Source: Amyelois transitella (taxonomy: Eukaryota > Arthropoda > Insecta > Lepidoptera > Pyralidae). From it: a stretch of DNA of 64,000 bases. The stretch's first letter is position 1. The number at the start of each line of letters is the position of its first letter. The stretch lies in NCBI RefSeq assembly GCF_032362555.1, contig NC_083533.1, positions 1,369,001 through 1,433,000 on the forward strand, given 5' to 3'. The translations under genes were made by a program, and so were the position numbers. A model generated the notes under the pieces. That model did no database searches and had not been told where the DNA came from. It saw only the letters and a list, made by a program, of their open reading frames with translations. Positions 1 through 64,000 of the stretch are shown here, in pieces.

Positions 1-954
1 GCAGAGTTTGATGAGAACGGGCGAGGCCGCTGGTATTACAGGAGCGGGCTGCTGGCCCTGGACTATTACGATGCTGAAGGTAGGTAAGGTTGGTCTTCAT
101 GGAGTACGACACGGGGGAGAGGCTCGCAGAGTTTGATGAGAACGGGCGAGGCCGCTGGTATTACAGGAGCGGGCTGCTGGCCCTGGACTATTACGATGCT
201 GAAGGTGGGTAAGGTTGGTCTTCATGGACTACGACACAGGGGAGAGGCTGGCGGAGTTCGACGAGAACGGGCGAGGCCGCTGGTATTACAAGAGCGGGCT
301 GCTGGCCCTGGACTATTACGATGCTGAAGGTAGGTAAGGTTAGTCTTCATGGAGTACGACACGGGGGAGAGGCTCGCAGAGTTTGATGAGAACGGGCGAG
401 GCCGCTGGTATTACAGGAGCGGGCTGCTGGCCCTGGACTATTACGATGCTGAAGGTAGGTAAGGTTAGTCTTCATGGAGTACGACACGGGGGAGAGGCTC
501 GCAGAGTTTGATGAGAACGGGCGAGGCCGCTGGTATTACAGGAGCGGGCTGCTGGCCCTGGACTATTACGATGCTGAAGGTAGGTAAGGTTAGTCTTCAT
601 GGAGTACGACACGGGGGAGAGGCTCGCAGAGTTTGATGAGAACGGGCGAGGCCGCTGGTATTACAGGAGCGGGCTGCTGGCCCTGGACTATTACGATGCT
701 GAAGGTAGGTAAGGTTGGTCTTCATGGAGTACGACTCAGGGGAGAGGCTCGCAGAGTTTGATGAGAACGGGCGAGGCCGCTGGTATTACAGGAGCGGGCT
801 GCTGGCCCTGGACTATTACGATGCTGAAGGTAGGTAAGGTTAGTCTTCATGGACTAAGACACAGGGGAGAAGCTGGCGGAGTTTGATGAGAACGGGCGAG
901 GCCGCTGGTATTACAGGAGCGGGCTGCTGGCCTTGGACTATTACGATGCTGAAG
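1..954 (+). repeat. Tandem array of a 125-bp exon-containing unit
   Basis: Eight copies lie head to tail with an exact 125-bp spacing (repeat point at 1, 126, 251, 376, 501, 626, 751, 876); the array may extend left of the window. Each unit holds a 111-nt exon-like block (36 codons, including EFDENGRGRWYY and ALDYYDAE) ended by a splice donor, then a 14-nt spacer of the form gtaggtaaggttag. The spacer is far too short to be an intron, and reading through a junction hits TAA (GGT AGG TAA), so only one copy can be used per transcript. Spacers before copies 2, 3 and 7 end in GG rather than AG. Copies differ by only a few substitutions, so the expansion is young or homogenised. Confidence 0.95.
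844..954 (+). CDS. FAM194/ERICH6-family protein, repeated exon (last copy)
   Basis: This is the 3'-most copy of the satellite exon and the likeliest one to be spliced to the exon at 1660. The acceptor TAG is at 841-843 and the donor is G|GTACGT at 955. It starts with two bases finishing a codon and ends with one base. The translation reads FMEYDTGERLAEFDENGRG, then RWYYRSGLLALDYYDAE. Tyr/Gly-rich strands with a YYxSG core are typical of the repeated strands in the C-terminal domain of FAM194/ERICH6 proteins. The phase fits the next exon (GAA G|AA GTG). Which copy is really used cannot be told from sequence. Confidence 0.7.
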
Positions 955-965
955 GTACGTAGGGT

Positions 966-1103
966 TACATACATACATATGATCACGTCTTTATCCCTTA
1001 CGGGGCAGACAGAGCCAACAGTCTTGAAAAGACTGACAGGCCACGTTCAGCTGTTTGGCTTAATGATAGAATTGAGATTCAAATAGTGACGGGTTGCTAG
1101 CCC
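966..1103 (-). repeat. nA fragment
   Basis: Tail half of the element in reverse: starts with (catacata), then the reverse complement of the gacgtga...ctgtctacc tail. It abuts the last exon copy and is truncated at gctagccca. Confidence 0.85.
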
Positions 1104-1104
1104 A

Positions 1105-1265
1105 GTTTGTTTGTTTGAACGCGCTAATCTCAGGAACTACTAGTTCGAATTGAGAAATTCTTTTTGCGTCGAATAGACCATTTTGTCGGGGAAGACTTTA
1201 GGCTTTATAACATCACGCTGCAACTATAAGGAGCAAAGAAATAATGGAAAATGTAAAAAAAAAGT
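1105..1265 (-). repeat. rep-C fragment
   Basis: Reverse copy of the family that ends in gcgttcaaacaaacaaac; truncated at its start and fused directly to nA copies on both sides. Confidence 0.8.
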
Positions 1266-1274
1266 GCCCCCAGT

Positions 1275-1531
1275 CCCCAGTGCCAGGTGGTTCCCGGCAC
1301 AAATACAAAAATGAATAGGACCACTCTTTCCCATGGATGTCGTAAAAGGCGACTATGAGATTCAACTTGGGATTCCTTTTTTAGGCGATGGATTAGCAAC
1401 CTGTCACTATTTGAATCTCAATACTATCATTAAGCCAAATAGCTCAACGTGGCCATTCAGTCTCTTCAAGACTGTTGGCTCTACCCCGCAAGGGATATAG
1501 ACGTGACCATATGTACGTATGTATGTAAGAT
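1275..1531 (+). repeat. nA element
   Basis: Near full length, from a degraded head (gtgccaggtggttcccggcac) to a tail ending cgtgaccatatgtacgtatg. Confidence 0.9.
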
Positions 1532-1659
1532 AACATATACGTTAAAAAAAAGAAAATATTGGGAACCAAATACGATTTTGCAGTCATCAAATGTATGTAT
1601 GTTCCCCAGTGACTTTCCATTATGCTTCTGACTGACTCAGTCTGCCCCGTTCGCCACAG

Positions 1660-1798
1660 AAGTGAACGCCCAGCAACGCTTCGTGGTCTACAGCAGCGGT
1701 GAGCCGGACCAGCGTGGCAGGTCTCGCCCCAGGACAGTCCTGGCTGCCTTTGACTACCTGGGTAATGGCATCGTCTTTGACCACGCGGGAAAGATCAG
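1660..1798 (+). CDS. FAM194/ERICH6-family protein, penultimate exon
   Basis: A 139-nt exon with acceptor cgccacag before 1660 and donor AG|GTAATG at 1799. Joined to the repeated exon it reads EVNAQQRFVVYSSG, then a run with FDYLGNGIVFDHAGKIR. Alternating ...xYSSGxP... and ...GNGxVxxxxGxIR strands match the repeating beta-strand pattern of the FAM194 C-terminal domain (recalled family knowledge, not searched). It ends in phase 2 and joins cleanly to the next exon (AG|A). GC content is much higher than the surrounding repeats. Confidence 0.8.
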
Positions 1799-1901
1799 GT
1801 AATGTCATGTAAAAGCGTTTGATAGATGAACGCGGGAAAGATCAGGTAAGTAGGTAATGTAAAAGATTAAGATAGAAAGATAAATGACTTATACATACAT
1901 A

Positions 1902-2040
1902 GGTACCGAAACCGCCGAGCTTGCATGAAGAGAGTTTTGAATGTGGATGAAGCGAAGGAAGTGTGCAGAGATCGTGGCAAGTGGAAAGAGTCTCTGCCTA
2001 CCCCTCCGGGAAAGAGGCGTGAGTTTATGTATGTATGTAT
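1902..2040 (+). repeat. RTE-A 3' fragment
   Basis: Matches the last ~140 bp of the LINE, from acccgaaaccgccgag to the gaggcgtga...tatgtatg tail. Confidence 0.93.
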
Positions 2041-2282
2041 GTACATACATATTCGCGTTGGTATATATCCCTCGCGGAGTAGACAGAGCCAAGTCTTGAA
2101 AAAAAAACGGATATGCCAGTTGTATGGCTTCATGATGGATAGGAACTATTAATAGGTTGCTGGCCCATCGCCTACAAAAGGAATCCGAAGTTTATAAATC
2201 TGTCCCTTAGTCGTCTTTTGCGATATTCACGCGAAAGATATTAAGTGGTTCTATTCTAAGGTGTCGGAAACCACACGGCACA
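2041..2282 (-). repeat. nA element
   Basis: Whole but diverged copy in reverse, ending in ccacacggcac. It shares its TATG tail region with the RTE-A fragment at 1902-2040. Confidence 0.85.
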
Positions 2283-2321
2283 AATAATAATAATAATAAT
2301 ATATTACAAATATTTCAGACC

Positions 2322-2505
2322 GAAATGAATAGGACCACTCCATCTCTTTCCCATGAATGTCGTAAAGGCGATTAAGGGATAGACTTATAAACTTTTGATT
2401 CTACATTTGGGGATGGGCATAAAGTCAAACAGCTGAACGTGGCCCATCAGACTGTTGGTTTTGTCTACCCCGCAAGGGCTACAGACGTGACTATATGAAT
2501 GAAGG
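2322..2505 (+). repeat. nA fragment
   Basis: Lacks the head; runs from ataggaccactccatc to gacgtgactatatgaatg. Together with the copy at 2041 it forms an inverted pair. Confidence 0.85.
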
Positions 2506-2534
2506 AACGAATTTAAGACCGCAATCCTTTACAG

Positions 2535-3249
2535 ACTAAAATACAATCAGACCGAAGGCGTTGTTTTGGACCGGACCCTGGGACCAATATCTCATTGGAA
2601 ATGGCACACGCTGAACGACCCGCCCGTCCTACAGCAAGTCATGATCGACACTCAACTGGCCCACAAAGATCCAGAGATTCTCAAACTTGGCGGGCAAATG
2701 GACAACAAGCAGAGGCCGGACGACGAGCAAATGCTGGCTATAGAATTCGACAACTTCATCAAAGAGAAGAGCGCCAAATTGACGCAGTCGTTCAAACCGT
2801 TTCAGATAAAAATGAAGGCGTTGAAGATCAATGAGTATTTCTCGCTGCGCGTGTTGGATCAGGCGACTGTCTATCTCATATTCAGAGATGGCATTACGAA
2901 CATCAAAATGAATATAGGAATGATATTAGATCATAAAGAAATCGTAGACACAGATACCGCGGAAGTGGGGGAGGTGTCTAATAATTTGGAGCGGTTGCCG
3001 GCAAAAACTGACAGTTTAGCGGGGCTGCAGAAGAGTGTGGATGATGCTCGCAGACTGGAGAGGTGTAGGACGGAAAGAGATAGAAGAATAAGGAGACCAC
3101 AGGCCGCGGTTAGTGTGGACCGATTTCAAGAGGCAGTTTCGAAGCCGCTGATGTTACCGTTAAGGACAATGGAGTCGCCGAGCGGCGTGAGCAGATTTTG
3201 CAAATGCAGAAAGAGTTGTAACGTCTATTATGATACCAGTATTATATGA
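2535..3249 (+). CDS. FAM194/ERICH6-family protein, last exon
   Basis: The acceptor is atcctttacag before 2535; the frame continues from AG|A and runs to TGA at 3247-3249. It begins RLKYNQTEGVVLDRTLG, then an HWKWH motif, and later contains SFKPFQIKMKALKINEY with RVLDQATVYLIF and IKMNIG. In FAM194/ERICH6 proteins the same order occurs: a GG-x-xLD strand, a W-K-W turn, then FQP/FxPxxxxLN followed by YLxF and a FNVG strand. That order is the basis of the family call. The last ~80 residues are charged and Arg-rich and end in a small Cys cluster (CKCRKSC). Function is not established; human ERICH6 is a poorly characterised protein. Confidence 0.8.
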
Positions 3250-3261
3250 TTTTGATTTGTG

Positions 3262-3455
3262 CAAACGGGGGGGTTCGAATCCCGGCCAGGGCATGGTGAG
3301 AAATGAACTTTCTCTGATTGGTCTTGGATGTTTATCTATATAAGTATTTATTAGAAAATATGGTATCGTTGAGTTAGTATTTCGTAAAACCAGTCTCGAA
3401 CTTACTTCGAGGCTAACTCAATCTGTGTAATTTGTCCCGTATATACCTATTTATT
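3262..3455 (+). repeat. SINE-T, 5' truncated
   Basis: Starts at the tRNA B-box (ggttcgaatcccggcc) and runs to aatttgtcccgtatata. It begins only about 12 bp after the stop codon of the upstream gene, so it probably lies in the 3' UTR. Confidence 0.9.
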
Positions 3456-3530
3456 TCTTGAAGTGCGTTTAATGCCACACAAGACATTGTTTTACCTATA
3501 ACTTTGCAACATCTGACAACAATTAAAATT

Positions 3531-3668
3531 TAATTTCAAAATTTTGATTTCTTTATTGTGGGACACTACACATTTTCACTTAATAATTGTCATATATTTT
3601 GGTTTCACAACATTGGCTGACTTCAAATAAATTACTTAAAATCTGAGTCTACTGCCGCTTCCAAAGCC
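3531..3668 (+). repeat. rep-E copy
   Basis: Matches copies at 9536, 37725 and 62665: cattattatgggac-like start, gtttcacaacattgg, then ctgccgcttcc. Confidence 0.8.
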
Positions 3669-4497
3669 CAAAATAGCTCAATAATATAGTAAAAAGAAAT
3701 ACATACATGTTTCCTTGTTCTGCGAATTACTGCAACTACTCTTGCTGTTCTTTTTGCCATTTTTGCCTGGAGGTAAGTTTGTATAATTTAGTTTTGTTAA
3801 TGAAAATTGTTATATTTAGTAGGTATTTACAATAAAGGTTTAATAATAATGTTTTGTTCAATTTATTGATAGCATAAAAATAATAACTAGCCTAGGCGCA
3901 CGCCTCTTTGGATGTTATCTGAGTGAGGGTTACTTTGTTTTTGTAATATTTTTTTACTTATATTCTCTCTAGTATATATATTCCATAATTCATAAAAATA
4001 CTCAATTATATAAATATTATTTCAACTAAAATAAATCACTCTATGCAAAAAAAAAAATTACATCAAAATCTGTTGTTTAGTTTTAAAGACCTAATCATAG
4101 GTAGTAGGTACATACATACAGACATTCACGGGAAGCTATTTTGCTTTAAACATACTATATAGTAGTGATAGTGTTATTACTAAGAATAATGGAAATAAAT
4201 ATCACTTACTTTTACAGAAAAATCCGTTAGAAAGCATTAAAATTAATAAAACAATAAATATACACTTCATTGTGACTGACTAACACTATGACTGACTTAA
4301 CACTGTCTAAATGGTAAATGACAGAAGAAGGCTTCAGGAGTAATCACATTATTAATGTAGTCCAAAACTTAAATTCAATTGTTACATGAAATAAATGCAC
4401 AGTCAGAGTTTCTCAAAGTATTCACGTAGACAGATTAGGATTTCAAGGAAATATTGGCCGTGATAGAAATTTATCAAAAAGCCATAGATAAGTTTTG
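3669..4497. other. AT-rich spacer
   Basis: No gene seen. An AATAAA at 3831-3836 followed by T-rich sequence could be the poly(A) signal of the FAM194-type gene. Confidence 0.4.
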
Positions 4498-4760
4498 CGC
4501 CGTGTGGTTCCCGGCACCAATACAAAAAAGAATAGGACCACTCCATCTCTTTCCCATGGATGACGTAAAAGGTGACTAAGGGATAGGCTTACAAACTTGG
4601 GATTCTTTTTTAGGCGATGGGCTAGCAACCTGTCACTATTTGAATCTCAATTCTATCATTAAGCCAAATAGCTGAACGTGGCCATTCAGTCTTGTCAAGA
4701 CTGTTGGCTCTGTCTACCCCGCAAGGGATATAGACGTGACCATATGTATGTATGTATGTC
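4498..4760 (+). repeat. nA element, full length
   Basis: One of the cleanest copies: head gccgtgtggttcccggcac and tail gacgtgaccatatgtatg with three TATG units. Confidence 0.95.
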
Positions 4761-5148
4761 GCGTCACCTTTTTGTTCATCGGCTTACGGTACCCCTAAGG
4801 GTACACGTCCCTTCTCCCCAGTTTGAGAAACCCTGACATTACGTCATCACTTTGATTCATGGTTCGTTCGTTTTTCCTCTAACTATTTTTAGCCGCTATT
4901 TTCAAGTTGAGTTTACCACAATTTTGACAGATAAATCTATTGTTTTTTTTTTTTGGTATAATAAATACTTAAATCATACCATTTTCTGGAGGGATAGGCA
5001 GTACATCGTTACAATTGACACATTATAGCGCGACAGCGCCTTTTAAATTAATATATCAAAAATGTTTAAATGTGTTTTATATTTGCAGTGACTTTATCTA
5101 CAGGAGTTTAGTTCAGAATAAGTCAAAGTCTTTCTTGAACTTGAAACA

Positions 5149-5260
5149 TACATACGTACATAAATCACGCTTCTTTCCCGGAGGGGTAGGCAGAGACCAC
5201 ATCTTTCCACTTGCCACGAACCCTGCATACTTCTTTTCATCCAAATTTTCGATGTTTTGA
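5149..5260 (-). repeat. RTE-A 3' fragment
   Basis: Reverse copy starting at the tail (catacgtacataaatcacgc) and ending near ctgcatacttc. Confidence 0.88.
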
Positions 5261-5474
5261 ATTTATCAGCTATGCCTACCCCGTAAGTTATTAAGACGTG
5301 ATCAATAACGTTCAAAATTAATTGTTTTCGAACTCAATTAAACGGATACGGATATAAAACAGATCGTTAGACTAAAGAAAATTAATTAGGAAAATCCAAA
5401 AAAAAACATTTGTAAGCGTCATTCATTAATCTTTATGCAATTCCGGTGGATTTAACTCATCGTCAACGTGCAGT

Positions 5475-5645
5475 TTGTAAAAGTCGATTAAGGGAAAGGC
5501 TAAAAAATTGAGATCCTTTTCTAAGAAGATGGTCAAGTCATTGTCACTATTTGAAGTTCACGAGTTTAACGTGACCTTTCAGTCTTTTCAAGACTTGGAT
5601 CTGTCTACCCCGCAAGGGATAAAGACGTGGATGTATTAATGCAAC
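5475..5645 (+). repeat. nA fragment
   Basis: Diverged copy without the head; ends gggataaagacgtggatg. Confidence 0.75.
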
Positions 5646-5704
5646 TATGTATACCTTGGGGTGGGTACGATTTTAAGCTATTACCTATGCTCAAATCGAA
5701 TGTA

Positions 5705-5800
5705 GGTATATATTCACGCGTCTTGCTCAAAGGATAGGCAGAGACTACATTAGGAATATACTATACCCCGCAAGGGATATAGACGTGATTATATGAATGT
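5705..5800. repeat. RTE-A tail (-) joined to nA tail (+)
   Basis: Reverse RTE-A tail (cacgcgtcttgctcaaagg) runs into a forward nA tail (accccgcaagggatatagac). A short inverted junction of two related tails. Confidence 0.6.
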
Positions 5801-5814
5801 AGGTCACTGCCGTG

Positions 5815-6101
5815 CCGTGTCGTGTGGTTCCCGGCACAATTGAAAAATATAATAGGACCACTTCTCTCATCTTTCATCATCTCGTCCCCATGGATGTCGT
5901 AGAAGGCGACTAAGGGATAGGCTTATAAACTTGGTATTCTTTATTTAGACGGCGGGCTAGCAACCTGTCACTTTATATGAATATCAATTATATCACTAAG
6001 CCAAACAGCTGAACGTGGCCTATCAGTATTTTCAAGACTGTTGACTCTGTCTAAGTGTCTACCCCGCAAGGAATATAGACGTTATTATATGTGTGTATGT
6101 A
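5815..6101 (+). repeat. nA element
   Basis: Full-length copy with a duplicated cgtgtcgtgtgg at the head and a small expansion near the tail. Confidence 0.9.
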
Positions 6102-6122
6102 GGGGCGTTACTGATTTGATAA

Positions 6123-6277
6123 GACATACATATTGATAACGTTTTTATCTCTCACGGGGTAGAAAGAGCCTACAGTCTTGAAAAGGCTGTAAGGCTTCGT
6201 TCAGCTGAATGTTTTATGATGGAATTGAGATTCAAATAGTGATAGGTTGATAGTCCATCGTCTAAATAGGAATCCCA
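6123..6277 (-). repeat. nA fragment
   Basis: Reverse, tail half only; ends at aatcccaagtt. Confidence 0.85.
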
Positions 6278-6439
6278 AGTTAATTTTATACTAGCGACCT
6301 GTCCCGGCTTCGCACGGAAGTACCTACTTTCTTAGAAAAGAGGCAACAAACAAACAATCAATCATTCCAACAAACAGGAATAAAATCTGTCCACAACTTT
6401 CCGACTCAAGCGCATACATACAGACAGATAAAGTATTTA

Positions 6440-6704
6440 GCATACATACATACATATGGTCACGTCTATATCCCTTGCGGGGTAGACAGAGCCAACAGTC
6501 CCGAAAAGACTGAATGACCACGTTCAGCTATTTGGCTTAATTATAGAATTGAGATTCAAATAGTGACAGGTTGCTAGCCCATCGCCTAAAAGAAGAAACC
6601 CAAGTTTTTTAGCCTATCCCTTAGTCGCCTTTTACGACATCCATGGGAAAGAGATGGAGTGGTCCTATTCTTTTTTGTATTGGTGCCGGGAATCACACGG
6701 CACG
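6440..6704 (-). repeat. nA element, full length
   Basis: Reverse copy from catacatacatatggtcacg to ccacacggcac-like end. Confidence 0.95.
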
Positions 6705-6974
6705 GCAAAGTATTTAGACTTTATAATATGTAGTGATTAATTGATAAGTCCATATTCAAAATTGACCAAAAAAAAAAAACCCAGGAAAATGTCATTTACG
6801 CACAATTCACTTCATCAATCCGAAATCGTATTAAATGCGTCAAAAATAAATAAGGTGTACAGTGATTGCTCCGGTCATTAATGAAAGAGTTCGCGTCATA
6901 AGCGGACGGACGGCCAAACGTCATTGTGTATATACATATATATTGCGAAATTGGTCTTGTCTCGTCTGTACCGT

Positions 6975-7093
6975 ATACGGTCAGTCAGTTAAAATCGCTA
7001 CCTCTGACAGACTAGTTGTGTCATTAGCCTTATTTTTAACAGACGAATAGTGTGAGTGTTCGATTTTTGAATTTTGTGCTGTGAAAGTGACAG
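6975..7093 (+). promoter_or_regulatory. Candidate promoter and untranslated first exon
   Basis: This short repeat-free block contains a TCAGTCAGTT initiator-like motif near 6979-6988 and a GACAGAC (DPE-like) about 24-30 bp later. It ends in a strong donor, gacag|GTGAGT, at 7094. It holds no long ORF. It could be a non-coding first exon of the reductase gene starting at 24278, or of something else. This is an inference without transcript support. Confidence 0.3.
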
Positions 7094-7099
7094 GTGAGT

Positions 7100-8114
7100 T
7101 TTTGGATTTAAATTGTTCTTTTTTTTGTAATGTTATTTTTTTTTTAGTTTTTGTGTTTCTTTTTCTTTTTTTTTTTAATGTTTTAGTCTGTACTTTTGAG
7201 AAAAAAATATATTTGTGTACCCACATTGAGAGGTGAGTGTCAAAAATAATATACCCATTTTATAAAAATATAGTGTAATTTTGTTTTAATCGAATTCTTG
7301 GAAAAAACTGACATATTCCAGATAATGTACATTATAAGGTACAATGTAATATGAATTAAAACCATTAAGAAGTTGAATTGAGATAAAATATTAACCAGTT
7401 CATTCAATACAATTACCATATCAATCTCTCGATGTTTTATTATTTCTGTGCTCTAATTTATACTGTTTTCTTACCATACAAAATTGTAAACTAATGTAAT
7501 TTATGGTACCTACGTGACAATGACTAACTTGCGTCAAAAGGGGATTTTTTCAACATAAATTAATTAAACTTATATAAAAATTATGAGGTAAGTGCTCGTA
7601 AAGAGTTCATTTAAGTTATGGGACATTTTTTAAAAGAATTTGAATTCGATCGTAAAACAAAAAATAAGATGTCGAAATTTTTCTAAAGTAATATAATTAC
7701 GAATGTTTTTCTATATAAAAAAACGTTATAGTTATGCCTGATTTATTTATCTGTTATGATTAATATCATTTTTAAACAGGGTTTTAGATTATATCAGAAA
7801 TTATAATAACACTACTATAAAATGACCATAAGCAAAATATAAATATATAGGTAGAGATAATAATAAATTAACTCATTTTTAATTATACTTAACTTTCTAA
7901 ACTAATGTTTTTGCACATGTTATGAAATAAACGAGACTTTCTCTCATAAAAATAAAGACATCGATTCCTGCGGCAAAGATTAACACCGCTTACATAATTC
8001 AGAATAAATTATATTAATTAAGGACACTCAACGCAAAATTTTGTACATAATTAAATTATTACTTAAAAAACTTTTCGATTATCATGTTAAGTTACAATAC
8101 TATACTTAATTATA
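7100..8114. other. AT-rich spacer
   Basis: Nothing gene-like seen; very AT-rich with poly(T) runs at 7117-7180. Confidence 0.6.
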
Positions 8115-9415
8115 CATTCAGTCAGAAAAGTATCGGGAATGGATTATTTATTTATGGTTCCAAATTCAAATTTTTGTTTTTTTTGTTGTTGTTAGATTGG
8201 CACAACTGTTTTCCATTTTGGCGCGGAGTTTGAGTTGCATCTGTTGTTTACATTAAATACAGTGCTATTTTTAGTTATATCATATCTAGTGTGTATTGCT
8301 AATTTCATAATGGATAAAAACATCGAACAAAGAGTTTGTCTTAAATTTTGCATTGCCAATGGAATATCGTGTTCGGAGTCACTGAAAATGTTACAGAAGG
8401 CTTACGGTGAATCGACTTTATCAAAAACTCGTGCTTATGAGTGGTACAAAGCGTTCAAAAGCGGTCGAGATGTGATGGAAGATTTGCCTCGCTCTGGTAG
8501 GCCATCAACGTCTGCAACTGAAGTTAACATCGCAAAAGTGAAGGAAATAGTGACTGAAAATCCTCATTGAACTTTGAGAGAGATAGCCACCGAACTTTCT
8601 GTATCTCACGAGTCGATCCGTACCATTTTAACTAATAATTTGGGTATGAAACATGTTGCCGCTCGGCTAGTCCCAAAAGACCTGAATTTTTTTCAAAAAC
8701 TCAATCGCATGAGAGTCGCTGAGGACATGCTAGAACGAGTCAATTCCGACCCAACATTCATGAAACGCATTGTTACTGGTGACGAGACGTGGGTTTACGA
8801 GTTTGACATGCAAACTTGAATGATGAATGATGCAAACTTTGAAAAAACCACGCCAAAGTCGTTCAAAAGTCAAAGTCATGTTGACTGTTTTCTTTGACTA
8901 TCGCGGTGTTGTGCACTCGGAATTCTTGCCGGAAGGTCAAACGGTAAATAAGGAATATTATTTGAGTGTTATGCGGCGTTTAAGAGAGCAAATGCGACGA
9001 AAAAGGCCAGATTTGTGGAAAGAAAATTCTTGGATTTTGCACCATGATAATGCACCTTCGCACAAGGCCATCATTGTGAACGAATTTTTAACCAAACACT
9101 CAACAAATACCATCGAGCAACCACCATATTCACCAGATATGGCTCCAGCCGACTTTTTTCTTTTTCCTAAACTCAAATTACCACTTCGTGGCACCCGTTT
9201 TCAATCGGTAGAAGACATAAAAGAGAATTCGCGGCGAGAACTGACCTCAATTCCGGAAACAGCGTTTAAAAAATGTTTTGATGATTGGATTATTCGTTGG
9301 CGTAAGTGTATCGTTTCTAAAGGAGCATATTTTGAAGGTGATAAAATAAATTTGGATGAATAACAAACAGTTTGTGTATTATTGATCTTTTCCTGCTACT
9401 TTCTTGACAGAGTAG
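8115..9415 (+). mobile_element. mariner element (DD34D), inactive
   Basis: About 1.3 kb between TA dinucleotides (8113-8114 and 9416-9417). The ends are imperfect inverted repeats of about 30 bp: the left end begins cattcagtcagaaaagtatc; the right end, read in reverse, begins ctactctgtcaagaaagtag. Length, TA target and the single transposase gene all fit Tc1/mariner. The transposase is broken, so this copy could not move on its own. Confidence 0.93.
8310..9363 (+). pseudogene. mariner transposase (broken)
   Basis: The protein begins MDKNIEQRVCLKFC with a helix-turn-helix DNA-binding half (SKTRAYEWYKAF, then DLPRSGRPST). The catalytic domain follows: TGDETWVYEFD holds the first Asp, HHDNAPSH the second, and APADFFLFPKL the third. 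The spacing from the second to the third Asp is 34 residues, i.e. DD34D. Two lesions are visible. TGA at 8568-8570 interrupts the reading frame. At about 8815-8830 a stop (8817-8819) is followed by a frame change, so the WVYEFD part and the KKPRQSRSKVKVML part are in different frames with a few codons lost. Start and end otherwise match a normal mariner transposase of about 345 residues. Confidence 0.93.
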
Positions 9416-9535
9416 TATATCTCAAAACATTAAATTAATAACTAAATTTAAATTACAACTTATTTATTTTGATTTTATCAAAATTGGTTCAGCGAAAGTA
9501 ACTAAGTTATTTACGCATTTATAAAATGTGCAAAC

Positions 9536-9735
9536 CGAATTCAAAATTTTTAATTCATTATTATGGGACATTTCAGCCATCAATCACTTAATAATTATCA
9601 CATCTTTTGGTTTCACAACATTGGTTGACGTCAAATGTATTACCTACTTAAAACTAAGTTCACTGCCGTTTCCAAAGCTTCAGTTTAGAAGAATTCGTAA
9701 CAAACAGCACTGCATCATTTTCATTGAAAACGTCA
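9536..9735 (+). repeat. rep-E copy
   Basis: Longest copy of the family here, with cattattatgggacatttc, gtttcacaacattgg and ctgccgtttccaaagc. Confidence 0.85.
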
Positions 9736-10063
9736 ACTGCACGAATAAACATTTTATACCCACCGGCTTTGAACCCATAACCTCCAGTGAACAAGGCTAG
9801 ACATAGCACCAAGTATAGGAACGTGATGAGAATGCGATACGCATCTTACTTGCAAAACTGTTCAGATTACAAACGTTTCAACATATATAAGTAAATCAGA
9901 TTAGGTAATCATGTTGTCATAATATTAATCGATTATTATTTTTGCTTTACGAAAATAATCTAGTTTTTTTTCTCAATTCAATCACGCATTCTCATTCTTC
10001 TCGGTATGTTTGTGATTTTGTAATTTTTTTTTTTGTTATCCACACCAATTGTTACTTACTACT

Positions 10064-10329
10064 TAGCTGTGCCCGCGACTCCGTCCGCGTGGAATAAGGG
10101 CATCATTGAAGCTCTCAAGGGTGAATAATTTTCCCCGTTTTTTCACATTTTCCATTATTTCTTCGCTCCTTATAGTTGCAGCGTAATATAATATAGCCTA
10201 AAGCCTTCCTCGATAAATGGTCTATTCAACACAAAAATAATTTATCAATTCGAACCAGTAGTTCCTGAGATTAGCGCATTCAAACAAACAAACAAATAAT
10301 CTCTTCAGATTTATAATATTAATATACCT
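10064..10329 (+). repeat. rep-C copy
   Basis: From agctgtgcccgcgactcc to tttataatattaatata; the family has about ten copies in the window. Confidence 0.88.
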
Positions 10330-10340
10330 AGATTTTCTAT

Positions 10341-10541
10341 ATACAAACATATAATCACGTCTAAATCCCTTGCTGGGTAGACCTACACCTGTTTTTCGTA
10401 ATCATAGAATTCATACTCAAATGTTACTAGCCCATCGTCTAAAAGAGGAATCCCAATTTTATAAGCCTATCCCTTAGTCGCCTTTTACTAGATCCATGGG
10501 AAATATATGGAGCGGTTCTATTCTCCGAAACCACACGGCTA
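10341..10541 (-). repeat. nA element
   Basis: Reverse copy with an internal deletion around the sequence that usually reads cagtctt; ends ccacacggc. Confidence 0.85.
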
Positions 10542-10830
10542 CGTACGATACTATATGAGTAAATTGTCAAAATTGTGTGAAGTCGAGGTTCACGCGAGCG
10601 AATTCGCGGTAATATCAAGTTTATGGCAATAAAAGCTGTCGACCTCGCCGTATTCGTCCTTAGAAAGTAGAACTGTTGGAAAATTAACTTAAATAATAAT
10701 ATTTTATTTATATATAATTCGTATAAGTACGTTACACGTGTTTGGTAGATATATGTTCCATTATAATATTATAATTATATACATATATAATTCGTATACG
10801 TTCCACGTGTTTGGTAGATATATAACAAAT

Positions 10831-11075
10831 ATGTCGTGTGGTTCCCGGCGCCAATGGAAAAAAATAATAGGACTTCATTCATTCCATCTCTTTCCCATGG
10901 ATGTCGTAAAAGGCGACTAAGGGGTATGCTTTTAAACTTGGGATTGCTCTTTTAGGCGATGGGCTAGCAACCTGTCACTATTTGAATCTCTATTCTACAG
11001 CTGAAGCTGTGGTCTTGCAGTCTTTTGCCGACTGTTGGCTCTGTCTAATCCGCAAGGGATATAGACGTGACTTTA
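10831..11075 (+). repeat. nA element
   Basis: Head cgtgtggttcccggcgcc; tail gggatatagacgtgactt. Confidence 0.9.
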
Positions 11076-11217
11076 TATTACGTTTATAATTAGTTCATTC
11101 CGTTTCTCATGGATGTAGTAATGGGCGATTAAGGGTACATATATACTGATTTGTTACACTAGACAAATGAGATTATATTATAGGTAGCTTTGGGAAAAAC
11201 ATAGTGTGCACCGGCTG

Positions 11218-11410
11218 CTTCTCTTCCCTAGCGGAAGGTAACAGTAGATCAAGGGAGAGGCAAATAAACTCTTCTTGTTCTAAGCGATGGGGTAGCAACC
11301 TGGTACTTTACTTATTAAAATGTCAACTATCATTGGGCCATACAGCTCAAAGTGGCCTTTCTGTCTCTACGAGAGTGTTAGCTCTGTCTGTCCCGTAAGA
11401 GATTAAGAAG
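11218..11410 (+). repeat. nA copy, strongly diverged
   Basis: Still alignable at gcgatggggtagcaacctgg and at gctctgtctgtcccgtaag; an old copy. Confidence 0.6.
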
Positions 11411-11427
11411 AGATTTTATAATGATGA

Positions 11428-11530
11428 TGTCTTTCGTTCATAACGGGGTATACAGAGTCACTGACATAACACTCAAAAACCATGTCTAGCTGGATAGGTT
11501 AATGATTGTATCGAGAATCTAATAGTGACA
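11428..11530 (-). repeat. nA fragment, diverged
   Basis: Reverse tail (gtctttcgttcataacgggg) and body to tagtgacaggttg. Confidence 0.6.
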
Positions 11531-11553
11531 GGTTGTGTTGACAAAAAAAAATA

Positions 11554-11720
11554 TTACATACATATAGTCACGTCTATATCCCTTGCGGGGTAGATAGAGC
11601 CAACAGTCTTGAAAAGACAGAAAGGCTACTTTCAGCTGTAGATATGGCTTAATAATGGAATTGAGATTCAAATAGTGACAGGTTGCTACATCATCGCCCA
11701 CAAGAGGATACCCAAGTTAT
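11554..11720 (-). repeat. nA fragment
   Basis: Reverse tail two-thirds, from catacatatagtcacgtc to cccaagtta. Confidence 0.88.
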
Positions 11721-11856
11721 TAAAAAAAATATTCTTCCGCGGAATCGGCTTCACGGATACGAAATCTTTGGACGGCAATGACCATGGTATATACCTGGCT
11801 ATTGACACACGTGATGACATCAACACTAATGTACACTAACGCGTGTTAGTATAGTA

Positions 11857-12018
11857 CTAGCTGTGCCCGCGACATCGTCCGCGTGGAATAGTTATTTTGG
11901 GTATTATTGAAGCCCTCAAGGTTGAATAATTTTCCCCGTTTCCTCGATAAATGGTCTATTCAACGCAAAAATAATTTTTCAATTCGAACCAGTAGTTCTT
12001 TAGATTAGCACGTTCAAA
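11857..12018 (+). repeat. rep-C copy, internally deleted
   Basis: Begins agctgtgcccgcgacatc; lacks the middle third and ends at cacgttcaaac. Confidence 0.82.
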
Positions 12019-12061
12019 CGTATAGATAGATTTGGCGGTCAGTGATAAGAAGATTCGATAC

Positions 12062-12297
12062 GACCGTGTGGTTCCCGGCACTTCATAAAAGCACCACTCT
12101 TTTTTCCAATGTATGTCGTAAAATGCGACTAAAATATTGGATAATAAACTTAGGAATCTACTTTTACGCATTGGGCCAACAACCTTTTCAATATTAGAAT
12201 CTCAATACACACAGTGCTTTCAGTCTTTCCAAGGTTGTTGGCCCTGTCTGCACCGTAAGAGAAATAGACGTGATTATGACGTGTATGTATGTATGTG
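12062..12297 (+). repeat. nA element
   Basis: Head ccgtgtggttcccggcac; tail cgtgattatgacgtgtatg. Confidence 0.88.
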
Positions 12298-12489
12298 TAT
12301 AATCCATGGGAAAGGTCATGATTACGATCGTGTTCGGATTTTGTATTTGTTTATATTTCCGTATTATTACGGTACACTTGTTATAATTATATTTACGTTA
12401 CTATTTAGAGCTTCGCTTCTTTGAATTTTTAGCACGTTTACGTCATGTGAGGCGGTCACATGTCGAAATCTTGTTTTTTTTCCTTAACA

Positions 12490-13041
12490 GGTACATTAAA
12501 CCACACCTCCACACTCTCCTTGTATATCTGCTTAGTCAACCTGCTTTCATTCGTCCTCTCCACATGACCAAACCATCTTAACATACCCTAGGTCGGAGTG
12601 GGAAGACCTAGACCAAAGTGGGCGATAACGCCCCCTTGTGGGCGCTGCAGGTCTCAAGGGGGGCGGTAAGAGACCCAGAAAGAAAATGGGGGCGTTGTGA
12701 TGAGGCATTATATACATATATAGGTCACAATAATTAATAAAACTAATTTGAAGTTATAGTGGTTTTTAAATAGGTGAAAAAATGGGGGTGCTAAAAAAAT
12801 ATTTATTCTCAAAGTGGGCAGTAGACAAAATAAGTTTGGGACTCTCTGATCTAGACGAACGTATCTTGATCAAATTAAGGACGTCCTGGTAAAGGGTCAG
12901 GTCAAAAGTACCCGAAACCGCCGAGCTAGCATGAAGAGAGTTATGAATGTGGATGAAGCGAAGCAAGTATGCAGAGATCGTGGCAAGTGGAAAGAGGTAG
13001 TCTCTGCCTACCGCTCCGGGAAAGAGGCGTGATTTTATGTA
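12490..13041. mobile_element. RTE-A copy with an inverted 5' part
   Basis: 12500-12588 matches, in reverse, LINE positions about 58518-58599. It is followed at once, in forward orientation, by the LINE from about 58604 to its TATG tail (gtcggagtgggaagacc ... gaggcgtgattttatg). The inverted and direct parts are neighbours in the intact LINE. This is the classic twin-priming outcome of target-primed reverse transcription. The forward part is itself interrupted at 12614-12855. Confidence 0.85.
12614..12855. mobile_element. Small insertion in the RTE-A copy, probable MITE
   Basis: About 240 bp, from caaagtgggcgataacgccc to ttgggactctctg, absent from the intact LINE. It is flanked by ACCTAGAC and ATCTAGAC, an 8-bp target duplication with one later change, as expected for a hAT-type non-autonomous element. 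The ends are not clearly inverted repeats, so the class is inferred from the duplication only. It has no coding potential. Confidence 0.6.
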
Positions 13042-13047
13042 TGTATG

Positions 13048-13105
13048 TAAACTACACCTCTTTCCTGATAGGGTTGGCAGAGACACGTCTTCCCACTTGC
13101 TACGT
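13048..13105 (-). repeat. RTE-A tail fragment
   Basis: Reverse tail, acacctctttcctgataggg to cccacttgc, directly after the forward copy. Confidence 0.7.
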
Positions 13106-13149
13106 ATCGCCATGGTAATCTTGCGGCTTCTTTCGCTTCACACACACAG

Positions 13150-13396
13150 ACATATACATATAGTCACGTCTACATCCCTTGTGGGGTAGATAGAGTCAAC
13201 AGTCTTGAAAAGACTGAAAGGCCCCGTTCAATTCGGTGGAATTGAGATTCAAACAGTGACAGGGTGCTAGCCTGTCGCCTAAAAGAAGCATCCCAAGTTT
13301 ATAAGCCTATCCCTTAGTCGCCTTTTACAACATCCGTGGGAAAAAGATGGAGTGGTCATATTCTTTTTTCTATTTGTGCCGGGAACCACACGGCAT
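13150..13396 (-). repeat. nA element
   Basis: Reverse, nearly complete; ends gggaaccacacggca. Confidence 0.92.
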
Positions 13397-13670
13397 TTGT
13401 TTCTAACTAGATTTTATCTCTGTTTTTCACTTCCGTAGAGAAGGAATTCTTAGAAAAAACAAAAAAAAAGGAAACCTATATTACTCTCCATATTCTGTAT
13501 GGATGACCTGTTCATTAGGATTATACATAATGCAAGTAAATTTGACATTATTTAATCACTAAATGTGCAATGTGCATTCTACTGAACACGCAAAATCTGC
13601 AAAATAAACAAACAAAAGCACGTATGATTCAAAATCAAAATGGCGACTTTGTATTTTTTACAATGTTAGG

Positions 13671-13676
<6 letters not shown>

Positions 13677-13707
<31 letters not shown>

Positions 13708-14275
13708 TTATTACACAAAACAGATTACAACTATATCTAAACAAATTATATAAAACAAAACTTATAATCTAGGTTGTATTCCAAAAAATGTGTTTTTATA
13801 AAAGCTAAAAGAAGAGTTAACTTAAACTATGTCTAAAATAATATAAAATAAAAATAAAAGAATGAGTATACTAAACAATAATAGGAGGAGACCAATGTTC
13901 CACACGACAGGGATTAAACTGTCGTCTTGTGGTATAAAATATTTTTGATTGTGTTACTATACAAAGCCAATTTAGGTAGAAAAACGTCAAAGGTCTGGTT
14001 GCCTTTGGCGATTTCATTGCATTGACGAGCCATCCTAACCAGGGGATTGTAAAATGAGGTATTATTGCGATACACTTGTAGAACAAAAAGTCCTATTTGA
14101 TTAGCTCTACGAGCACTAAATCTCGTATTAAATGATAATTCAGCCAGCAAGTTAGGGACGTCTAATAAGGAGTGAATTATTTTATAAAAATAAACGAAAT
14201 CAAAATATTTTCGACGTGTATCTAATTTCTGTACATTAAATTTAATGAGACGAGCTTCATAATTCGGCTTTATTC
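13677..14275 (-). mobile_element. 3' remnant of a second LINE type
   Basis: A 36-nt poly(T) at the left marks the poly(A) tail of a reverse-strand element. Reverse-strand translation gives a conserved-looking C-terminal piece (LLAELSFNTRFSARRANQIG, then FYNPLVRMARQCNE and FDVFLPKLAL). That resembles the C-terminal region of Jockey/L2-like reverse transcriptase ORFs; no catalytic motifs are present. It is unrelated to RTE-A, which has a TATG tail. Confidence 0.65.
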
Positions 14276-14279
14276 TTTA

Positions 14280-14470
14280 CTAGAGGCCGCCCGCGACTTC
14301 GACCGCATGGAAACCTTATCAATCCCGCGGGAACTTCGGGATAAATATGTTATTCTGGGTCTTCAGCTACCTACAGGTTCAGTAGTTTTTGCGTGAAAGA
14401 GTAACAAACATACATACTGATATTCTGACATACTCAAAAACTTTCGCATTTATAATAGGTATTAGTAGGA
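14280..14470 (-). repeat. rep-D copy
   Basis: Reverse of the family starting ctactaatattataaatgcg; includes cgcgggaacttcgggataa. Confidence 0.8.
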
Positions 14471-14744
14471 TAGTTGTGCCCGCAACTTCGTCCGCGTGGA
14501 ACAGTTATTTTGGGCATCATTGAAGCCTTCAAGGATGAATAATTTTTCCGTTTTTTTTTTTTCACATTTTCCATTATTTCTTCGCTCCTAATAGTTGCAA
14601 CGTGATGTTTTATAGCCTAAAGCCTTCCTCGATAAATGGTCTATTTAACGCAAAAATAATTTTTCAATTCCAACCAGTAGTTCATGAGATTAGCGGGTTC
14701 AAACAAACAAACAAACCCTTTAGCTTTATAATATTAGTGTAGAT
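14470..14744 (+). repeat. rep-C copy, full length
   Basis: From agttgtgcccgcaacttcg to tataatattagtgtagat, including three caaa units. Confidence 0.88.
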
Positions 14745-14759
14745 GTTAAGAAAACCCTT

Positions 14760-15380
14760 AGCAGTATATGCTTCATCCGTTGGTCCTAGTTACATCCTAA
14801 CGTCTCAAGTCTTCACACAGCGGCGACATCACTAATATCAATCATAGAGAATAAATTGACGCGCCCAGCCAATAGCAGCGAAGAATCTAAATCGCGCAAA
14901 CAAAGATTTCACGGATACATACATACATACATTTGGTCAGGTCTATATCCCTTGCGGGGTAGACAGAGCCAATAGTCTTGAAAAGACTGAATGGCCACGT
15001 TCAGCTATTTGGCTTAATGATAGAATTGAGATTCAAATAGTGACAGGTTGCTAGCCCATCGCCTAAAAAGAATCCCAAGTTTGTAAGCCTATTCCTTAGT
15101 CGCATTTTATGACATCCATGGGAAAGAGATGGAGTGGTCCTATTCACGGATTGGAGCATAAATACCTACAACCTCCCACACAACATCCGTCTGTCGCGCG
15201 GTTCCCCAGGCGTCACACCAGCCTGGCGGAAGATCTTCCCTTTGGTGGCGGTCGAGCTGGTATCATCCAACTTCGTAAGAAGCTGACTCCTGTCTGTCCT
15301 CCGCAACCTTTACAGGAGATCCTAGGATCATGGTTAGGTACATCACATTGCCTGTTTGGGCACTATTTTTGTAGCCTACA
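14760..15380 (+). repeat. rep-F, split by an nA insertion
   Basis: The parts 14760-14916 and 15143-15380 match an uninterrupted copy at about 41120-41400 (ccaatagcagcgaa, aaatcgcgcaaacaaa, then cctggcggaagatcttc and tggtggcggtcgag). Confidence 0.8.
14917..15142 (-). mobile_element. nA insertion with target duplication
   Basis: Reverse copy, 5' truncated at ggtcctat. It is bounded by an exact 9-bp duplication TTCACGGAT at 14908-14916 and 15143-15151. The uninterrupted rep-F at 41.3 kb has the site once. This proves retroposition of nA by a target-duplicating mechanism. Confidence 0.93.
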
Positions 15381-15390
15381 TACATACTTG

Positions 15391-15637
15391 ACGGCCTCTG
15401 TGGCGCAGCGGTAGTACGCTTGTCTGTGACACCAGAGGTCCTGGGTTCGAATCCCGGCCAGGGCATGATGAGAAATTAACTTTTTCTGATTGGCCTGGGT
15501 CTTGGATGTTTATCTATATAAGTATTTATTATAAAAATATAGTATCGTTGAGTTAGTATCTCGTTACACAAGTCTCGAACTTACTTCGAGGCTAACTCAA
15601 TCTGTGTAATTTGTCCCGTATATATTTATATTTATAC
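15391..15637 (+). repeat. SINE-T, full length
   Basis: tRNA-like head with A box (tggcgcagcggtagt) and B box (ggttcgaatcccggcc), then a conserved ~170-bp body ending tttgtcccgtatata. Confidence 0.93.
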
Positions 15638-15638
15638 T

Positions 15639-15840
15639 GTATCATCACGTCTATAGCCCTTGCGGGGTAGACAGAGCCAATAATCTTGAAAAGAATGATA
15701 GGTCATGTTCAGCTGTTTGGCTAAATGATAGCAATTGAGATTCAAATAGCGACAGGTTGCTAGCCTATCGCCTAGAAGAGGAATCACAAGTTCATAAGCA
15801 TAGGCTTAGTAGTAAGGGATAGCCCTTAGTCGCGTTTTAA
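15639..15840 (-). repeat. nA fragment
   Basis: Reverse, fused to the SINE-T end; truncated at cgcgttttaaac. Confidence 0.85.
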
Positions 15841-16500
15841 ACATAGTTATTATAGTGATTAAATCAAAATAGACAATAAACGCTATAATCTTTTAAAGTT
15901 ATAGGTCAAGACTCGTAACTTGTCATATAAAATATTTAATGTTCATATGTTTATGTACATTGTTGTACCTATATATACATACAAACTAATACGTCTGTTT
16001 AAAAAAATTATATTAATTAGATATACCTGGGACTTAACTTGGTTCTGTTGGTGACGGGAACCACACGGCAATAAATGAAAAGTTTGATATTTACGCGGAC
16101 AGAGCCTTCAGCGGTTTCAAATTAAATAAATTAAAAAAAGTACCTACTTATACAAAAAAAAAAAACAGTTTCATTGAGAACCTCATTCTTTTCTCAAGCC
16201 GGTTCATAAAACCTTTTTTTTCTCTTGAAACGTGACCAAATCACAATAAAATTAAACACTTGGAGTTACATCGCACGATCGGATTGTGTAATCCAAAAAC
16301 CTGCTTATAAAAAGTCGTGCCACTAAATTATAGGGTTCCTTAGTCTGACAAAATAGTGAAACGTTAAAAGTAAACGTTATAAACATACTGACAAATAGAA
16401 AAAAAATAACAGTGAAAAGAGTTAACTCCAATTAATTCCACCCAAAAGAGTCTTAAATATAAAAAAAAAACTTTGACAAATGATGAGTTGAATTTTTGGA
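15841..16500. other. AT-rich spacer
   Basis: No gene or recognised repeat, except an isolated nA head end (gtgacgggaaccacacggca) near 16050-16070. Confidence 0.5.
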
Positions 16501-16502
16501 CC

Positions 16503-16754
16503 ATACATATAGTCACGTCTTTATTCCTTGCTAGGTAGACAGAGCCAACAGTCTTGAAGAGACTGATAGGCCACGTTTAAATGTTTAGCTTTATGATAGA
16601 ATTGAGATTCAATTAGTGACAGGTTGCTAGCCCATCGCCTAAAAGAAGAATCTCAAGATATAAGCCTATACCTTAGTCGTCTTTTACAATATCCATGGAA
16701 AAGAGATGGAGTGGTCCCATTCTTTTTTAATTTTAGCGCCGGAACCACACGGCA
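16503..16754 (-). repeat. nA element, full length
   Basis: Reverse; ends gccggaaccacacggca. Confidence 0.92.
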
Positions 16755-17020
16755 AAGTTTTAGATCAATAATTTATTTTATTTATCATTTAATTATTATT
16801 TGAATTAAGTGCACGCGGAAGCTACTAAACAATATTTTCAAGTCACTGGCACTAAGATGTATAACTAAATATAGTAATTTTCCCGCTATTTCTTACCATA
16901 TGTCCAGTTTTTATTGATAGGTCTACGATAATGACACCAATTTGCACCTCAGCCGTCAATATTGTTAAACAGTTTTACGGCTATGAATCAATGACACTAA
17001 GATGACTTTATATTTGTCAA

Positions 17021-17278
17021 CCAGCTGTGCCCGCGACTTCGTCCGCGTCAAATAGTTATTATGGGCATCATTGAAGCCCTCAAGGATAAATATTTTTCAC
17101 ATTTTCCATTATTTCTTTGCACCTTATAGTTGCAGCGTGATGTTATACATAGCTTAAAGCCTTCCTCGATAAATGGTCTATTCGACGCAAAAATAATTTT
17201 TCTATTCGAACCAGTAGTTCCTGAGATTAGCGCGTTCAAACAAACAAACAAACTCTTCAGCTTTATAATATTAGTATA
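17021..17278 (+). repeat. rep-C copy
   Basis: From cagctgtgcccgcgacttcg to tttataatattagtata. Confidence 0.88.
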
Positions 17279-17307
17279 CATATCATATCGTTATCATTAT
17301 CATCATA

Positions 17308-17487
17308 TCATAGGCTTATAAACTTAGGATTACTTCATATAGGTGATGGGCTAGCAACCTGTCACTATTAGAATCTCAATTCTATCATTAAGCCAAATAG
17401 CTGAACGTGGCCGATCAGTCTTCGAAAGACTGTTAGCTCTGTCTACCCCGCAAGGGATATAGACGTGACCATATGTATAAATGTATG
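17308..17487 (+). repeat. nA fragment
   Basis: Headless copy from ataggcttataaac to gacgtgaccatatgtata. Confidence 0.88.
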
Positions 17488-17514
17488 ACAAGTCTGGATT
17501 CAGGATGAAAGCAC

Positions 17515-17600
17515 CTAGTAGTTAGCTTGCATGAAAAGATTTTTGAATGATATGGATGACGCAGAAGAAGTATGCAGAGATCGTGGCAAGTGGATTGATA
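17515..17600 (+). repeat. RTE-A 3' fragment
   Basis: Diverged piece, cttgcatgaaaagattttt to gatcgtggcaagtgga, lacking the tail. Confidence 0.7.
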
Positions 17601-17871
17601 TAGTGCGTATAAGCACTTGAGGGGCAAGAACCTTCTATTTGAAGGAAAACATAAGGAAATTCGCATGTTATCTAGCTGTTGACATGAGTTAATGAGTCAG
17701 TTAGAATTAAGGTAACGTATCTGTCATCGCTTTGAAGAACGTTCTCTTAAAATATTTAGATTTATAATTGAGTAACAAACGCAGGGAGTGGTTGGACACT
17801 AGCAACTTGTCACTATTTGAATCTCAATTCCATCACTAAGCCATTGATATATTTATTTATAGATATTAATT

Positions 17872-18127
17872 GTGCCGTGTGGTGCCTGGTACCATTAAAA
17901 AAAAGAATAGGACCACTCCATCTCTTTCCCATGGATGTCGTAAAAGGCGATTAATGGATAGGCTTATAAACATGGGATTCTTTTTTTAGGCGATGGGCTA
18001 GCAACCTGTCACTATTTGAATCTCATTTCTATTATTAAGCCACACAGCTGAACGCTGCCAATCAGTCTTGTAAAGACTGTTGGCTCTGTCTTCCCCACAA
18101 GGGATATAGACGTGACTATATGTATGC
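17872..18127 (+). repeat. nA element, full length
   Basis: Head gccgtgtggtgcctggtacc; tail gacgtgactatatgtatg. A short headless nA scrap lies just upstream at 17789-17844. Confidence 0.92.
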
Positions 18128-18244
18128 AATGAATGCTATGTATTTTTATGATGCGCGCGCATGAGACGCCGCGCCGCAGATAAACAAGAACATAACAAGA
18201 AGGAGTATGTATAACATCTCAAACTTCTTTGAACATATACTATA

Positions 18245-18303
18245 TCAGCCACACAGCTGAAATTTTAAAGACTGTTGGCTCTGTCTACCCCGTAACGGAT
18301 TAT
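18245..18303 (+). repeat. nA tail fragment
   Basis: From cagccacacagctgaa to ctaccccgtaacggattatg. Confidence 0.75.
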
Positions 18304-18336
18304 GTATAATGTACACCGCAGCATTTTATACTGAAC

Positions 18337-18583
18337 TAGCTGTGCCCGCGACCCCGTCCGCGTGGAATAGTTATTTTGGGCATCATTCCTCCGCTTTTTT
18401 TCACATTTTCCATTATTTCTTTTCTCCTAATAGTTGCAACGTGATGTTATACAGCCTAAAGCATTCCTCGATAAATGGTCTATTCAACACAAAAATAATT
18501 TTTCAATTCGAACTAGTAGTTTCTGAGATTGGTGCGTACAAACAAACAAACAAACTCTTCACCTTTATAATATTAGTATAAGT
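18337..18583 (+). repeat. rep-C copy
   Basis: From agctgtgcccgcgacccc to tataatattagtataag. Confidence 0.88.
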
Positions 18584-18857
18584 AGATTACGATTTTGATT
18601 ATACCGTTTTGGGGTCAAAGTGTAAACTATGAAAGCCATTTATAAAATAGCTTCAGTAATTTTACACGCAATTAAATGTAGTATGTAATATTAAATACGT
18701 CATAAACATTAATTTTAACCTGATCTTACACCGGTCAAAGGTGATCGTGGGACTACACAAAACTTTGTAACTAATTTCTTGCTAACTTTTGCACGCGGCT
18801 TTACTCGTTTTAGAAAAAAAGTAGAAGTGTTCTTGCCACATGTCCCGGGTTCAAAAC

Positions 18858-19061
18858 TCCGTCTCATTCCCATGGATGTCGTAAAAGGATAGGATTATAA
18901 ACTTGGGATTCTTCTTTTAGGCGATGGGCTAGCAACCTGTCACTATTTGAATCTCAATTCTATGATTAAGCCAAACAGCTGAACGTGGCCTATCAGTCTT
19001 TCCAAGGCTGTTGGCTCTGTATACCCCGCATGGGATTAAGACGCGTTTATATGTATGTATG
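18858..19061 (+). repeat. nA fragment
   Basis: Lacks the first ~50 bp; tail reads attaagacgcgtttatatg. Confidence 0.88.
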
Positions 19062-19191
19062 TAAAAAAAATTGATGCTTAAACAAATCCCGTCACTTTCG
19101 GTTCCCGCGGAAATTTAGGAAAATTCTCTTTTCAAGGGTACCTGAAGATAACTAAATGAATGAAGCTAATAAAATTTTTACACCTGTCGGT

Positions 19192-19330
19192 CAATTTATT
19201 TATTTATTTAAAACTTTATTGCACAAAAATATGTAACATACATACTTAAAATCACGCCTCTTTCCCGGAGGGGTAGGCAGAGACTACCTCTTTCCACTTG
19301 CCACGATCTCTGCATACTTCCTTCGCTTCA
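19192..19330 (-). repeat. rep-G tail joined to RTE-A 3' fragment
   Basis: Reverse rep-G end (atttaaaactttattgcac) followed by a reverse RTE-A tail (cacgcctctttcccggaggg to tccttcgcttca). Confidence 0.8.
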
Positions 19331-20220
19331 ATATGTACAAAGTGCGGATTTAGTGCCGTTTGGCATTCTCTACCAGTCAACCAGCTGACCAAACAGAAGA
19401 ACTTTAAGTTGGTGGTGCGATAAAGTGCACATGCATACTGACAAAATAAATACATTACAAAAAATGCATAAATACATATAAAATACATAAAATACATTAT
19501 AAATACATATATCTACATACATAAAATACCAAATTATTTATCAGTTAATTTATTTATCAGTAAGTGTTCTATTTTACGTACTTTTTTCTTTATTCAGATT
19601 AACCTTATGTCACTCAGTCAGTCATGTGACAATTTTTTTATTTATATTTAATAATAAATACCTAAAAACAAATAAAACAAAATATACGGAACAGTGGTAC
19701 CTACCAAGGAAGCTATCGCGCTTCGCCGCGTGGCCTCAATACTTTTCGCGAGTCAAATTTTAAGGTCACATTATGTAACCTTATTATGTGAATCAACAAT
19801 ATGTATGTATATCATTCTTACAGTGCATTAATTTGTTTTCGAATGATTACTTTCACGTCTTCTCTATTACGAGGTAGACAGAGCTTTGTTCTTTACAGGG
19901 CAGACATGAAATAGCCACAAGGATTTCTTGTTCTTTTTAGATAATAATTAATATCTACTTATTTTAGACTGGAATTCTAATTAATTGGTTGTGTCATATC
20001 ATAATTTGTTTTAATTTTAAATTACTTTGACCACATTCTTCTCACTTTTATTTGGTAAAAATAAAATAAAATAATTTAATATTTTACACAAAAAATATCC
20101 GATTCGCCTTTGAAAAGTCATTTCAAAATGCCAAGAGTAAAATTTAAAGAAAATAAAAGTACGTGCATTAGTTACATTTAAAAATAAAATATGTGTACCT
20201 ATCCCAACTTACCAACAAAG
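19331..20220. other. AT-rich spacer
   Basis: No gene seen; a weak nA-like scrap near 19855-19910. Confidence 0.5.
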
Positions 20221-20224
20221 TTGA

Positions 20225-20330
20225 ATTTGGCTTTTCAGTTTTTTCAAGACTGCCTCTGTCTACCCCGCAAGGGATCTATATCCCTTGCGGGGTAGACTGT
20301 CAGTCACGTCTATACGTGACCATATGAATG
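20225..20330. repeat. nA tail folded back on itself
   Basis: A forward tail (gtctaccccgcaagggat, 20258-20275) is followed after 4 nt by its exact reverse complement (20280-20297), then gtcacgtctatacgtgac. Confidence 0.88.
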
Positions 20331-20704
20331 GAATTATATTATAAATGTGAAAGTTGGTTCATTTGATTTGGTTAGTTGTCTCTACACGCGTTATCTTATG
20401 TATGTTCTTACTAATGTTCTTATTAACGTTCTCTCCAAATATACGACACTTTTTTATTGTTAGATATATTCAACACATTAGTCGACATAAGCCTGCCCGC
20501 CGTTCCATATTATTTTATAATTGCGATGCCCAACAGGGTTCATATTGTACCTATTTATAAGCAGAATTGTAATTTAACTGATGTACTTTATGATATGCAA
20601 TAAATAATTTGAAAATTGAAAAAATTGAAATATCTACTGAACTAATGTTCTTGTTAGGTATTTTGCGTATATATAAAAAGAGTCTCTCCAGTAGTAGTTC
20701 CCGA

Positions 20705-20927
20705 GTTCTCCAACTCAGGAACTACTGGTTCGAATTGAAAAATTATTTTGCGTTGAATAGATCATTTATCGAGGAAGGCTTTAGGCTATATAACGTCACG
20801 CCGCAACTATAAGGAGCGAAGAAATAATGGAAAATGTGAAAAAAAAGTAAATTATTCATCCTTGAGGGCTTCAATGATGCCCAAAATAACTATTCCACGC
20901 GGACGAAGTCGCGGGCACAGCTAGTAA
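20705..20927 (-). repeat. rep-C copy
   Basis: Reverse; from ctcaggaactactggttcg to gcgggcacagctagta. Confidence 0.88.
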
Positions 20928-20929
20928 AA

Positions 20930-21415
20930 ATATATATCTACACTCCAAATAGAAGTATTTTTTGTTACATGATTGATTTCTTTTCCTCAAATGATTATGA
21001 ACTATTGAAATCGGTTGGTTAACCTTTCAAATATACTAAATATAATATTTTAATGAAAACATGCACGTTTTTATATTCACGTGATAATGATTCACCTAGT
21101 TATATAAACATTCAATAAATATTTGGAGATTTTAAGCAAATTTGACAACTGCATATTTAAGAATATATAATTTATTTTATTTTATTCAAGTATATTTTAA
21201 TGTACATTAAGGAAAAAAAAACACGATTTTAACTTAGACTTAGGAGAAAATTAGTACAAGGGTAGGTACTACTTGTTTCTAGATACATTTCTTTGAATCT
21301 TCTTCTCTTCCTCCTTCATACTTGCATAATAATATGAGGGAAGAAATAAATAATCTACGTAGATCTATACTCTATTCAAAAAGTTCGAAACTTGTATAAC
21401 TGGGAATGTAAATGA
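20930..21415. other. AT-rich spacer
   Basis: Nothing recognised. Confidence 0.5.
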
Positions 21416-21416
21416 A

Positions 21417-21685
21417 CATACATACACATAATCACGTCTATATCCCTTGCGGGGTAGACAGAACAGTCTTGATAAGACTGACAGGTTATGTTTAGCTGTT
21501 CGGCTTGATGATAGAATTGAGATTTGAATAGTGACAGGTTGCTAAATATAGAATCGCCAAATAAAGAATCGCAAGTTTGTAAGTCAATTCCTTAGTTGCC
21601 TTTTGCGACAACCATGGGAAAGTGATATCCAATCCATCTATTACATCCTGTTCTATTTTCTATTGGAGCCGGGAACCACACGGTA
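21417..21685 (-). repeat. nA element, full length
   Basis: Reverse; ends gccgggaaccacacggta. Confidence 0.92.
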
Positions 21686-21930
21686 AATTAAGTTCATAAA
21701 TGTAGGTACATAATATTTCGAATCCGCACTAAGTAAAAGATAATAATTTTGAATGTCAATCTTTTAAAAATAAATACAGTTTTATGACTTTTACAGCTGT
21801 CATGGATACAGTAATAAGTGGCTTGTTTTCCTTGCTTGCCAAATTTAAAGCCGGTCAAGGGAACGCAATTTTACATTCTCCTGCGACATTGTTTACCTAT
21901 AATTCCCGATTTAATGTTAACATATTATAT

Positions 21931-22188
21931 TTGCCGTGTGGTTCCCGGCACCAATATAAAAATGAATAGGAGCACTCCATCTCATTTCCCATGGATGTCG
22001 TTAGAGGCGACTAAGGAATAGGCTTATAAACTTGGGATTCTTATTTTAGGTGATGGGCTAGCAACCAGTCACTATTTGAATCTCAATTCTATCATAAAGC
22101 TAAACAGCTGAACGTGGCCTATCAGTGTCTTCGGCACTGTTGGCTCTGTCAGACCCGCAGGGGATGTAGACGTGACTATATGAATATG
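21931..22188 (+). repeat. nA element, full length
   Basis: Head gccgtgtggttcccggcacc; tail gatgtagacgtgactatatg. Confidence 0.94.
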
Positions 22189-22225
22189 AATGAATGAAGA
22201 ATGTAGCCTATATGTTTTTCTGGGT

Positions 22226-22317
22226 ATCCTATCCCTTAGTCGCCTTTTACGACGTTAATGGAAAAGAGATGGAGTGGTCCTATTCTTTTATGTATTGGTG
22301 CCGGGAACCACACGGCA
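22226..22317 (-). repeat. nA head fragment
   Basis: Reverse head portion only, cctatcccttagtcgcc to ccacacggcac. It faces away from the copy ending at 22188. Confidence 0.88.
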
Positions 22318-22640
22318 CAAATATGTAGTTGACTAATAGTTGCAATAATTATACATTTTAAAACTAAAACGTAGGAAATGTTGCAAAATATCGACGGCCA
22401 TTATAATTATATGTGATCGTCCTTCGAACGTTCTCCGTTTGAAAATGTAAGGCATTTATCTTATGTTTACCCACTTGCCACAAAAGAAGGTTCATGCGCC
22501 ACTTATAAAAAAAATCAGGCGTTTCGCGAATTCTACCCAAACTTTAGTTTTTAACGGGATGAGAACCCCTCATTTTTTTCAGTTTTGTCATTTCTATTAA
22601 TAATAATAAGTGTTTATGAAAATCCACTCATAATAATAAT

Positions 22641-22960
22641 GTGCCGTGTGGTTCCCGACACGTAGGTATGACCCTGTCACCACACCATCATAGACACGTG
22701 ACATTCTATAAAGATCACATTCGGACGCCATATTTTCAAGTGTTAAAAAAATATTTGTCGATCTTAAATCTAAGTAGTTTTAAGTGAGTTAATTTGCCAG
22801 TCATTCATTTTAACCGTCTTCAAAAGAAAAATGGTTCTCAGTTTGATCTACGTGTGTATTTTTGTCCGCGATTATCACGCGTTTTGCAGAACCGATTTTG
22901 ATGCGATTTACGTTAAAGTGTTTGTTGCACTTACGAGAAGGCTTTGGAAATTAAACCGTA
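22641..22960 (+). promoter_or_regulatory. Weak candidate promoter with a repeat scrap
   Basis: An isolated nA head (22641-22662) is followed by CTATAAAG near 22706 and a possible donor aa|GTGAGT near 22785. It is an alternative candidate for an untranslated first exon of the reductase gene. From about 22810 the sequence resembles the interspersed repeat that also flanks the microsatellite at 35 kb (accgattttgatgcg). Weak evidence. Confidence 0.2.
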
Positions 22961-23044
22961 TTTAAAAAAAGAGGGATTGTTTGTAGACGGTTCTCTTTTT
23001 ACAAAAGTTATCATTTTTCGCATCACATGTAGGTATATTTCTTG

Positions 23045-23282
23045 TACCGTGTGGTTCCCGGCACCAATACAAAAAAGAATAAGACCACTCCATCTCGTTC
23101 CCATGGATGTCGCTAAAGGTGACTAAAGGATTGGCTAAAAAACTTGGGATTCTTGTTTTAGGCGATTTTTGAATCTCAATTCTATCATTTAACCAAACAG
23201 CTGAACGTGGCCATTCAGTCTTCAATACTGTTGGCTCTATCTACCCCGCAAGGGATATAGACGTGACCATATATAGGTATGT
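23045..23282 (+). repeat. nA element
   Basis: Head ccgtgtggttcccggcacc; a ~20-bp deletion removes the gggctagcaacc block. Confidence 0.9.
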
Positions 23283-23548
23283 TTGTGTGTATGTATGTAA
23301 CATAACAAGCCAATCAATAATTTATACATATAAGTATCATTTGTGGTTAGACATAATGGTAATCATATCTTATTACTGTAACTTTCTCCGTTATAACTAG
23401 AAGAAAATCAATGATACTCTAATATTAGATTGCATGATACAACGTAATAATATGAAGAAAGTGAAGGCGGTAATCGCTAACGGGGTAGACAGAGCCTTAG
23501 TCACAAGAATGTAAAACCACGATTAGCTAGATGATTGAAGGATTATGT

Positions 23549-23793
23549 AACATACATATAGTCACGTCTATATCCCTTGCGGAGTAGACAGAGCTAATAG
23601 TTTCGGTCAGGCCACGTTCAGCTGTTTGGCTTAATGATAGAATTGAAATTCAAATAGTAATAGGTTGCTAGCCCATCGTCTAAAAAAAGAATCACAGGTT
23701 TATAAGCCTATCCCTTAGGCGCTTTTTACGTCATCCATGGGAAAGAGATGGAGTGGTCCTATTGTTTTTTTTTCAATTGATGCCGGCAACCAC
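23549..23793 (-). repeat. nA element
   Basis: Reverse; lacks the last few bases of the head. Confidence 0.9.
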
Positions 23794-23828
23794 GTTTTGT
23801 TCTTCTACATTCATATCTACTTTCTTCA

Positions 23829-23909
23829 TACATATAATCACGTCTATATCCCTTGCTAGGTAGACAGAGCGTCTTAATAAGACTTACAGGCCACGTTCAG
23901 CTGTCTACT
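23829..23909 (-). repeat. nA tail fragment
   Basis: Reverse tail third only, catacatataatcacgtc to cgttcagctgtct. Confidence 0.85.
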
Positions 23910-23946
23910 TTCTATTCTTTAAAAAATTAAAATATTTAAATCAAAT

Positions 23947-24069
23947 ACCCGAAACCGCCGAGCTTGCATGAAGAGAGTTATGAATGTGTATGAAGCGAAG
24001 GAAGTATGCAGAGATCGTGGCAAGTGGGAAGAGGTAGTCGTAGTAGTGATTTTATGTATGTATGTATGT
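23947..24069 (+). repeat. RTE-A 3' fragment
   Basis: From acccgaaaccgccgagc to the TATG tail, with a small deletion near the stop codon. Confidence 0.9.
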
Positions 24070-24118
24070 AAATATTATAATTATTATATTTTGTGTAGGT
24101 ATATCTAAATATATTTAT

Positions 24119-24260
24119 TTAGTTTAACCCCACATGAAGTTCTCTGTAAGACCCAATGGCTGACTGGTAGATAATGCTTCCAGCATTAAGTCCGCCAATT
24201 GTGCTATACATTTGTATCTTGTGCAATGAAGTTTAAATAAATAAAATAAATAAATCAAAT
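24119..24260 (+). repeat. rep-G copy
   Basis: Matches 52735-52860: gttctctgtaagacccaatgg, gcattaagtccgccaattg, then aaataaataaa. It ends 15 bp before the acceptor of the first coding exon of the reductase. Confidence 0.85.
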
Positions 24261-24277
24261 ATTTTCTTGTTACAGAC

Positions 24278-24465
24278 ATGACGACGGACGTGCAGTTAAC
24301 CCACCTTACGAAAAAGGAGGGTTCTGACATCACTTTCAAGGACATGGTGGAGGAAACGTCCGTCACGGAAGAATCACAGATCCAGAAGTTCTTCGCTGAC
24401 TCCACTGTCCTCGTGACGGGGGGTACCGGGTTCCTTGGGAAGTTGCTGGTGGAGAAATTGTTGAG
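24278..24465 (+). CDS. Fatty acyl-CoA reductase, coding exon 1
   Basis: Acceptor gttacag before 24276; ATG at 24278; donor AG|GTGAGT. Encodes residues 1-62 including VLVTGGTGFLGK. Confidence 0.95.
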
Positions 24466-27400
24466 GTGAGTGTGGTTTGTTTATGACGTAACTAGCTGTC
24501 CCGGCAAACGTTGTTTTGCCATATAAATACTTAATTTTAAAGAAATTTCTAGTAATAAATATAATAATTAATTACATACATACATACACATGGTCACGTC
24601 TATATCCCTTGCGGGGTAGACAGAGCCAACAGACTTGAAAAGACTGAATGGCCACGTTCAGCTATTCGGCTTAATGATAGAATTGAGATTCAAATAGTTA
24701 CAGGTTTAGTTTGTAAGCCTAACCCTTAGTCGCCTTTTACGACATCCATGGGAAAGAGATGGAGTGGTCCTATTCTTTTTTGTATTGGTGCCGGGAACCA
24801 CACGGCACTATTAATAATTTATAGCTTTTTATATCGATTCAAAAATGACGAAGTTCCATACAAACTTGCACCCCCTATTTCATTCCCTTGGTATAGAATT
24901 TCAGGATAAAAAGTAGCCTATATTCTAATCCAGGTTACTAATTATATCTGTGCCGAATTTTGTTCAGATCCGTTCGGTAGATTTTGCGTGATGCGCGTAC
25001 AAACATACAGACAGACAGACAAAAAATTCTAAAAAAAATTGTTTTGGCTTCTATTGACCCTAAAAAGACCCCTTATAATTTTTTTTCTTAAATATCTTGT
25101 ACAGTACAGTATAATGTACAGACAAAGTTCAGTTACAGTTTTATTATATGTATGGATTTGTAGACACATAACATTTGTACGCTTAAGCATAATTGGTTTT
25201 TTTAAGTAGTCCGTAGGTACTCCTCCTAAATTATTCATCCTCGAGAGCTTCAATGATGCCTAAATAACTATTCCAGGCGGAAGAAGTTGCGGGCACAATT
25301 AGTTATTACGTAAAATGAAACTAAAACTATTTGTCGAGTAAGAGGCGTGATTTTAAATTATGTACCTACACGTTAAGGACGATCTGGTAAAGGGTCAGGT
25401 CAAAAGTACCCGAAACCGCCGAGCTTGCATGAAGAGAGTGATGAATGTGGATGAAGCGAAGGAAGTATGCAGAGATCGTGGCAAGTGGAAAGAGGTAGTC
25501 TCTGCCTACCCCTCCGGGAAAGAGGCGTGATTTTATGTATGTATGTATGTATGTACCTACACATGTATGTATGTAACAATTCTCAGTCACGCGAAGTCAC
25601 AGGGAACCACTAGTATACCGTAATGATTACGCCAGTCATTAATATCACCTTGTTTAATTTAAATTAGGCCGTCCACAAACGTAATTAATAAAACAATCGC
25701 GTATAACTTACGCACGTTTGAAGGCAGCCTTGGCTTGTGTATAGACGGACATCGATAGGAAATCTTGATACACGCATTATCACGTCTTTATCCCTTATGG
25801 GGTGGACAGAGCCAACAGTCTCGAAAAAGATTGTAAGAACTACATTCGGCTGTACGGCTTAAAGATGGATTTGAGATCAAAATAGTGACATCTCTTAGTC
25901 GCCTTTTACGACTTCCACGGGAAAGAGATGGAGTGGTCCTATCCTTTCTTTTCTAATGGTGCCGGAAACCACACGGCACATTGTACGATTAAAAAATCTC
26001 ATCTCCCGTAGAATGACATGCGCGACGCCATTTTACTTCGCGAAAAACTATCTCTGTCCCCCTCTCACGCCATAATAAAAAGCGAAACAGCGATAGTCGG
26101 ATGGTTGGTCATAAGAAAATAGTCCCGTTTTCCTCAATAAATTCAAGTCACTCAATCAGGCCTTCAATAAGATTATGATAATGAAGAACTACACAATCAA
26201 ATATATTCCTTAATCCCTTGCAATACTGCTTAATTCTAAAGGATATGGGTACAACCTTAAAAGATTACAATGTTTTATATTCAAAACATGAATCTTTACA
26301 ATGATAGCTTTGGGTTTAAACTCATTCGTTTGGAAATTGTAAGAGGGGGAAATAGTTAGGTGTAGGTACCTAATTAGAATATTGAAAAAATAAAATAATA
26401 GGACCTCTCCATCTCGTTTCCGTGGATGTCGTAAAAGGCGACTACGGGATAGGCTTATAAACTTGTAATTCTTCTTTAATGCGATGGGCTAGCAACCTGT
26501 CACTATTTGAATTTCAATTCTATGATTTAGCCAAATAGCTGAACGTAGCCGTTTAGTCTTCAAGACTGTTGGCTGTCTATCCCGCAAGGGATTTAGACGT
26601 GATTATATTATACAATACACATATTTGTTGACATTAATTTTTATTTTTGTATAAGTATAATATTCCAACTGATATTATAATATGCGAAAGTAAGTTTATT
26701 TGTTTGTTTTTTTCGTTATCTCTTCACGGGTAGAAAACGGGTGACGCAAAAAGGGCACAGGTTCGAATCCCACCCCGGCCATGTACCAATGACTATTTTA
26801 TAAGTTATGTACATTAGTTTTAATACAACGCGATGCTCTTACGGTGAGGGAAAACATCGTAAGGAAACCTACACATTCAGGCAACTGGATGTGCAACCAT
26901 GATCCTATACCTGCAAAGGTTGCGGAGGTCAGACGGGAGTCGCTTCGTGTAAAAACCTGACTCACCCAATCCAGGGTCCATGGTCAAAGGCACACCCCGG
27001 GCTCCTCTCCAGAGTGGTGAGGATGCAACCGGGACTAAAGCCAGGAGGAAGAATTACTTCTTACTGTCTTATTATTTAAATACGCGACCCTAAAATGGAA
27101 CAATAAGACTATTAAATGTGTATGTTCATCTGTTACACCTTCGTAGTAGGTATAGGCCTTTGCATAATGACCCATTAATAATATCTTATATTCTTGTAAC
27201 CTACTTACGTTTGAGCCTTGTGGTTTCTGGCACTAAAGACTCCTTTTTCCCATGGATGTCGTTAAATGCGACTAAAGGCTAATAAACTTAGGATTCTTGT
27301 AGGCGATGGGCTAGCAACCTGTCACTATTTGAATCTCAATACGTGGCTTTGTCTTTTCAAGACTGTTGGCTCTGTCTACTCCGCAAGGTATATCATCTTG

Positions 27401-30400
27401 CCAGTTGCCACGATCTCTGCATACTTCTTCCGCTTCATCCACATTTATAACTCTCTTCATACAAGCTCGGCGGTTTCGGGTACTCTTGACCTGATCCTTC
27501 ACCAGGACGTCCTTAATTTGATCAAGATACGTTCGTCTAGGTCTTCCCACTCCGACCTTTCCCTCCACACTCTCCTTGTACATTGGCTTAGTCAACCTGC
27601 TTTCATTATTCTTCTCCACATGACTAAACCATCGTTTATAATTATATCCCGGCTTTTTCTTTTTTACTTGCGTCTTATATTCCACGGCTTGAGAGGGCTG
27701 TAAGTCCTACTAATATTATTGTAAATGCGAAAGTTTGTGAGTATGTCAGGATGTCAGTATGGATGTTTGATACTCTTTCACGCAAAAACTACAGAACCGA
27801 TTACGATGAAATTTGGTATGTAGGTAGCTGAAGACCCAGAATAACACATAGGCTACTTTTTATCCCGGAGTTCCCGCGGGATTGATCGTATTTCCATGAG
27901 GACGAAGACTCTAGTTAATTATAAAGTCGTCTAGGTATCTGTACCGAGAATGTTCGCTCGATTATAAATCATTAGTGTGACGTCCATTTTACAAACGTGA
28001 CGTGTATAATTTATAACTTTGTACAATATATAGGAATCAGATCGCAGATGTGCAATACTTAGTATGCGATTTGCAAACCAACAATATGATTTGCATAACA
28101 CTGAGGCGACGTAATTTCCCCGTGTTAAAAAAAAATATCTGAACAATATATTTATAATGCTTTTGATACACAAGTTTATTTATTTACGGTTAAGATGCCG
28201 TGTGGTTTTCGGCATCTTTTTCTCTCATGGATGTCGTAATAGGCGACAAAGGGATAGGCTTGTAAACTTAGGATTAGATATTCTTTTAGGCAATGGGCTA
28301 ACAGTCTTTAAATATTTGAATCTCAATACTACAATTAAGCCAAACAGCTAAACGTGGCCTATCAGTCTTTTCAAGACTATATGTATGTATGGGGTAGACA
28401 AAACCAATAGTCTCGAAAAAGTGTTCAGCTATATAGTTTAAAGTATAATAATAAAGACGTATTTATGTGAAATTATGCGATTTTTTCTAATGTACGCCGT
28501 TTGGTTCCCGGCATTTTGGATTAGGACATATGTTTCCCATGGATATCGTAAAAGGCGACTCACGGAAAAGCAAATAAACGTGGGGTTCTTCTCTCTCATT
28601 CTTCTATGCGAAGAGCTAGCAACCTGTTACCATCTGAATCTCAATTCCGTCATTAAACCATAACAGATTAACGTGGCCTTCCAGTCTTTACCAGTTTATT
28701 GGCTCTGTTTACCCCGCAACGGATTTAAACGTGACTATATTTATATATGTAAATTATTGCGATTTTTTTTATCTAATCCTACGCGTCCGGAATATAAAAA
28801 ACAAATACTTATACAACTTCATACACACAACATAATCCTTGGCATAGGTCACGCGAGTAGTTCAAATATTTACTCCGTGACATGAACAGGTAGGTACTTA
28901 TTTGTTCACGTCTCTTGGGCCATATTAGCATAAAGTTCCATTCAGTACTTAATGTAACATACATACACACATACATATAATCACGTCGATAACACCCGCG
29001 GGGTAGACAGAGATGAGCGTCTTGAAAATACTGATAGGCCACGTTCAGCTGTTTGGCTTACTGATAGAATTGTGATTCATATAAAGTGACAGGTTGCTAG
29101 CCCGTCACCTAAAAGAAGAATCCCAAGTTTATAAGCCTATCCCTTAGTCGCCTTTTACGACATTCATGGGAAAGAGATGGAGTGGTTATTCCTATTCTCT
29201 TTTCTATTGGTGCCGGGAACCACACGGCATATACTTAATGTTGTTTTTGACATCTATACTAAAGTACATTCGTCCACGATTTAGATTTAAAAAAAAACTA
29301 TATTTGTAAATTGACGTAAGGTGAAAATGCTGCAGTGTAGTTTTGTTCCATCGCTTCTTCTACACATGCGCTTTGAAAGCGGTAGCAGATATAGGTAATT
29401 AGATTTAAGTTGTGTGACGTCAATAAGTGATGAGTTGTATACAATTTAAATAATAAATCTATTCTTTTCTATATACCTATAAACATATTCTAGTCTTTAT
29501 TCTGTATGGAGTAGTCAGAGCCAACAATTTCGAAAAGAGTGGAAAGTAATTTTTTATCACACAAACAGTTTGAGTTAGCCGCGATGTAAGTTCCAGACTT
29601 GTGTCATGGGATCAACTCAACGATACTTATATTTTTTATGAATTCACTGTAAATATCAGGAAAAAAAATTTTCATCAGGACCTAACCGATGATTGAATCC
29701 GGGACCTTTTGGTTTAGAGGTAAAATTTAATCTAACCACTGTGCCAAAAAAAAAATAGGACCACTCCATCTCTTTCCCACGTATGTCGTAAAAGGCGACT
29801 AAGGGATAGGCTTATAAACTTGGGATTCCTCTTTTAGGCGATGGGCTAGCAACCTGTCACTATTTGAATCTCAATTCTATCACTAAGCCAAACAGCTGAG
29901 CGTGGTCTTTTCAAGACTGGTGGCTCTGTCTACCCCGCTAGGGATATAAACGTGATCATATGTATGTGTGTATGCACCGTGCCAAAAGGTTAGCGGCCTT
30001 GGTGGTAAAATTGTGCTTAAAATAGTGCAGGTCAAATCCCAAGTTTATAATCCTATTCCTTAGTCGCCTTTTACACCGCCAGTCCGTCTACCCCGCAAGT
30101 ATAAAAGATGTGATTTTATGTATGTATGTAAGTTTACACCAAAAACATAAAAAAAATACAATCTAAGGTTATGGTGGATTTTTTTTTTTATTTCCTGTTT
30201 ACAAAAGAATAATTTTGTTACCTATTTTTTTTTGTCATTTCTCAAAATCCATAGGAATATTTTGTTTTGTAAGTGTATGATGAGATGATGTTTAAAAGGC
30301 CCAGTTATAGGAAAATTTTCTACCTAGAACTACACTATTAACTAGCAGTTTAGATCATGACTGACGTAGGTATATAGTTACTATAAGGAAAATGGTATAA

Positions 30401-33400
30401 AAAAAAACAAAATTACATTTTATGCAGAAAATATGGTCACATAGTGTGGAAATTGTGGTCAAATAAAATAATATGTTGTATGCATACATACATATAATCA
30501 CGTCTTTATCCTTCACGGGGTTGACAGAGCCAACAATAGACTGAAAGGTCACGTTCAAATTTGACTTGAGTCTCAATTCCATCATAAAGCCGTACAGCTG
30601 AACGTTGCGACTGCCGGCTCTGTCTACCCTGTGAGGGATATAGACGTGACTATATGTATGAGATTCAAATCAATAGTGACAAGTAAGTATTTGCATCGTT
30701 GTATATAACACTAGATTTATTCTGATTTTTTTAGTTTTAATTTATCTGACTAGTCTTTATAAGTCTCACCTATTATAACTAGCCTAACTACTCTTTATAA
30801 GTTTCACCTATTATGACATAATAGCTGAGACTTATAAATACTAGTTTATACGCCGGTTTTGCTTCCGTGGGATTTTTCCTGATACTATATACTCCAAGCA
30901 GGTTTCCTCACAATGGTTTCCCTCGTCGTAAGTGCATGGGTTAGCACTCAAACTAATGTATGTTACTCAGAAAAGCGAGTCAATGGTACATGGCCGAGGC
31001 AGGATTTGAACCTGTGTCTTTACATGCATGACTTGCGTATGTATGTTATAGCTGGGCACTCGATGACCGACGCGACGCATACATATATGGTTTAAGTAAT
31101 TAATGTAATGTAGGTGACTTAATTATTGGAAATTTCTAGCCGCCAAAAACGCTTCCAGAAATTATGTTAAATTTTATTATCATTAAAAAGTCATTAATTA
31201 ATGATTTGTTGACGCCAATATTGATACGTATCTAATAATTTGTTATTTTATGAGTCATCTTTGAGAATCAGCAATAATTAGGTTACTAATCAAAAAAATA
31301 ATTAACAGCATATTAGATTATTCAAAGTTTATGATATTTATAGTAAAGTGTGTATTACACTTGCTTGTGCCGTGTGGTTCCCGGCACCAATAGAAAAAAG
31401 AATGAGAAGAAAAAGGACCACTCCATCTCTTTCTCAAGGATGGTAAAAGGCTACTAAGGGATAGGCTTATATACTTGGGATTCCTTTTTTAGGAGATGGG
31501 TTAGAAACCTGTCACTATTTGAATATCAATGTCATCATTAAGTTGAACGTGGCCTTTCAGTCTGTTCGTGGCTGATGGCTCTGTCTACCCCGTAAGGGTT
31601 AAAGACGTGATTATGCGTATATATGTATGTTTACACCAAAATCATTCAAAACCAATGTTAGCGCGTAATTTATTTTTTTTATTTATATATTTTCTTTATA
31701 TTATTTATATATTACATTTTTATAAATTCTAATTATTCATTTATTTGCTAATTTATGTAAACAGAAAACATTAAGACTTATAATCACAGGAAACAAAATT
31801 ACAATGTATATTTCTTCCTTTTCTTGTGGATGAAGCGAAGGAAGTGTGCAGAGATCGTGACAAGTGGAAAGAGGTAGTCTCTCCCTACCCCTCCGGGAAA
31901 GAGGCGTTATTTATGTATGTATGTATTTCTTCCAGGTCATGTCCAGACATAAAGAAGTTGTTCCTGCTAGCCAGACCGAAGAAGAACAAGGAAGTCGCGA
32001 AGAGATTGCAGGAGCAGTTTGATGATGTCGTATGTATCACTACATATTATAAAGTCCCCCTATTTTTGTTCTGTGTCTGTATGTATCCGCTAATCTCGAA
32101 AAATGGTGGACGTATTTTGTTCCTGAAATGTCGGGAATAGGGATTTCTGAGGAACTAACTATGTGCCGTGTGGTTCCCGGCACCAATAAAAAACATAGGA
32201 CCACTCCATCTCGTTCCCATGGATGTCGTAAAAGGCGACTAAGGGATAGGCTTATAAACTTAGACGATGGGCTAGCAACTCGTCCACATTTCTATTTTCA
32301 TTCTAAGTTTGGATAGTTGTGAAGTTGACGTTATTGTAGAAAATGTTTGATTGTTACCGTTTCTTCTGCACTGACGCTTTGGAAGCGGAAGTAAACTTAG
32401 TTTCAAGTAATTTATTTTATGTCTAAACTAAAAGATATGACAATTATTAAGTGATATGAAGAGTACCACAATAATATATGTTATGTTTGTAGACGTTAAA
32501 CTCCAGAATGACAGAACTGATTTTGATGACATTTTGTTTGTTGTGTGGCTATGAAACATGGACAAAATAAAGGGTACAATTTTTTTTGGAAACTATAATA
32601 CTTGATAAAGAACCCTTTTGCCCAGCTAATGAAATTAGAATGACACCTTAGCAAAAATATCGAGTCTTATGAGAATTTTTTGTTGACACGGGTGATATAC
32701 ATGTGGGAGAAGTTTTGTTTTTTGTTTTTATTTAAATCTTTTTTGTTAGCTGACTTACTTATTTTTACATTGGTATGTTACTAAGAGATAGAATAGTGAG
32801 TCTGTGGTACGATGTAAGATGCTATAAGATGTGTTTTTAAGAAGTCCAATAAAATAAGAAGATTTACGATATAATTCCACACTGTTTTACCTTCATTCCC
32901 ACATACATACATAGGACCATATTGAATTTGAAACGTTTAATTTTTCAGCTTTACGACAAACTTAGGAAAGAGAATCCAGACTTTTTGCAGAAGATCGCCA
33001 TTTTGGAAGGAGACGTTGGTCAATTGGGTCTTGGTCTGAATGACGAGGATAGAACCAAAGTTATCAATGAGGTGAGTCATCATATTATCTTGGCGTCTGT
33101 GGCGCAGCGGCAGTACGCTTGTCTGTGTCACCGGAGGTCCCGGGTTCGAATCCCGGCCAGGGCATGATGAGAAACGAACTTTCTCTGATTGGCCTGGGTC
33201 TTGGATGTTTATCTATATAAGCATTTATAATAAAATATAGTATCGTTGAGTTAGTATCTCGTAACACAAGTCTCGAACTTGCTTCGGGGCTAACTCGAAT
33301 CGAACTCTGTGTAATTCGTCCCGTATATATTTAGTATTTTGTTAATGGGCTGCTTATCAGATTTAAGACTTTCTTGTCTAACCTCCAGGAATTCTCTGCT

Positions 33401-36400
33401 TCCAGGTCGAGGTGATATTCCACGGGGCAGCCACAGTGAGGTTCGACGAGCCCCTGAAGACAGCTGTCTCCATTAACGTGAGGGGAACGAGGGAGATGTT
33501 CCTGCTGGCGAAGAACTGCCACAAGTTGAAGGCATTAGTCCACATATCTACTGCTTATAGGTACAATTTCATTTTAATTTTTGAACGTCATTGAACTTAA
33601 AATTAATCAAAATTCAAACTTTTTGTTCATTATTATGGGACACTTCAACATCACTTTATAATTTTCATATCTTTTGGTTTCACAACATTAATCTCGCTGA
33701 ATTTACGGGATTATCGTCTCCATACCAAGTAAGGAATTTATATGCCTGGAAAAGTCAAATCCCTAGACCCAATGGTTTTGCCTGTGGGTTAATATGTCAA
33801 TTAGTCATCTTAATTATTTTGTTAATTTTGTATTTTAGGAATTTCACTTTATTTATTTAAACTTTATTGTTAAAAAATACAAATGTGAAGCACAATTGGC
33901 GGACTTAATGCTAGAAACATTATCTTTATTTTATTTAGATGGTTTTATTATAAGTCTCTATTTGTTCGTAAACTCTCTGAGACATAATTATATTTATCCT
34001 ATTCCTTTTAAAAAAATCTTAAAGATTTTCTGTCAAGTTTATTTACCTAGACGACTTTTTGTTTTCAGCAACTGCCTTCAGAATGTCATCGAGGAGAAGT
34101 TCTACGAATGCCCATTGCCGGGAGACAACCTTATCGACTTGGTGGAGACCTTGGATGATAAGATCATCAACAATATCACTCCTGGGTAAGACATCATGTT
34201 TACTTTCATCAGCTAATTACAGTGAGAATACGACTCGCTCAACCAATAGCAGCGATGAGATTCTTTTGGGATATTAACGAAAATTGTTTTAATTTAAATG
34301 CCGTGTGGCTCTCGGCACCAATAAAAACCACCCGCATCTCTTTACCATGGATGTCGTAGTAGGCGACTAAGGAATATTCTCTTAAACTTAGGATTTTTCT
34401 TTTAGGCGACGGGCTAGCAACCTGTCACTATTTGAATTTCAATTCTATCATCAAGCCAAATAGATGAACGTGGCCTATCAGGCTTTTCAAGACTATTAAC
34501 TCTGTCACCACCCCGCGTGGGATATACACGTGATTTTATGTATGTTCCATCTGTGACTTCATCCGCGTGGAATAGTTATTTTGGGCATCGTTGAAGCCCC
34601 CAAGGATAAATAATTCTCCCCGTTTTTCTTATAGCTTCTTATAGTTGCAGCGTGATGTTATAAAGCCTAAAGTCTTCCTCGACAAATGGTCTTTTCAACG
34701 CAAAAATAATTTTTCAATTGGAACCAGTAGGTCCTGAGATTAGCGCGTTCAAACAAACAAACTCTTCAGCTTTATAAATATTTATAATATTAATATGTAT
34801 GTATGTAATTTACAGATTACTTGGCGACTGCCCCAACACATACACGTATACAAAAGCGGCTGCTGAAGACATTGTGTTGAAGTACTCCAAAGGTCTACCT
34901 GTGGCTCTGTTCAGGCCAGCTATTGGTAAGGAGTCTTTAAGTTTTTTTTTTACGGAACTTCGTTGAAAAATCTTTTGACCGCCTTCAAGAGAAGAAAAAG
35001 TCTGTTTGTATGTCTGTATGTATGTTTGTCTGTTTGTCTGTTTGTCTGTATGTCTGTCTGTATGTCTGTCTGTATGTCTGTCTGTTTGTATGTTTGTCTG
35101 TTTGTATGTTTGTAAGTTTGTATGTTTGTATGTTTGTATGTTTGTATGTTTGTATGTTCGTATGTTCGTATGTTCGTATGTTCGTATGTTCGTATGTTCG
35201 TATGTTCGTATGTTCGTATGTTCGTATGTTCGTATGTTCGTATGTTCGTATGTTCGTATGTTCGTATGTTCGTATGTTCGTATGTTCGTATGTTCGTATG
35301 TTCGTATGTTCGTATGTTCGTATGTTCGTATGTTCGTATGTTCGTATGTTCGTATGTTCGTATGTTTGTATGTTTGTATGTTTGTATGTTTGTATGTTTG
35401 TATGTTTGTATGTTTGTATGTTTGTATGTTTGTATGTTTGTATGTTTTTATGTTTGTATGCATGTTTGTGTGTATAATAATAATAGTCACATTTTGACAA
35501 TATAATTTATAATGGTTCTTACTTTGTAAGTAAGTTTGAATGTATATTTATATGTATGTAGGTTTGTCGACGATAATCTCGCGTTTCGTTGAATCGATTG
35601 TGATGCGGTTTTCAGGAAAGTGTTTGTTTAATTTTAAACCTATCGTTAAATCGTTCCCGGCACCAATAGAAAAAAGATTAGGACCACGCGATCTCTTTCC
35701 CATGGATGTCGTAAAAAGCTGCTAAGGGATAAGCTTACTAACTTGAGATTCGTAACGCTGACGGTGGGCTAGCAACCTGTCACTATTTGAATCTCAATTA
35801 CATCGTAAAGCCATACAGCTGAACGTGGCCTTTCGGTCTATTCAAGACTGTTGGTTCTGTCTACCCCGCAAGGGATCTTGAACAGTCTTGAAGAGATTGA
35901 TGGGCCACGTTCAGCTGTTTGGGTATTTGTTAGAATAGAGATTCAAATAGTGACAGGTTCGGTCTACCCCGCAAGTGATAGGTATAGTGATTATATTTAT
36001 TTCGTTCGATGGATCGTTAATAAATTAGAATTCTATTGTGTTTTTTTTTTTGCAGTGATCGGAACAGCCAATGAACCTGTGTCAGGTTGGATAGACAACG
36101 TATATGGACCCACAGGTGTAAGTGTTATTTGGCATGACATTATATTTAATTATGCCTGAGGTATATATATTTTTTTTTGTCTTACGAGATACTAGACTTG
36201 TGTTACGAGATACTAACTCAACGATACCATATTTTATAATAAATACTTACATAGACAAACATCCAAGACCCAGGCCAATCAGAAGTTCGTTTCTCATCAT
36301 GCCCTGGCCGGGATTCGAACCCGGGACCTCCGGCGTCACAGACAAGCGTACTACCGGTGCGCCACAGAGGCCGTCAAACGTCATGTGTGAGTGACAGAAA

Positions 36401-39368
36401 ATAATCTATGTCGTTATAGCGGTTGACAGTCACACTATTAGTGAGAGTGTGTGCGTGAGGCGTGTATATACATATACTATTGATGCTTCATTTTGCCGTA
36501 CAGTAAAACACCGTCCGCCTTTTTTTTCTACGTCAAAGCTTCGCATTTATTATATTAGTAAATAAATGCCGTGTGGTTCCCGGCACCAATACAAAAAAGA
36601 ATAGGACCACTCCATCTGTTTCCCATGGATGTCGTAAAAGGCGACTAAGGGATAGGCTTATAAACTTGGGATCCTTCTTTTAAGCGACAGACTAGCAACC
36701 TGTCACTATTTGAATCTCAATTCTATCATTAAGGCAAACAGCTAAACGTGACCTATCAGTCCTTTTAAGACTGTTGGCTCTGTCTACCCCGAAAGGGATA
36801 TGGACGTGATTATATGTATGTATGGTGCTTCATTTTGCCGTACAGTACCACTCCGTCCGCTTTTTTTTTCTACGTCAAAGCTTCGCATTTATTATATTAG
36901 TAGCTAAAAAATAAATAAATGACGATCATTCCTTTTCCAAAAAAAAAAAGGTGGTCGTAGGCGCCGCCGTCGGCCTCCTCCACGTGTTGAACTGCGACCC
37001 CAAAGCGGTCGCCGACCTCGTCCCGGGGGATATGGTGGTGAATGCGAGCGTTGCGGCCGCATGGCGGACTGCGCGGGAGTTCCCTGGCAACCACGAGGAC
37101 GCCCCCCCTCCGGACCTGCCCCCACCCGTTTATAACTACGTCTCGTCCGAACAGAAGCCACTGACTTGGGGTAATGTTGTTGTTTTATTTATTGTTGTAT
37201 TTGAGATTTCTTGAGGTTTAAAGAACTTTATTTACTCATAAAGAATTAACTCTGTCTACCCCGCAAGGGATATAGACGTGAACATATGTATGTATGTAAG
37301 AATTAACAATTCACTTACTGAGATTTCTTGATAGTTAGGTTTAAAGAACTTTATTTCCTCATGAAGAATTAACAATTCGCTTACTGAGAAATACACAATA
37401 TACATAAGTATAGCAAAACATAAGTATAGTTATCTATAGATATCTTTATATTTTTTTTAGGGATAGGCTTATTAACTTGAGATTCTTTTTTAGGCGATGC
37501 GCTAGCAACCTGTCACTATTTGAATCTCAATTCTATTACGCCAAATAGCTGAACGTGGCCATTCAGTCTTTTCAAGACTGTTGGCTCTGGCTACCCCGCA
37601 AGGGATATAGACGTGATTATATGTATGTATATCTTTATACTTCATATTTTACAAGCCAAAACGTAATAGTGTGAAGGGATCTTGGCAAGCAGAAAGAGGC
37701 GTGATTTATGCAAATAAAAAAAAAGAATTCAAAATTTTATTCATTATTATGGGATACTTAATATCACTTAATAATTGTCATATCAATGGTTTCACAACAT
37801 TGGTGACGTCAAAAAATTACTTAAAACTTAGTTTACTGCCGCTTCCGAAACATCAGTGCAGAAGCAGCGGTAACAAACTGCACTGCAGCATTTTCTTCTT
37901 TACGTCAACTTCATAACTATTATCTATCTATCTAATATCTATATTATAAAGTTTGTATAAAGAAGAGTTTGTTTGTTTGTTGGTTTGTTTGTTTGAACGC
38001 GCGTATCTGAGGAATAATAGAATAGTTGAATAGACCATTTATCGAGGAAGGCTTTAGGCTATATAACATCACGCTGCAACTGTAAGGAGCAAAGAAATAA
38101 TGGAATATGTGAAAAAAACGGGGAAAAATATTCATCCTTGAGGGCTTCAATGATGCCTAAAATAACCATTCCACTCGGACGAAGTCGGACGGACACTGTT
38201 AGCTCATAAAATTGAATTCCCTTATTTAATTGTTAGAGTATGAATGTGGATGAAGCGAAGGAAGTATGCAGAGATCGTGGCAAGTGGAAAGAGGTAGTCT
38301 CTGCTTACCCCTCCGGGAAAGAGGCGTGATTATGTATGTATGTATGTATGTTTAATTGTTACAGAGAAGTTTATGAAATACAATGAGTATTACGGTCTCG
38401 ACGTGCCTCCGATACAAGCGGTATACTACTACTTGCTTCACATAACGCCGTCTCGCTTCCTCTATCACCTGTCCTGCTTCTTTCTGCATTGGATCCCAGC
38501 CTATATAGTTGACGGCATCGCTGTGTTGATTGGAAAAAAGCCTATGTAAGTTCATTTGATTCTTATTTACGTAATTAACATTAGGACCACTGCTTTCTTA
38601 ACGTAATTCTTATTAACTTGCGTAATTTACAATAGCACCACTCCTTCCTCAACGTTTTTCCCACGGACGTTGTAGGAGGTGACTAAGGGATAGGCTAATA
38701 AACTTGGGATTGTAGCAATATTACAGACATGTTGCAGGTCGCTAGCCCATCGCCCAAAAGAAGAATCTCAAATTTATAAGCCTATCCCTTAGTCGCCTTT
38801 TACGACACCCGTGGGGGAATGAGAAGGAGTGGTCTTTTTTATTTGTTGGTGCCGGGAACCACACGGCACTGTTATCTAAAAGAGTATCTACAGTTTAAAA
38901 ACTGCACTTACTTCGTAAAAAATAAACCTTAACTTACACTACGTATGAATATTATCTAATTAAATACTTTTAATTAATTAAATACGTTTTATTACATTCA
39001 GGTTAAGAAAAGCGTACACAAAAATTGCTAAATTCTCCGACGTCGTTGCTTATTTTGCCGTGCGCCAATGGAAATTCGAGAACGCGAACGTGCAAAACTT
39101 ATTCAGCGAAATGAACAAAAGGGATCAGGAGTTGTTTGATTTCAACATGGCCGCCTTGAACTGGAGCGATTACTTCTACAGTTACGTCAGGGGTATTAGA
39201 GTTTATTTGCTGAAAGACCCAATTGACACTGTACCGGCCAGTATCAAGAAACATTCGAAATTAAGATGTTTGCATTACGCCTTTTGCGCTATCTTAAGTC
39301 TCGGCGTTCTAAGATTATTGTGGAGTTTGTTTAGTTTTGTTTTAGCATTGATTTTTAGGTGTTTTTAA
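24278..39368 (+). CDS. Fatty acyl-CoA reductase (whole gene, 10 coding exons)
   Basis: This enzyme reduces fatty acyl-CoA to fatty alcohol with NADPH, typically at ER or peroxisomal membranes, for waxes, pheromones or ether lipids. Joining exons 24278-24465, 31936-32029, 32949-33071, 33406-33560, 34069-34185, 34816-34925, 36056-36117, 36951-37170, 38365-38545 and 39002-39368 gives one frame of 538 codons plus stop, a normal length for the family. The Rossmann NAD(P)-binding motif TGGTGFLGK is at residues 47-55. The active-site YxxxK (Tyr235, Lys239) lies in TYTYTKAAAE. The NAD_binding_4 region continues through FRPAI and GWIDNVYGPTG. The C-terminal FAR_C domain (about 360-480) is followed by a hydrophobic tail (about 510-535) that is probably a membrane anchor. 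The start follows an acceptor by two bases, so an untranslated exon lies upstream. The paralogue and substrate cannot be told. All exons are intact. Confidence 0.95.
24491..25028 (+). repeat. rep-H, split by an nA insertion
   Basis: Begins ctagctgtcccggcaaacg and ends gcgcgtacaaacatacagac. The nA copy at 24574 interrupts it, with a similar taataatta-type sequence on both sides. Confidence 0.65.
24574..24808 (-). repeat. nA element
   Basis: Reverse and nearly complete, in reductase intron 1; lacks the block around gctagccca. Confidence 0.92.
25221..25305 (-). repeat. rep-C fragment
   Basis: Reverse; only the head end is present (ttcatcctcgagagcttc to gcgggcacaattagtt). Confidence 0.8.
25371..25553 (+). 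repeat. RTE-A 3' fragment
   Basis: Clean copy of the last ~180 bp of the LINE, with five TATG units. Confidence 0.95.
25776..25980 (-). repeat. nA element
   Basis: Reverse, with the middle third shortened; ends ccacacggcac. Confidence 0.88.
25981..26398. other. Intronic spacer
   Basis: Part of reductase intron 1; no repeat or gene recognised. Confidence 0.5.
26399..26610 (+). repeat. nA fragment
   Basis: Lacks the head; from aggacctctccatctcg to tttagacgtgattatat. Confidence 0.9.
26735..27062 (+). repeat. SINE-B copy
   Basis: Contains a B-box-like ggttcgaatcccacccc, then gagggaaaacatcgtaagg and a conserved ~250-bp body ending ctaaagccaggagga. Fragments recur in reverse at 30860 and 62555. 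Confidence 0.75.
27216..27394 (+). repeat. nA element, shortened
   Basis: Diverged head ttgtggtttctggcac; missing about 60 bp in the middle; the tail runs straight into a reverse RTE-A fragment. Confidence 0.82.
27395..27645 (-). repeat. RTE-A 3' fragment
   Basis: Reverse copy of about 250 bp. The reverse frame still reads RLTKPMYKESVEGKVGVGRP and YLDQIKDVLV. Confidence 0.92.
27710..27912 (+). repeat. rep-D copy
   Basis: From ctactaatattattgtaaatg to cgaagactctagtta; matches 49992-50205. Confidence 0.85.
28196..28391 (+). repeat. nA element
   Basis: Head gccgtgtggttttcggcatc; the tail is cut short, with tatgtatg following cagtcttttcaagac directly. A reverse scrap continues to about 28445. 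Confidence 0.85.
28496..28750 (+). repeat. nA element
   Basis: Head gccgtttggttcccggcat; older, diverged copy. Confidence 0.85.
28963..29229 (-). repeat. nA element, full length
   Basis: Reverse; ends gtgccgggaaccacacggca. Confidence 0.93.
29293..29455 (-). repeat. rep-E copy
   Basis: Reverse complement of the family; includes catcgcttcttctacacatg and gtgacgtcaataagtg. Confidence 0.75.
29560..29745 (-). repeat. SINE-T, diverged
   Basis: Reverse; the B box has decayed to gattgaatccgggacc. Confidence 0.7.
29752..29974 (+). repeat. nA fragment
   Basis: Lacks the first ~30 bp; tail gatataaacgtgatcatatg. Confidence 0.92.
30036..30130. repeat. nA with inverted 5' part
   Basis: A reverse piece (cccaagtttataatcctattc to cgccttttac) is followed by a forward tail (gtctaccccgcaagtataaa to ttatgtatgtatg), a twin-priming-like arrangement. 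Confidence 0.7.
30483..30658. repeat. Inverted pair of nA tails
   Basis: Reverse tail (30483-30565) and forward tail (30570-30658) meet at ttgacttgagtctcaattcc. Both TATG ends point outward. Confidence 0.85.
30860..31030 (-). repeat. SINE-B fragment
   Basis: Reverse; aagcaggtttcctcacaatgg and gccgaggcaggatttgaacc. Confidence 0.7.
31031..31366. other. Intronic spacer
   Basis: AT-rich, nothing recognised. Confidence 0.5.
31367..31630 (+). repeat. nA element, full length
   Basis: Head gccgtgtggttcccggcacc; tail gacgtgattatgcgtatat. Confidence 0.93.
31829..31930 (+). repeat. RTE-A 3' fragment next to a splice acceptor
   Basis: The last ~100 bp of the LINE. The TATG tail ends about 6 bp before the AG of reductase exon 2. 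Confidence 0.93.
31936..32029 (+). CDS. Fatty acyl-CoA reductase, coding exon 2
   Basis: Acceptor tttcttccag; completes AG|G (Arg63), then SCPDIKKLFLLARPKK; donor GTATGT. The acceptor pyrimidine tract is wedged against an RTE-A tail. Confidence 0.93.
32164..32293 (+). repeat. nA fragment
   Basis: Head half, gccgtgtggttcccggcacc to gacgatgggctagcaac; the 3' half is missing. Confidence 0.88.
32318..32475 (-). repeat. rep-E copy
   Basis: Reverse; ccgtttcttctgcactgacg and atgacaattattaagtgat. Confidence 0.8.
32476..32948. other. Intronic spacer
   Basis: AT-rich; nothing recognised. Confidence 0.5.
32949..33071 (+). CDS. Fatty acyl-CoA reductase, coding exon 3
   Basis: Acceptor aatttttcag; 41 codons from LYDKLRKENPDF to KVINE; donor GAG|GTGAGT; phase 0 on both sides. 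Confidence 0.95.
33091..33331 (+). repeat. SINE-T, full length
   Basis: Starts only 20 bp after the donor of exon 3. A box tggcgcagcggcagt, B box ggttcgaatcccggcc. Confidence 0.93.
33406..33560 (+). CDS. Fatty acyl-CoA reductase, coding exon 4
   Basis: Acceptor gcttccag; VEVIFHGAATVRFDEP ... LVHISTAY; donor AG|GTACAA. HGAATVRFDE and the VHxSTAY strand are family hallmarks. Confidence 0.95.
33604..33695 (+). repeat. rep-E fragment
   Basis: tcattattatgggacacttc and ttttggtttcacaacatta. Confidence 0.75.
33840..33935 (-). repeat. rep-G fragment
   Basis: Reverse; aaactttattgttaaaaaat and cacaattggcggacttaatg. Confidence 0.75.
34069..34185 (+). CDS. Fatty acyl-CoA reductase, coding exon 5
   Basis: Acceptor gttttcag; completes Ser of the conserved YSN, then NCLQNVIEEKFYECPLPG; donor GG|GTAAGA. 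Confidence 0.94.
34299..34545 (+). repeat. nA element
   Basis: Head gccgtgtggctctcggcacc; a 20-bp gap after the head. Confidence 0.9.
34551..34806 (+). repeat. rep-C copy with a TATG end
   Basis: From tgtgacttcatccgcgtgg to tttataatattaatatg followed by tatgtatg. It ends 9 bp before the acceptor of exon 6. Confidence 0.85.
34816..34925 (+). CDS. Fatty acyl-CoA reductase, coding exon 6
   Basis: Acceptor taatttacag; contains the catalytic YTYTK; ends VALFRPAI with donor G|GTAAGG. Confidence 0.95.
34999..35470. repeat. Long TATGTTYG / TNTG microsatellite
   Basis: About 470 bp: an irregular (TGTCTGTT/TGTA) start, a homogeneous block of roughly 25 TATGTTCG units (about 35155-35360), then TATGTTTG units. 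None of the reading frames contains stops, which creates long spurious ORFs on both strands. It lies in reductase intron 6, inside an interspersed repeat whose other half resumes at about 35560 (tcgacgataatctcgcg). Confidence 0.97.
35653..36000. repeat. nA element with folded-back 3' copy
   Basis: Forward nA (35653-35875) runs into a reverse nA body (35876-35962) and then a second forward tail (gtctaccccgcaagtgat). Confidence 0.82.
36056..36117 (+). CDS. Fatty acyl-CoA reductase, coding exon 7
   Basis: A 62-nt exon; acceptor ttttttttgcag; VIGTANEPVSGWIDNVYGPTG; donor GGT|GTAAGT. Confidence 0.95.
36184..36376 (-). repeat. SINE-T
   Basis: Reverse; ends at the A box (cgccacagaggccgtc). Confidence 0.93.
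36481..36903. repeat. 80-bp direct duplication bracketing an nA copy
   Basis: 36481-36562 and 36829-36903 are near-identical (gcttcattttgccgtacagt, ctacgtcaaagcttcgcatt, tattatattagta). The nA copy lies exactly between them. Confidence 0.9.
36568..36824 (+). repeat. nA element, full length
   Basis: Head gccgtgtggttcccggcacc; tail gatatggacgtgattatatg. Confidence 0.95.
36951..37170 (+). CDS. Fatty acyl-CoA reductase, coding exon 8
   Basis: VVVGAAVGLLHVL ... VYNYVSSEQKPLTW; donor G|GTAATG. GC-rich (about 60%) against an AT-rich intron. The acceptor is unusual: ttccttttcc followed by eleven A and the G of AG. Frame and family alignment still require the exon to start here. Confidence 0.92.
37249..37297 (+). 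repeat. nA tail fragment
   Basis: Only gtctaccccgcaagggat and the TATG tail remain. Confidence 0.85.
37459..37629 (+). repeat. nA fragment
   Basis: Headless copy from agggataggcttatt to gacgtgattatatgtatg. Confidence 0.9.
37725..37912 (+). repeat. rep-E copy
   Basis: cattattatgggatacttaa through ctgccgcttccgaaac. Confidence 0.82.
37938..38206 (-). repeat. rep-C copy, full length
   Basis: Reverse; atctatattataaagtttg to ggacgaagtcggacggac. Confidence 0.85.
38237..38351 (+). repeat. RTE-A 3' fragment next to a splice acceptor
   Basis: The TATG tail ends about 10 bp before the AG of exon 9. Confidence 0.93.
38365..38545 (+). CDS. Fatty acyl-CoA reductase, coding exon 9
   Basis: Acceptor aattgttacag; EKFMKYNEYYGLDVPP ... 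VLIGKKP; donor AT|GTAAGT. Start of the FAR_C region. Confidence 0.94.
38630..38868. repeat. Inverted pair of nA head halves
   Basis: A forward head half (accactccttcctcaacg to aacttgggatt) is followed by a reverse head half ending ccacacggcac at 38868. Confidence 0.82.
39002..39368 (+). CDS. Fatty acyl-CoA reductase, coding exon 10
   Basis: Acceptor attacattcag; LRKAYTKIAKFSDVVAYF ... MAALNWSDYF ... hydrophobic C-terminus LSLGVLRLLWSLFSFVLAL; stop TAA at 39366-39368. Confidence 0.95.
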
Positions 39369-39504
39369 GTTTTTTTTTAAATTGTTTTCTGTACAGATTT
39401 TGGATTTTTTTTGAGTCTGGTTTTTTTTAATTATCTTGTTGTTTTTGTTTTTTTATTATATATTATTTTTATTTTTATTTCATCATCGTAATATTGTGTT
39501 GAAA

Positions 39505-39510
39505 AATAAA
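39505..39510 (+). terminator. Poly(A) signal AATAAA
   Basis: AATAAA lies 137 bp after the reductase stop codon, in a T-rich 3' UTR, followed by gactttaaataag. Confidence 0.75.
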
Positions 39511-39519
39511 GACTTTAAA

Positions 39520-40440
39520 TAAGTTTTATGTTATTTATATAATTGCTGAGTTAATTTATCGAACAAATATAGTTTTGATTTTTAATTTTTTATTTATATT
39601 TGTATTTAGGTAAAATGTCATGTTTGTCACAATGTATAAAGTAATAGTACAATAATTTTAGATATAAAACTTAATTTAATAATATGTGATGGTTCAATAT
39701 AAGTATAAATTAACTAGCTTTAAAAAAAAATATATTGACAAAAGAAATACTTTCTCCCAGGCGGTATGACATTTTTTTATATATACAACATAAAGATTAT
39801 ACAAAATATTTAATAAAAAAATATATACATCCAAATTTCCAAGTACATGATACTTTTCCATTATTGTTAATTTATAATTTTTAAGAAATTCGTGTATAAT
39901 TGAGAGCATAATTCTGTAGGATTAGTCATGTCATACCACTTCGGTTGAATATTTTTATCCGTTGACATAGTTAATTAAGGTATAATTAAATGATGTAGGT
40001 CACATTTGTTATAATTTTTTTGATAATTATACCTATAATATAAATATTTATAATTTAGCCAATGTAAAACAAAAGAGAATATATTTTTGTAAGTGTCGTA
40101 CATAAATTATTGAAATTAATTATTTGTTTTTATAAAATTTAATTCACTGACTTATAAATAAATAATTATATAATTTACACATCAATGTAAAATCTGTGCA
40201 CTTAAATATTTTTTTAAACCCATCTAATATTGTGATAAATGAATTATTGAATATTTGCTCAGTAATAAATTAAAATTTAAGAAATTATTTGTCATTTAAA
40301 TTTTTTAAGATTATTTTATTTGTAAGATTATAAATGTACAATGGTTGCCATTTAAATAAAGTATTGAATTAAAATGTATCTGATATAATTATATTGTTTA
40401 TTTTTTAGCTAGGGTCGACCCCGGTATATTAATTTTTTTT
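39520..40440. other. AT-rich intergenic spacer
   Basis: Very AT-rich; no gene or repeat family recognised. Confidence 0.6.
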
Positions 40441-40444
40441 GTTT

Positions 40445-40666
40445 GACAAATAACACAGATTGAGTGAGCCTCGTAGTAAGTTCGAAACTTGGGTAACGAG
40501 ATACTAACTCAATGATACTATATTTTATAATTAATACTTATATAAATAAACATCCAAGACCCAGGGCAATCAGAAGCAGTTCGTTTCTCATCATGCCCTG
40601 ACCGGGATTCGAACCCGGGACCTCCGATGTCACAGACAATTATTACCGCTGCGCCACACAGGCCGT
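40445..40666 (-). repeat. SINE-T, full length
   Basis: Reverse; from cacagattgagtgagcctc to gcgccacacaggccg. Confidence 0.92.
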
Positions 40667-40810
40667 CCTAATAAAATATTAGGATCCGGTGTTGTTGTGT
40701 CACACCCATTTTATTAGGAGACTAAATTAACTAAATTTGGAACCTTTTTCAAAAGATTTCTACAAAATTAAAGTAGTGGAACGTCCCGCTCAGCACTCTT
40801 AATTTTTTAT

Positions 40811-41081
40811 AACATACATACATACATACATATGATCACGTCTATATCCCTTGCGGGGTAGACAGAGCCAACAGTCTTGAAAAGACTGAATGGCCACGTT
40901 CAGCTATTTGGCTTAATGATAGAACCGAGATTCAAATAGTGACAGGTTGCTAGCCCATCGCCTAAAAGAGGAATCCTAAGTTTATAAGCCTATCCCTTAG
41001 TCGTCTTTTACGACATCCATGGGAAAGAGATGGAGTGGTCCTATTCTTTTTTGTAATAGTGCCGGGAACCACACGGCACTT
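40811..41081 (-). repeat. nA element, full length
   Basis: Reverse; tail catacatacatatgatcacg, head ccgggaaccacacggcac. Confidence 0.95.
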
Positions 41082-41119
41082 AATTTTTTATAAGAGTGAA
41101 GAAAAATTCATAGTGTGCC

Positions 41120-41400
41120 CAGAAATTACATAAAAAAGAAAGGCATGGTCAGGTAGGTGTGGTGACACTCATGCGCGATCACTAACGTCACATACCATCT
41201 GCCAATCATAGCGAAGAAATTGACGCGCTCGGCCAATAGCAGCGAAAAGTCTAAATCGCGCAAACAAAAATTTCACGGATTGAAGCATGTATACAATCTC
41301 CGATACAACATCGTCGGAGCCGCGGTTCCCCAGTTATGACATCTGGCCTGGCGGAAGATCTTCTCTATGGTGGCGGTCGAGCCGAATAATCGCTCACGCT
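41120..41400 (+). repeat. rep-F, uninterrupted copy
   Basis: Contains the single TTCACGGAT site that is duplicated around nA in the copy at 14.9 kb. Confidence 0.8.
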
Positions 41401-41673
41401 ACAAAAATAGTATTGAATAAAAAATTGGTAGTCCAAAGTCTTCTAATTTTGATATGTATATTTACTATGACTACGGGACTTTATGTGCGTGAATCCGACT
41501 TTCACTTGGCAGGATTTCCATAGAGCAAAAAAATTCACACTTTGTCTATGATCTCAATAAAGATATATCATGACAAGTGAAATAGGTAAACTCATAGAAT
41601 GACGGGAACTATTGACAAATCTTAAAAATGTCGATGGTCTAAGCATGATCTCTTCGAAAGTTGATCATGACAG

Positions 41674-41953
41674 ATGACTTTATATAGAAATTTTATTGCT
41701 ATAACTTTTTTAATATTATACTTTAATTCGATAGAGACTATGAGAAATCCTAATTTGGTTGTAACAGACGCTAATTTAGACACAATATGTTCTTCGGCCA
41801 CTGGATTGGTTTTTGTTGTAACAGTCAACAATACTTCTGATAATGATTACAATGTGGACCTTACAGCTGATAAATGCTGCCTATCAATTGGGAATGAAAT
41901 GAATTGTGATGTTTTACAAGTTATCGGAACATGCGCTGATAGGATTCCTAGAG
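41674..41953 (+). CDS. Cys-rich membrane protein, proposed exon 1
   Basis: Signal peptide plus LVVTDANLDTICSS and the Cys pair KCCLSIGNEMNC. Without splicing the frame runs on to a stop at 42022-42024. Confidence 0.5.
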
Positions 41954-44282
41954 GTGTGGATGTGTTTAAATCTTATTTTTATCATTTAAAAGATTTTCAC
42001 AGTTGCTTTGATACAGAATTATAATCATTCATGTGTTCTTATTATGCGATTAAACATATTCATTCATTAATATAATCACGTCTATATCTCCTGACTTAAA
42101 AAAAGGGTATTGATTGTAGACGGTTCTCTTTTTATTATCATTAAGCCAAACAGCTGAACGTGGCTTTCAATTACGCCTATATCCCTTGCCGGGCAGGCAG
42201 AGCCAGTTTCACTATATATTCTTCATCATAAGTCTGCTGCCTTTAGGGTTTAATCGAAAGTTTTCGAATAACACAGATTTTGATAGAATTAGATTCTACA
42301 CTGATAATAGAGAAAAATGAGTGAGAGAGAGAGAGAGAGAGCTTCGGTTTACGATGACCGAAATAAAAACCAACACGTAACTAAAAGAAAATCATTTGTA
42401 CATGGGTGAGGTTGGATTCGAATCAGTACACTGTCATGGACTTTTTTCTTAGTCTTTTTCAATTTCAACTTCATAGTCCATAACTTATTAAACTTTCTGA
42501 TATTTATTCAAAGGTACAATCAAAACTATGAGACTGGTCGCGCCAATATTAGATCCGTTTGAAAGAGTCGGCCACTGTTTGTTCCATCTTGATTCTAAAT
42601 CATCACTTAACCGAAAATCTATGAGGAACAGAGTTAAAATAAACTTTGATACCAGACTCGAAAATAAGCATCAGTCGATGATCATACCTAGAAATGTTAG
42701 GAATTGCGCAGGAGTTGACGAAGACCCTCTAAACGATTGTCAATTTGTAGATTGCGAAACTTACTACAATGGAAAGAAGCCCTATTTTGATAGAATGTTG
42801 AGAAAATGTTCTGAAGTACCAAAGTGTTCATCTCACAATGATGCTCAATTGGTTTATGATGCATCTTCGAACAAATGTATCGAAGTTGCATTGAAAAAAG
42901 AAGATATGGATTTTGTTAAAAAGTTAGCTGAAAGTAGGCATAGAACTCCCAAAGATATTATTATTATCAAAAATGTTCAAGAGCCTGTTTCTCACACTGA
43001 TGAGAAAACCTCTAAAACCAATAAACAATACAAAGAAAGCAAAACGAAATCATTTAACAAGAAATTAAATGATCTCATCAAAGTGTCTATCAACACTAAG
43101 CCAGTAGCTGCAACAACTCTCGCTTCAACAGAAATCAATAATATTGATCACAACATAAATAGTGACCTGGTCAAAACAGTGAGTTTTAAATTTCGTTGTT
43201 TCAATAACATATTTAAATGCTGTTCAGTAAACTTTCTTGGCATCATAATTCTGATACAATGCTGTTGTATATTTGCCATGATATGCTTTTTCCCAAAACC
43301 CTGCGCGTGTATGAATAAGAAAATGATGAAAAACTTTCTGAACTATCGCCAAGACGTTTCTGTTACAACTCCATTGATTGATACTAGTAATATTGATACT
43401 GAAACTACTCATTATACTAGTGAGTCGAATGTTGATAAAAAGATCAAATGCTACAAAGCGTGTCAGAAAGATGTTAATATGAAAGGGAGTATGTCCGACG
43501 ATATTCTTTCAAAATGCATTACAAGAAGGGACTGGAGCAGCAAGCATTTGAAATATACTCCCGAAAAACACAAAACCAATTCGGACATTTGTAGAATTCA
43601 AGAGAAATCTGAACACGAGGATGAAAGCGTCAATGAAGAGAAACATATATCTGAAACAAAAGTTGATATAGAAAAAGAGACAGCAAGTAGAGAGAAGGAG
43701 AAAAAAAGCGCCCTTCGCAAAAGTATTTTTCGGAAGCTTGGGACGAACAGCGATTCTGATGAGAAAACGTCGAAATGCGATTCATCGGAGAAGGAACTCC
43801 AAAGCCATCTGTATACATTCGAGATGGCTGAAGATACGTGTGCTCCACCAGAGAGTGTTAAAAATGTTGAAGTTCCTGAGGCTGATCCCGTTCAGAAGAA
43901 CACGTTTTCGTTGTCCACGGAGAAAGCCGCACAGGCGGAGTTTTCAAACGATTCCATCGACGACTTCCTATCGGAACGTGGAATGATTTATTTGGCCGGC
44001 GACGACCTATCGAAATTTTCATTTAACTCTTCAACTGACATGAAAAGCTCGTCCACATCGGGATCAAGTAAGACTTCTAAAAACAACGTCGTGAAGAATA
44101 TCCTGTCTGTTTTCCGAAGGAATTCTAAAGTTGCTTCTTCCTCAGATCCAGGAGTTAAAAAGAGTGGTGCGAGTAATTTAGAATTGTTACATATATCACA
44201 TGCGTCAATATATTCGTCAAGCAATAATGGATCCGATTATAAGTGTCTCAAGAAGGTAAAGGATTCAAGGACCTCTTTGTAA
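41674..44282 (+). CDS. Unrecognised Cys-rich membrane protein (probable two-exon gene)
   Basis: Two ORFs join in frame. Joining 41674-41953 (donor AGAG|GTGTGG) to 42514-44282 (acceptor ttattcaaag) gives 682 codons. The first part has a signal peptide (TLYRNFIAITFLILYFNSI) and Cys residues; the second adds a Cys-rich module with the spacing C-x10-C-x4-C-x17-C-x5-C-x16-C, containing CETYYNGKKPYFDRM and CSEVPKC. Next come a Lys-rich linker and one membrane segment (LGIIILIQCCCIFAMICFF) flanked by Cys. The remaining ~330 residues are a Ser/Lys/Glu-rich tail. This implies a type I membrane protein with a large cytoplasmic tail. I do not recognise the family. The donor is weak, so an alternative is two separate products: a 116-aa secreted protein and a 584-aa membrane protein. 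Confidence 0.55.
42062..42220. repeat. nA scraps
   Basis: Isolated pieces (ataatcacgtctatatc, attaagccaaacagctgaac, cctatatcccttgccggg) inside the proposed intron. Confidence 0.6.
42514..44282 (+). CDS. Cys-rich membrane protein, proposed exon 2
   Basis: The frame is open upstream of the first Met (42528) to the acceptor. The long ORF of 584 codons with protein-like composition is certainly coding. Stop TAA at 44280-44282. Confidence 0.8.
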
Positions 44283-44419
44283 TACGTTTAGTTGTATTTT
44301 TGTAGTTTTATTAATTAGATAATTTTAATTAGTCTTGTCTGTTTTATTTAGTTCAGTCATTAATAATATCGGTTGTTATTTTATCTCGCGGATAAGCGAA
44401 TTGAAACGTAGGTATACTT

Positions 44420-44573
44420 TGGTCGACTAAGCGATAGGCTTGCAAACTTTTTTAGGCGATGGGCTAGCAACCTATCACTTTTTCAAACTCAATTGTATCA
44501 TTAAACCTTACAACAGCTGAACGTGACCTAGCAGTCTTTTCAAGACTTATAGCTCAGTCAACCACGCAAGGGA
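44420..44573 (+). repeat. nA fragment
   Basis: Headless, diverged; gtcgactaagcgataggc to cacgcaagggatg. Confidence 0.82.
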
Positions 44574-44624
44574 TGTTTGTTTGTACTTTGATCAAATCGA
44601 GCAGTCTCAGCGAAAGGTCAAGAG

Positions 44625-47600
44625 TAGGGCTTGAATATCGGATCATTTTTCAATTCCGGAATTGAGTTCTGATATTAAGCAATCCAGTTCCGGAATTCCG
44701 GAATTCCGGAATTTGAAGCTTCCTTCTAAAATGGCATACAACTATATTATAATGAAACTAAGGGCTATTGTTATAAGTAGAAATAAAAAACCATTAAAAG
44801 AGCTATTTACTTTAATAAAATTACTAATTAAATAAAAATTACCCACAGCTCAGATAGACTTCTGTTGGTAATGAAATTTTAAAAAAGTTAGTGCATCTAA
44901 ACTGTTGTCTTTCAACGAACTTCTCACACGGCTACAAACGTTTGAAACTGCTGAAAACGCGCGTTCAGCCTCCACACTGGTAGGTGGAATTGTTTTTAAA
45001 TATTCGAAACATTTAGTCAGATATTGACCTCTTCCGCCGCCGTTTTCAAATACCGCCATTTCAACTCTTAGCAAACTTTCCAGATCAATATTTGTTGTTT
45101 TCTTTTTACTTTTCATAGTAACTCTTCGTCTCTGAATAGTTTCTTGTAATTTTTGTTTCATACTCATTCCTTGTGCTTCTTCATTCACGTTTTCTTCAGC
45201 AGACTTCTCACAGTTTTCTTCTTCCGGGCTTAGTGAATCGTCCAACCTTTTAATTATTTTCACAATTTCTTCTAACATTTCGTTGCTTGTCGGTTTAGAA
45301 AATGTCTCACGGTCAAAGTTGTCTTCGTGATAATCTTCTGAATCGTAAAGATACACCAAAACAGATGCTATAGGGAGACGTCTTTCCTTAATGCGGTTCC
45401 TAAGGCTTTGTGCCAGATTTTTGCTAATGTTACCGTTTTGGTTACTATCTAAAGACTTTAACATGAATTTAAGAGCTGTATCGGCCGTCATCAAATCAGC
45501 GTCTCTCTGACAAAGCGACTCTACAGTTATCTTAACGACATGAAGACTTTCGTGTAAAGCTTTAAGTACTGCTACTGCTTCTTCATTGACAGGCACTACT
45601 ATGTCTAAGTCTAGAAATCCTTTGGTGATAGCAGACCTGAGCTTTAAAAACCTTTCAATCATATCGCTTAAACTTGACCATCTAGTTTTACAATCAAGAA
45701 TGAGGTTCAGTTCTTTTCCATATTCTGCTACTACGTATTTTTGTATGGCTTCATTTTTTAAGCTTGATTTTCGTACTGACCTGACCAGCTTTCTAATCTT
45801 TTCAATAACATTTTCAAAGTTTAATTGTCTTTTTTCCATTTCTTGCTGTACAGAGGCCCCTTCAATCTCAAAACCTCCAATTTCTTCGTCATCTTCATCG
45901 TCATTATCTTCTAATATCTGATCTTCATTTTCTACATATTCAGAAGCAGATATATCAACAATATCAGTTATATCCATGGCCACAAAATCCTCCTGTCTCG
46001 TTTCAGTATCACCTCTTTCATTATATTCACTGTTTTCTTTTTTATATAAGACATCAATCACTCCTAACTGTAAGCCATGAGCCAGACAAATTTGATGGTA
46101 GCCCTTGTAATATCGCCCCATTTTAACCATAACTGCAGCCCCATCAGATGTTAAGCAAACAACGTCTTTGTCCAAATCAACAGCAAATTCTTTAAGATGT
46201 TGTTTCAAGTAATGGTATGCTGTTATTGCAGGCATACTGCCTACAATTCTCACAAGGCCGAGATTTTTGAAGTTATCCTTAAATTTATCGGAGTGTAAAT
46301 TAACATTCATGTAACGTCTATTGCGGATTGATGTATACTCATCAAGCGATACAGAATATCGTCTTGTTTTATCTTGTGAAATTTGCTGTCGGAGTTGTTT
46401 TTTTAAGAATTTGTGCTGATTAAGTACAATGTCTCTTATAGCGCTACCAGACGCCGGCAAATTATATCCACATTTGTGGAAAAGATCTCGAAGGTCTTCA
46501 GATGTGCAAAATTTACTGAAAGGAATGCCATCAAGAGCGGCCATCCTTGACACTTTTACAGCCAGCTCTAGAGATGTGTCAAAAAAGGCAGTGATCATTT
46601 TAAGCTTTTTTGCTGCTCTGGGCATGCTGTTGCTGGTGCTAGGAGTAACGGAAGTACTACATTGAGTTTCTGATTGAGACAGCAAAAGGTTTTTTTTCTC
46701 TTTCAGATCAATAGCGTGGGTAGATTTCAAATGTACATGCAAACCTGTTGTCGCACCACCGTGGCATTTTAAAATTTTAAAGCATAATTTGCATTTACCG
46801 GATTGCCCATCTTCCGCCCTAAGAAAATGGTTCCAAACTGATGTGTCCGCTTTCCTTTTATTAAATTCCAAATATTGTGCGGGTTTTGATAGTGACCTGA
46901 AAGTAAATAAATTTCTGACTAATACATACTTATAAGATTTCGTATCGATAGAGAAAGAAAAGCTTTGTTATAAACAAATTGTGCCATTCTTTACATATCA
47001 TGCGACTATATTCTGTAAAATTATACGCCGATTTAGAATATTAGTAGTATAAAAACCACCCTATTCGAATTCTCAAATGAAAACTCAATGGCGACTAAAT
47101 AATATAACTTATGCCCGCTCTACGCGTTCGTCCGGCATCGCCATGAATCGATATACATTGCCTACTTTGTATGTAGTAAAAACACGGCTCATTTTAAAAC
47201 GTAAGTAATGTAAGTACGTTAATTCGGCAAAAAGTTCGCCGAATGTGTTGAACGCGGATTAGGTCTACGTGCCGCGCGAGCGACTGAACAGCAGCGCGCG
47301 TGGCTCGAGGTACCTACGGCTCGGTTGCTTAGCAACGCTGTCATGTTCGCGCGTGCTGCGAAGGCGGCATGCCTAGCAACACGATAATATTTAGGTGCGG
47401 GTGCGGGCGTACGTTATATACGTGCAATACAATAATCAAACTGAGATCTATTAATGACCAGAAAATAAACCTGATAATTGTGTTATTTTTTGCATGACTA
47501 TTCTGATATACGTTTCAAAACCCAATTTTTTTTGTTATTTAGTAGTAATTCGCAACAAACTAAGCAATGGCCAATGGCCATACATTGAGTAGTACGGAAT

Positions 47601-48253
47601 AGCAAGTTTCAAAAGTTGCAAACAAATAATGCCCGTTTCCGTCACATTCACATTTCACCAATAAGCATATAAATAAAACATTTTACATTGCATGCGCAAG
47701 CAAAATCAAGCAAAAACCCTGGATGCTATAAACACCACCAGTAACCACACACGTAGACTTACGGTTTCTTAGTCACTTCTTTTCTTACGACTTTGTTTTT
47801 GCCAAACATTAGGTTGTCTCTGCGTCCCGTATATATATTACATACATACGAAGTGAACCGTTGTCGACCAATGAAATAAAATCAATATTTTACTTAAAAG
47901 TGAACAAGTATTGAATGTAGTTAATTCTGTAAAATAAGAACTTGAAACTTACATTTTAAATGTATTTATTACACGTTCGATCGTTCTCGTTCGCGTGTGA
48001 TTCTTGTAACGATCCGTATTCAAATGGCGGCGATGCGGGCGGATCGGCCAAACCGAAGCGACAGTTGATCGGCCGGCGCCGGACGTGCCGCGCTACGCGG
48101 ACGTGCCGCGACTCAAGCTGCGTTTTTATTTTATTTTTTTTCAATATCGAAATACCGGTTTTGCTCATCCAATTCCGGTATTTACAAACGATACTGAAAT
48201 ATGTCGGAATTCCGGAATTTTGTTAAAACCGGAATTCCGGAGCTCAAGCCCTA
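44625..48253 (-). mobile_element. hAT transposon, complete, 3.63 kb
   Basis: The ends are inverted repeats starting TAGGGCTTGA (44625-44634 and, in reverse, 48244-48253). They are flanked by an exact 8-bp duplication GTCAAGAG (44617-44624, 48254-48261). T at position 2 and A at position 7 fit the Ac-type hAT target preference nTnnnnAn. Both subterminal regions carry repeated GGAATTCCGG palindromes, as expected for transposase binding sites. The single gene is intact on the - strand. The region 46.9-48.2 kb upstream of it is locally GC-rich and CpG-rich and probably holds the promoter and a 5' exon. Confidence 0.95.
44850..46896 (-). CDS. hAT transposase, BED finger plus catalytic domain
   Basis: A DNA cut-and-paste transposase. 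An N-terminal BED zinc finger (SVWNHFLRAEDGQSGKCKLC ... LHVHLKSTH) precedes a region starting ITAFFD. Likely catalytic residues are the Asp of YSVSLDEYTS, the Asp of CLTSDGAAV, and the Glu of PPTSVEAERAFS, with the conserved Trp of TRWSSL between them. A long acidic insertion (EDNDDEDDEE) splits the domain, and the C-terminal dimerisation (hATC) region ends TFLKFHYQQ. No stop or frameshift breaks 673 codons. The frame has no ATG at 46871 (it is TTG) and stays open to a good acceptor (ttactttcag|G) at 46897-46898, so at least one 5' exon exists. Joining to a donor at 47952 would build ATG across the junction. Confidence 0.93.
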
Positions 48254-48461
48254 GTCAAGAGTACCCTTTAAAGACGAGAGAGGGAACGTAGAAAGAGGAA
48301 ATATGAGGTCTATGCCAACTACTGCAGAGAGGAAGCGTGGTTCAATTACGTTTTATAAAAAGTGGCTGTGTCTATTGAGGTTAATTAGATTATTAACACA
48401 TAAAGAAAGTAAGAAAAAATGGTTTATTTGGTACATTAAAATATATCAAGAACGGAAACAT

Positions 48462-48526
48462 TACCCTATAACAACTTTTGTACCAAAATGTGGGGGACAT
48501 TTTGGTACAAAAGTTGTTATAGGGTA
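48462..48526. repeat. Perfect 30-bp inverted repeat with 5-nt loop
   Basis: Left arm 48462-48491 (taccctataacaacttttgt...), loop ggggg, right arm 48497-48526, the exact reverse complement. No known repeat end matches it. Confidence 0.97.
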
Positions 48527-48569
48527 CCTCAGCATTTGTCGTGGTATATACCACAACGCTGGTCTTTCG

Positions 48570-48836
48570 TAGCTGCTAACGTTAAAAATAAAATAATAAA
48601 ATAAAAATAAATTATAAATTGATCCTGAAGTCGCCATTTTCCTCGATAATTGTCTTTTACGACATACATACATAGCTAGTTTCGGGAATTAGAATTCTTA
48701 AAGTTATTATTTTGTATACGGCCCTTATCGTGATGCTAATAAAATTGCAAAATCCATTTTTTTTATAGAAATAAAATCCACAGTAAAATACTTGAATCCG
48801 TTTGATACACTTCGCTTGTGAATTTTGCATAAAATA
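48570..48836 (+). promoter_or_regulatory. Upstream region of the microexon gene
   Basis: AT-rich, no repeats. A possible acceptor (ccattttttttatag, about 48755-48769) suggests the 5' UTR may contain an intron. A TATA-like tataaattg is at 48613. No clear initiator. Weak. Confidence 0.25.
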
Positions 48837-48905
48837 ATGATAAGAAATGGTTTATTTTTTGTCTTTTTATTAACTTTTGGGGTTGTTTATCCCTTACCTA
48901 TGCCA
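48837..48905 (+). CDS. Microexon gene, exon 1 (signal peptide)
   Basis: ATG ATA AGA AAT GGT ... starts MIRNG, then hydrophobic LFFVFLLTFGVV, then YPLPMP; 23 codons, ending CCA|GTAAGT. A classic cleavable signal peptide. Confidence 0.88.
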
Positions 48906-51900
48906 GTAAGTATGTGTATGATGTTAACTGTCTCTTTTATGTAAAAACATACATTGTATGTATGTTATTACATAAAAGAGACAGTCATCACGCCTGTTTC
49001 TCATTGAGGTAGGCCGAGACTATGTAAAAACTCTCTCTCATTCTCAACTGTTATGATTTAATTCTTGTGACTATGTAAATTTCTGTGGAATAAAGAAACA
49101 AACAAACAAACTGTGTAAAAATATTTCGCCAATTATTCAATAACTTTCTATGAATATTTGCAAAGTAGAGAGAAGTTTCTAGTATTTTTAGCTTATTTTT
49201 AAAGTTCCATATATATTTTATGAAACAAACTTTATGACAAGATTAGGTCTAATTAAACAAAACAATGTTGTGTGATCTTTTCACACTGCGAAATCCAATG
49301 AAAAGTTTGGAAATAAAAACGCAACTTTGGCCGTATGAAAATGTTGCCACGCAGGCGACTCTTATCAGAAAACAGCGCACAGAATGTAAGTGTACTTACT
49401 TCAAATTATCAAGACTTGGTCAAAGTGGTGAAATAGATTTCTTTCGACAGATTTGGATTTTTTCACGATATCTACGAACATATGAGGATTTTTCCACGCT
49501 CTCGACCGATAAAATTCGATGTTTTCACGTTCACGACGAATAGATTTGGATTCTTTAAAACTGTCAATGAATAGATTTGGATTTCACTCTCTAGACGAAA
49601 AAAAATTGAACTTTTTCTTGTTTCAACTGTATCTAACATCATAACTTACATCTAAAATTTTAAAATGTCAGAGCTAAATCGTCGTCTTTAACAACGGTTT
49701 ATAACATTTGATAATCTTTTTTTAGCAAGACGAGGAAGAGGTGAGTCAAATTACTTGCTTAATAGTCCTTTAAACAAGATGAAATTTACTATAAAGTATA
49801 TATATGAGCGAAAACAAGTTGGGAGCACCTGCACTCGACGCGCGAGCTTCATCATTATTCTTAGGACACGAACTAAATATAACGGACAGTCGGCAATAAT
49901 TAAATCATTTACCTAAATTATATTTTTCTAGGCTCCTCCAGCAGCGGTAAGATAACAAGATTATTAGATTGGCATAAGTCCGCCATTATATCCTACTAAT
50001 ATTATAAATGCGAAAGTTCGTATGTCTGGATGTCAGTATTGATGTTTGTTACTCTTTCACGCAAAAACTACTGAACCGATTACGATGAAATTTGGTGTGT
50101 AGGTAGCTGAAGACCCAGAATAACATATAGGCTACTTTTTATACCGGAGTTCCCGCGGGATTGATAGGGTTTCCATGCGGACGAACTCGCGGGCAGCCTC
50201 TAGTAATATGTACATCTTCTAAATCTAATGACTGTTTTATATTTTGTTATATGTTTTCTTCTTTTTATGTGCAATAAAGAGTTGACAAACAAACAAATAA
50301 GATCAAATTTTTAATCACGGGGATGAATGAAAGCGGGTTAAGTAGTTAGATGAAGTAAATGTACTTATATGTAGGGTGTGAACGAGAACATAGGAGTAGG
50401 AATGCGCAGAAGCACGTCCCTTGGGCAAATCGGGGACGTCCTGGCCAAAGGTCAGGTCAAAAGTCCCTGAAACCGACGAAAAAAAAACATTAAAAATGTT
50501 TCATTATATTTTTTTGAAAACGAATGTTCCTCCTAAGCAACATTGCCTAATAATGTCAATGCTCAATAAATTTCTTTATAAAATTATTATTTTAATAGAT
50601 ATTGTTGATCTACTAGAATAACGCATATTTATTTTTGTTTTACAATTAGGAAGGTGAAGCGGTCTGTATTATAATCATGTTTAATTTATTAATTTATTTC
50701 ATTCTCTCAGATTGATATTCTAAATCTATAAAGAAGGTAGATGAAAAAAACTTATTTTTAAAAGAATATTTTCATGTTCCTAGATTTCATGTCACTTAAA
50801 CACTTTGGGGTAGACAGAGCTAACAGTCTCAAAATGACTGAAACGCCACGTTCAGCTGTATGGCTTAGTGATAGAATTGAGATTCTAATAGTGACAGGTT
50901 GCTAGCCCATCGCCTTAAGCAAGAAGTCAAAGTTTATAAAGATTTTCCATTACTTTAACATTCAGCGCGGAAAGAAACTTATATATAAAAATATTTTCTC
51001 CAAATAGCTTTTAGATTTTTAATAAAATATATTGATATAAGTAAGTTTTAAACTTATTTTCCGAGATACTAACACAACGATACTATATTTTATAATAATT
51101 ACTTATATACAAACATCCAAGACCCAGACAAGTCAGAGAAAGTTCGTTTCTCATCATGCCCTGACCGGGATTCGAACCCGGGACCTCCGGTTCCAGGAGT
51201 TACCAGACAGCTTACTGTAGATTTAAATGTAACATACATACATATAATCACATCTATATCCCTTGCGGGGTAGACAGAGCCAACAGTCTTGTAAAGACTG
51301 ATAGGCCACGTTCAGCTATTTGGCTTTAAGAATTGAAATTCAAATAGTGACAGGTTGCTAGCCCATCGCTTAAAAAAGAATCTCAAGTATGTAAGCCTAT
51401 CCCTTAGTCGCCTTTTACGACATCCATGGGAAAGAGTGGAGTGAGTGTTCCCGGCACCAATACAAAAGAGAATGGAGTGGTCCCATTCTTTTTTGTATTG
51501 GTGCCGGGAACCACACGGCACCATTTAAGTGTAACTTATGTTTTTAGGAAGGAGACGCTGCTGTATGTATAAATAAAATTATGTTTTTAGAGTAGATATG
51601 AATAAGATTTTGAATTTCTAGTTCGTATTTCTAAATCGGCCTCTGTGGTCTAGCGGTAGTGTGCTTGTCTGTGACACCGGAGGACCCGGGTTCGAAACCC
51701 GGCCAGGGAGCCATCTCATCATGAGAAACGAACTTCCTCCGATTGTTCTGGGTTTTAGATGTTTATCTGTATAAATATTTATTATTTAGCATCGTCAAGT
51801 TAAAATAACAAATAAATACCTAGTAATGGGATCAGATGATGTCAAGGATTTAATTGTATTTAAAATACATTTATATTACAAAAAAAATAGATAATAATAA

Positions 51901-54900
51901 AAAAATGCTCATTTAAATCCTAAATGTTCTTTTAATATTATATTTCAAGCCCGCTCCTGATGTAAGTCTAATTTTTTTTATTATTATTTTATTATATATA
52001 CATTCATACACACATAAAATCAAGCCTCCTTCCCGGAGGGGTATTAGGCAAAGACTTCATTTTTCCACTTGCCACTTTCACTTAAATTTAAAATCATTTT
52101 TAAGTGAATCAAACGTGATTTTAAAAGTATTTATTATAAAATATAGTTTCAGAAGTCTCCAACTAAATACTTCGAGGCTAACTCTGTCATAATTATTTAG
52201 GTTCATTGGAAGAAATCCTAATTGGGATACATATGTCCGCCATTGTTCATATTCTTCTAAATCCAACGGCTGTATTATATTTTTTTTATATGAATTTATT
52301 TTCTTGTGAAACAAACAATATGTAATAATCACCTATTTTAATTTAATATACTTACTTATATTATTCATATTTAGGCAGAAGGTGCAGCAGTAAGTATGAC
52401 TTCTGGTCAATTTTTTTGCTTAAGAAAATTTTCACTTCAATTTCATTTTCATTAAAAAATTACAGCAAAAAGTAAAAATAATTTCTTTTCTGTCCGATAC
52501 AAATTATTCAATTTACAGTGTAGCGGGAGCAATGATTCGACTCTACGCTAAAACTTATAAATATTATTAAATTAAATTAAATTTATTTACACATTACGCT
52601 CTCTCCAATCATTTCTACGCCACAAAAGTAATTTTTGTTTTTCACATTTGCTTATATACATTTTTAAGCTTTATCAAACAATCACACATATTATCAATCA
52701 TCATACATCAAACAATCATGTATATTTATTCAGTTTGACCCCACATAAAGTTCTCTGTCAGACCCAATGGTTGACTGGTAGATAATGCTTCCAGCATTAA
52801 GTCCGCCAATTGTGCTATAAATTTGTATTTGGTGCAATAAAGTTTAAATAAATAAATAAAAAATATTTAACATACCTTTTTTTTTAAATATTTAGCCGCC
52901 AAAAGGTGAGGCGAAAGTAAGTTCCACTCCTATTATTTATACAATTCATATTTATTACAAGTGTTGGGATTGGTCAGTGACATAATAACAAAAAGTAAAA
53001 AAATGTATAAAAATTATTTAACATTCCCATATCAAATTTTTTTTATCACCTAATCTGTCTTAGTATGGGAAAGTAAATCTTATCTTATCTAAGTTATATA
53101 TGTTTTTGAGTATGTTAAAAAAATCACACTAATAAACATAATATTAGTTTAAAATATTTTTAGCCGGAAGGTGAAGCAGTAAGTATTTACTATTCCTGAT
53201 TAATTTCAACGTCTATATCCCTTGCGGAGTAGACAAAATCGACAGTCTTGAAAAGACTGATAGGCCATATAGCTGTTTGGCTCAATGATTAAATTGAATT
53301 TAAAAATAGTGAGAAAAATTGGAGAAGTATCCAAATTGGTTTAAGAAAAAAATAATTAAATCAACATATTAACTACAAATATGAAAAATAATTTTACCAA
53401 AAAAAAAAAAAAAAAATTGGGTTAATTATAAATTGCCTGATGAATTGAACTTAAAACAATTATTTTTTGAATCTTGATGCGTTGAGTTCTAATTTTTATA
53501 AAGGTAGAGAATTGGCATACAGCTATTTATGTGTTATTTTTTATAGTAAGTCGGTACAGTATTTGCTAGAAACGCGCGAAGTAAATCTTTCAATCACCTA
53601 GAGTAAAAGATATATAAATCCGTAATACATCATTAAATCTTCATTTGCGTATAATTATGTTTCTTCCATTCCCTATCGGAATCCGAAAAGGCCAAAAAAA
53701 GCTCATGATTGATAGAAAACGATAAATCGAAGTATAAGATTTAAAGAACTGAAAAATAATTTTAAAAAATTATAAATATATATTTTTAATTTAATTTAAG
53801 AAGATCTTAAGACGGTCGTCCGTTTCGGTCTTGACCCGGCCTTTCACTAGAACGTATTTCATAAGGTATTAACGTAAGGTCATCCCGTTTCATTATTTTC
53901 TTAATTTCAATTTTTACGTTATTTTTTACATGAAAATGTTTATTTTAGAAACCAGCAGACGCAGTTGAGGTAAGAATAAAAAATAATATTATTCTTCCTA
54001 AATAGTAATAAGTTTTTTTTTAATTTCTATTAGAGAGCTAATTATGACTTTAAATTCAAAAATTGATGTTTAAGGCTTTTTTTCTGTTAGTCATAACATT
54101 TTTTTTTATTATGCTTCAAAGGTAAAAGACGATGAAGGAAAAAAGGTAAACACTTAGGTACCTTACTTACCTTATAGATATAATAATTTAGTGTTGCATC
54201 ATTGATTAACTCTGAAACTTTTCAATCAATTTAAATTTAAAAAAAAAAGAAGAATATGTTTATATTTTATAAAGGTAAAAAGTTACTAAGTATTTATTAA
54301 GAACCCATTTTTATTCATTTAACATTTTTTCCTTGTAGATTGAAGACGCAGAAACTGCAACGCAAGTAAGATTTTACTTTAAATTTCCTATTTTGGACTT
54401 AATTGTATTTGATGTATATTTAACTTAACGGTTCCTACTTGTTATGTTTCAGGAAAATGTAATTATACTAATATTATGTAAAATAACGGGATATTGACAG
54501 ACTGATTGACATAATGCATAGCCCAAATCCTAGAGTCCAAAGATTTGATTTTGCAAAGGTTTATAATAGTATTATTACGGAAATTGTTTATAATCTAAAT
54601 TCTAGTCAAAGATTAATTTTTTTTTTCAATTGAATTAATTTTTGTCTTTTTGAATTATTTTTTAGTTAACAGTTTTAATATTAGTTATAATTTTTTATTA
54701 CAAATTCTGGCAAATTGTATATAAATTAGTATCAGTATATATAATAATATTTTAAAATACACATTGAAAACAGTTTAAAGTACTTACTTGTATTAACTGA
54801 ATTATGATGAAATTTGAAATGTTATAAATATACTTTTTACTTTAACAGGGTGTCAAAGTGAATGTAAGTCAATAATCTTATATTTATATCTCCAATTCGA

Positions 54901-57900
54901 TTGTCAGAAACGTATATGACTTACAAAATTGAGGTCAATTTAGTTATCACAAACATTATTTAATGAAATGTAAGTTTGTTTTACACATGGCAGTAGTTTA
55001 CTTTTAATTTAATTAAAAATATTACTTTAATTATTAATTAAAACTACAATATTTTGATGCACTTACAGATTACGGTATGTAATAATTTTAATGCGTTCCG
55101 TTTTAATTAAACAATAATTTTTAGAAAAATCTAGTCATCAACGTCCTAAATTAATTATATTTTTGCTCATTCTCTCCATTACGCTGATTAGCTATCCGCT
55201 TTGCAATATATTTTAAAATTTATATTATATTATTTCATCTTTTTATTTAAAATCAAGTTAAAATCAAATGATGTTATTTCATTTTCTAATTTCTAAAACA
55301 ATATCTTACAGCTTAATGTGAGTTTGAAACATTTCCTTTATTTTTATTTAGTTTTAAAAATAGCTATGAAATAGCCGGTTTTTGCCAGTGAATAAATTGA
55401 AAATTGTGCCGTGTGGTTCCCGGCACCATTACAAAAGAATAGGACCACTCCATCTCTTTCCCACGGATGTCGTAAGAGCCGACTAAGGGATAGACTTGGG
55501 ATTCCTCTTTAATGTAAATCCCTGCCAATCTAAGGTCTGCCGCGCCGATGGATGCATGGCTAGGGGCGAGCCTAGTCTCGAGCGTGCCACTTCCGCCATG
55601 GGGTTGGGCGACCCCCAGGTAATGGCTAGCCTTACCCTGGCATGCGGGGCTCTGCTGGGGCGGACAAAATTTTTCCCTAGCGTCTCGTGGGAATCGCATT
55701 ATGAACCTTAAAAAGCATATAAATGGCGGCGATGGTGTCCGCACCCCATCACGTCTCGTTCCCGGCGGGAGCGGTATGCGGTCTGCTGAAAGCCGCTTTG
55801 CGACGATGAATGTAAGAGGAGGAATGAAGGATAAGATTGAGGAAGTATGCCAGATGATGGATGAAAGACGTTTGGATGTGTTGTGCGTGAATGAAACGAA
55901 GCGGAAAGGATGCGACGCGACGCAGCACGGCCCTTACACGGCGTATTGGTCTGGAATTTCCAGTACCAGCCGAGGCTGTCAAGGGGTCGGTCTAATTCTT
56001 TCTGCACGAATGGCTGAGTGCGTGAATGAGTATGAGTGTGTCAGCCCTCGTCTTCTATGGATTAGGCTGAAAGTTGGAATCACTCGGATCTTCGTTCTAG
56101 GTGTTTATGCACCTTGGGATGTGGGTTCGAGGGGTACAACATCAGCAAAAAGCGAAAACGAGGAGTTCTGGAATAGTGTAAGAGAAGTATTGAAAGTTAC
56201 CAAGCCAAATGAGAAGATTATTATGTTAGGTGATTTTAATGGATGGGTGGGTGTAAAGCGTGATGGATATGAAAAGGTGCTTGGTGCGTTTGGTGAGGAA
56301 AAGGTGAATGATAATGGAAGAAGTGTATTAGAAATTTGTCTAGAGTGGGATCTTTTTGTGTCGAACTCAATGTTTCAACATAAAGAGATCCACACCTACA
56401 CAAGAGTGGAAGGTATTTTAAAAAGTATGATAGACTTTGTGATTGTAGATGAAAGATTGAAGAACAAAGTGCTGGATACCCGTGCATATCGCGGTGCTGG
56501 CATTGACTCGGACCATTTACTGGTGATATCCCGGATAAGGGGTATCTTCAATCGCTGGCGGCACAGGGTAAGGGAGCAAACCAGCGCTTTGGAAAGAGTA
56601 AAAGTAGAAAATTTGCAAGATATGGATGTAGGTAAGAAGTATATTAATAGACTGAAGGATGAATTTGAAGATTTAGAGGAAATGAGCGATATTGAAGATG
56701 GATGGAAGGAATTTAAAGAAAGAATTGTGAAAGTAGCTGTTGAAGTGTGTGGTGTAAGTAGAAGAAGGAAAGGAAAAAATCACAAAAATGCGTGGATGAG
56801 TAAAGATGTGCAAGAACTTGTGCGATTAAAGAAGAAAGCATGGCTGGATTTGTTAGCAGCAAAAGCTAACTTAAGAATGCAAGAGGTTATAGATGAAGAT
56901 GTGAATGAAGCACGTAAGGAATATAAGAAAATGAAAGATTTGGTTAAGAAAGCTGTGATTAGAAAGAAAGAAGAGTATAAAGAGGATTTTGATAAAAGGC
57001 TATCAGAAGACTTTCAGTCAAATCTGAAAGTATTCTGGAAATCCGTAAGGTCAGCCCGAGGAAATACTATAACCAGAGAGCTGACTAGGATCAGATGCCA
57101 GGATGGTAGCGTTGTGAAAGGAGAAGAATGTGTACTAAAGATATGGAAGGACTATTTTGAAAGTTTATTTGAAAAAAAGGAAGGAAATAAGAAAGATTAC
57201 TGCTATAGCGAAGAAAAAGAGAATGAGATGGAAGGCGAAATTGAAATGTTCGAAATTGTGGAAGCACTTAAGAGTATGAAAGCGGGAAAGGCTGCTGGGT
57301 GTGATAGAGTGTCGGTCGAGATGCTTAAAGCAGGAAAAGGCGTAGTAGCTAGTCAGTTGTACTGCCTTTTCAATTTGTGTTGGAGAAGCGGCCGAGTACC
57401 AAAAGATTGGTGTAAGGCTGTTATCGTGCCACTTTACAAAGGAAAAGGGTCACAGCTGGACTGCAAAAATTATCGTGGTATAAGCCTGCTTAGCGTTGTC
57501 GGCAAATTGTATGCTAAGGTATTGATTAATAGAGTCAGGAATGAAACTGATGACAAAATATGGGATGCTCAAGCGGGATTTCGAAAGGGAATGGGATGTA
57601 CTGATCAGGTCTTTTCCTTGCGGTGCATAGCCGAAAAGTTTTTGGCCAAGAGTCAAAAAGTCTATTGCACATTCGTAGATCTGGAAAAGGCCTATGACAG
57701 AGTTGAGAGGAATGAATTGTGGTCAGCACTTTCTATGCATGGGGTGAGCAGTCTCTTAATACGAGCACTGAAATCCTTATATGAGGATTCGAGTGCTTGT
57801 GTCAGGATAAACGGAGCGCACACTGAGTGGTTTAAGATTGAGAAAGGCGTTAGGCAAGGATGTGTTGCGTCACCGTGGCTGTTCAACCTATTTATGGATA

Positions 57901-60900
57901 GCTGTTTGACAGATTTGAAAGAGTCTAAAAGTGGATTAAGGATGAATGAGTTACTCGTCAAATGTCTGCTCTATGCCGACGATCAGGTTATACTGGCGTC
58001 ATCAGCGGAGGAGTTACAGGAGATGGTAAACTGTATGCATGAAGCTTTAAAAGAGAAAGGAATGAAAGTGAACGTAAGTAAAACTAAAACACTGGTTTTT
58101 GAAATGGAGAAAGAAATGACAGCATGTAATATTTTGATTGCAGGAGAAAAAGTGGAGCAAGTGAAAGAGTTTGTATATCTAGGATCAAAGTTTACATCAG
58201 ATGGCAAGTATGATAGTGATATTGAAAGGAGAGTGAACGCGGGGAACATGGTGAATGGAGCTTTGCATGCCTTTATGAGCAGTCAGAAACTATCCAAAAA
58301 GGCTCGACTGGCTGTGCACAGGGGCGTGTTGGTCCCGACATTAATGTATGGGAGTGAAAGTTGGGTATGGCAAAAGAAGCATGAAAGCAGAATAAATGCA
58401 GTGGAAATGAGAGCGTTAAGGAGTATGATGGGTGTGAAATTGAGTGACAGGATAAGGAACAGCGTGATAAGGGAATGTTGTGATGTGAAAGAAGATGTAG
58501 TTACAGGAATAGAAAAGGGTATGTTAAGATGGTTCGGTCATGTGGAGAGGATGAATGAAAGCAGGTTGACTAAGCAGATATACAAGGAGAGTGTGGAGGG
58601 AAAGGTCGGAGTGGGAAGACCTAGACGAACGTATCTTGATCAAATTAAGGACGTCCTGGTAAAGGGTCAGGTCAAAAGTACCCGAAACCGCCGAGCTTGT
58701 ATGAAGAGAGTTATGAATGTGGACGAAGCGAAAGAAGTATGCAGAGATCGTGGCAAGTGGAAAGAGGTAGTCTCTGCCTACCCCTCCGGGAAGGAGGCGT
58801 GATTTTATGTATGTATGTATATGTAAATTGAAAACTACAACTTTATTTTAGGAATTTTACTTTATTTTAATTAGGTATGTAGCGAGCGCGTAAGTAGTGA
58901 AGCAGTAACCTCGGTACCCTTACACTGGCGCCCCACGTTGGGCGCCAATGTAAGGGATCCAAGGTACCGCTCAGCCGGGCTCGGTTGCCTAGCAACGCGG
59001 CCGTGGTTACTGTCAAACTACTCACGCGCTCGCTACAGGTAGATTTATTATTAATATAGTTTAGAAGTTGTCATTTTCGCATTTCGTCAACTTAATTCAA
59101 TAACTTTAAAGAAATATAAAATAAAGTGTTATCAACTTTCAATGAAATATTTACATATATTTTTTTTTCCTATAGCCGGAAGATGTACGTAAGCCTCTTC
59201 AAAATTTATATTCTCTTAAAAAAATCACATTCAATAAAGATTGGAATAATATTTGAAATGTAATAAAAAAAAATTATGTAAAATTTAGACATAAGTGTCT
59301 AAATTTTAAAAAAAATTTTTTATTAATTCATATTTTTCCAAGTTGGTTTCGTATTTTTAATTTCAAACTTTTTACCAGAAATATTGGGTTTGTTTTCGTT
59401 GAAGATTATGTTATATCAAAAAATAATAAAAATATTGTTTCAGGTTAATATGGTAAAAACATATTATAGTTTTACATACATACATAAATCACGCCTCTAT
59501 CAAGAAAGGGTAGGAAGAGACTACTTCTTTCGCTTCACATTCATGCAAATTCGTCGGCTACGGGTACTCTAAACCTGACCTTTTGCCTGAACAACTCCGA
59601 TTTGATCAATTTTAGTTATTAAGACATTTTTATTTTTAATTTATTCAAAGAACGAAACGTACTATGAATATATATTATTATTTACAATATTCCAGCCAGC
59701 GGTAAGATTAAATTTCCCTTACTTTTAATTAATTTACTTACGTTGATATTTATTAAGATCACTTTAAAATAATTAAATATTTTATAATTTACCTTTTTAG
59801 AATCTAGTAAGTAGTCATCAGAAAATAAATTATTTAGCTTATGTGCATTAAAAAGAAATGCTTATTTACTTGTCCGGATTTAATTTACATTTATGTTTTT
59901 TTTAGGTAACGGTAAGTTTTACTGTCATAGCAGTTATTTTATAATGATAAAAAAGATCCTAAAAACATATTATAACATTATTCTTCTTATTATCAGGACC
60001 GATATGTGAGTAAAATAATAATTTTATTTTAAACAATTACAATTTTATACTGGTAATAAAAATTACTATATTAATATATTCGTATTGTAAAGATATATTC
60101 TAACATATTTGTGTCATTTCTTTTTCACGTTACATTGCCTTCATCGACATGAAAACAATCAGTAAGTAAATTCAATTACAAATAATCTTTTTCTTTTATA
60201 TTTCTTGGTATTGCAAGTGATCTTTTGGGGCAAGGGGTCCATATTTCGGCAGTTGCTTTTTAAGTCAAAATGAGTTAATCAGAAATGTTACCACTTAACT
60301 TGTCTGCCTATATAATGGTAAGATATCACATGTTTTGATTACACAAATTTAAATATAAAAAAGAGAAGGAATTTATTAGAATTTCCTTTTTAAACTGATG
60401 TAATTTAGATCGACAGGATCTGGTCAAATATAAGTAGTAAACTTAGAATTTTTGTAATTTGCCTTCAGTCGATTTTTCTTAGAAAAAATGTCTTTTATAT
60501 ACATTGTACAGTATATCAAAATGTTTATTAGCTTTAAGATCCATAAAATTCTATTAAAAAGCATACATACATAAAATCACGTTTATATCTCTTTAAGGGC
60601 AGACAGAGCCAACAGTATTGAAAAGACTGAAGGGCCACGTTCAACTGCATGGCCTATTGATAGAATTGAATTTCTAATAGTTTCAGGTTGCTAGATCATC
60701 GCTTACAAGAAGAATTATTAACCATGTATTATATAAAAAAATTATAACTTTTCAATTGTTTACACAGCACAGGGCGTAAGTACAAAATGTAGATTATTTA
60801 AAATCTCATAAAGTCATAAAGTCATATTTAATAAAACAGTAATTTTTGTACATCATCATCTCACTTAAAAGCTTGTGCACAAAATGGCTTCACATCTTTG

Positions 60901-63900
60901 ATTAGCCAACAGAAAGAGTTATCATAAAATTTATAAAATTTTGACCCGTTTCGATTGCCATAGCATTGTAAAGTCGACTTAAGTTAAATAAAATAGAGAT
61001 AAATAAGTTTTAACTACTAATTTATTGTTATTACAGCTACCTGTAAGTATATAATAATAATTATTATTTTCTTTATTTTTTTTATATTTATTTACTAAAT
61101 TAATTTATTGTCTTTTTTGCTTACAGCTTAAAGTAAGTTTTTTAAATCAGTGACAATTGATACACAGTTAAAATATATATCTTAATGTCAGACACGACAT
61201 TTCTAAAATTAGTAAAAATAATTTAATGTATATTTTCTTTCATTAGAAAGTGGTAAGTGAAACAATAAATAATTAAATTTATTTAAAAACATTCATGGTA
61301 AAAACTTAACTAACTTATGCATTAATTCTTTTCATTACATACTTAATTTATCTTATTTTAATAACGTTTTGTTGATGATATTTCAGGAAATGGTAAGTCC
61401 CAAATTATATTTCTAAAATACCAATTCATCAAAGTTTTGTATGTTTTTTTTTTCAAAAAACAGTCAATGACCTACTAGCGCCACCGTAATGTGTAACATA
61501 ATGTTAATATGTTTTAAATTGATAAAAATATACTTAAATATTATAGTGAAATTGTTTCTTACAGCACAATGTAAGTTACATTAAAAAAATAATATTATGA
61601 AAGTATTTTTATTTCGTTCATTATTTATTACTTATTTGTATTTGTATTTTTTTAAAGGTCACGGTAATGAATTTGCATTAATTTTTAACTTTTTATTTTT
61701 AAAATATAACAAAAATAAATTTAATTTGATAAATTATTACTCTAGCTACCGGTGAGTATGAATTGTAATTCATTAAAATTAAACTTTTAACATTCATTAA
61801 CAAAAGTTTAAGATTTTTTTTATTTTTTTTAGTGAAGTCCATATTGATATCATGACAGTAATTTTCGATGAAAAGTTAAACTTAATGAAAAAAAGTTTAT
61901 CAGTAATAACTTTTTCTTTATTAAAACATTATTTTATTATTACTTTTCAGGATGGGAGTGTAAGTTTTTAGAAATTAAAATATTTCATAGTTGCCTTTGT
62001 ATTGGAATTAAATCAGTATTTTATTATCGCTTATATACGAGTTTACTAACACTAATAAATTATTTTATAGGTAATTGTGAGTATATTCATATATTTATTG
62101 TCAATTAATTGATTTAATTGTTACTTTTTTTTAAATTCTGTACTGAAAATATTATTTTTCTTTTTTCCTTTCATATAGGAATTAGTAGTAAGTATTTATT
62201 ATATTAAAATTATTGTAACTGTGATGTGTTATCAAATGATTTTTATTAAGTTTCCACACACTTTGACAACAAATTATTTAATTAATTATTTTGCATTACA
62301 GTCAGAGGTAAGATTAATTGAAATACCTACTTAAAATTGATTTGAATTAAGTGAATAAATGATTGATGACAGTAATTTTTATGAAATGTTTTTTAAATAT
62401 TTTTTTGTTTCTATTTAAGGTTTGGGTAAGTACTTCTGCAAAATAATCAAACAGTAACTAGTTACATATAATGCATTGCTACCATGCTTATTCAGTATGA
62501 TGTAATGACGCATAGGTACTCTTTTGAAGAGCAATATTAGTATTAAATCATCTTCTTTCTTCTGGAACTAATCCCGATTACTGATCGGATCCTGGATTGG
62601 ATAATTCAGGTTTTTACACTAAGTTACTCCCATCTGACCTTTGCAACTTTTGCTGGGGAACAAAATTCAAAATTTTTTATTCATTATTATAGGATACTAT
62701 TATATCGCTTAATAATTGTCGTATGGTTTAACAACTTGGTTGACGTCAAATAAATTACTTAAAAACTAAGTTTACTGCCGCTTCCAAGGCGTCAGTGCAG
62801 AAGAAGCGGTAACGAACCTTACTCATAGTGGGTTATGGTAAAGGCTGCGCTCCTTCGCTGTCGCCTTTTACGACATCCATGGAAATTCTCTATTAAACGA
62901 CCAGGTGATTTGGCTTTGACATTATCAAAATAAATGTAGATAGGTATATTATGATAAGTTATGTTAATGTAAATTTATATAGTGATTTCTATATATGTAA
63001 TTAAAGATCTAAGTAAATTACGTTTACCCATGCCCCGGAGACATTATCTTATTTAAGCAAGACTGATACAAAAACTAGGTATATGTATGAATTTAATTTA
63101 AAAAAATGTTACCGATATATGTATTTCTTTTAATTATCGATCATATGTTTCAGAGGACTGTAAGTTTACTCATTAATTTTTATAATCTACTAATAATAAA
63201 TAATTTACCATCTCACATCACAATTTAAGGTAAAATTATTTTCAATTATAATTTAAGTTTTTCTTATAAAAAGTCTTATTATTTCAGTATTACGTAAGTG
63301 GAAATATGGTTTTCTTGTTTATTTATTGTTTAAATACATATGGTCACGTCTATATCCCTTGCAGGGTAGATAGAGCCAAGAGTCTTGAAAAGACTGAATG
63401 GCCACATTCAGCTATTTGACTTAATGATTGAGATTCAAATAGTGACAGGTTGCTAGCCCATCGCCTAAAAAAAAAATCCCAAGTTTGTAAGCCTATCCCT
63501 TAGACGCCTTTTACGACATCCATGGGAAAGAGATGGAGTGGTCCTATTTCTTTTTGTATTGGTGCCGGGAACCACACGGTACATTTTTTGTTTAAATGTA
63601 TTATTTGTACATAACTTAACGTTTTACTATTTCCAAACAGACTGTCGTAAGTATATCTTTACACATGTATTTATCACGAGATTATAACTAAAAAAAAATA
63701 AACACAAAATATGTTAAACTCTTTAAAGAATTTTATTTTTTCCCGAGCTTAAAATTGAAAAGAGAATCTGTGCGATTAAAAATATTTTGTTGACTAATGA
63801 TTTTCTTTATGTTCTTAACAGCCGCCTACGGTAAGATCCTTTTTTAAAAATCCAGAAAGACGTACCCCTATCGCACCACCAACCATGACTAACTTGGGGC

Positions 63901-64000
63901 TGACAATACATTTTAGCTCTCAAATATTTTTTTATTTTCAAAATCAAAATTTTAATGTAAATAAGGTATTTTAGGTGATCTCGAGAATCATTTACTAGTT
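48837..64000 (+). CDS. Microexon gene for a predicted secreted protein (runs off the window)
   Basis: A signal-peptide exon is followed by about 38 tiny exons, each with an AG acceptor and a GT donor (mostly GTAAGT or GTGAGT). Every exon is a multiple of 3 nt and read in phase 0, so any subset can be skipped without a frameshift. Lengths: 69 nt (signal peptide); then mainly 12-27 nt; then, from 54453 on, almost all 6 or 9 nt (19 of 6 nt, 6 of 9 nt). No stop appears in phase. The first part is rich in Glu, Ala, Pro and Lys; the second has mixed dipeptides and tripeptides. Introns are mostly 80-700 nt. The architecture matches the microexon (MEG) genes of schistosomes, which make variable secreted proteins. 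No domain or family is recognisable from such short pieces. The gene continues past 64000, so the protein end is unknown. Confidence 0.85.
48927..48985. repeat. 28-bp near-perfect hairpin in intron 1
   Basis: 48927-48954 (actgtctcttttatgtaa...) pairs with 48958-48985 with one mismatch and a 3-nt loop, 21 nt after the donor of exon 1. Confidence 0.95.
48988..49025 (-). repeat. RTE-A tail scrap
   Basis: atcacgcctgtttctcattg through ggccgagactatgt, next to the hairpin. Confidence 0.6.
49440..49600. repeat. Loose local repeats
   Basis: gatttggatt recurs at about 49454, 49540 and 49573, with tttcacg/ttccacg between; unexplained, inside intron 1. Confidence 0.4.
49726..49740 (+). CDS. Microexon, 15 nt
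   Basis: ctttttttag|CAAGACGAGGAAGAG|GTGAGT; Gln-Asp-Glu-Glu-Glu. Confidence 0.85.
49932..49946 (+). CDS. Microexon, 15 nt
   Basis: tatttttctag|GCTCCTCCAGCAGCG|GTAAGA; Ala-Pro-Pro-Ala-Ala. Confidence 0.85.
49992..50205 (+). repeat. rep-D copy
   Basis: cctactaatattataaatgcg to gcgggcagcctctagtaa; in a microexon-gene intron. Confidence 0.85.
50320..50476 (+). repeat. RTE-A 3' fragment, diverged
   Basis: gaatgaaagcgggttaag then ggacgtcctggccaaagg; lacks the tail. Confidence 0.75.
50651..50662 (+). CDS. Microexon candidate, 12 nt, weak donor
   Basis: ttttacaattag|GAAGGTGAAGCG|GTCTGT. Glu-Gly-Glu-Ala matches the motif of the exon at 53164, but the donor GTCTGT is poor; possibly decayed. Confidence 0.45.
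50803..50937 (-). repeat. nA fragment
   Basis: Reverse; tggggtagacagagctaac to aagtcaaagtttataaag. Confidence 0.85.
51060..51190 (-). repeat. SINE-T, truncated
   Basis: Reverse body and B box (gggattcgaacccgggacc); the A-box half is missing. Confidence 0.88.
51232..51521 (-). repeat. nA element ending in a hairpin
   Basis: Reverse nA. At its head end the sequence 51448-51475 (forward head) folds onto 51483-51510 (reverse head), 28 bp with one mismatch and a 7-nt loop. Confidence 0.92.
51547..51561 (+). CDS. Microexon, 15 nt
   Basis: gtttttag|GAAGGAGACGCTGCT|GTATGT; Glu-Gly-Asp-Ala-Ala. Confidence 0.75.
51637..51800 (+). repeat. SINE-T copy
   Basis: A-box region tggtctagcggtagtgtg and B box ggttcgaaacccggcc; body truncated near atcgtcaagtt. 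Confidence 0.9.
51950..51961 (+). CDS. Microexon, 12 nt
   Basis: tatatttcaag|CCCGCTCCTGAT|GTAAGT; Pro-Ala-Pro-Asp. Confidence 0.8.
52005..52078 (-). repeat. RTE-A tail fragment
   Basis: Reverse; cacataaaatcaagcctcc to tttccacttgccac. Confidence 0.85.
52375..52389 (+). CDS. Microexon, 15 nt
   Basis: ttcatatttag|GCAGAAGGTGCAGCA|GTAAGT; Ala-Glu-Gly-Ala-Ala. Confidence 0.86.
52735..52860 (+). repeat. rep-G copy
   Basis: gttctctgtcagacccaatgg to gtttaaataaataaataaa. Confidence 0.85.
52896..52916 (+). CDS. Microexon, 21 nt
   Basis: aaatatttag acceptor; codes Pro-Pro-Lys-Gly-Glu-Ala-Lys; donor GTAAGT. Confidence 0.86.
53164..53178 (+). CDS. Microexon, 15 nt
   Basis: atatttttag|CCGGAAGGTGAAGCA|GTAAGT; Pro-Glu-Gly-Glu-Ala. 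Confidence 0.87.
53208..53317 (-). repeat. nA tail fragment
   Basis: Reverse; caacgtctatatcccttgcg to aaaaatagtgag, 30 bp after the preceding donor. Confidence 0.85.
53949..53969 (+). CDS. Microexon, 21 nt
   Basis: gtttattttag acceptor; Lys-Pro-Ala-Asp-Ala-Val-Glu; donor GTAAGA. Confidence 0.86.
54122..54145 (+). CDS. Microexon, 24 nt
   Basis: atgcttcaaag acceptor; Val-Lys-Asp-Asp-Glu-Gly-Lys-Lys; donor GTAAAC. Confidence 0.75.
54339..54365 (+). CDS. Microexon, 27 nt
   Basis: ttccttgtag acceptor; Ile-Glu-Asp-Ala-Glu-Thr-Ala-Thr-Gln; donor GTAAGA. Confidence 0.85.
54453..54458 (+). CDS. Microexon, 6 nt
   Basis: tatgtttcag|GAAAAT|GTAATT; Glu-Asn. Confidence 0.68.
54849..54863 (+). CDS. Microexon, 15 nt
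   Basis: actttaacag|GGTGTCAAAGTGAAT|GTAAGT; Gly-Val-Lys-Val-Asn. Confidence 0.85.
55069..55074 (+). CDS. Microexon, 6 nt
   Basis: gcacttacag|ATTACG|GTATGT; Ile-Thr. Confidence 0.75.
55312..55317 (+). CDS. Microexon, 6 nt
   Basis: atatcttacag|CTTAAT|GTGAGT; Leu-Asn. Confidence 0.8.
55404..58823 (+). mobile_element. RTE-A, full-length RTE-like LINE
   Basis: 3.42 kb bounded by an 11-bp duplication TAAATTGAAAA (55393-55403 and 58824-58834), so both ends are known. The head (gccgtgtggttcccggcac at 55408) is shared with nA. A ~290-bp leader precedes one 1033-codon ORF; the stop is almost at the end, followed by TATG units as tail. One ORF with endonuclease and RT but no gag-like ORF1, and a microsatellite tail, point to the RTE clade or a close relative. 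It may still be active. Confidence 0.96.
55701..58802 (+). CDS. RTE-like endonuclease/reverse transcriptase
   Basis: 1033 aa, no stops or frameshifts. The AP endonuclease domain comes first: TMNVRG near 35, CVNETK (Glu65, metal binding), GDFNG at 177-181, and SDH at 270-272. A Lys/Arg-rich coiled linker (about 290-480) leads to the reverse transcriptase: NYRGISLLSVVGKLYAKVL, CTFVDLEKAYDRV with the first Asp, GVRQGCVASPWLFNLFMD, and YADDQV at 758-763 with the catalytic Asp pair. The C-terminal region has LRWFGHVERMNESRLTK and GKVGVGRPRRTY, a pattern common in RTE/CR1-type ORFs. The ORF is complete, so the element could mobilise itself and probably nA in trans. The start may be Met1 or Met36. 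Confidence 0.96.
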   Translation: MNLKKHINGGDGVRTPSRLVPGGSGMRSAESRFATMNVRGGMKDKIEEVCQMMDERRLDVLCVNETKRKGCDATQHGPYTAYWSGISSTSRGCQGVGLILSARMAECVNEYECVSPRLLWIRLKVGITRIFVLGVYAPWDVGSRGTTSAKSENEEFWNSVREVLKVTKPNEKIIMLGDFNGWVGVKRDGYEKVLGAFGEEKVNDNGRSVLEICLEWDLFVSNSMFQHKEIHTYTRVEGILKSMIDFVIVDERLKNKVLDTRAYRGAGIDSDHLLVISRIRGIFNRWRHRVREQTSALERVKVENLQDMDVGKKYINRLKDEFEDLEEMSDIEDGWKEFKERIVKVAVEVCGVSRRRKGKNHKNAWMSKDVQELVRLKKKAWLDLLAAKANLRMQEVIDEDVNEARKEYKKMKDLVKKAVIRKKEEYKEDFDKRLSEDFQSNLKVFWKSVRSARGNTITRELTRIRCQDGSVVKGEECVLKIWKDYFESLFEKKEGNKKDYCYSEEKENEMEGEIEMFEIVEALKSMKAGKAAGCDRVSVEMLKAGKGVVASQLYCLFNLCWRSGRVPKDWCKAVIVPLYKGKGSQLDCKNYRGISLLSVVGKLYAKVLINRVRNETDDKIWDAQAGFRKGMGCTDQVFSLRCIAEKFLAKSQKVYCTFVDLEKAYDRVERNELWSALSMHGVSSLLIRALKSLYEDSSACVRINGAHTEWFKIEKGVRQGCVASPWLFNLFMDSCLTDLKESKSGLRMNELLVKCLLYADDQVILASSAEELQEMVNCMHEALKEKGMKVNVSKTKTLVFEMEKEMTACNILIAGEKVEQVKEFVYLGSKFTSDGKYDSDIERRVNAGNMVNGALHAFMSSQKLSKKARLAVHRGVLVPTLMYGSESWVWQKKHESRINAVEMRALRSMMGVKLSDRIRNSVIRECCDVKEDVVTGIEKGMLRWFGHVERMNESRLTKQIYKESVEGKVGVGRPRRTYLDQIKDVLVKGQVKSTRNRRACMKRVMNVDEAKEVCRDRGKWKEVVSAYPSGKEA
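58877..59034. mobile_element. 158-bp element with 21-bp inverted ends
   Basis: Starts tgtagcgagcgcgtaagtag and ends as its reverse complement (one mismatch), between GGTA and GGTA. GC-rich against an AT-rich intron. Internal palindromes include tggcgccccacgttgggcgcc and gttgcctagcaac. TG...CA ends plus a 4-bp duplication fit a tiny solo LTR; long inverted ends fit a MITE. Confidence 0.7.
59176..59184 (+). CDS. Microexon, 9 nt
   Basis: tttcctatag|CCGGAAGAT|GTACGT; Pro-Glu-Asp. First exon after the LINE. Confidence 0.75.
59444..59452 (+). CDS. Microexon, 9 nt, weak donor
   Basis: attgtttcag|GTTAATATG|GTAAAA; Val-Asn-Met. Confidence 0.55.
59478..59590 (-). repeat. RTE-A 3' fragment
   Basis: Reverse; acatacatacataaatcacg to ctaaacctgacc; shortened inside. 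Confidence 0.82.
59696..59701 (+). CDS. Microexon, 6 nt
   Basis: aatattccag|CCAGCG|GTAAGA; Pro-Ala. Confidence 0.8.
59801..59806 (+). CDS. Microexon, 6 nt
   Basis: acctttttag|AATCTA|GTAAGT; Asn-Leu. Confidence 0.8.
59906..59911 (+). CDS. Microexon, 6 nt
   Basis: ttttttttag|GTAACG|GTAAGT; Val-Thr. Confidence 0.8.
59997..60005 (+). CDS. Microexon, 9 nt
   Basis: cttattatcag|GACCGATAT|GTGAGT; Asp-Arg-Tyr. Confidence 0.8.
60565..60718 (-). repeat. nA fragment
   Basis: Reverse; catacatacataaaatcacg to cgcttacaagaagaatt. Confidence 0.85.
60773..60775 (+). CDS. Possible 3-nt exon
   Basis: tttacacagcacag|GGC|GTAAGT. Using the nearer AG leaves a single Gly codon; using the upstream AG gives 8 nt, which would break phase. 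Confidence 0.4.
61037..61042 (+). CDS. Microexon, 6 nt
   Basis: ttgttattacag|CTACCT|GTAAGT; Leu-Pro. Confidence 0.82.
61127..61132 (+). CDS. Microexon, 6 nt
   Basis: ttttgcttacag|CTTAAA|GTAAGT; Leu-Lys. The intron before it is only 84 nt. Confidence 0.82.
61247..61252 (+). CDS. Microexon, 6 nt
   Basis: tctttcattag|AAAGTG|GTAAGT; Lys-Val. Confidence 0.8.
61387..61392 (+). CDS. Microexon, 6 nt
   Basis: gatatttcag|GAAATG|GTAAGT; Glu-Met. Confidence 0.8.
61565..61570 (+). CDS. Microexon, 6 nt
   Basis: tttcttacag|CACAAT|GTAAGT; His-Asn. Confidence 0.82.
61658..61663 (+). CDS. Microexon, 6 nt
   Basis: ttttttaaag|GTCACG|GTAATG; Val-Thr; weaker sites. Confidence 0.65.
61746..61751 (+). CDS. Microexon, 6 nt
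   Basis: attactctag|CTACCG|GTGAGT; Leu-Pro. Confidence 0.8.
61951..61959 (+). CDS. Microexon, 9 nt
   Basis: ttacttttcag|GATGGGAGT|GTAAGT; Asp-Gly-Ser. Confidence 0.85.
62071..62076 (+). CDS. Microexon, 6 nt
   Basis: tattttatag|GTAATT|GTGAGT; Val-Ile. Confidence 0.8.
62179..62187 (+). CDS. Microexon, 9 nt
   Basis: ctttcatatag|GAATTAGTA|GTAAGT; Glu-Leu-Val. Confidence 0.8.
62302..62307 (+). CDS. Microexon, 6 nt
   Basis: ttgcattacag|TCAGAG|GTAAGA; Ser-Glu. Confidence 0.82.
62421..62426 (+). CDS. Microexon, 6 nt
   Basis: tttctatttaag|GTTTGG|GTAAGT; Val-Trp. Confidence 0.75.
62555..62660 (-). repeat. SINE-B fragment
   Basis: Reverse; gattactgatcggatcctgg to cctttgcaacttttgctgg. Confidence 0.7.
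62665..62822 (+). repeat. rep-E copy
   Basis: attcattattataggatac to cagtgcagaagaagcggtaa. A scrap of reverse nA head follows near 62845-62890. Confidence 0.85.
63154..63159 (+). CDS. Microexon, 6 nt
   Basis: catatgtttcag|AGGACT|GTAAGT; Arg-Thr. Confidence 0.82.
63288..63293 (+). CDS. Microexon, 6 nt
   Basis: cttattatttcag|TATTAC|GTAAGT; Tyr-Tyr. Confidence 0.82.
63334..63581 (-). repeat. nA element, full length
   Basis: Reverse; atacatatggtcacgtc to gccgggaaccacacggta, within a microexon intron. Confidence 0.94.
63641..63646 (+). CDS. Microexon, 6 nt
   Basis: tatttccaaacag|ACTGTC|GTAAGT; Thr-Val. Confidence 0.82.
63822..63830 (+). CDS. Microexon, 9 nt
   Basis: tatgttcttaacag|CCGCCTACG|GTAAGA; Pro-Pro-Thr. 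Last exon seen; an acceptor-like ggtattttag near 63965-63974 may open the next. Confidence 0.82.

Follow-up and report, generated by a model that had tools for sequence, protein, structure and literature searches.

The plus strand of this moth locus very probably carries a lineage-restricted lepidopteran gene for a small, probably secreted protein of about 192 residues, whose coding sequence would be cut into microexons by some 42 phase-0 introns. The window, a 64,000-nt stretch of Amyelois transitella DNA (C29:1369001-1433000, in a genome of 327 Mb in 33 contigs), was analysed together with the 100 kb before it and the 120 kb onward from its end. Two of its genes mark the genome as lepidopteran: one for Fibroin_P25, a silk family of Lepidoptera that went undetected in all 14 genomes used as controls, and UFC1, close to the locus, whose best match is the Papilio machaon cluster given below. 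Our gene model comprises 43 exons over 16.4 kb, from 48837 to 65239 in window numbering (C29:1417837-1434239), and overruns the window end by 1.2 kb. A first-pass annotation of the window had proposed a microexon gene for a secreted protein at this place. As a gene model, this proposal is supported by scan statistics, by a contrast with decoys and by a signal-peptide exon recognised by eye. Every junction, and the expression of the gene, are predictions from sequence.

Gene model

Exon 1 (48837..48905, 69 nt; MIRNGLFFVFLLTFGVVYPLPMP) is the signal-peptide exon and exon 43 (65123-65239, 117 nt, past the window end) the terminal one. Between them, the model places 41 internal exons of 3–27 nt, all symmetric, in phase 0 and stop-free. 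Exactly 6 nt, or two codons, is the length of 21 of the 41; the others measure 3 nt (two exons), 9 nt (six), 12 nt (two), 15 nt (six), 21 nt (two), 24 nt (one) and 27 nt (one). The coding sequence of 579 nt yields 192 residues and is interrupted by 72.5 introns per kb. If the model is true, we know of no protein gene with a denser intron load.

The 42 introns span 82–3858 nt with a median of 199 nt, and 22 of them fall between 82 and 199 nt. Donors are strong in 33 of the 42 (GTAAGT in 21, GTGAGT in 6, GTAAGA in 6). The nine weak donors are of eight kinds: GTCTGT (exon 4), GTATGT (exons 5 and 15), GTAAAC (exon 11), GTAATT (exon 13), GTACGT (exon 17), GTAAAA (exon 18), GTAATG (exon 29) and GTATGA. 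The acceptors read CAG in 22 cases, TAG in 16 and AAG in 4 (exons 6, 11, 29 and 35).

All exons lie on the plus strand. The series begins with exons 2 (49726..49740, QDEEE), 3 (49932..49946, APPAA), 4 (50650..50661, EGEA), 5 (51548..51562, EGDAA), 6 (51950..51961, PAPD), 7 (52375..52389, AEGAA), 8 (52896..52916, PPKGEAK), 9 (53164..53178, PEGEA), 10 (53949..53969, KPADAVE), 11 (54122..54145, VKDDEGKK) and 12 (54339..54365, IEDAETATQ). It continues with exons 13 (54453..54458, EN), 14 (54849..54863, GVKVN), 15 (55069..55074, IT), 16 (55312..55317, LN), 17 (59176..59184, PED), 18 (59444..59452, VNM), 19 (59696..59701, PA), 20 (59801..59806, NL), 21 (59906..59911, VT), 22 (59997..60005, DRY), the 3-nt exon 23 (60773..60775, G) and exons 24 (61037..61042, LP), 25 (61127..61132, LK), 26 (61247..61252, KV), 27 (61387..61392, EM), 28 (61565..61570, HN), 29 (61658..61663, VT) and 30 (61746..61751, LP). 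There follow exons 31 (61951..61959, DGS), 32 (62071..62076, VI), 33 (62179..62187, ELV), 34 (62302..62307, SE), 35 (62420..62425, VW), 36 (63154..63159, RT), 37 (63288..63293, YY), 38 (63641..63646, TV) and 39 (63822..63830, PPT), the last inside the window. Exons 40 (64668-64673, NT), 41 (64794-64796, I) and 42 (64883-64888, PG) lie past its end. Exon 4 is doubtful and may not be an exon, exon 3 has a 5-nt alternative that scores well in a scan with hand-set splice profiles, exon 17 has a 13-nt alternative, and exon 23 has an 8-nt alternative via the AG at 60766-60767.

The first-pass annotation had read a signal-peptide exon ending in GTAAGT, followed by about 38 units in the window, all multiples of three and stop-free in phase 0. 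We confirm exon 1 and its GTAAGT donor, the model holds 38 internal exons in the window (exons 2-39), and length and phase are as described for every one of them. The proposed size range of 6–27 nt applies to most exons, but exon 23 has only 3 nt. Donors had been called GTRAGT-like nearly throughout, which suits the 33 strong ones and not the 9 weak ones, counting exons past the window. The start at 48837 stands, whereas the gene does not end at 64000 but continues with exons 40-43.

Several further units were considered as exons and left out. Those at 62496-62501 and 62829-62837 have lengths divisible by three but are weak, the former with the donor GTAATG. A 33-nt unit at 51008 contains stops, and another of 33 nt at 51408 sits within a repeat stretch. 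The 15-nt unit at 58875-58889 (VCSER) is stop-free and has a strong donor, but overlaps the arm of an element with inverted ends (58878-59037; 37-nt arms, 84%), whose edge imitates a 15-nt microexon.

Among the introns, the first contains a near-palindromic stretch of 59 nt (48927-48985, 92%) and the fifth a tRNA-like stretch near 51640-51710, seen by eye. Two tRNA-His calls in the window (15394-15465, plus strand; 36300-36371, minus strand) may be repeat-borne, since a tRNA-like stretch also occurs in intron 5.

Coding evidence and the origin of the exon series

When the predicted exons are joined, frame 0 is open to the last codon and frames 1 and 2 contain 13 stops each. Across the 131 microexon codons there is neither a stop nor a frameshift, the probability of finding none being 1.5e-5 under the composition of the locus and 8e-4 under that of the exons; as some weak exons were chosen partly for frame fit, and the unit at 62496-62501 was excluded despite being on a par with the weak exon 29, frame and stop measures over the 41 exons are somewhat flattering to the model. 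A comparison within the same introns used YAG-N6-GT decoys, with the LINE stretch excluded. All 21 six-nt exons are stop-free versus 12 of 22 decoys, and their GC content is 42% versus 26% (resampling P 5e-5); 17 of the 21 have a strong donor. Over the 41 internal exons, GC at the first, second and third codon positions is 70, 43 and 34%, and the introns have a GC content of 27% (LINE-holding intron excluded).

How such a series arose is a separate matter, and one alternative history is possible, if distinctly the less likely one. Tiny symmetric, stop-free AG-N3n-GT units could have been born in introns and accreted neutrally, rather than an old coding sequence having received introns. Uniform phase 0 and a mode of 6 nt are not what random insertion of introns would produce, so either exon accretion or biased insertion is needed. 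Most of the similarity among introns (E 1e-4) falls in repeat stretches that also match the flanking DNA, a pattern that also suits neutral exonisation. However, the six-nt exons are richer in GC than the decoys, as if they had been coding for longer, and this GC content argues mildly against recent neutral accretion. We also considered whether the introns are all copies of a single mobile intron; they share no likeness beyond repeats, and nothing points to a recent origin of that kind.

Including splice sites, exons 7 and 9 are 87% identical over 31 nt and exons 4 and 9 are 78% similar over 41 nt. This indicates that the acidic exons would have multiplied by local duplication, each exon together with its splice sites.

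That the gene is recently dead or dying, its exons a relic that is no longer spliced correctly, is improbable. The nine weak donors speak for it, as does a LINE in intron 16 (55701-58802) whose 1033-aa open frame encodes reverse transcriptase and endonuclease. So does the stop codon: a repeat starting near 65215 overlaps the terminal exon and supplies its final residues as well as the stop codon, which is why the original C-terminus may have been lost. Against decay stand the intact run of microexon codons and the 33 strong donors.

Still less probable is a reading of the units as recursive splice points, that is, zero-length exons of one long intron, rather than coding exons. Serial neighbouring AG/GT pairs do look like ratchet points, but the locus contains a single YAG|GTRAG (56629, within the LINE), and the units have lengths of 3–27 nt, divisible by three, and are coding-like.

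Statistics against chance

A consensus-rule scan, with rules not trained on the locus and the frame not used, was applied to 284 kb in total. On the plus strand of the 16.4-kb locus it returned 34 units, of which 25 have a length divisible by three and 13 are exactly 6 nt long. The corresponding means of 300 Markov-1 simulations are 4.3, 1.4 and 0.16, with maxima of 13, 6 and 2. Outside the locus, the plus strand (267 kb) contains 46 units, split 15/15/16 by remainder 0/1/2, and the whole minus strand (284 kb) contains 52 (21/18/13), with four six-nt units in each. The excess of multiples of three, and above all that of six-nt units, is restricted to the plus strand of the locus.

A second scan, a weighted-interval search, used splice profiles set by hand, had no frame term and was tuned in stringency by a penalty. 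At penalty 15, the locus yielded 19 units, 15 of them multiples of three (none with a stop) and 8 of them six-nt units, versus 133 units, 38 multiples of three and no six-nt unit in 33 equally long control stretches, which were run at this penalty only. Here 26 of the 41 internal model exons go undetected, which means that the scan alone does not carry the full model, and 4 of its 19 units lie outside the model. At penalty 14, a stop occurs in 1 of 20 multiples of three; at penalty 12, there are 39 units at the locus, 28 being multiples of three (3 with stops) and 23 belonging to the model. The outcome thus depends on stringency. With a profile trained on the locus, 17–19 six-nt units were found at the locus itself versus zero in 168 kb of plus strand and 184 kb of minus strand, a result that is partly circular. 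Clusters seen in a loose scan at 30-36 kb (plus strand) and 130-140 kb (minus strand) vanish at higher stringency, save for a 3-nt unit at 136945.

The spacing had been called non-random on first inspection, and the six-nt counts bear this out against both simulations and control stretches. Simple AG-N-GT pairs are common (in the first 48.8 kb, the loosest scan found 110 units on one strand and 120 on the other), but that the series consists of chance pairs in AT-rich DNA is scarcely credible and already refuted by these controls, the more so as 36 of 64 locus units are multiples of three even in the loosest scan, which has no such bias elsewhere.

The predicted protein

The predicted protein is probably secreted, judging by the signal peptide read by eye in exon 1. 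The signal peptide precedes an acidic part, a mixed part, the tripeptide CGC and a basic tail. The acidic part, a Glu/Ala/Pro/Gly repeat of 65 residues, consists to 89% of D/E/A/P/G/K and has a net charge of -16. The middle part, of about 66 residues, is made of mixed hydrophobic and polar dipeptides, and the basic tail contains Cys. There are three N-glycosylation sequons.

A search of the whole model against 5.8 billion proteins, which demands shared 5-residue words, returned 1141 candidates with none at E 1 and no convincing relative; with residues 84-182, the same collection gave 8 candidates and none at E 10. Lepidoptera are included in it: the best match of UFC1, the first of the 120 best of 1248, is a cluster headed by Papilio machaon, with 95% identity. 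No Pfam family exceeded its cut-off for the predicted protein (PASTA only, 0.046, under its cut-off), and the PDB gave no convincing match, only one at E 0.072 that we do not believe. No further copy of exon 1 and no convincing paralog of the terminal exon turned up in the moth genome, the latter having one match besides itself (E 0.3, 47% identity). The missing annotated relatives fit rapid change or a young gene, and equally a gene invisible to annotation pipelines. As such pipelines likely miss genes of this kind and the search needs shared 5-residue words, absence of relatives does not prove uniqueness. Standard annotation sees such genes poorly, and more may be hidden.

Comparison with known microexon systems

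The best reading of the moth gene is that it is laid out like the micro-exon genes (MEGs) of schistosomes and the bicycle genes of aphids, is unrelated to either, and is more extreme. In the cited passages, MEGs encode small secreted proteins from exons of 3–81 bp, the majority multiples of three, separated by introns of 0.1–5 kb (PMC10526429). Their symmetric exons permit alternative splicing (PMC4350168). They have 10–20 short exons, most of 15 bp, and are there described as apparently restricted to platyhelminths (PMC10526429, PMC4350168). With MEGs so described, the moth gene model shares the N-terminal signal peptide (exon 1, by eye) and the combination of mainly tiny multiple-of-three exons (41 of 3–27 nt) with longer introns (82–3858 nt). 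It differs in being lepidopteran, in its roughly 43 exons, 21 of them of 6 nt, and in that we found no shared sequence. The MEG motif as excerpted, FL(hydrophobic)2FX6W-polar-K/H/R, is absent from the predicted protein by eye, the only W being residue 140. With this motif absent, a lepidopteran genome and no homolog in the protein searches, kinship with MEGs is unsupported.

Bicycle genes have about 17 exons on average, almost all of phase 2, and CYC motifs; in the pea aphid, the genes with the strongest over-expression in salivary glands include 55% of the putative bicycle genes, and megacycle genes have more than 100 microexons coding for about 2000 aa (PMC9168663). The insect host and the many small exons in one common phase are shared with this description. 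However, the moth exons are in phase 0 rather than 2, are far shorter and lack CYC in their predicted product, and kinship with bicycle genes is likewise unsupported.

Single animal microexons, for example in Drosophila, are up to 30 nt long and reach down to 3–7 nt in the portion cited (PMC8042270). Those lie between ordinary exons, whereas microexons make up nearly the whole coding sequence of the moth gene. Vertebrate SCPP and casein genes also build secreted acidic proteins from small phase-0 exons; their exons are several times longer and fewer, and the genes are vertebrate. A literature search of open-licence PMC articles gave, among the matches listed, no described lepidopteran gene of such a kind, and in the excerpt of PMC4007636 the mention of microexons is merely a reference.

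Proposed splicing and evolution of the gene

On balance, we favour the view that microexon genes originated independently in Lepidoptera, with the second half of a secreted protein assembled mostly two residues per step, over about 42 splicing steps, each skippable without frameshift. Since simultaneous binding of two sites separated by 6 nt is hardly feasible, we infer that the short introns with near-consensus sites would be recognised by intron definition and spliced out one after another. With every step the 5' exon would grow by about two codons and be brought up to the next GTAAGT. As all model exons are symmetric, any of them could be skipped or gained with the frame kept, which would give length variants by splicing or in evolution. 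Combinatorial splicing and rapid change, both suggested in the first-pass annotation, are possible.

If spliced as predicted, the gene tests how the spliceosome handles dozens of exons too short for recognition across the exon. If true, microexon genes for secreted proteins would have arisen outside flatworms and aphids too, and exon birth or intron gain should be traceable between close species.

Serial six-nt exons elsewhere and the neighbourhood

Genome-wide, the pattern TTNCAGN6GTAAGT, which detects only exons of exactly 6 nt with that consensus, has 262 matches versus 185 for a backward control. Among the 260 matches listed (61, 100 of 102, and 99; by eye), 6 fall within 2.3 kb at the locus, and the only other same-strand pairs less than 5 kb apart are C27:1765218/1767461, C7:10774666/10774806 and C1:1666972/1667458. 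In each of the C7 and C1 pairs, one hexamer is repeated. The C27 pair marks a different gene with larger exons (C27:1764785-1767472; L033 4785-7472), in which a linker apparently derives from consecutive exons of 12, 6 and 6 nt in phase 1, by eye; a further 6-nt candidate exon lies at L033 7467-7472. Its product matches no Pfam family over the cut-off. This is possibly a second, milder serial-microexon gene, and it suggests that other places in the genome also contain 6-nt exons in series, a few at a time. A fragment resembling the LINE of intron 16 was seen by eye near the end of L033.

Within the window, a Transposase_1 fragment lies at 8827-9363 (plus strand) and a hAT/BED transposase frame at 44853-46871 (minus strand). 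The UFC1 gene is located just downstream of the locus on the minus strand (about 67.3-72.2 kb in window numbering; L009), and its first coding exon is present twice in nearly identical form, with open frames near 70751 and 72222.
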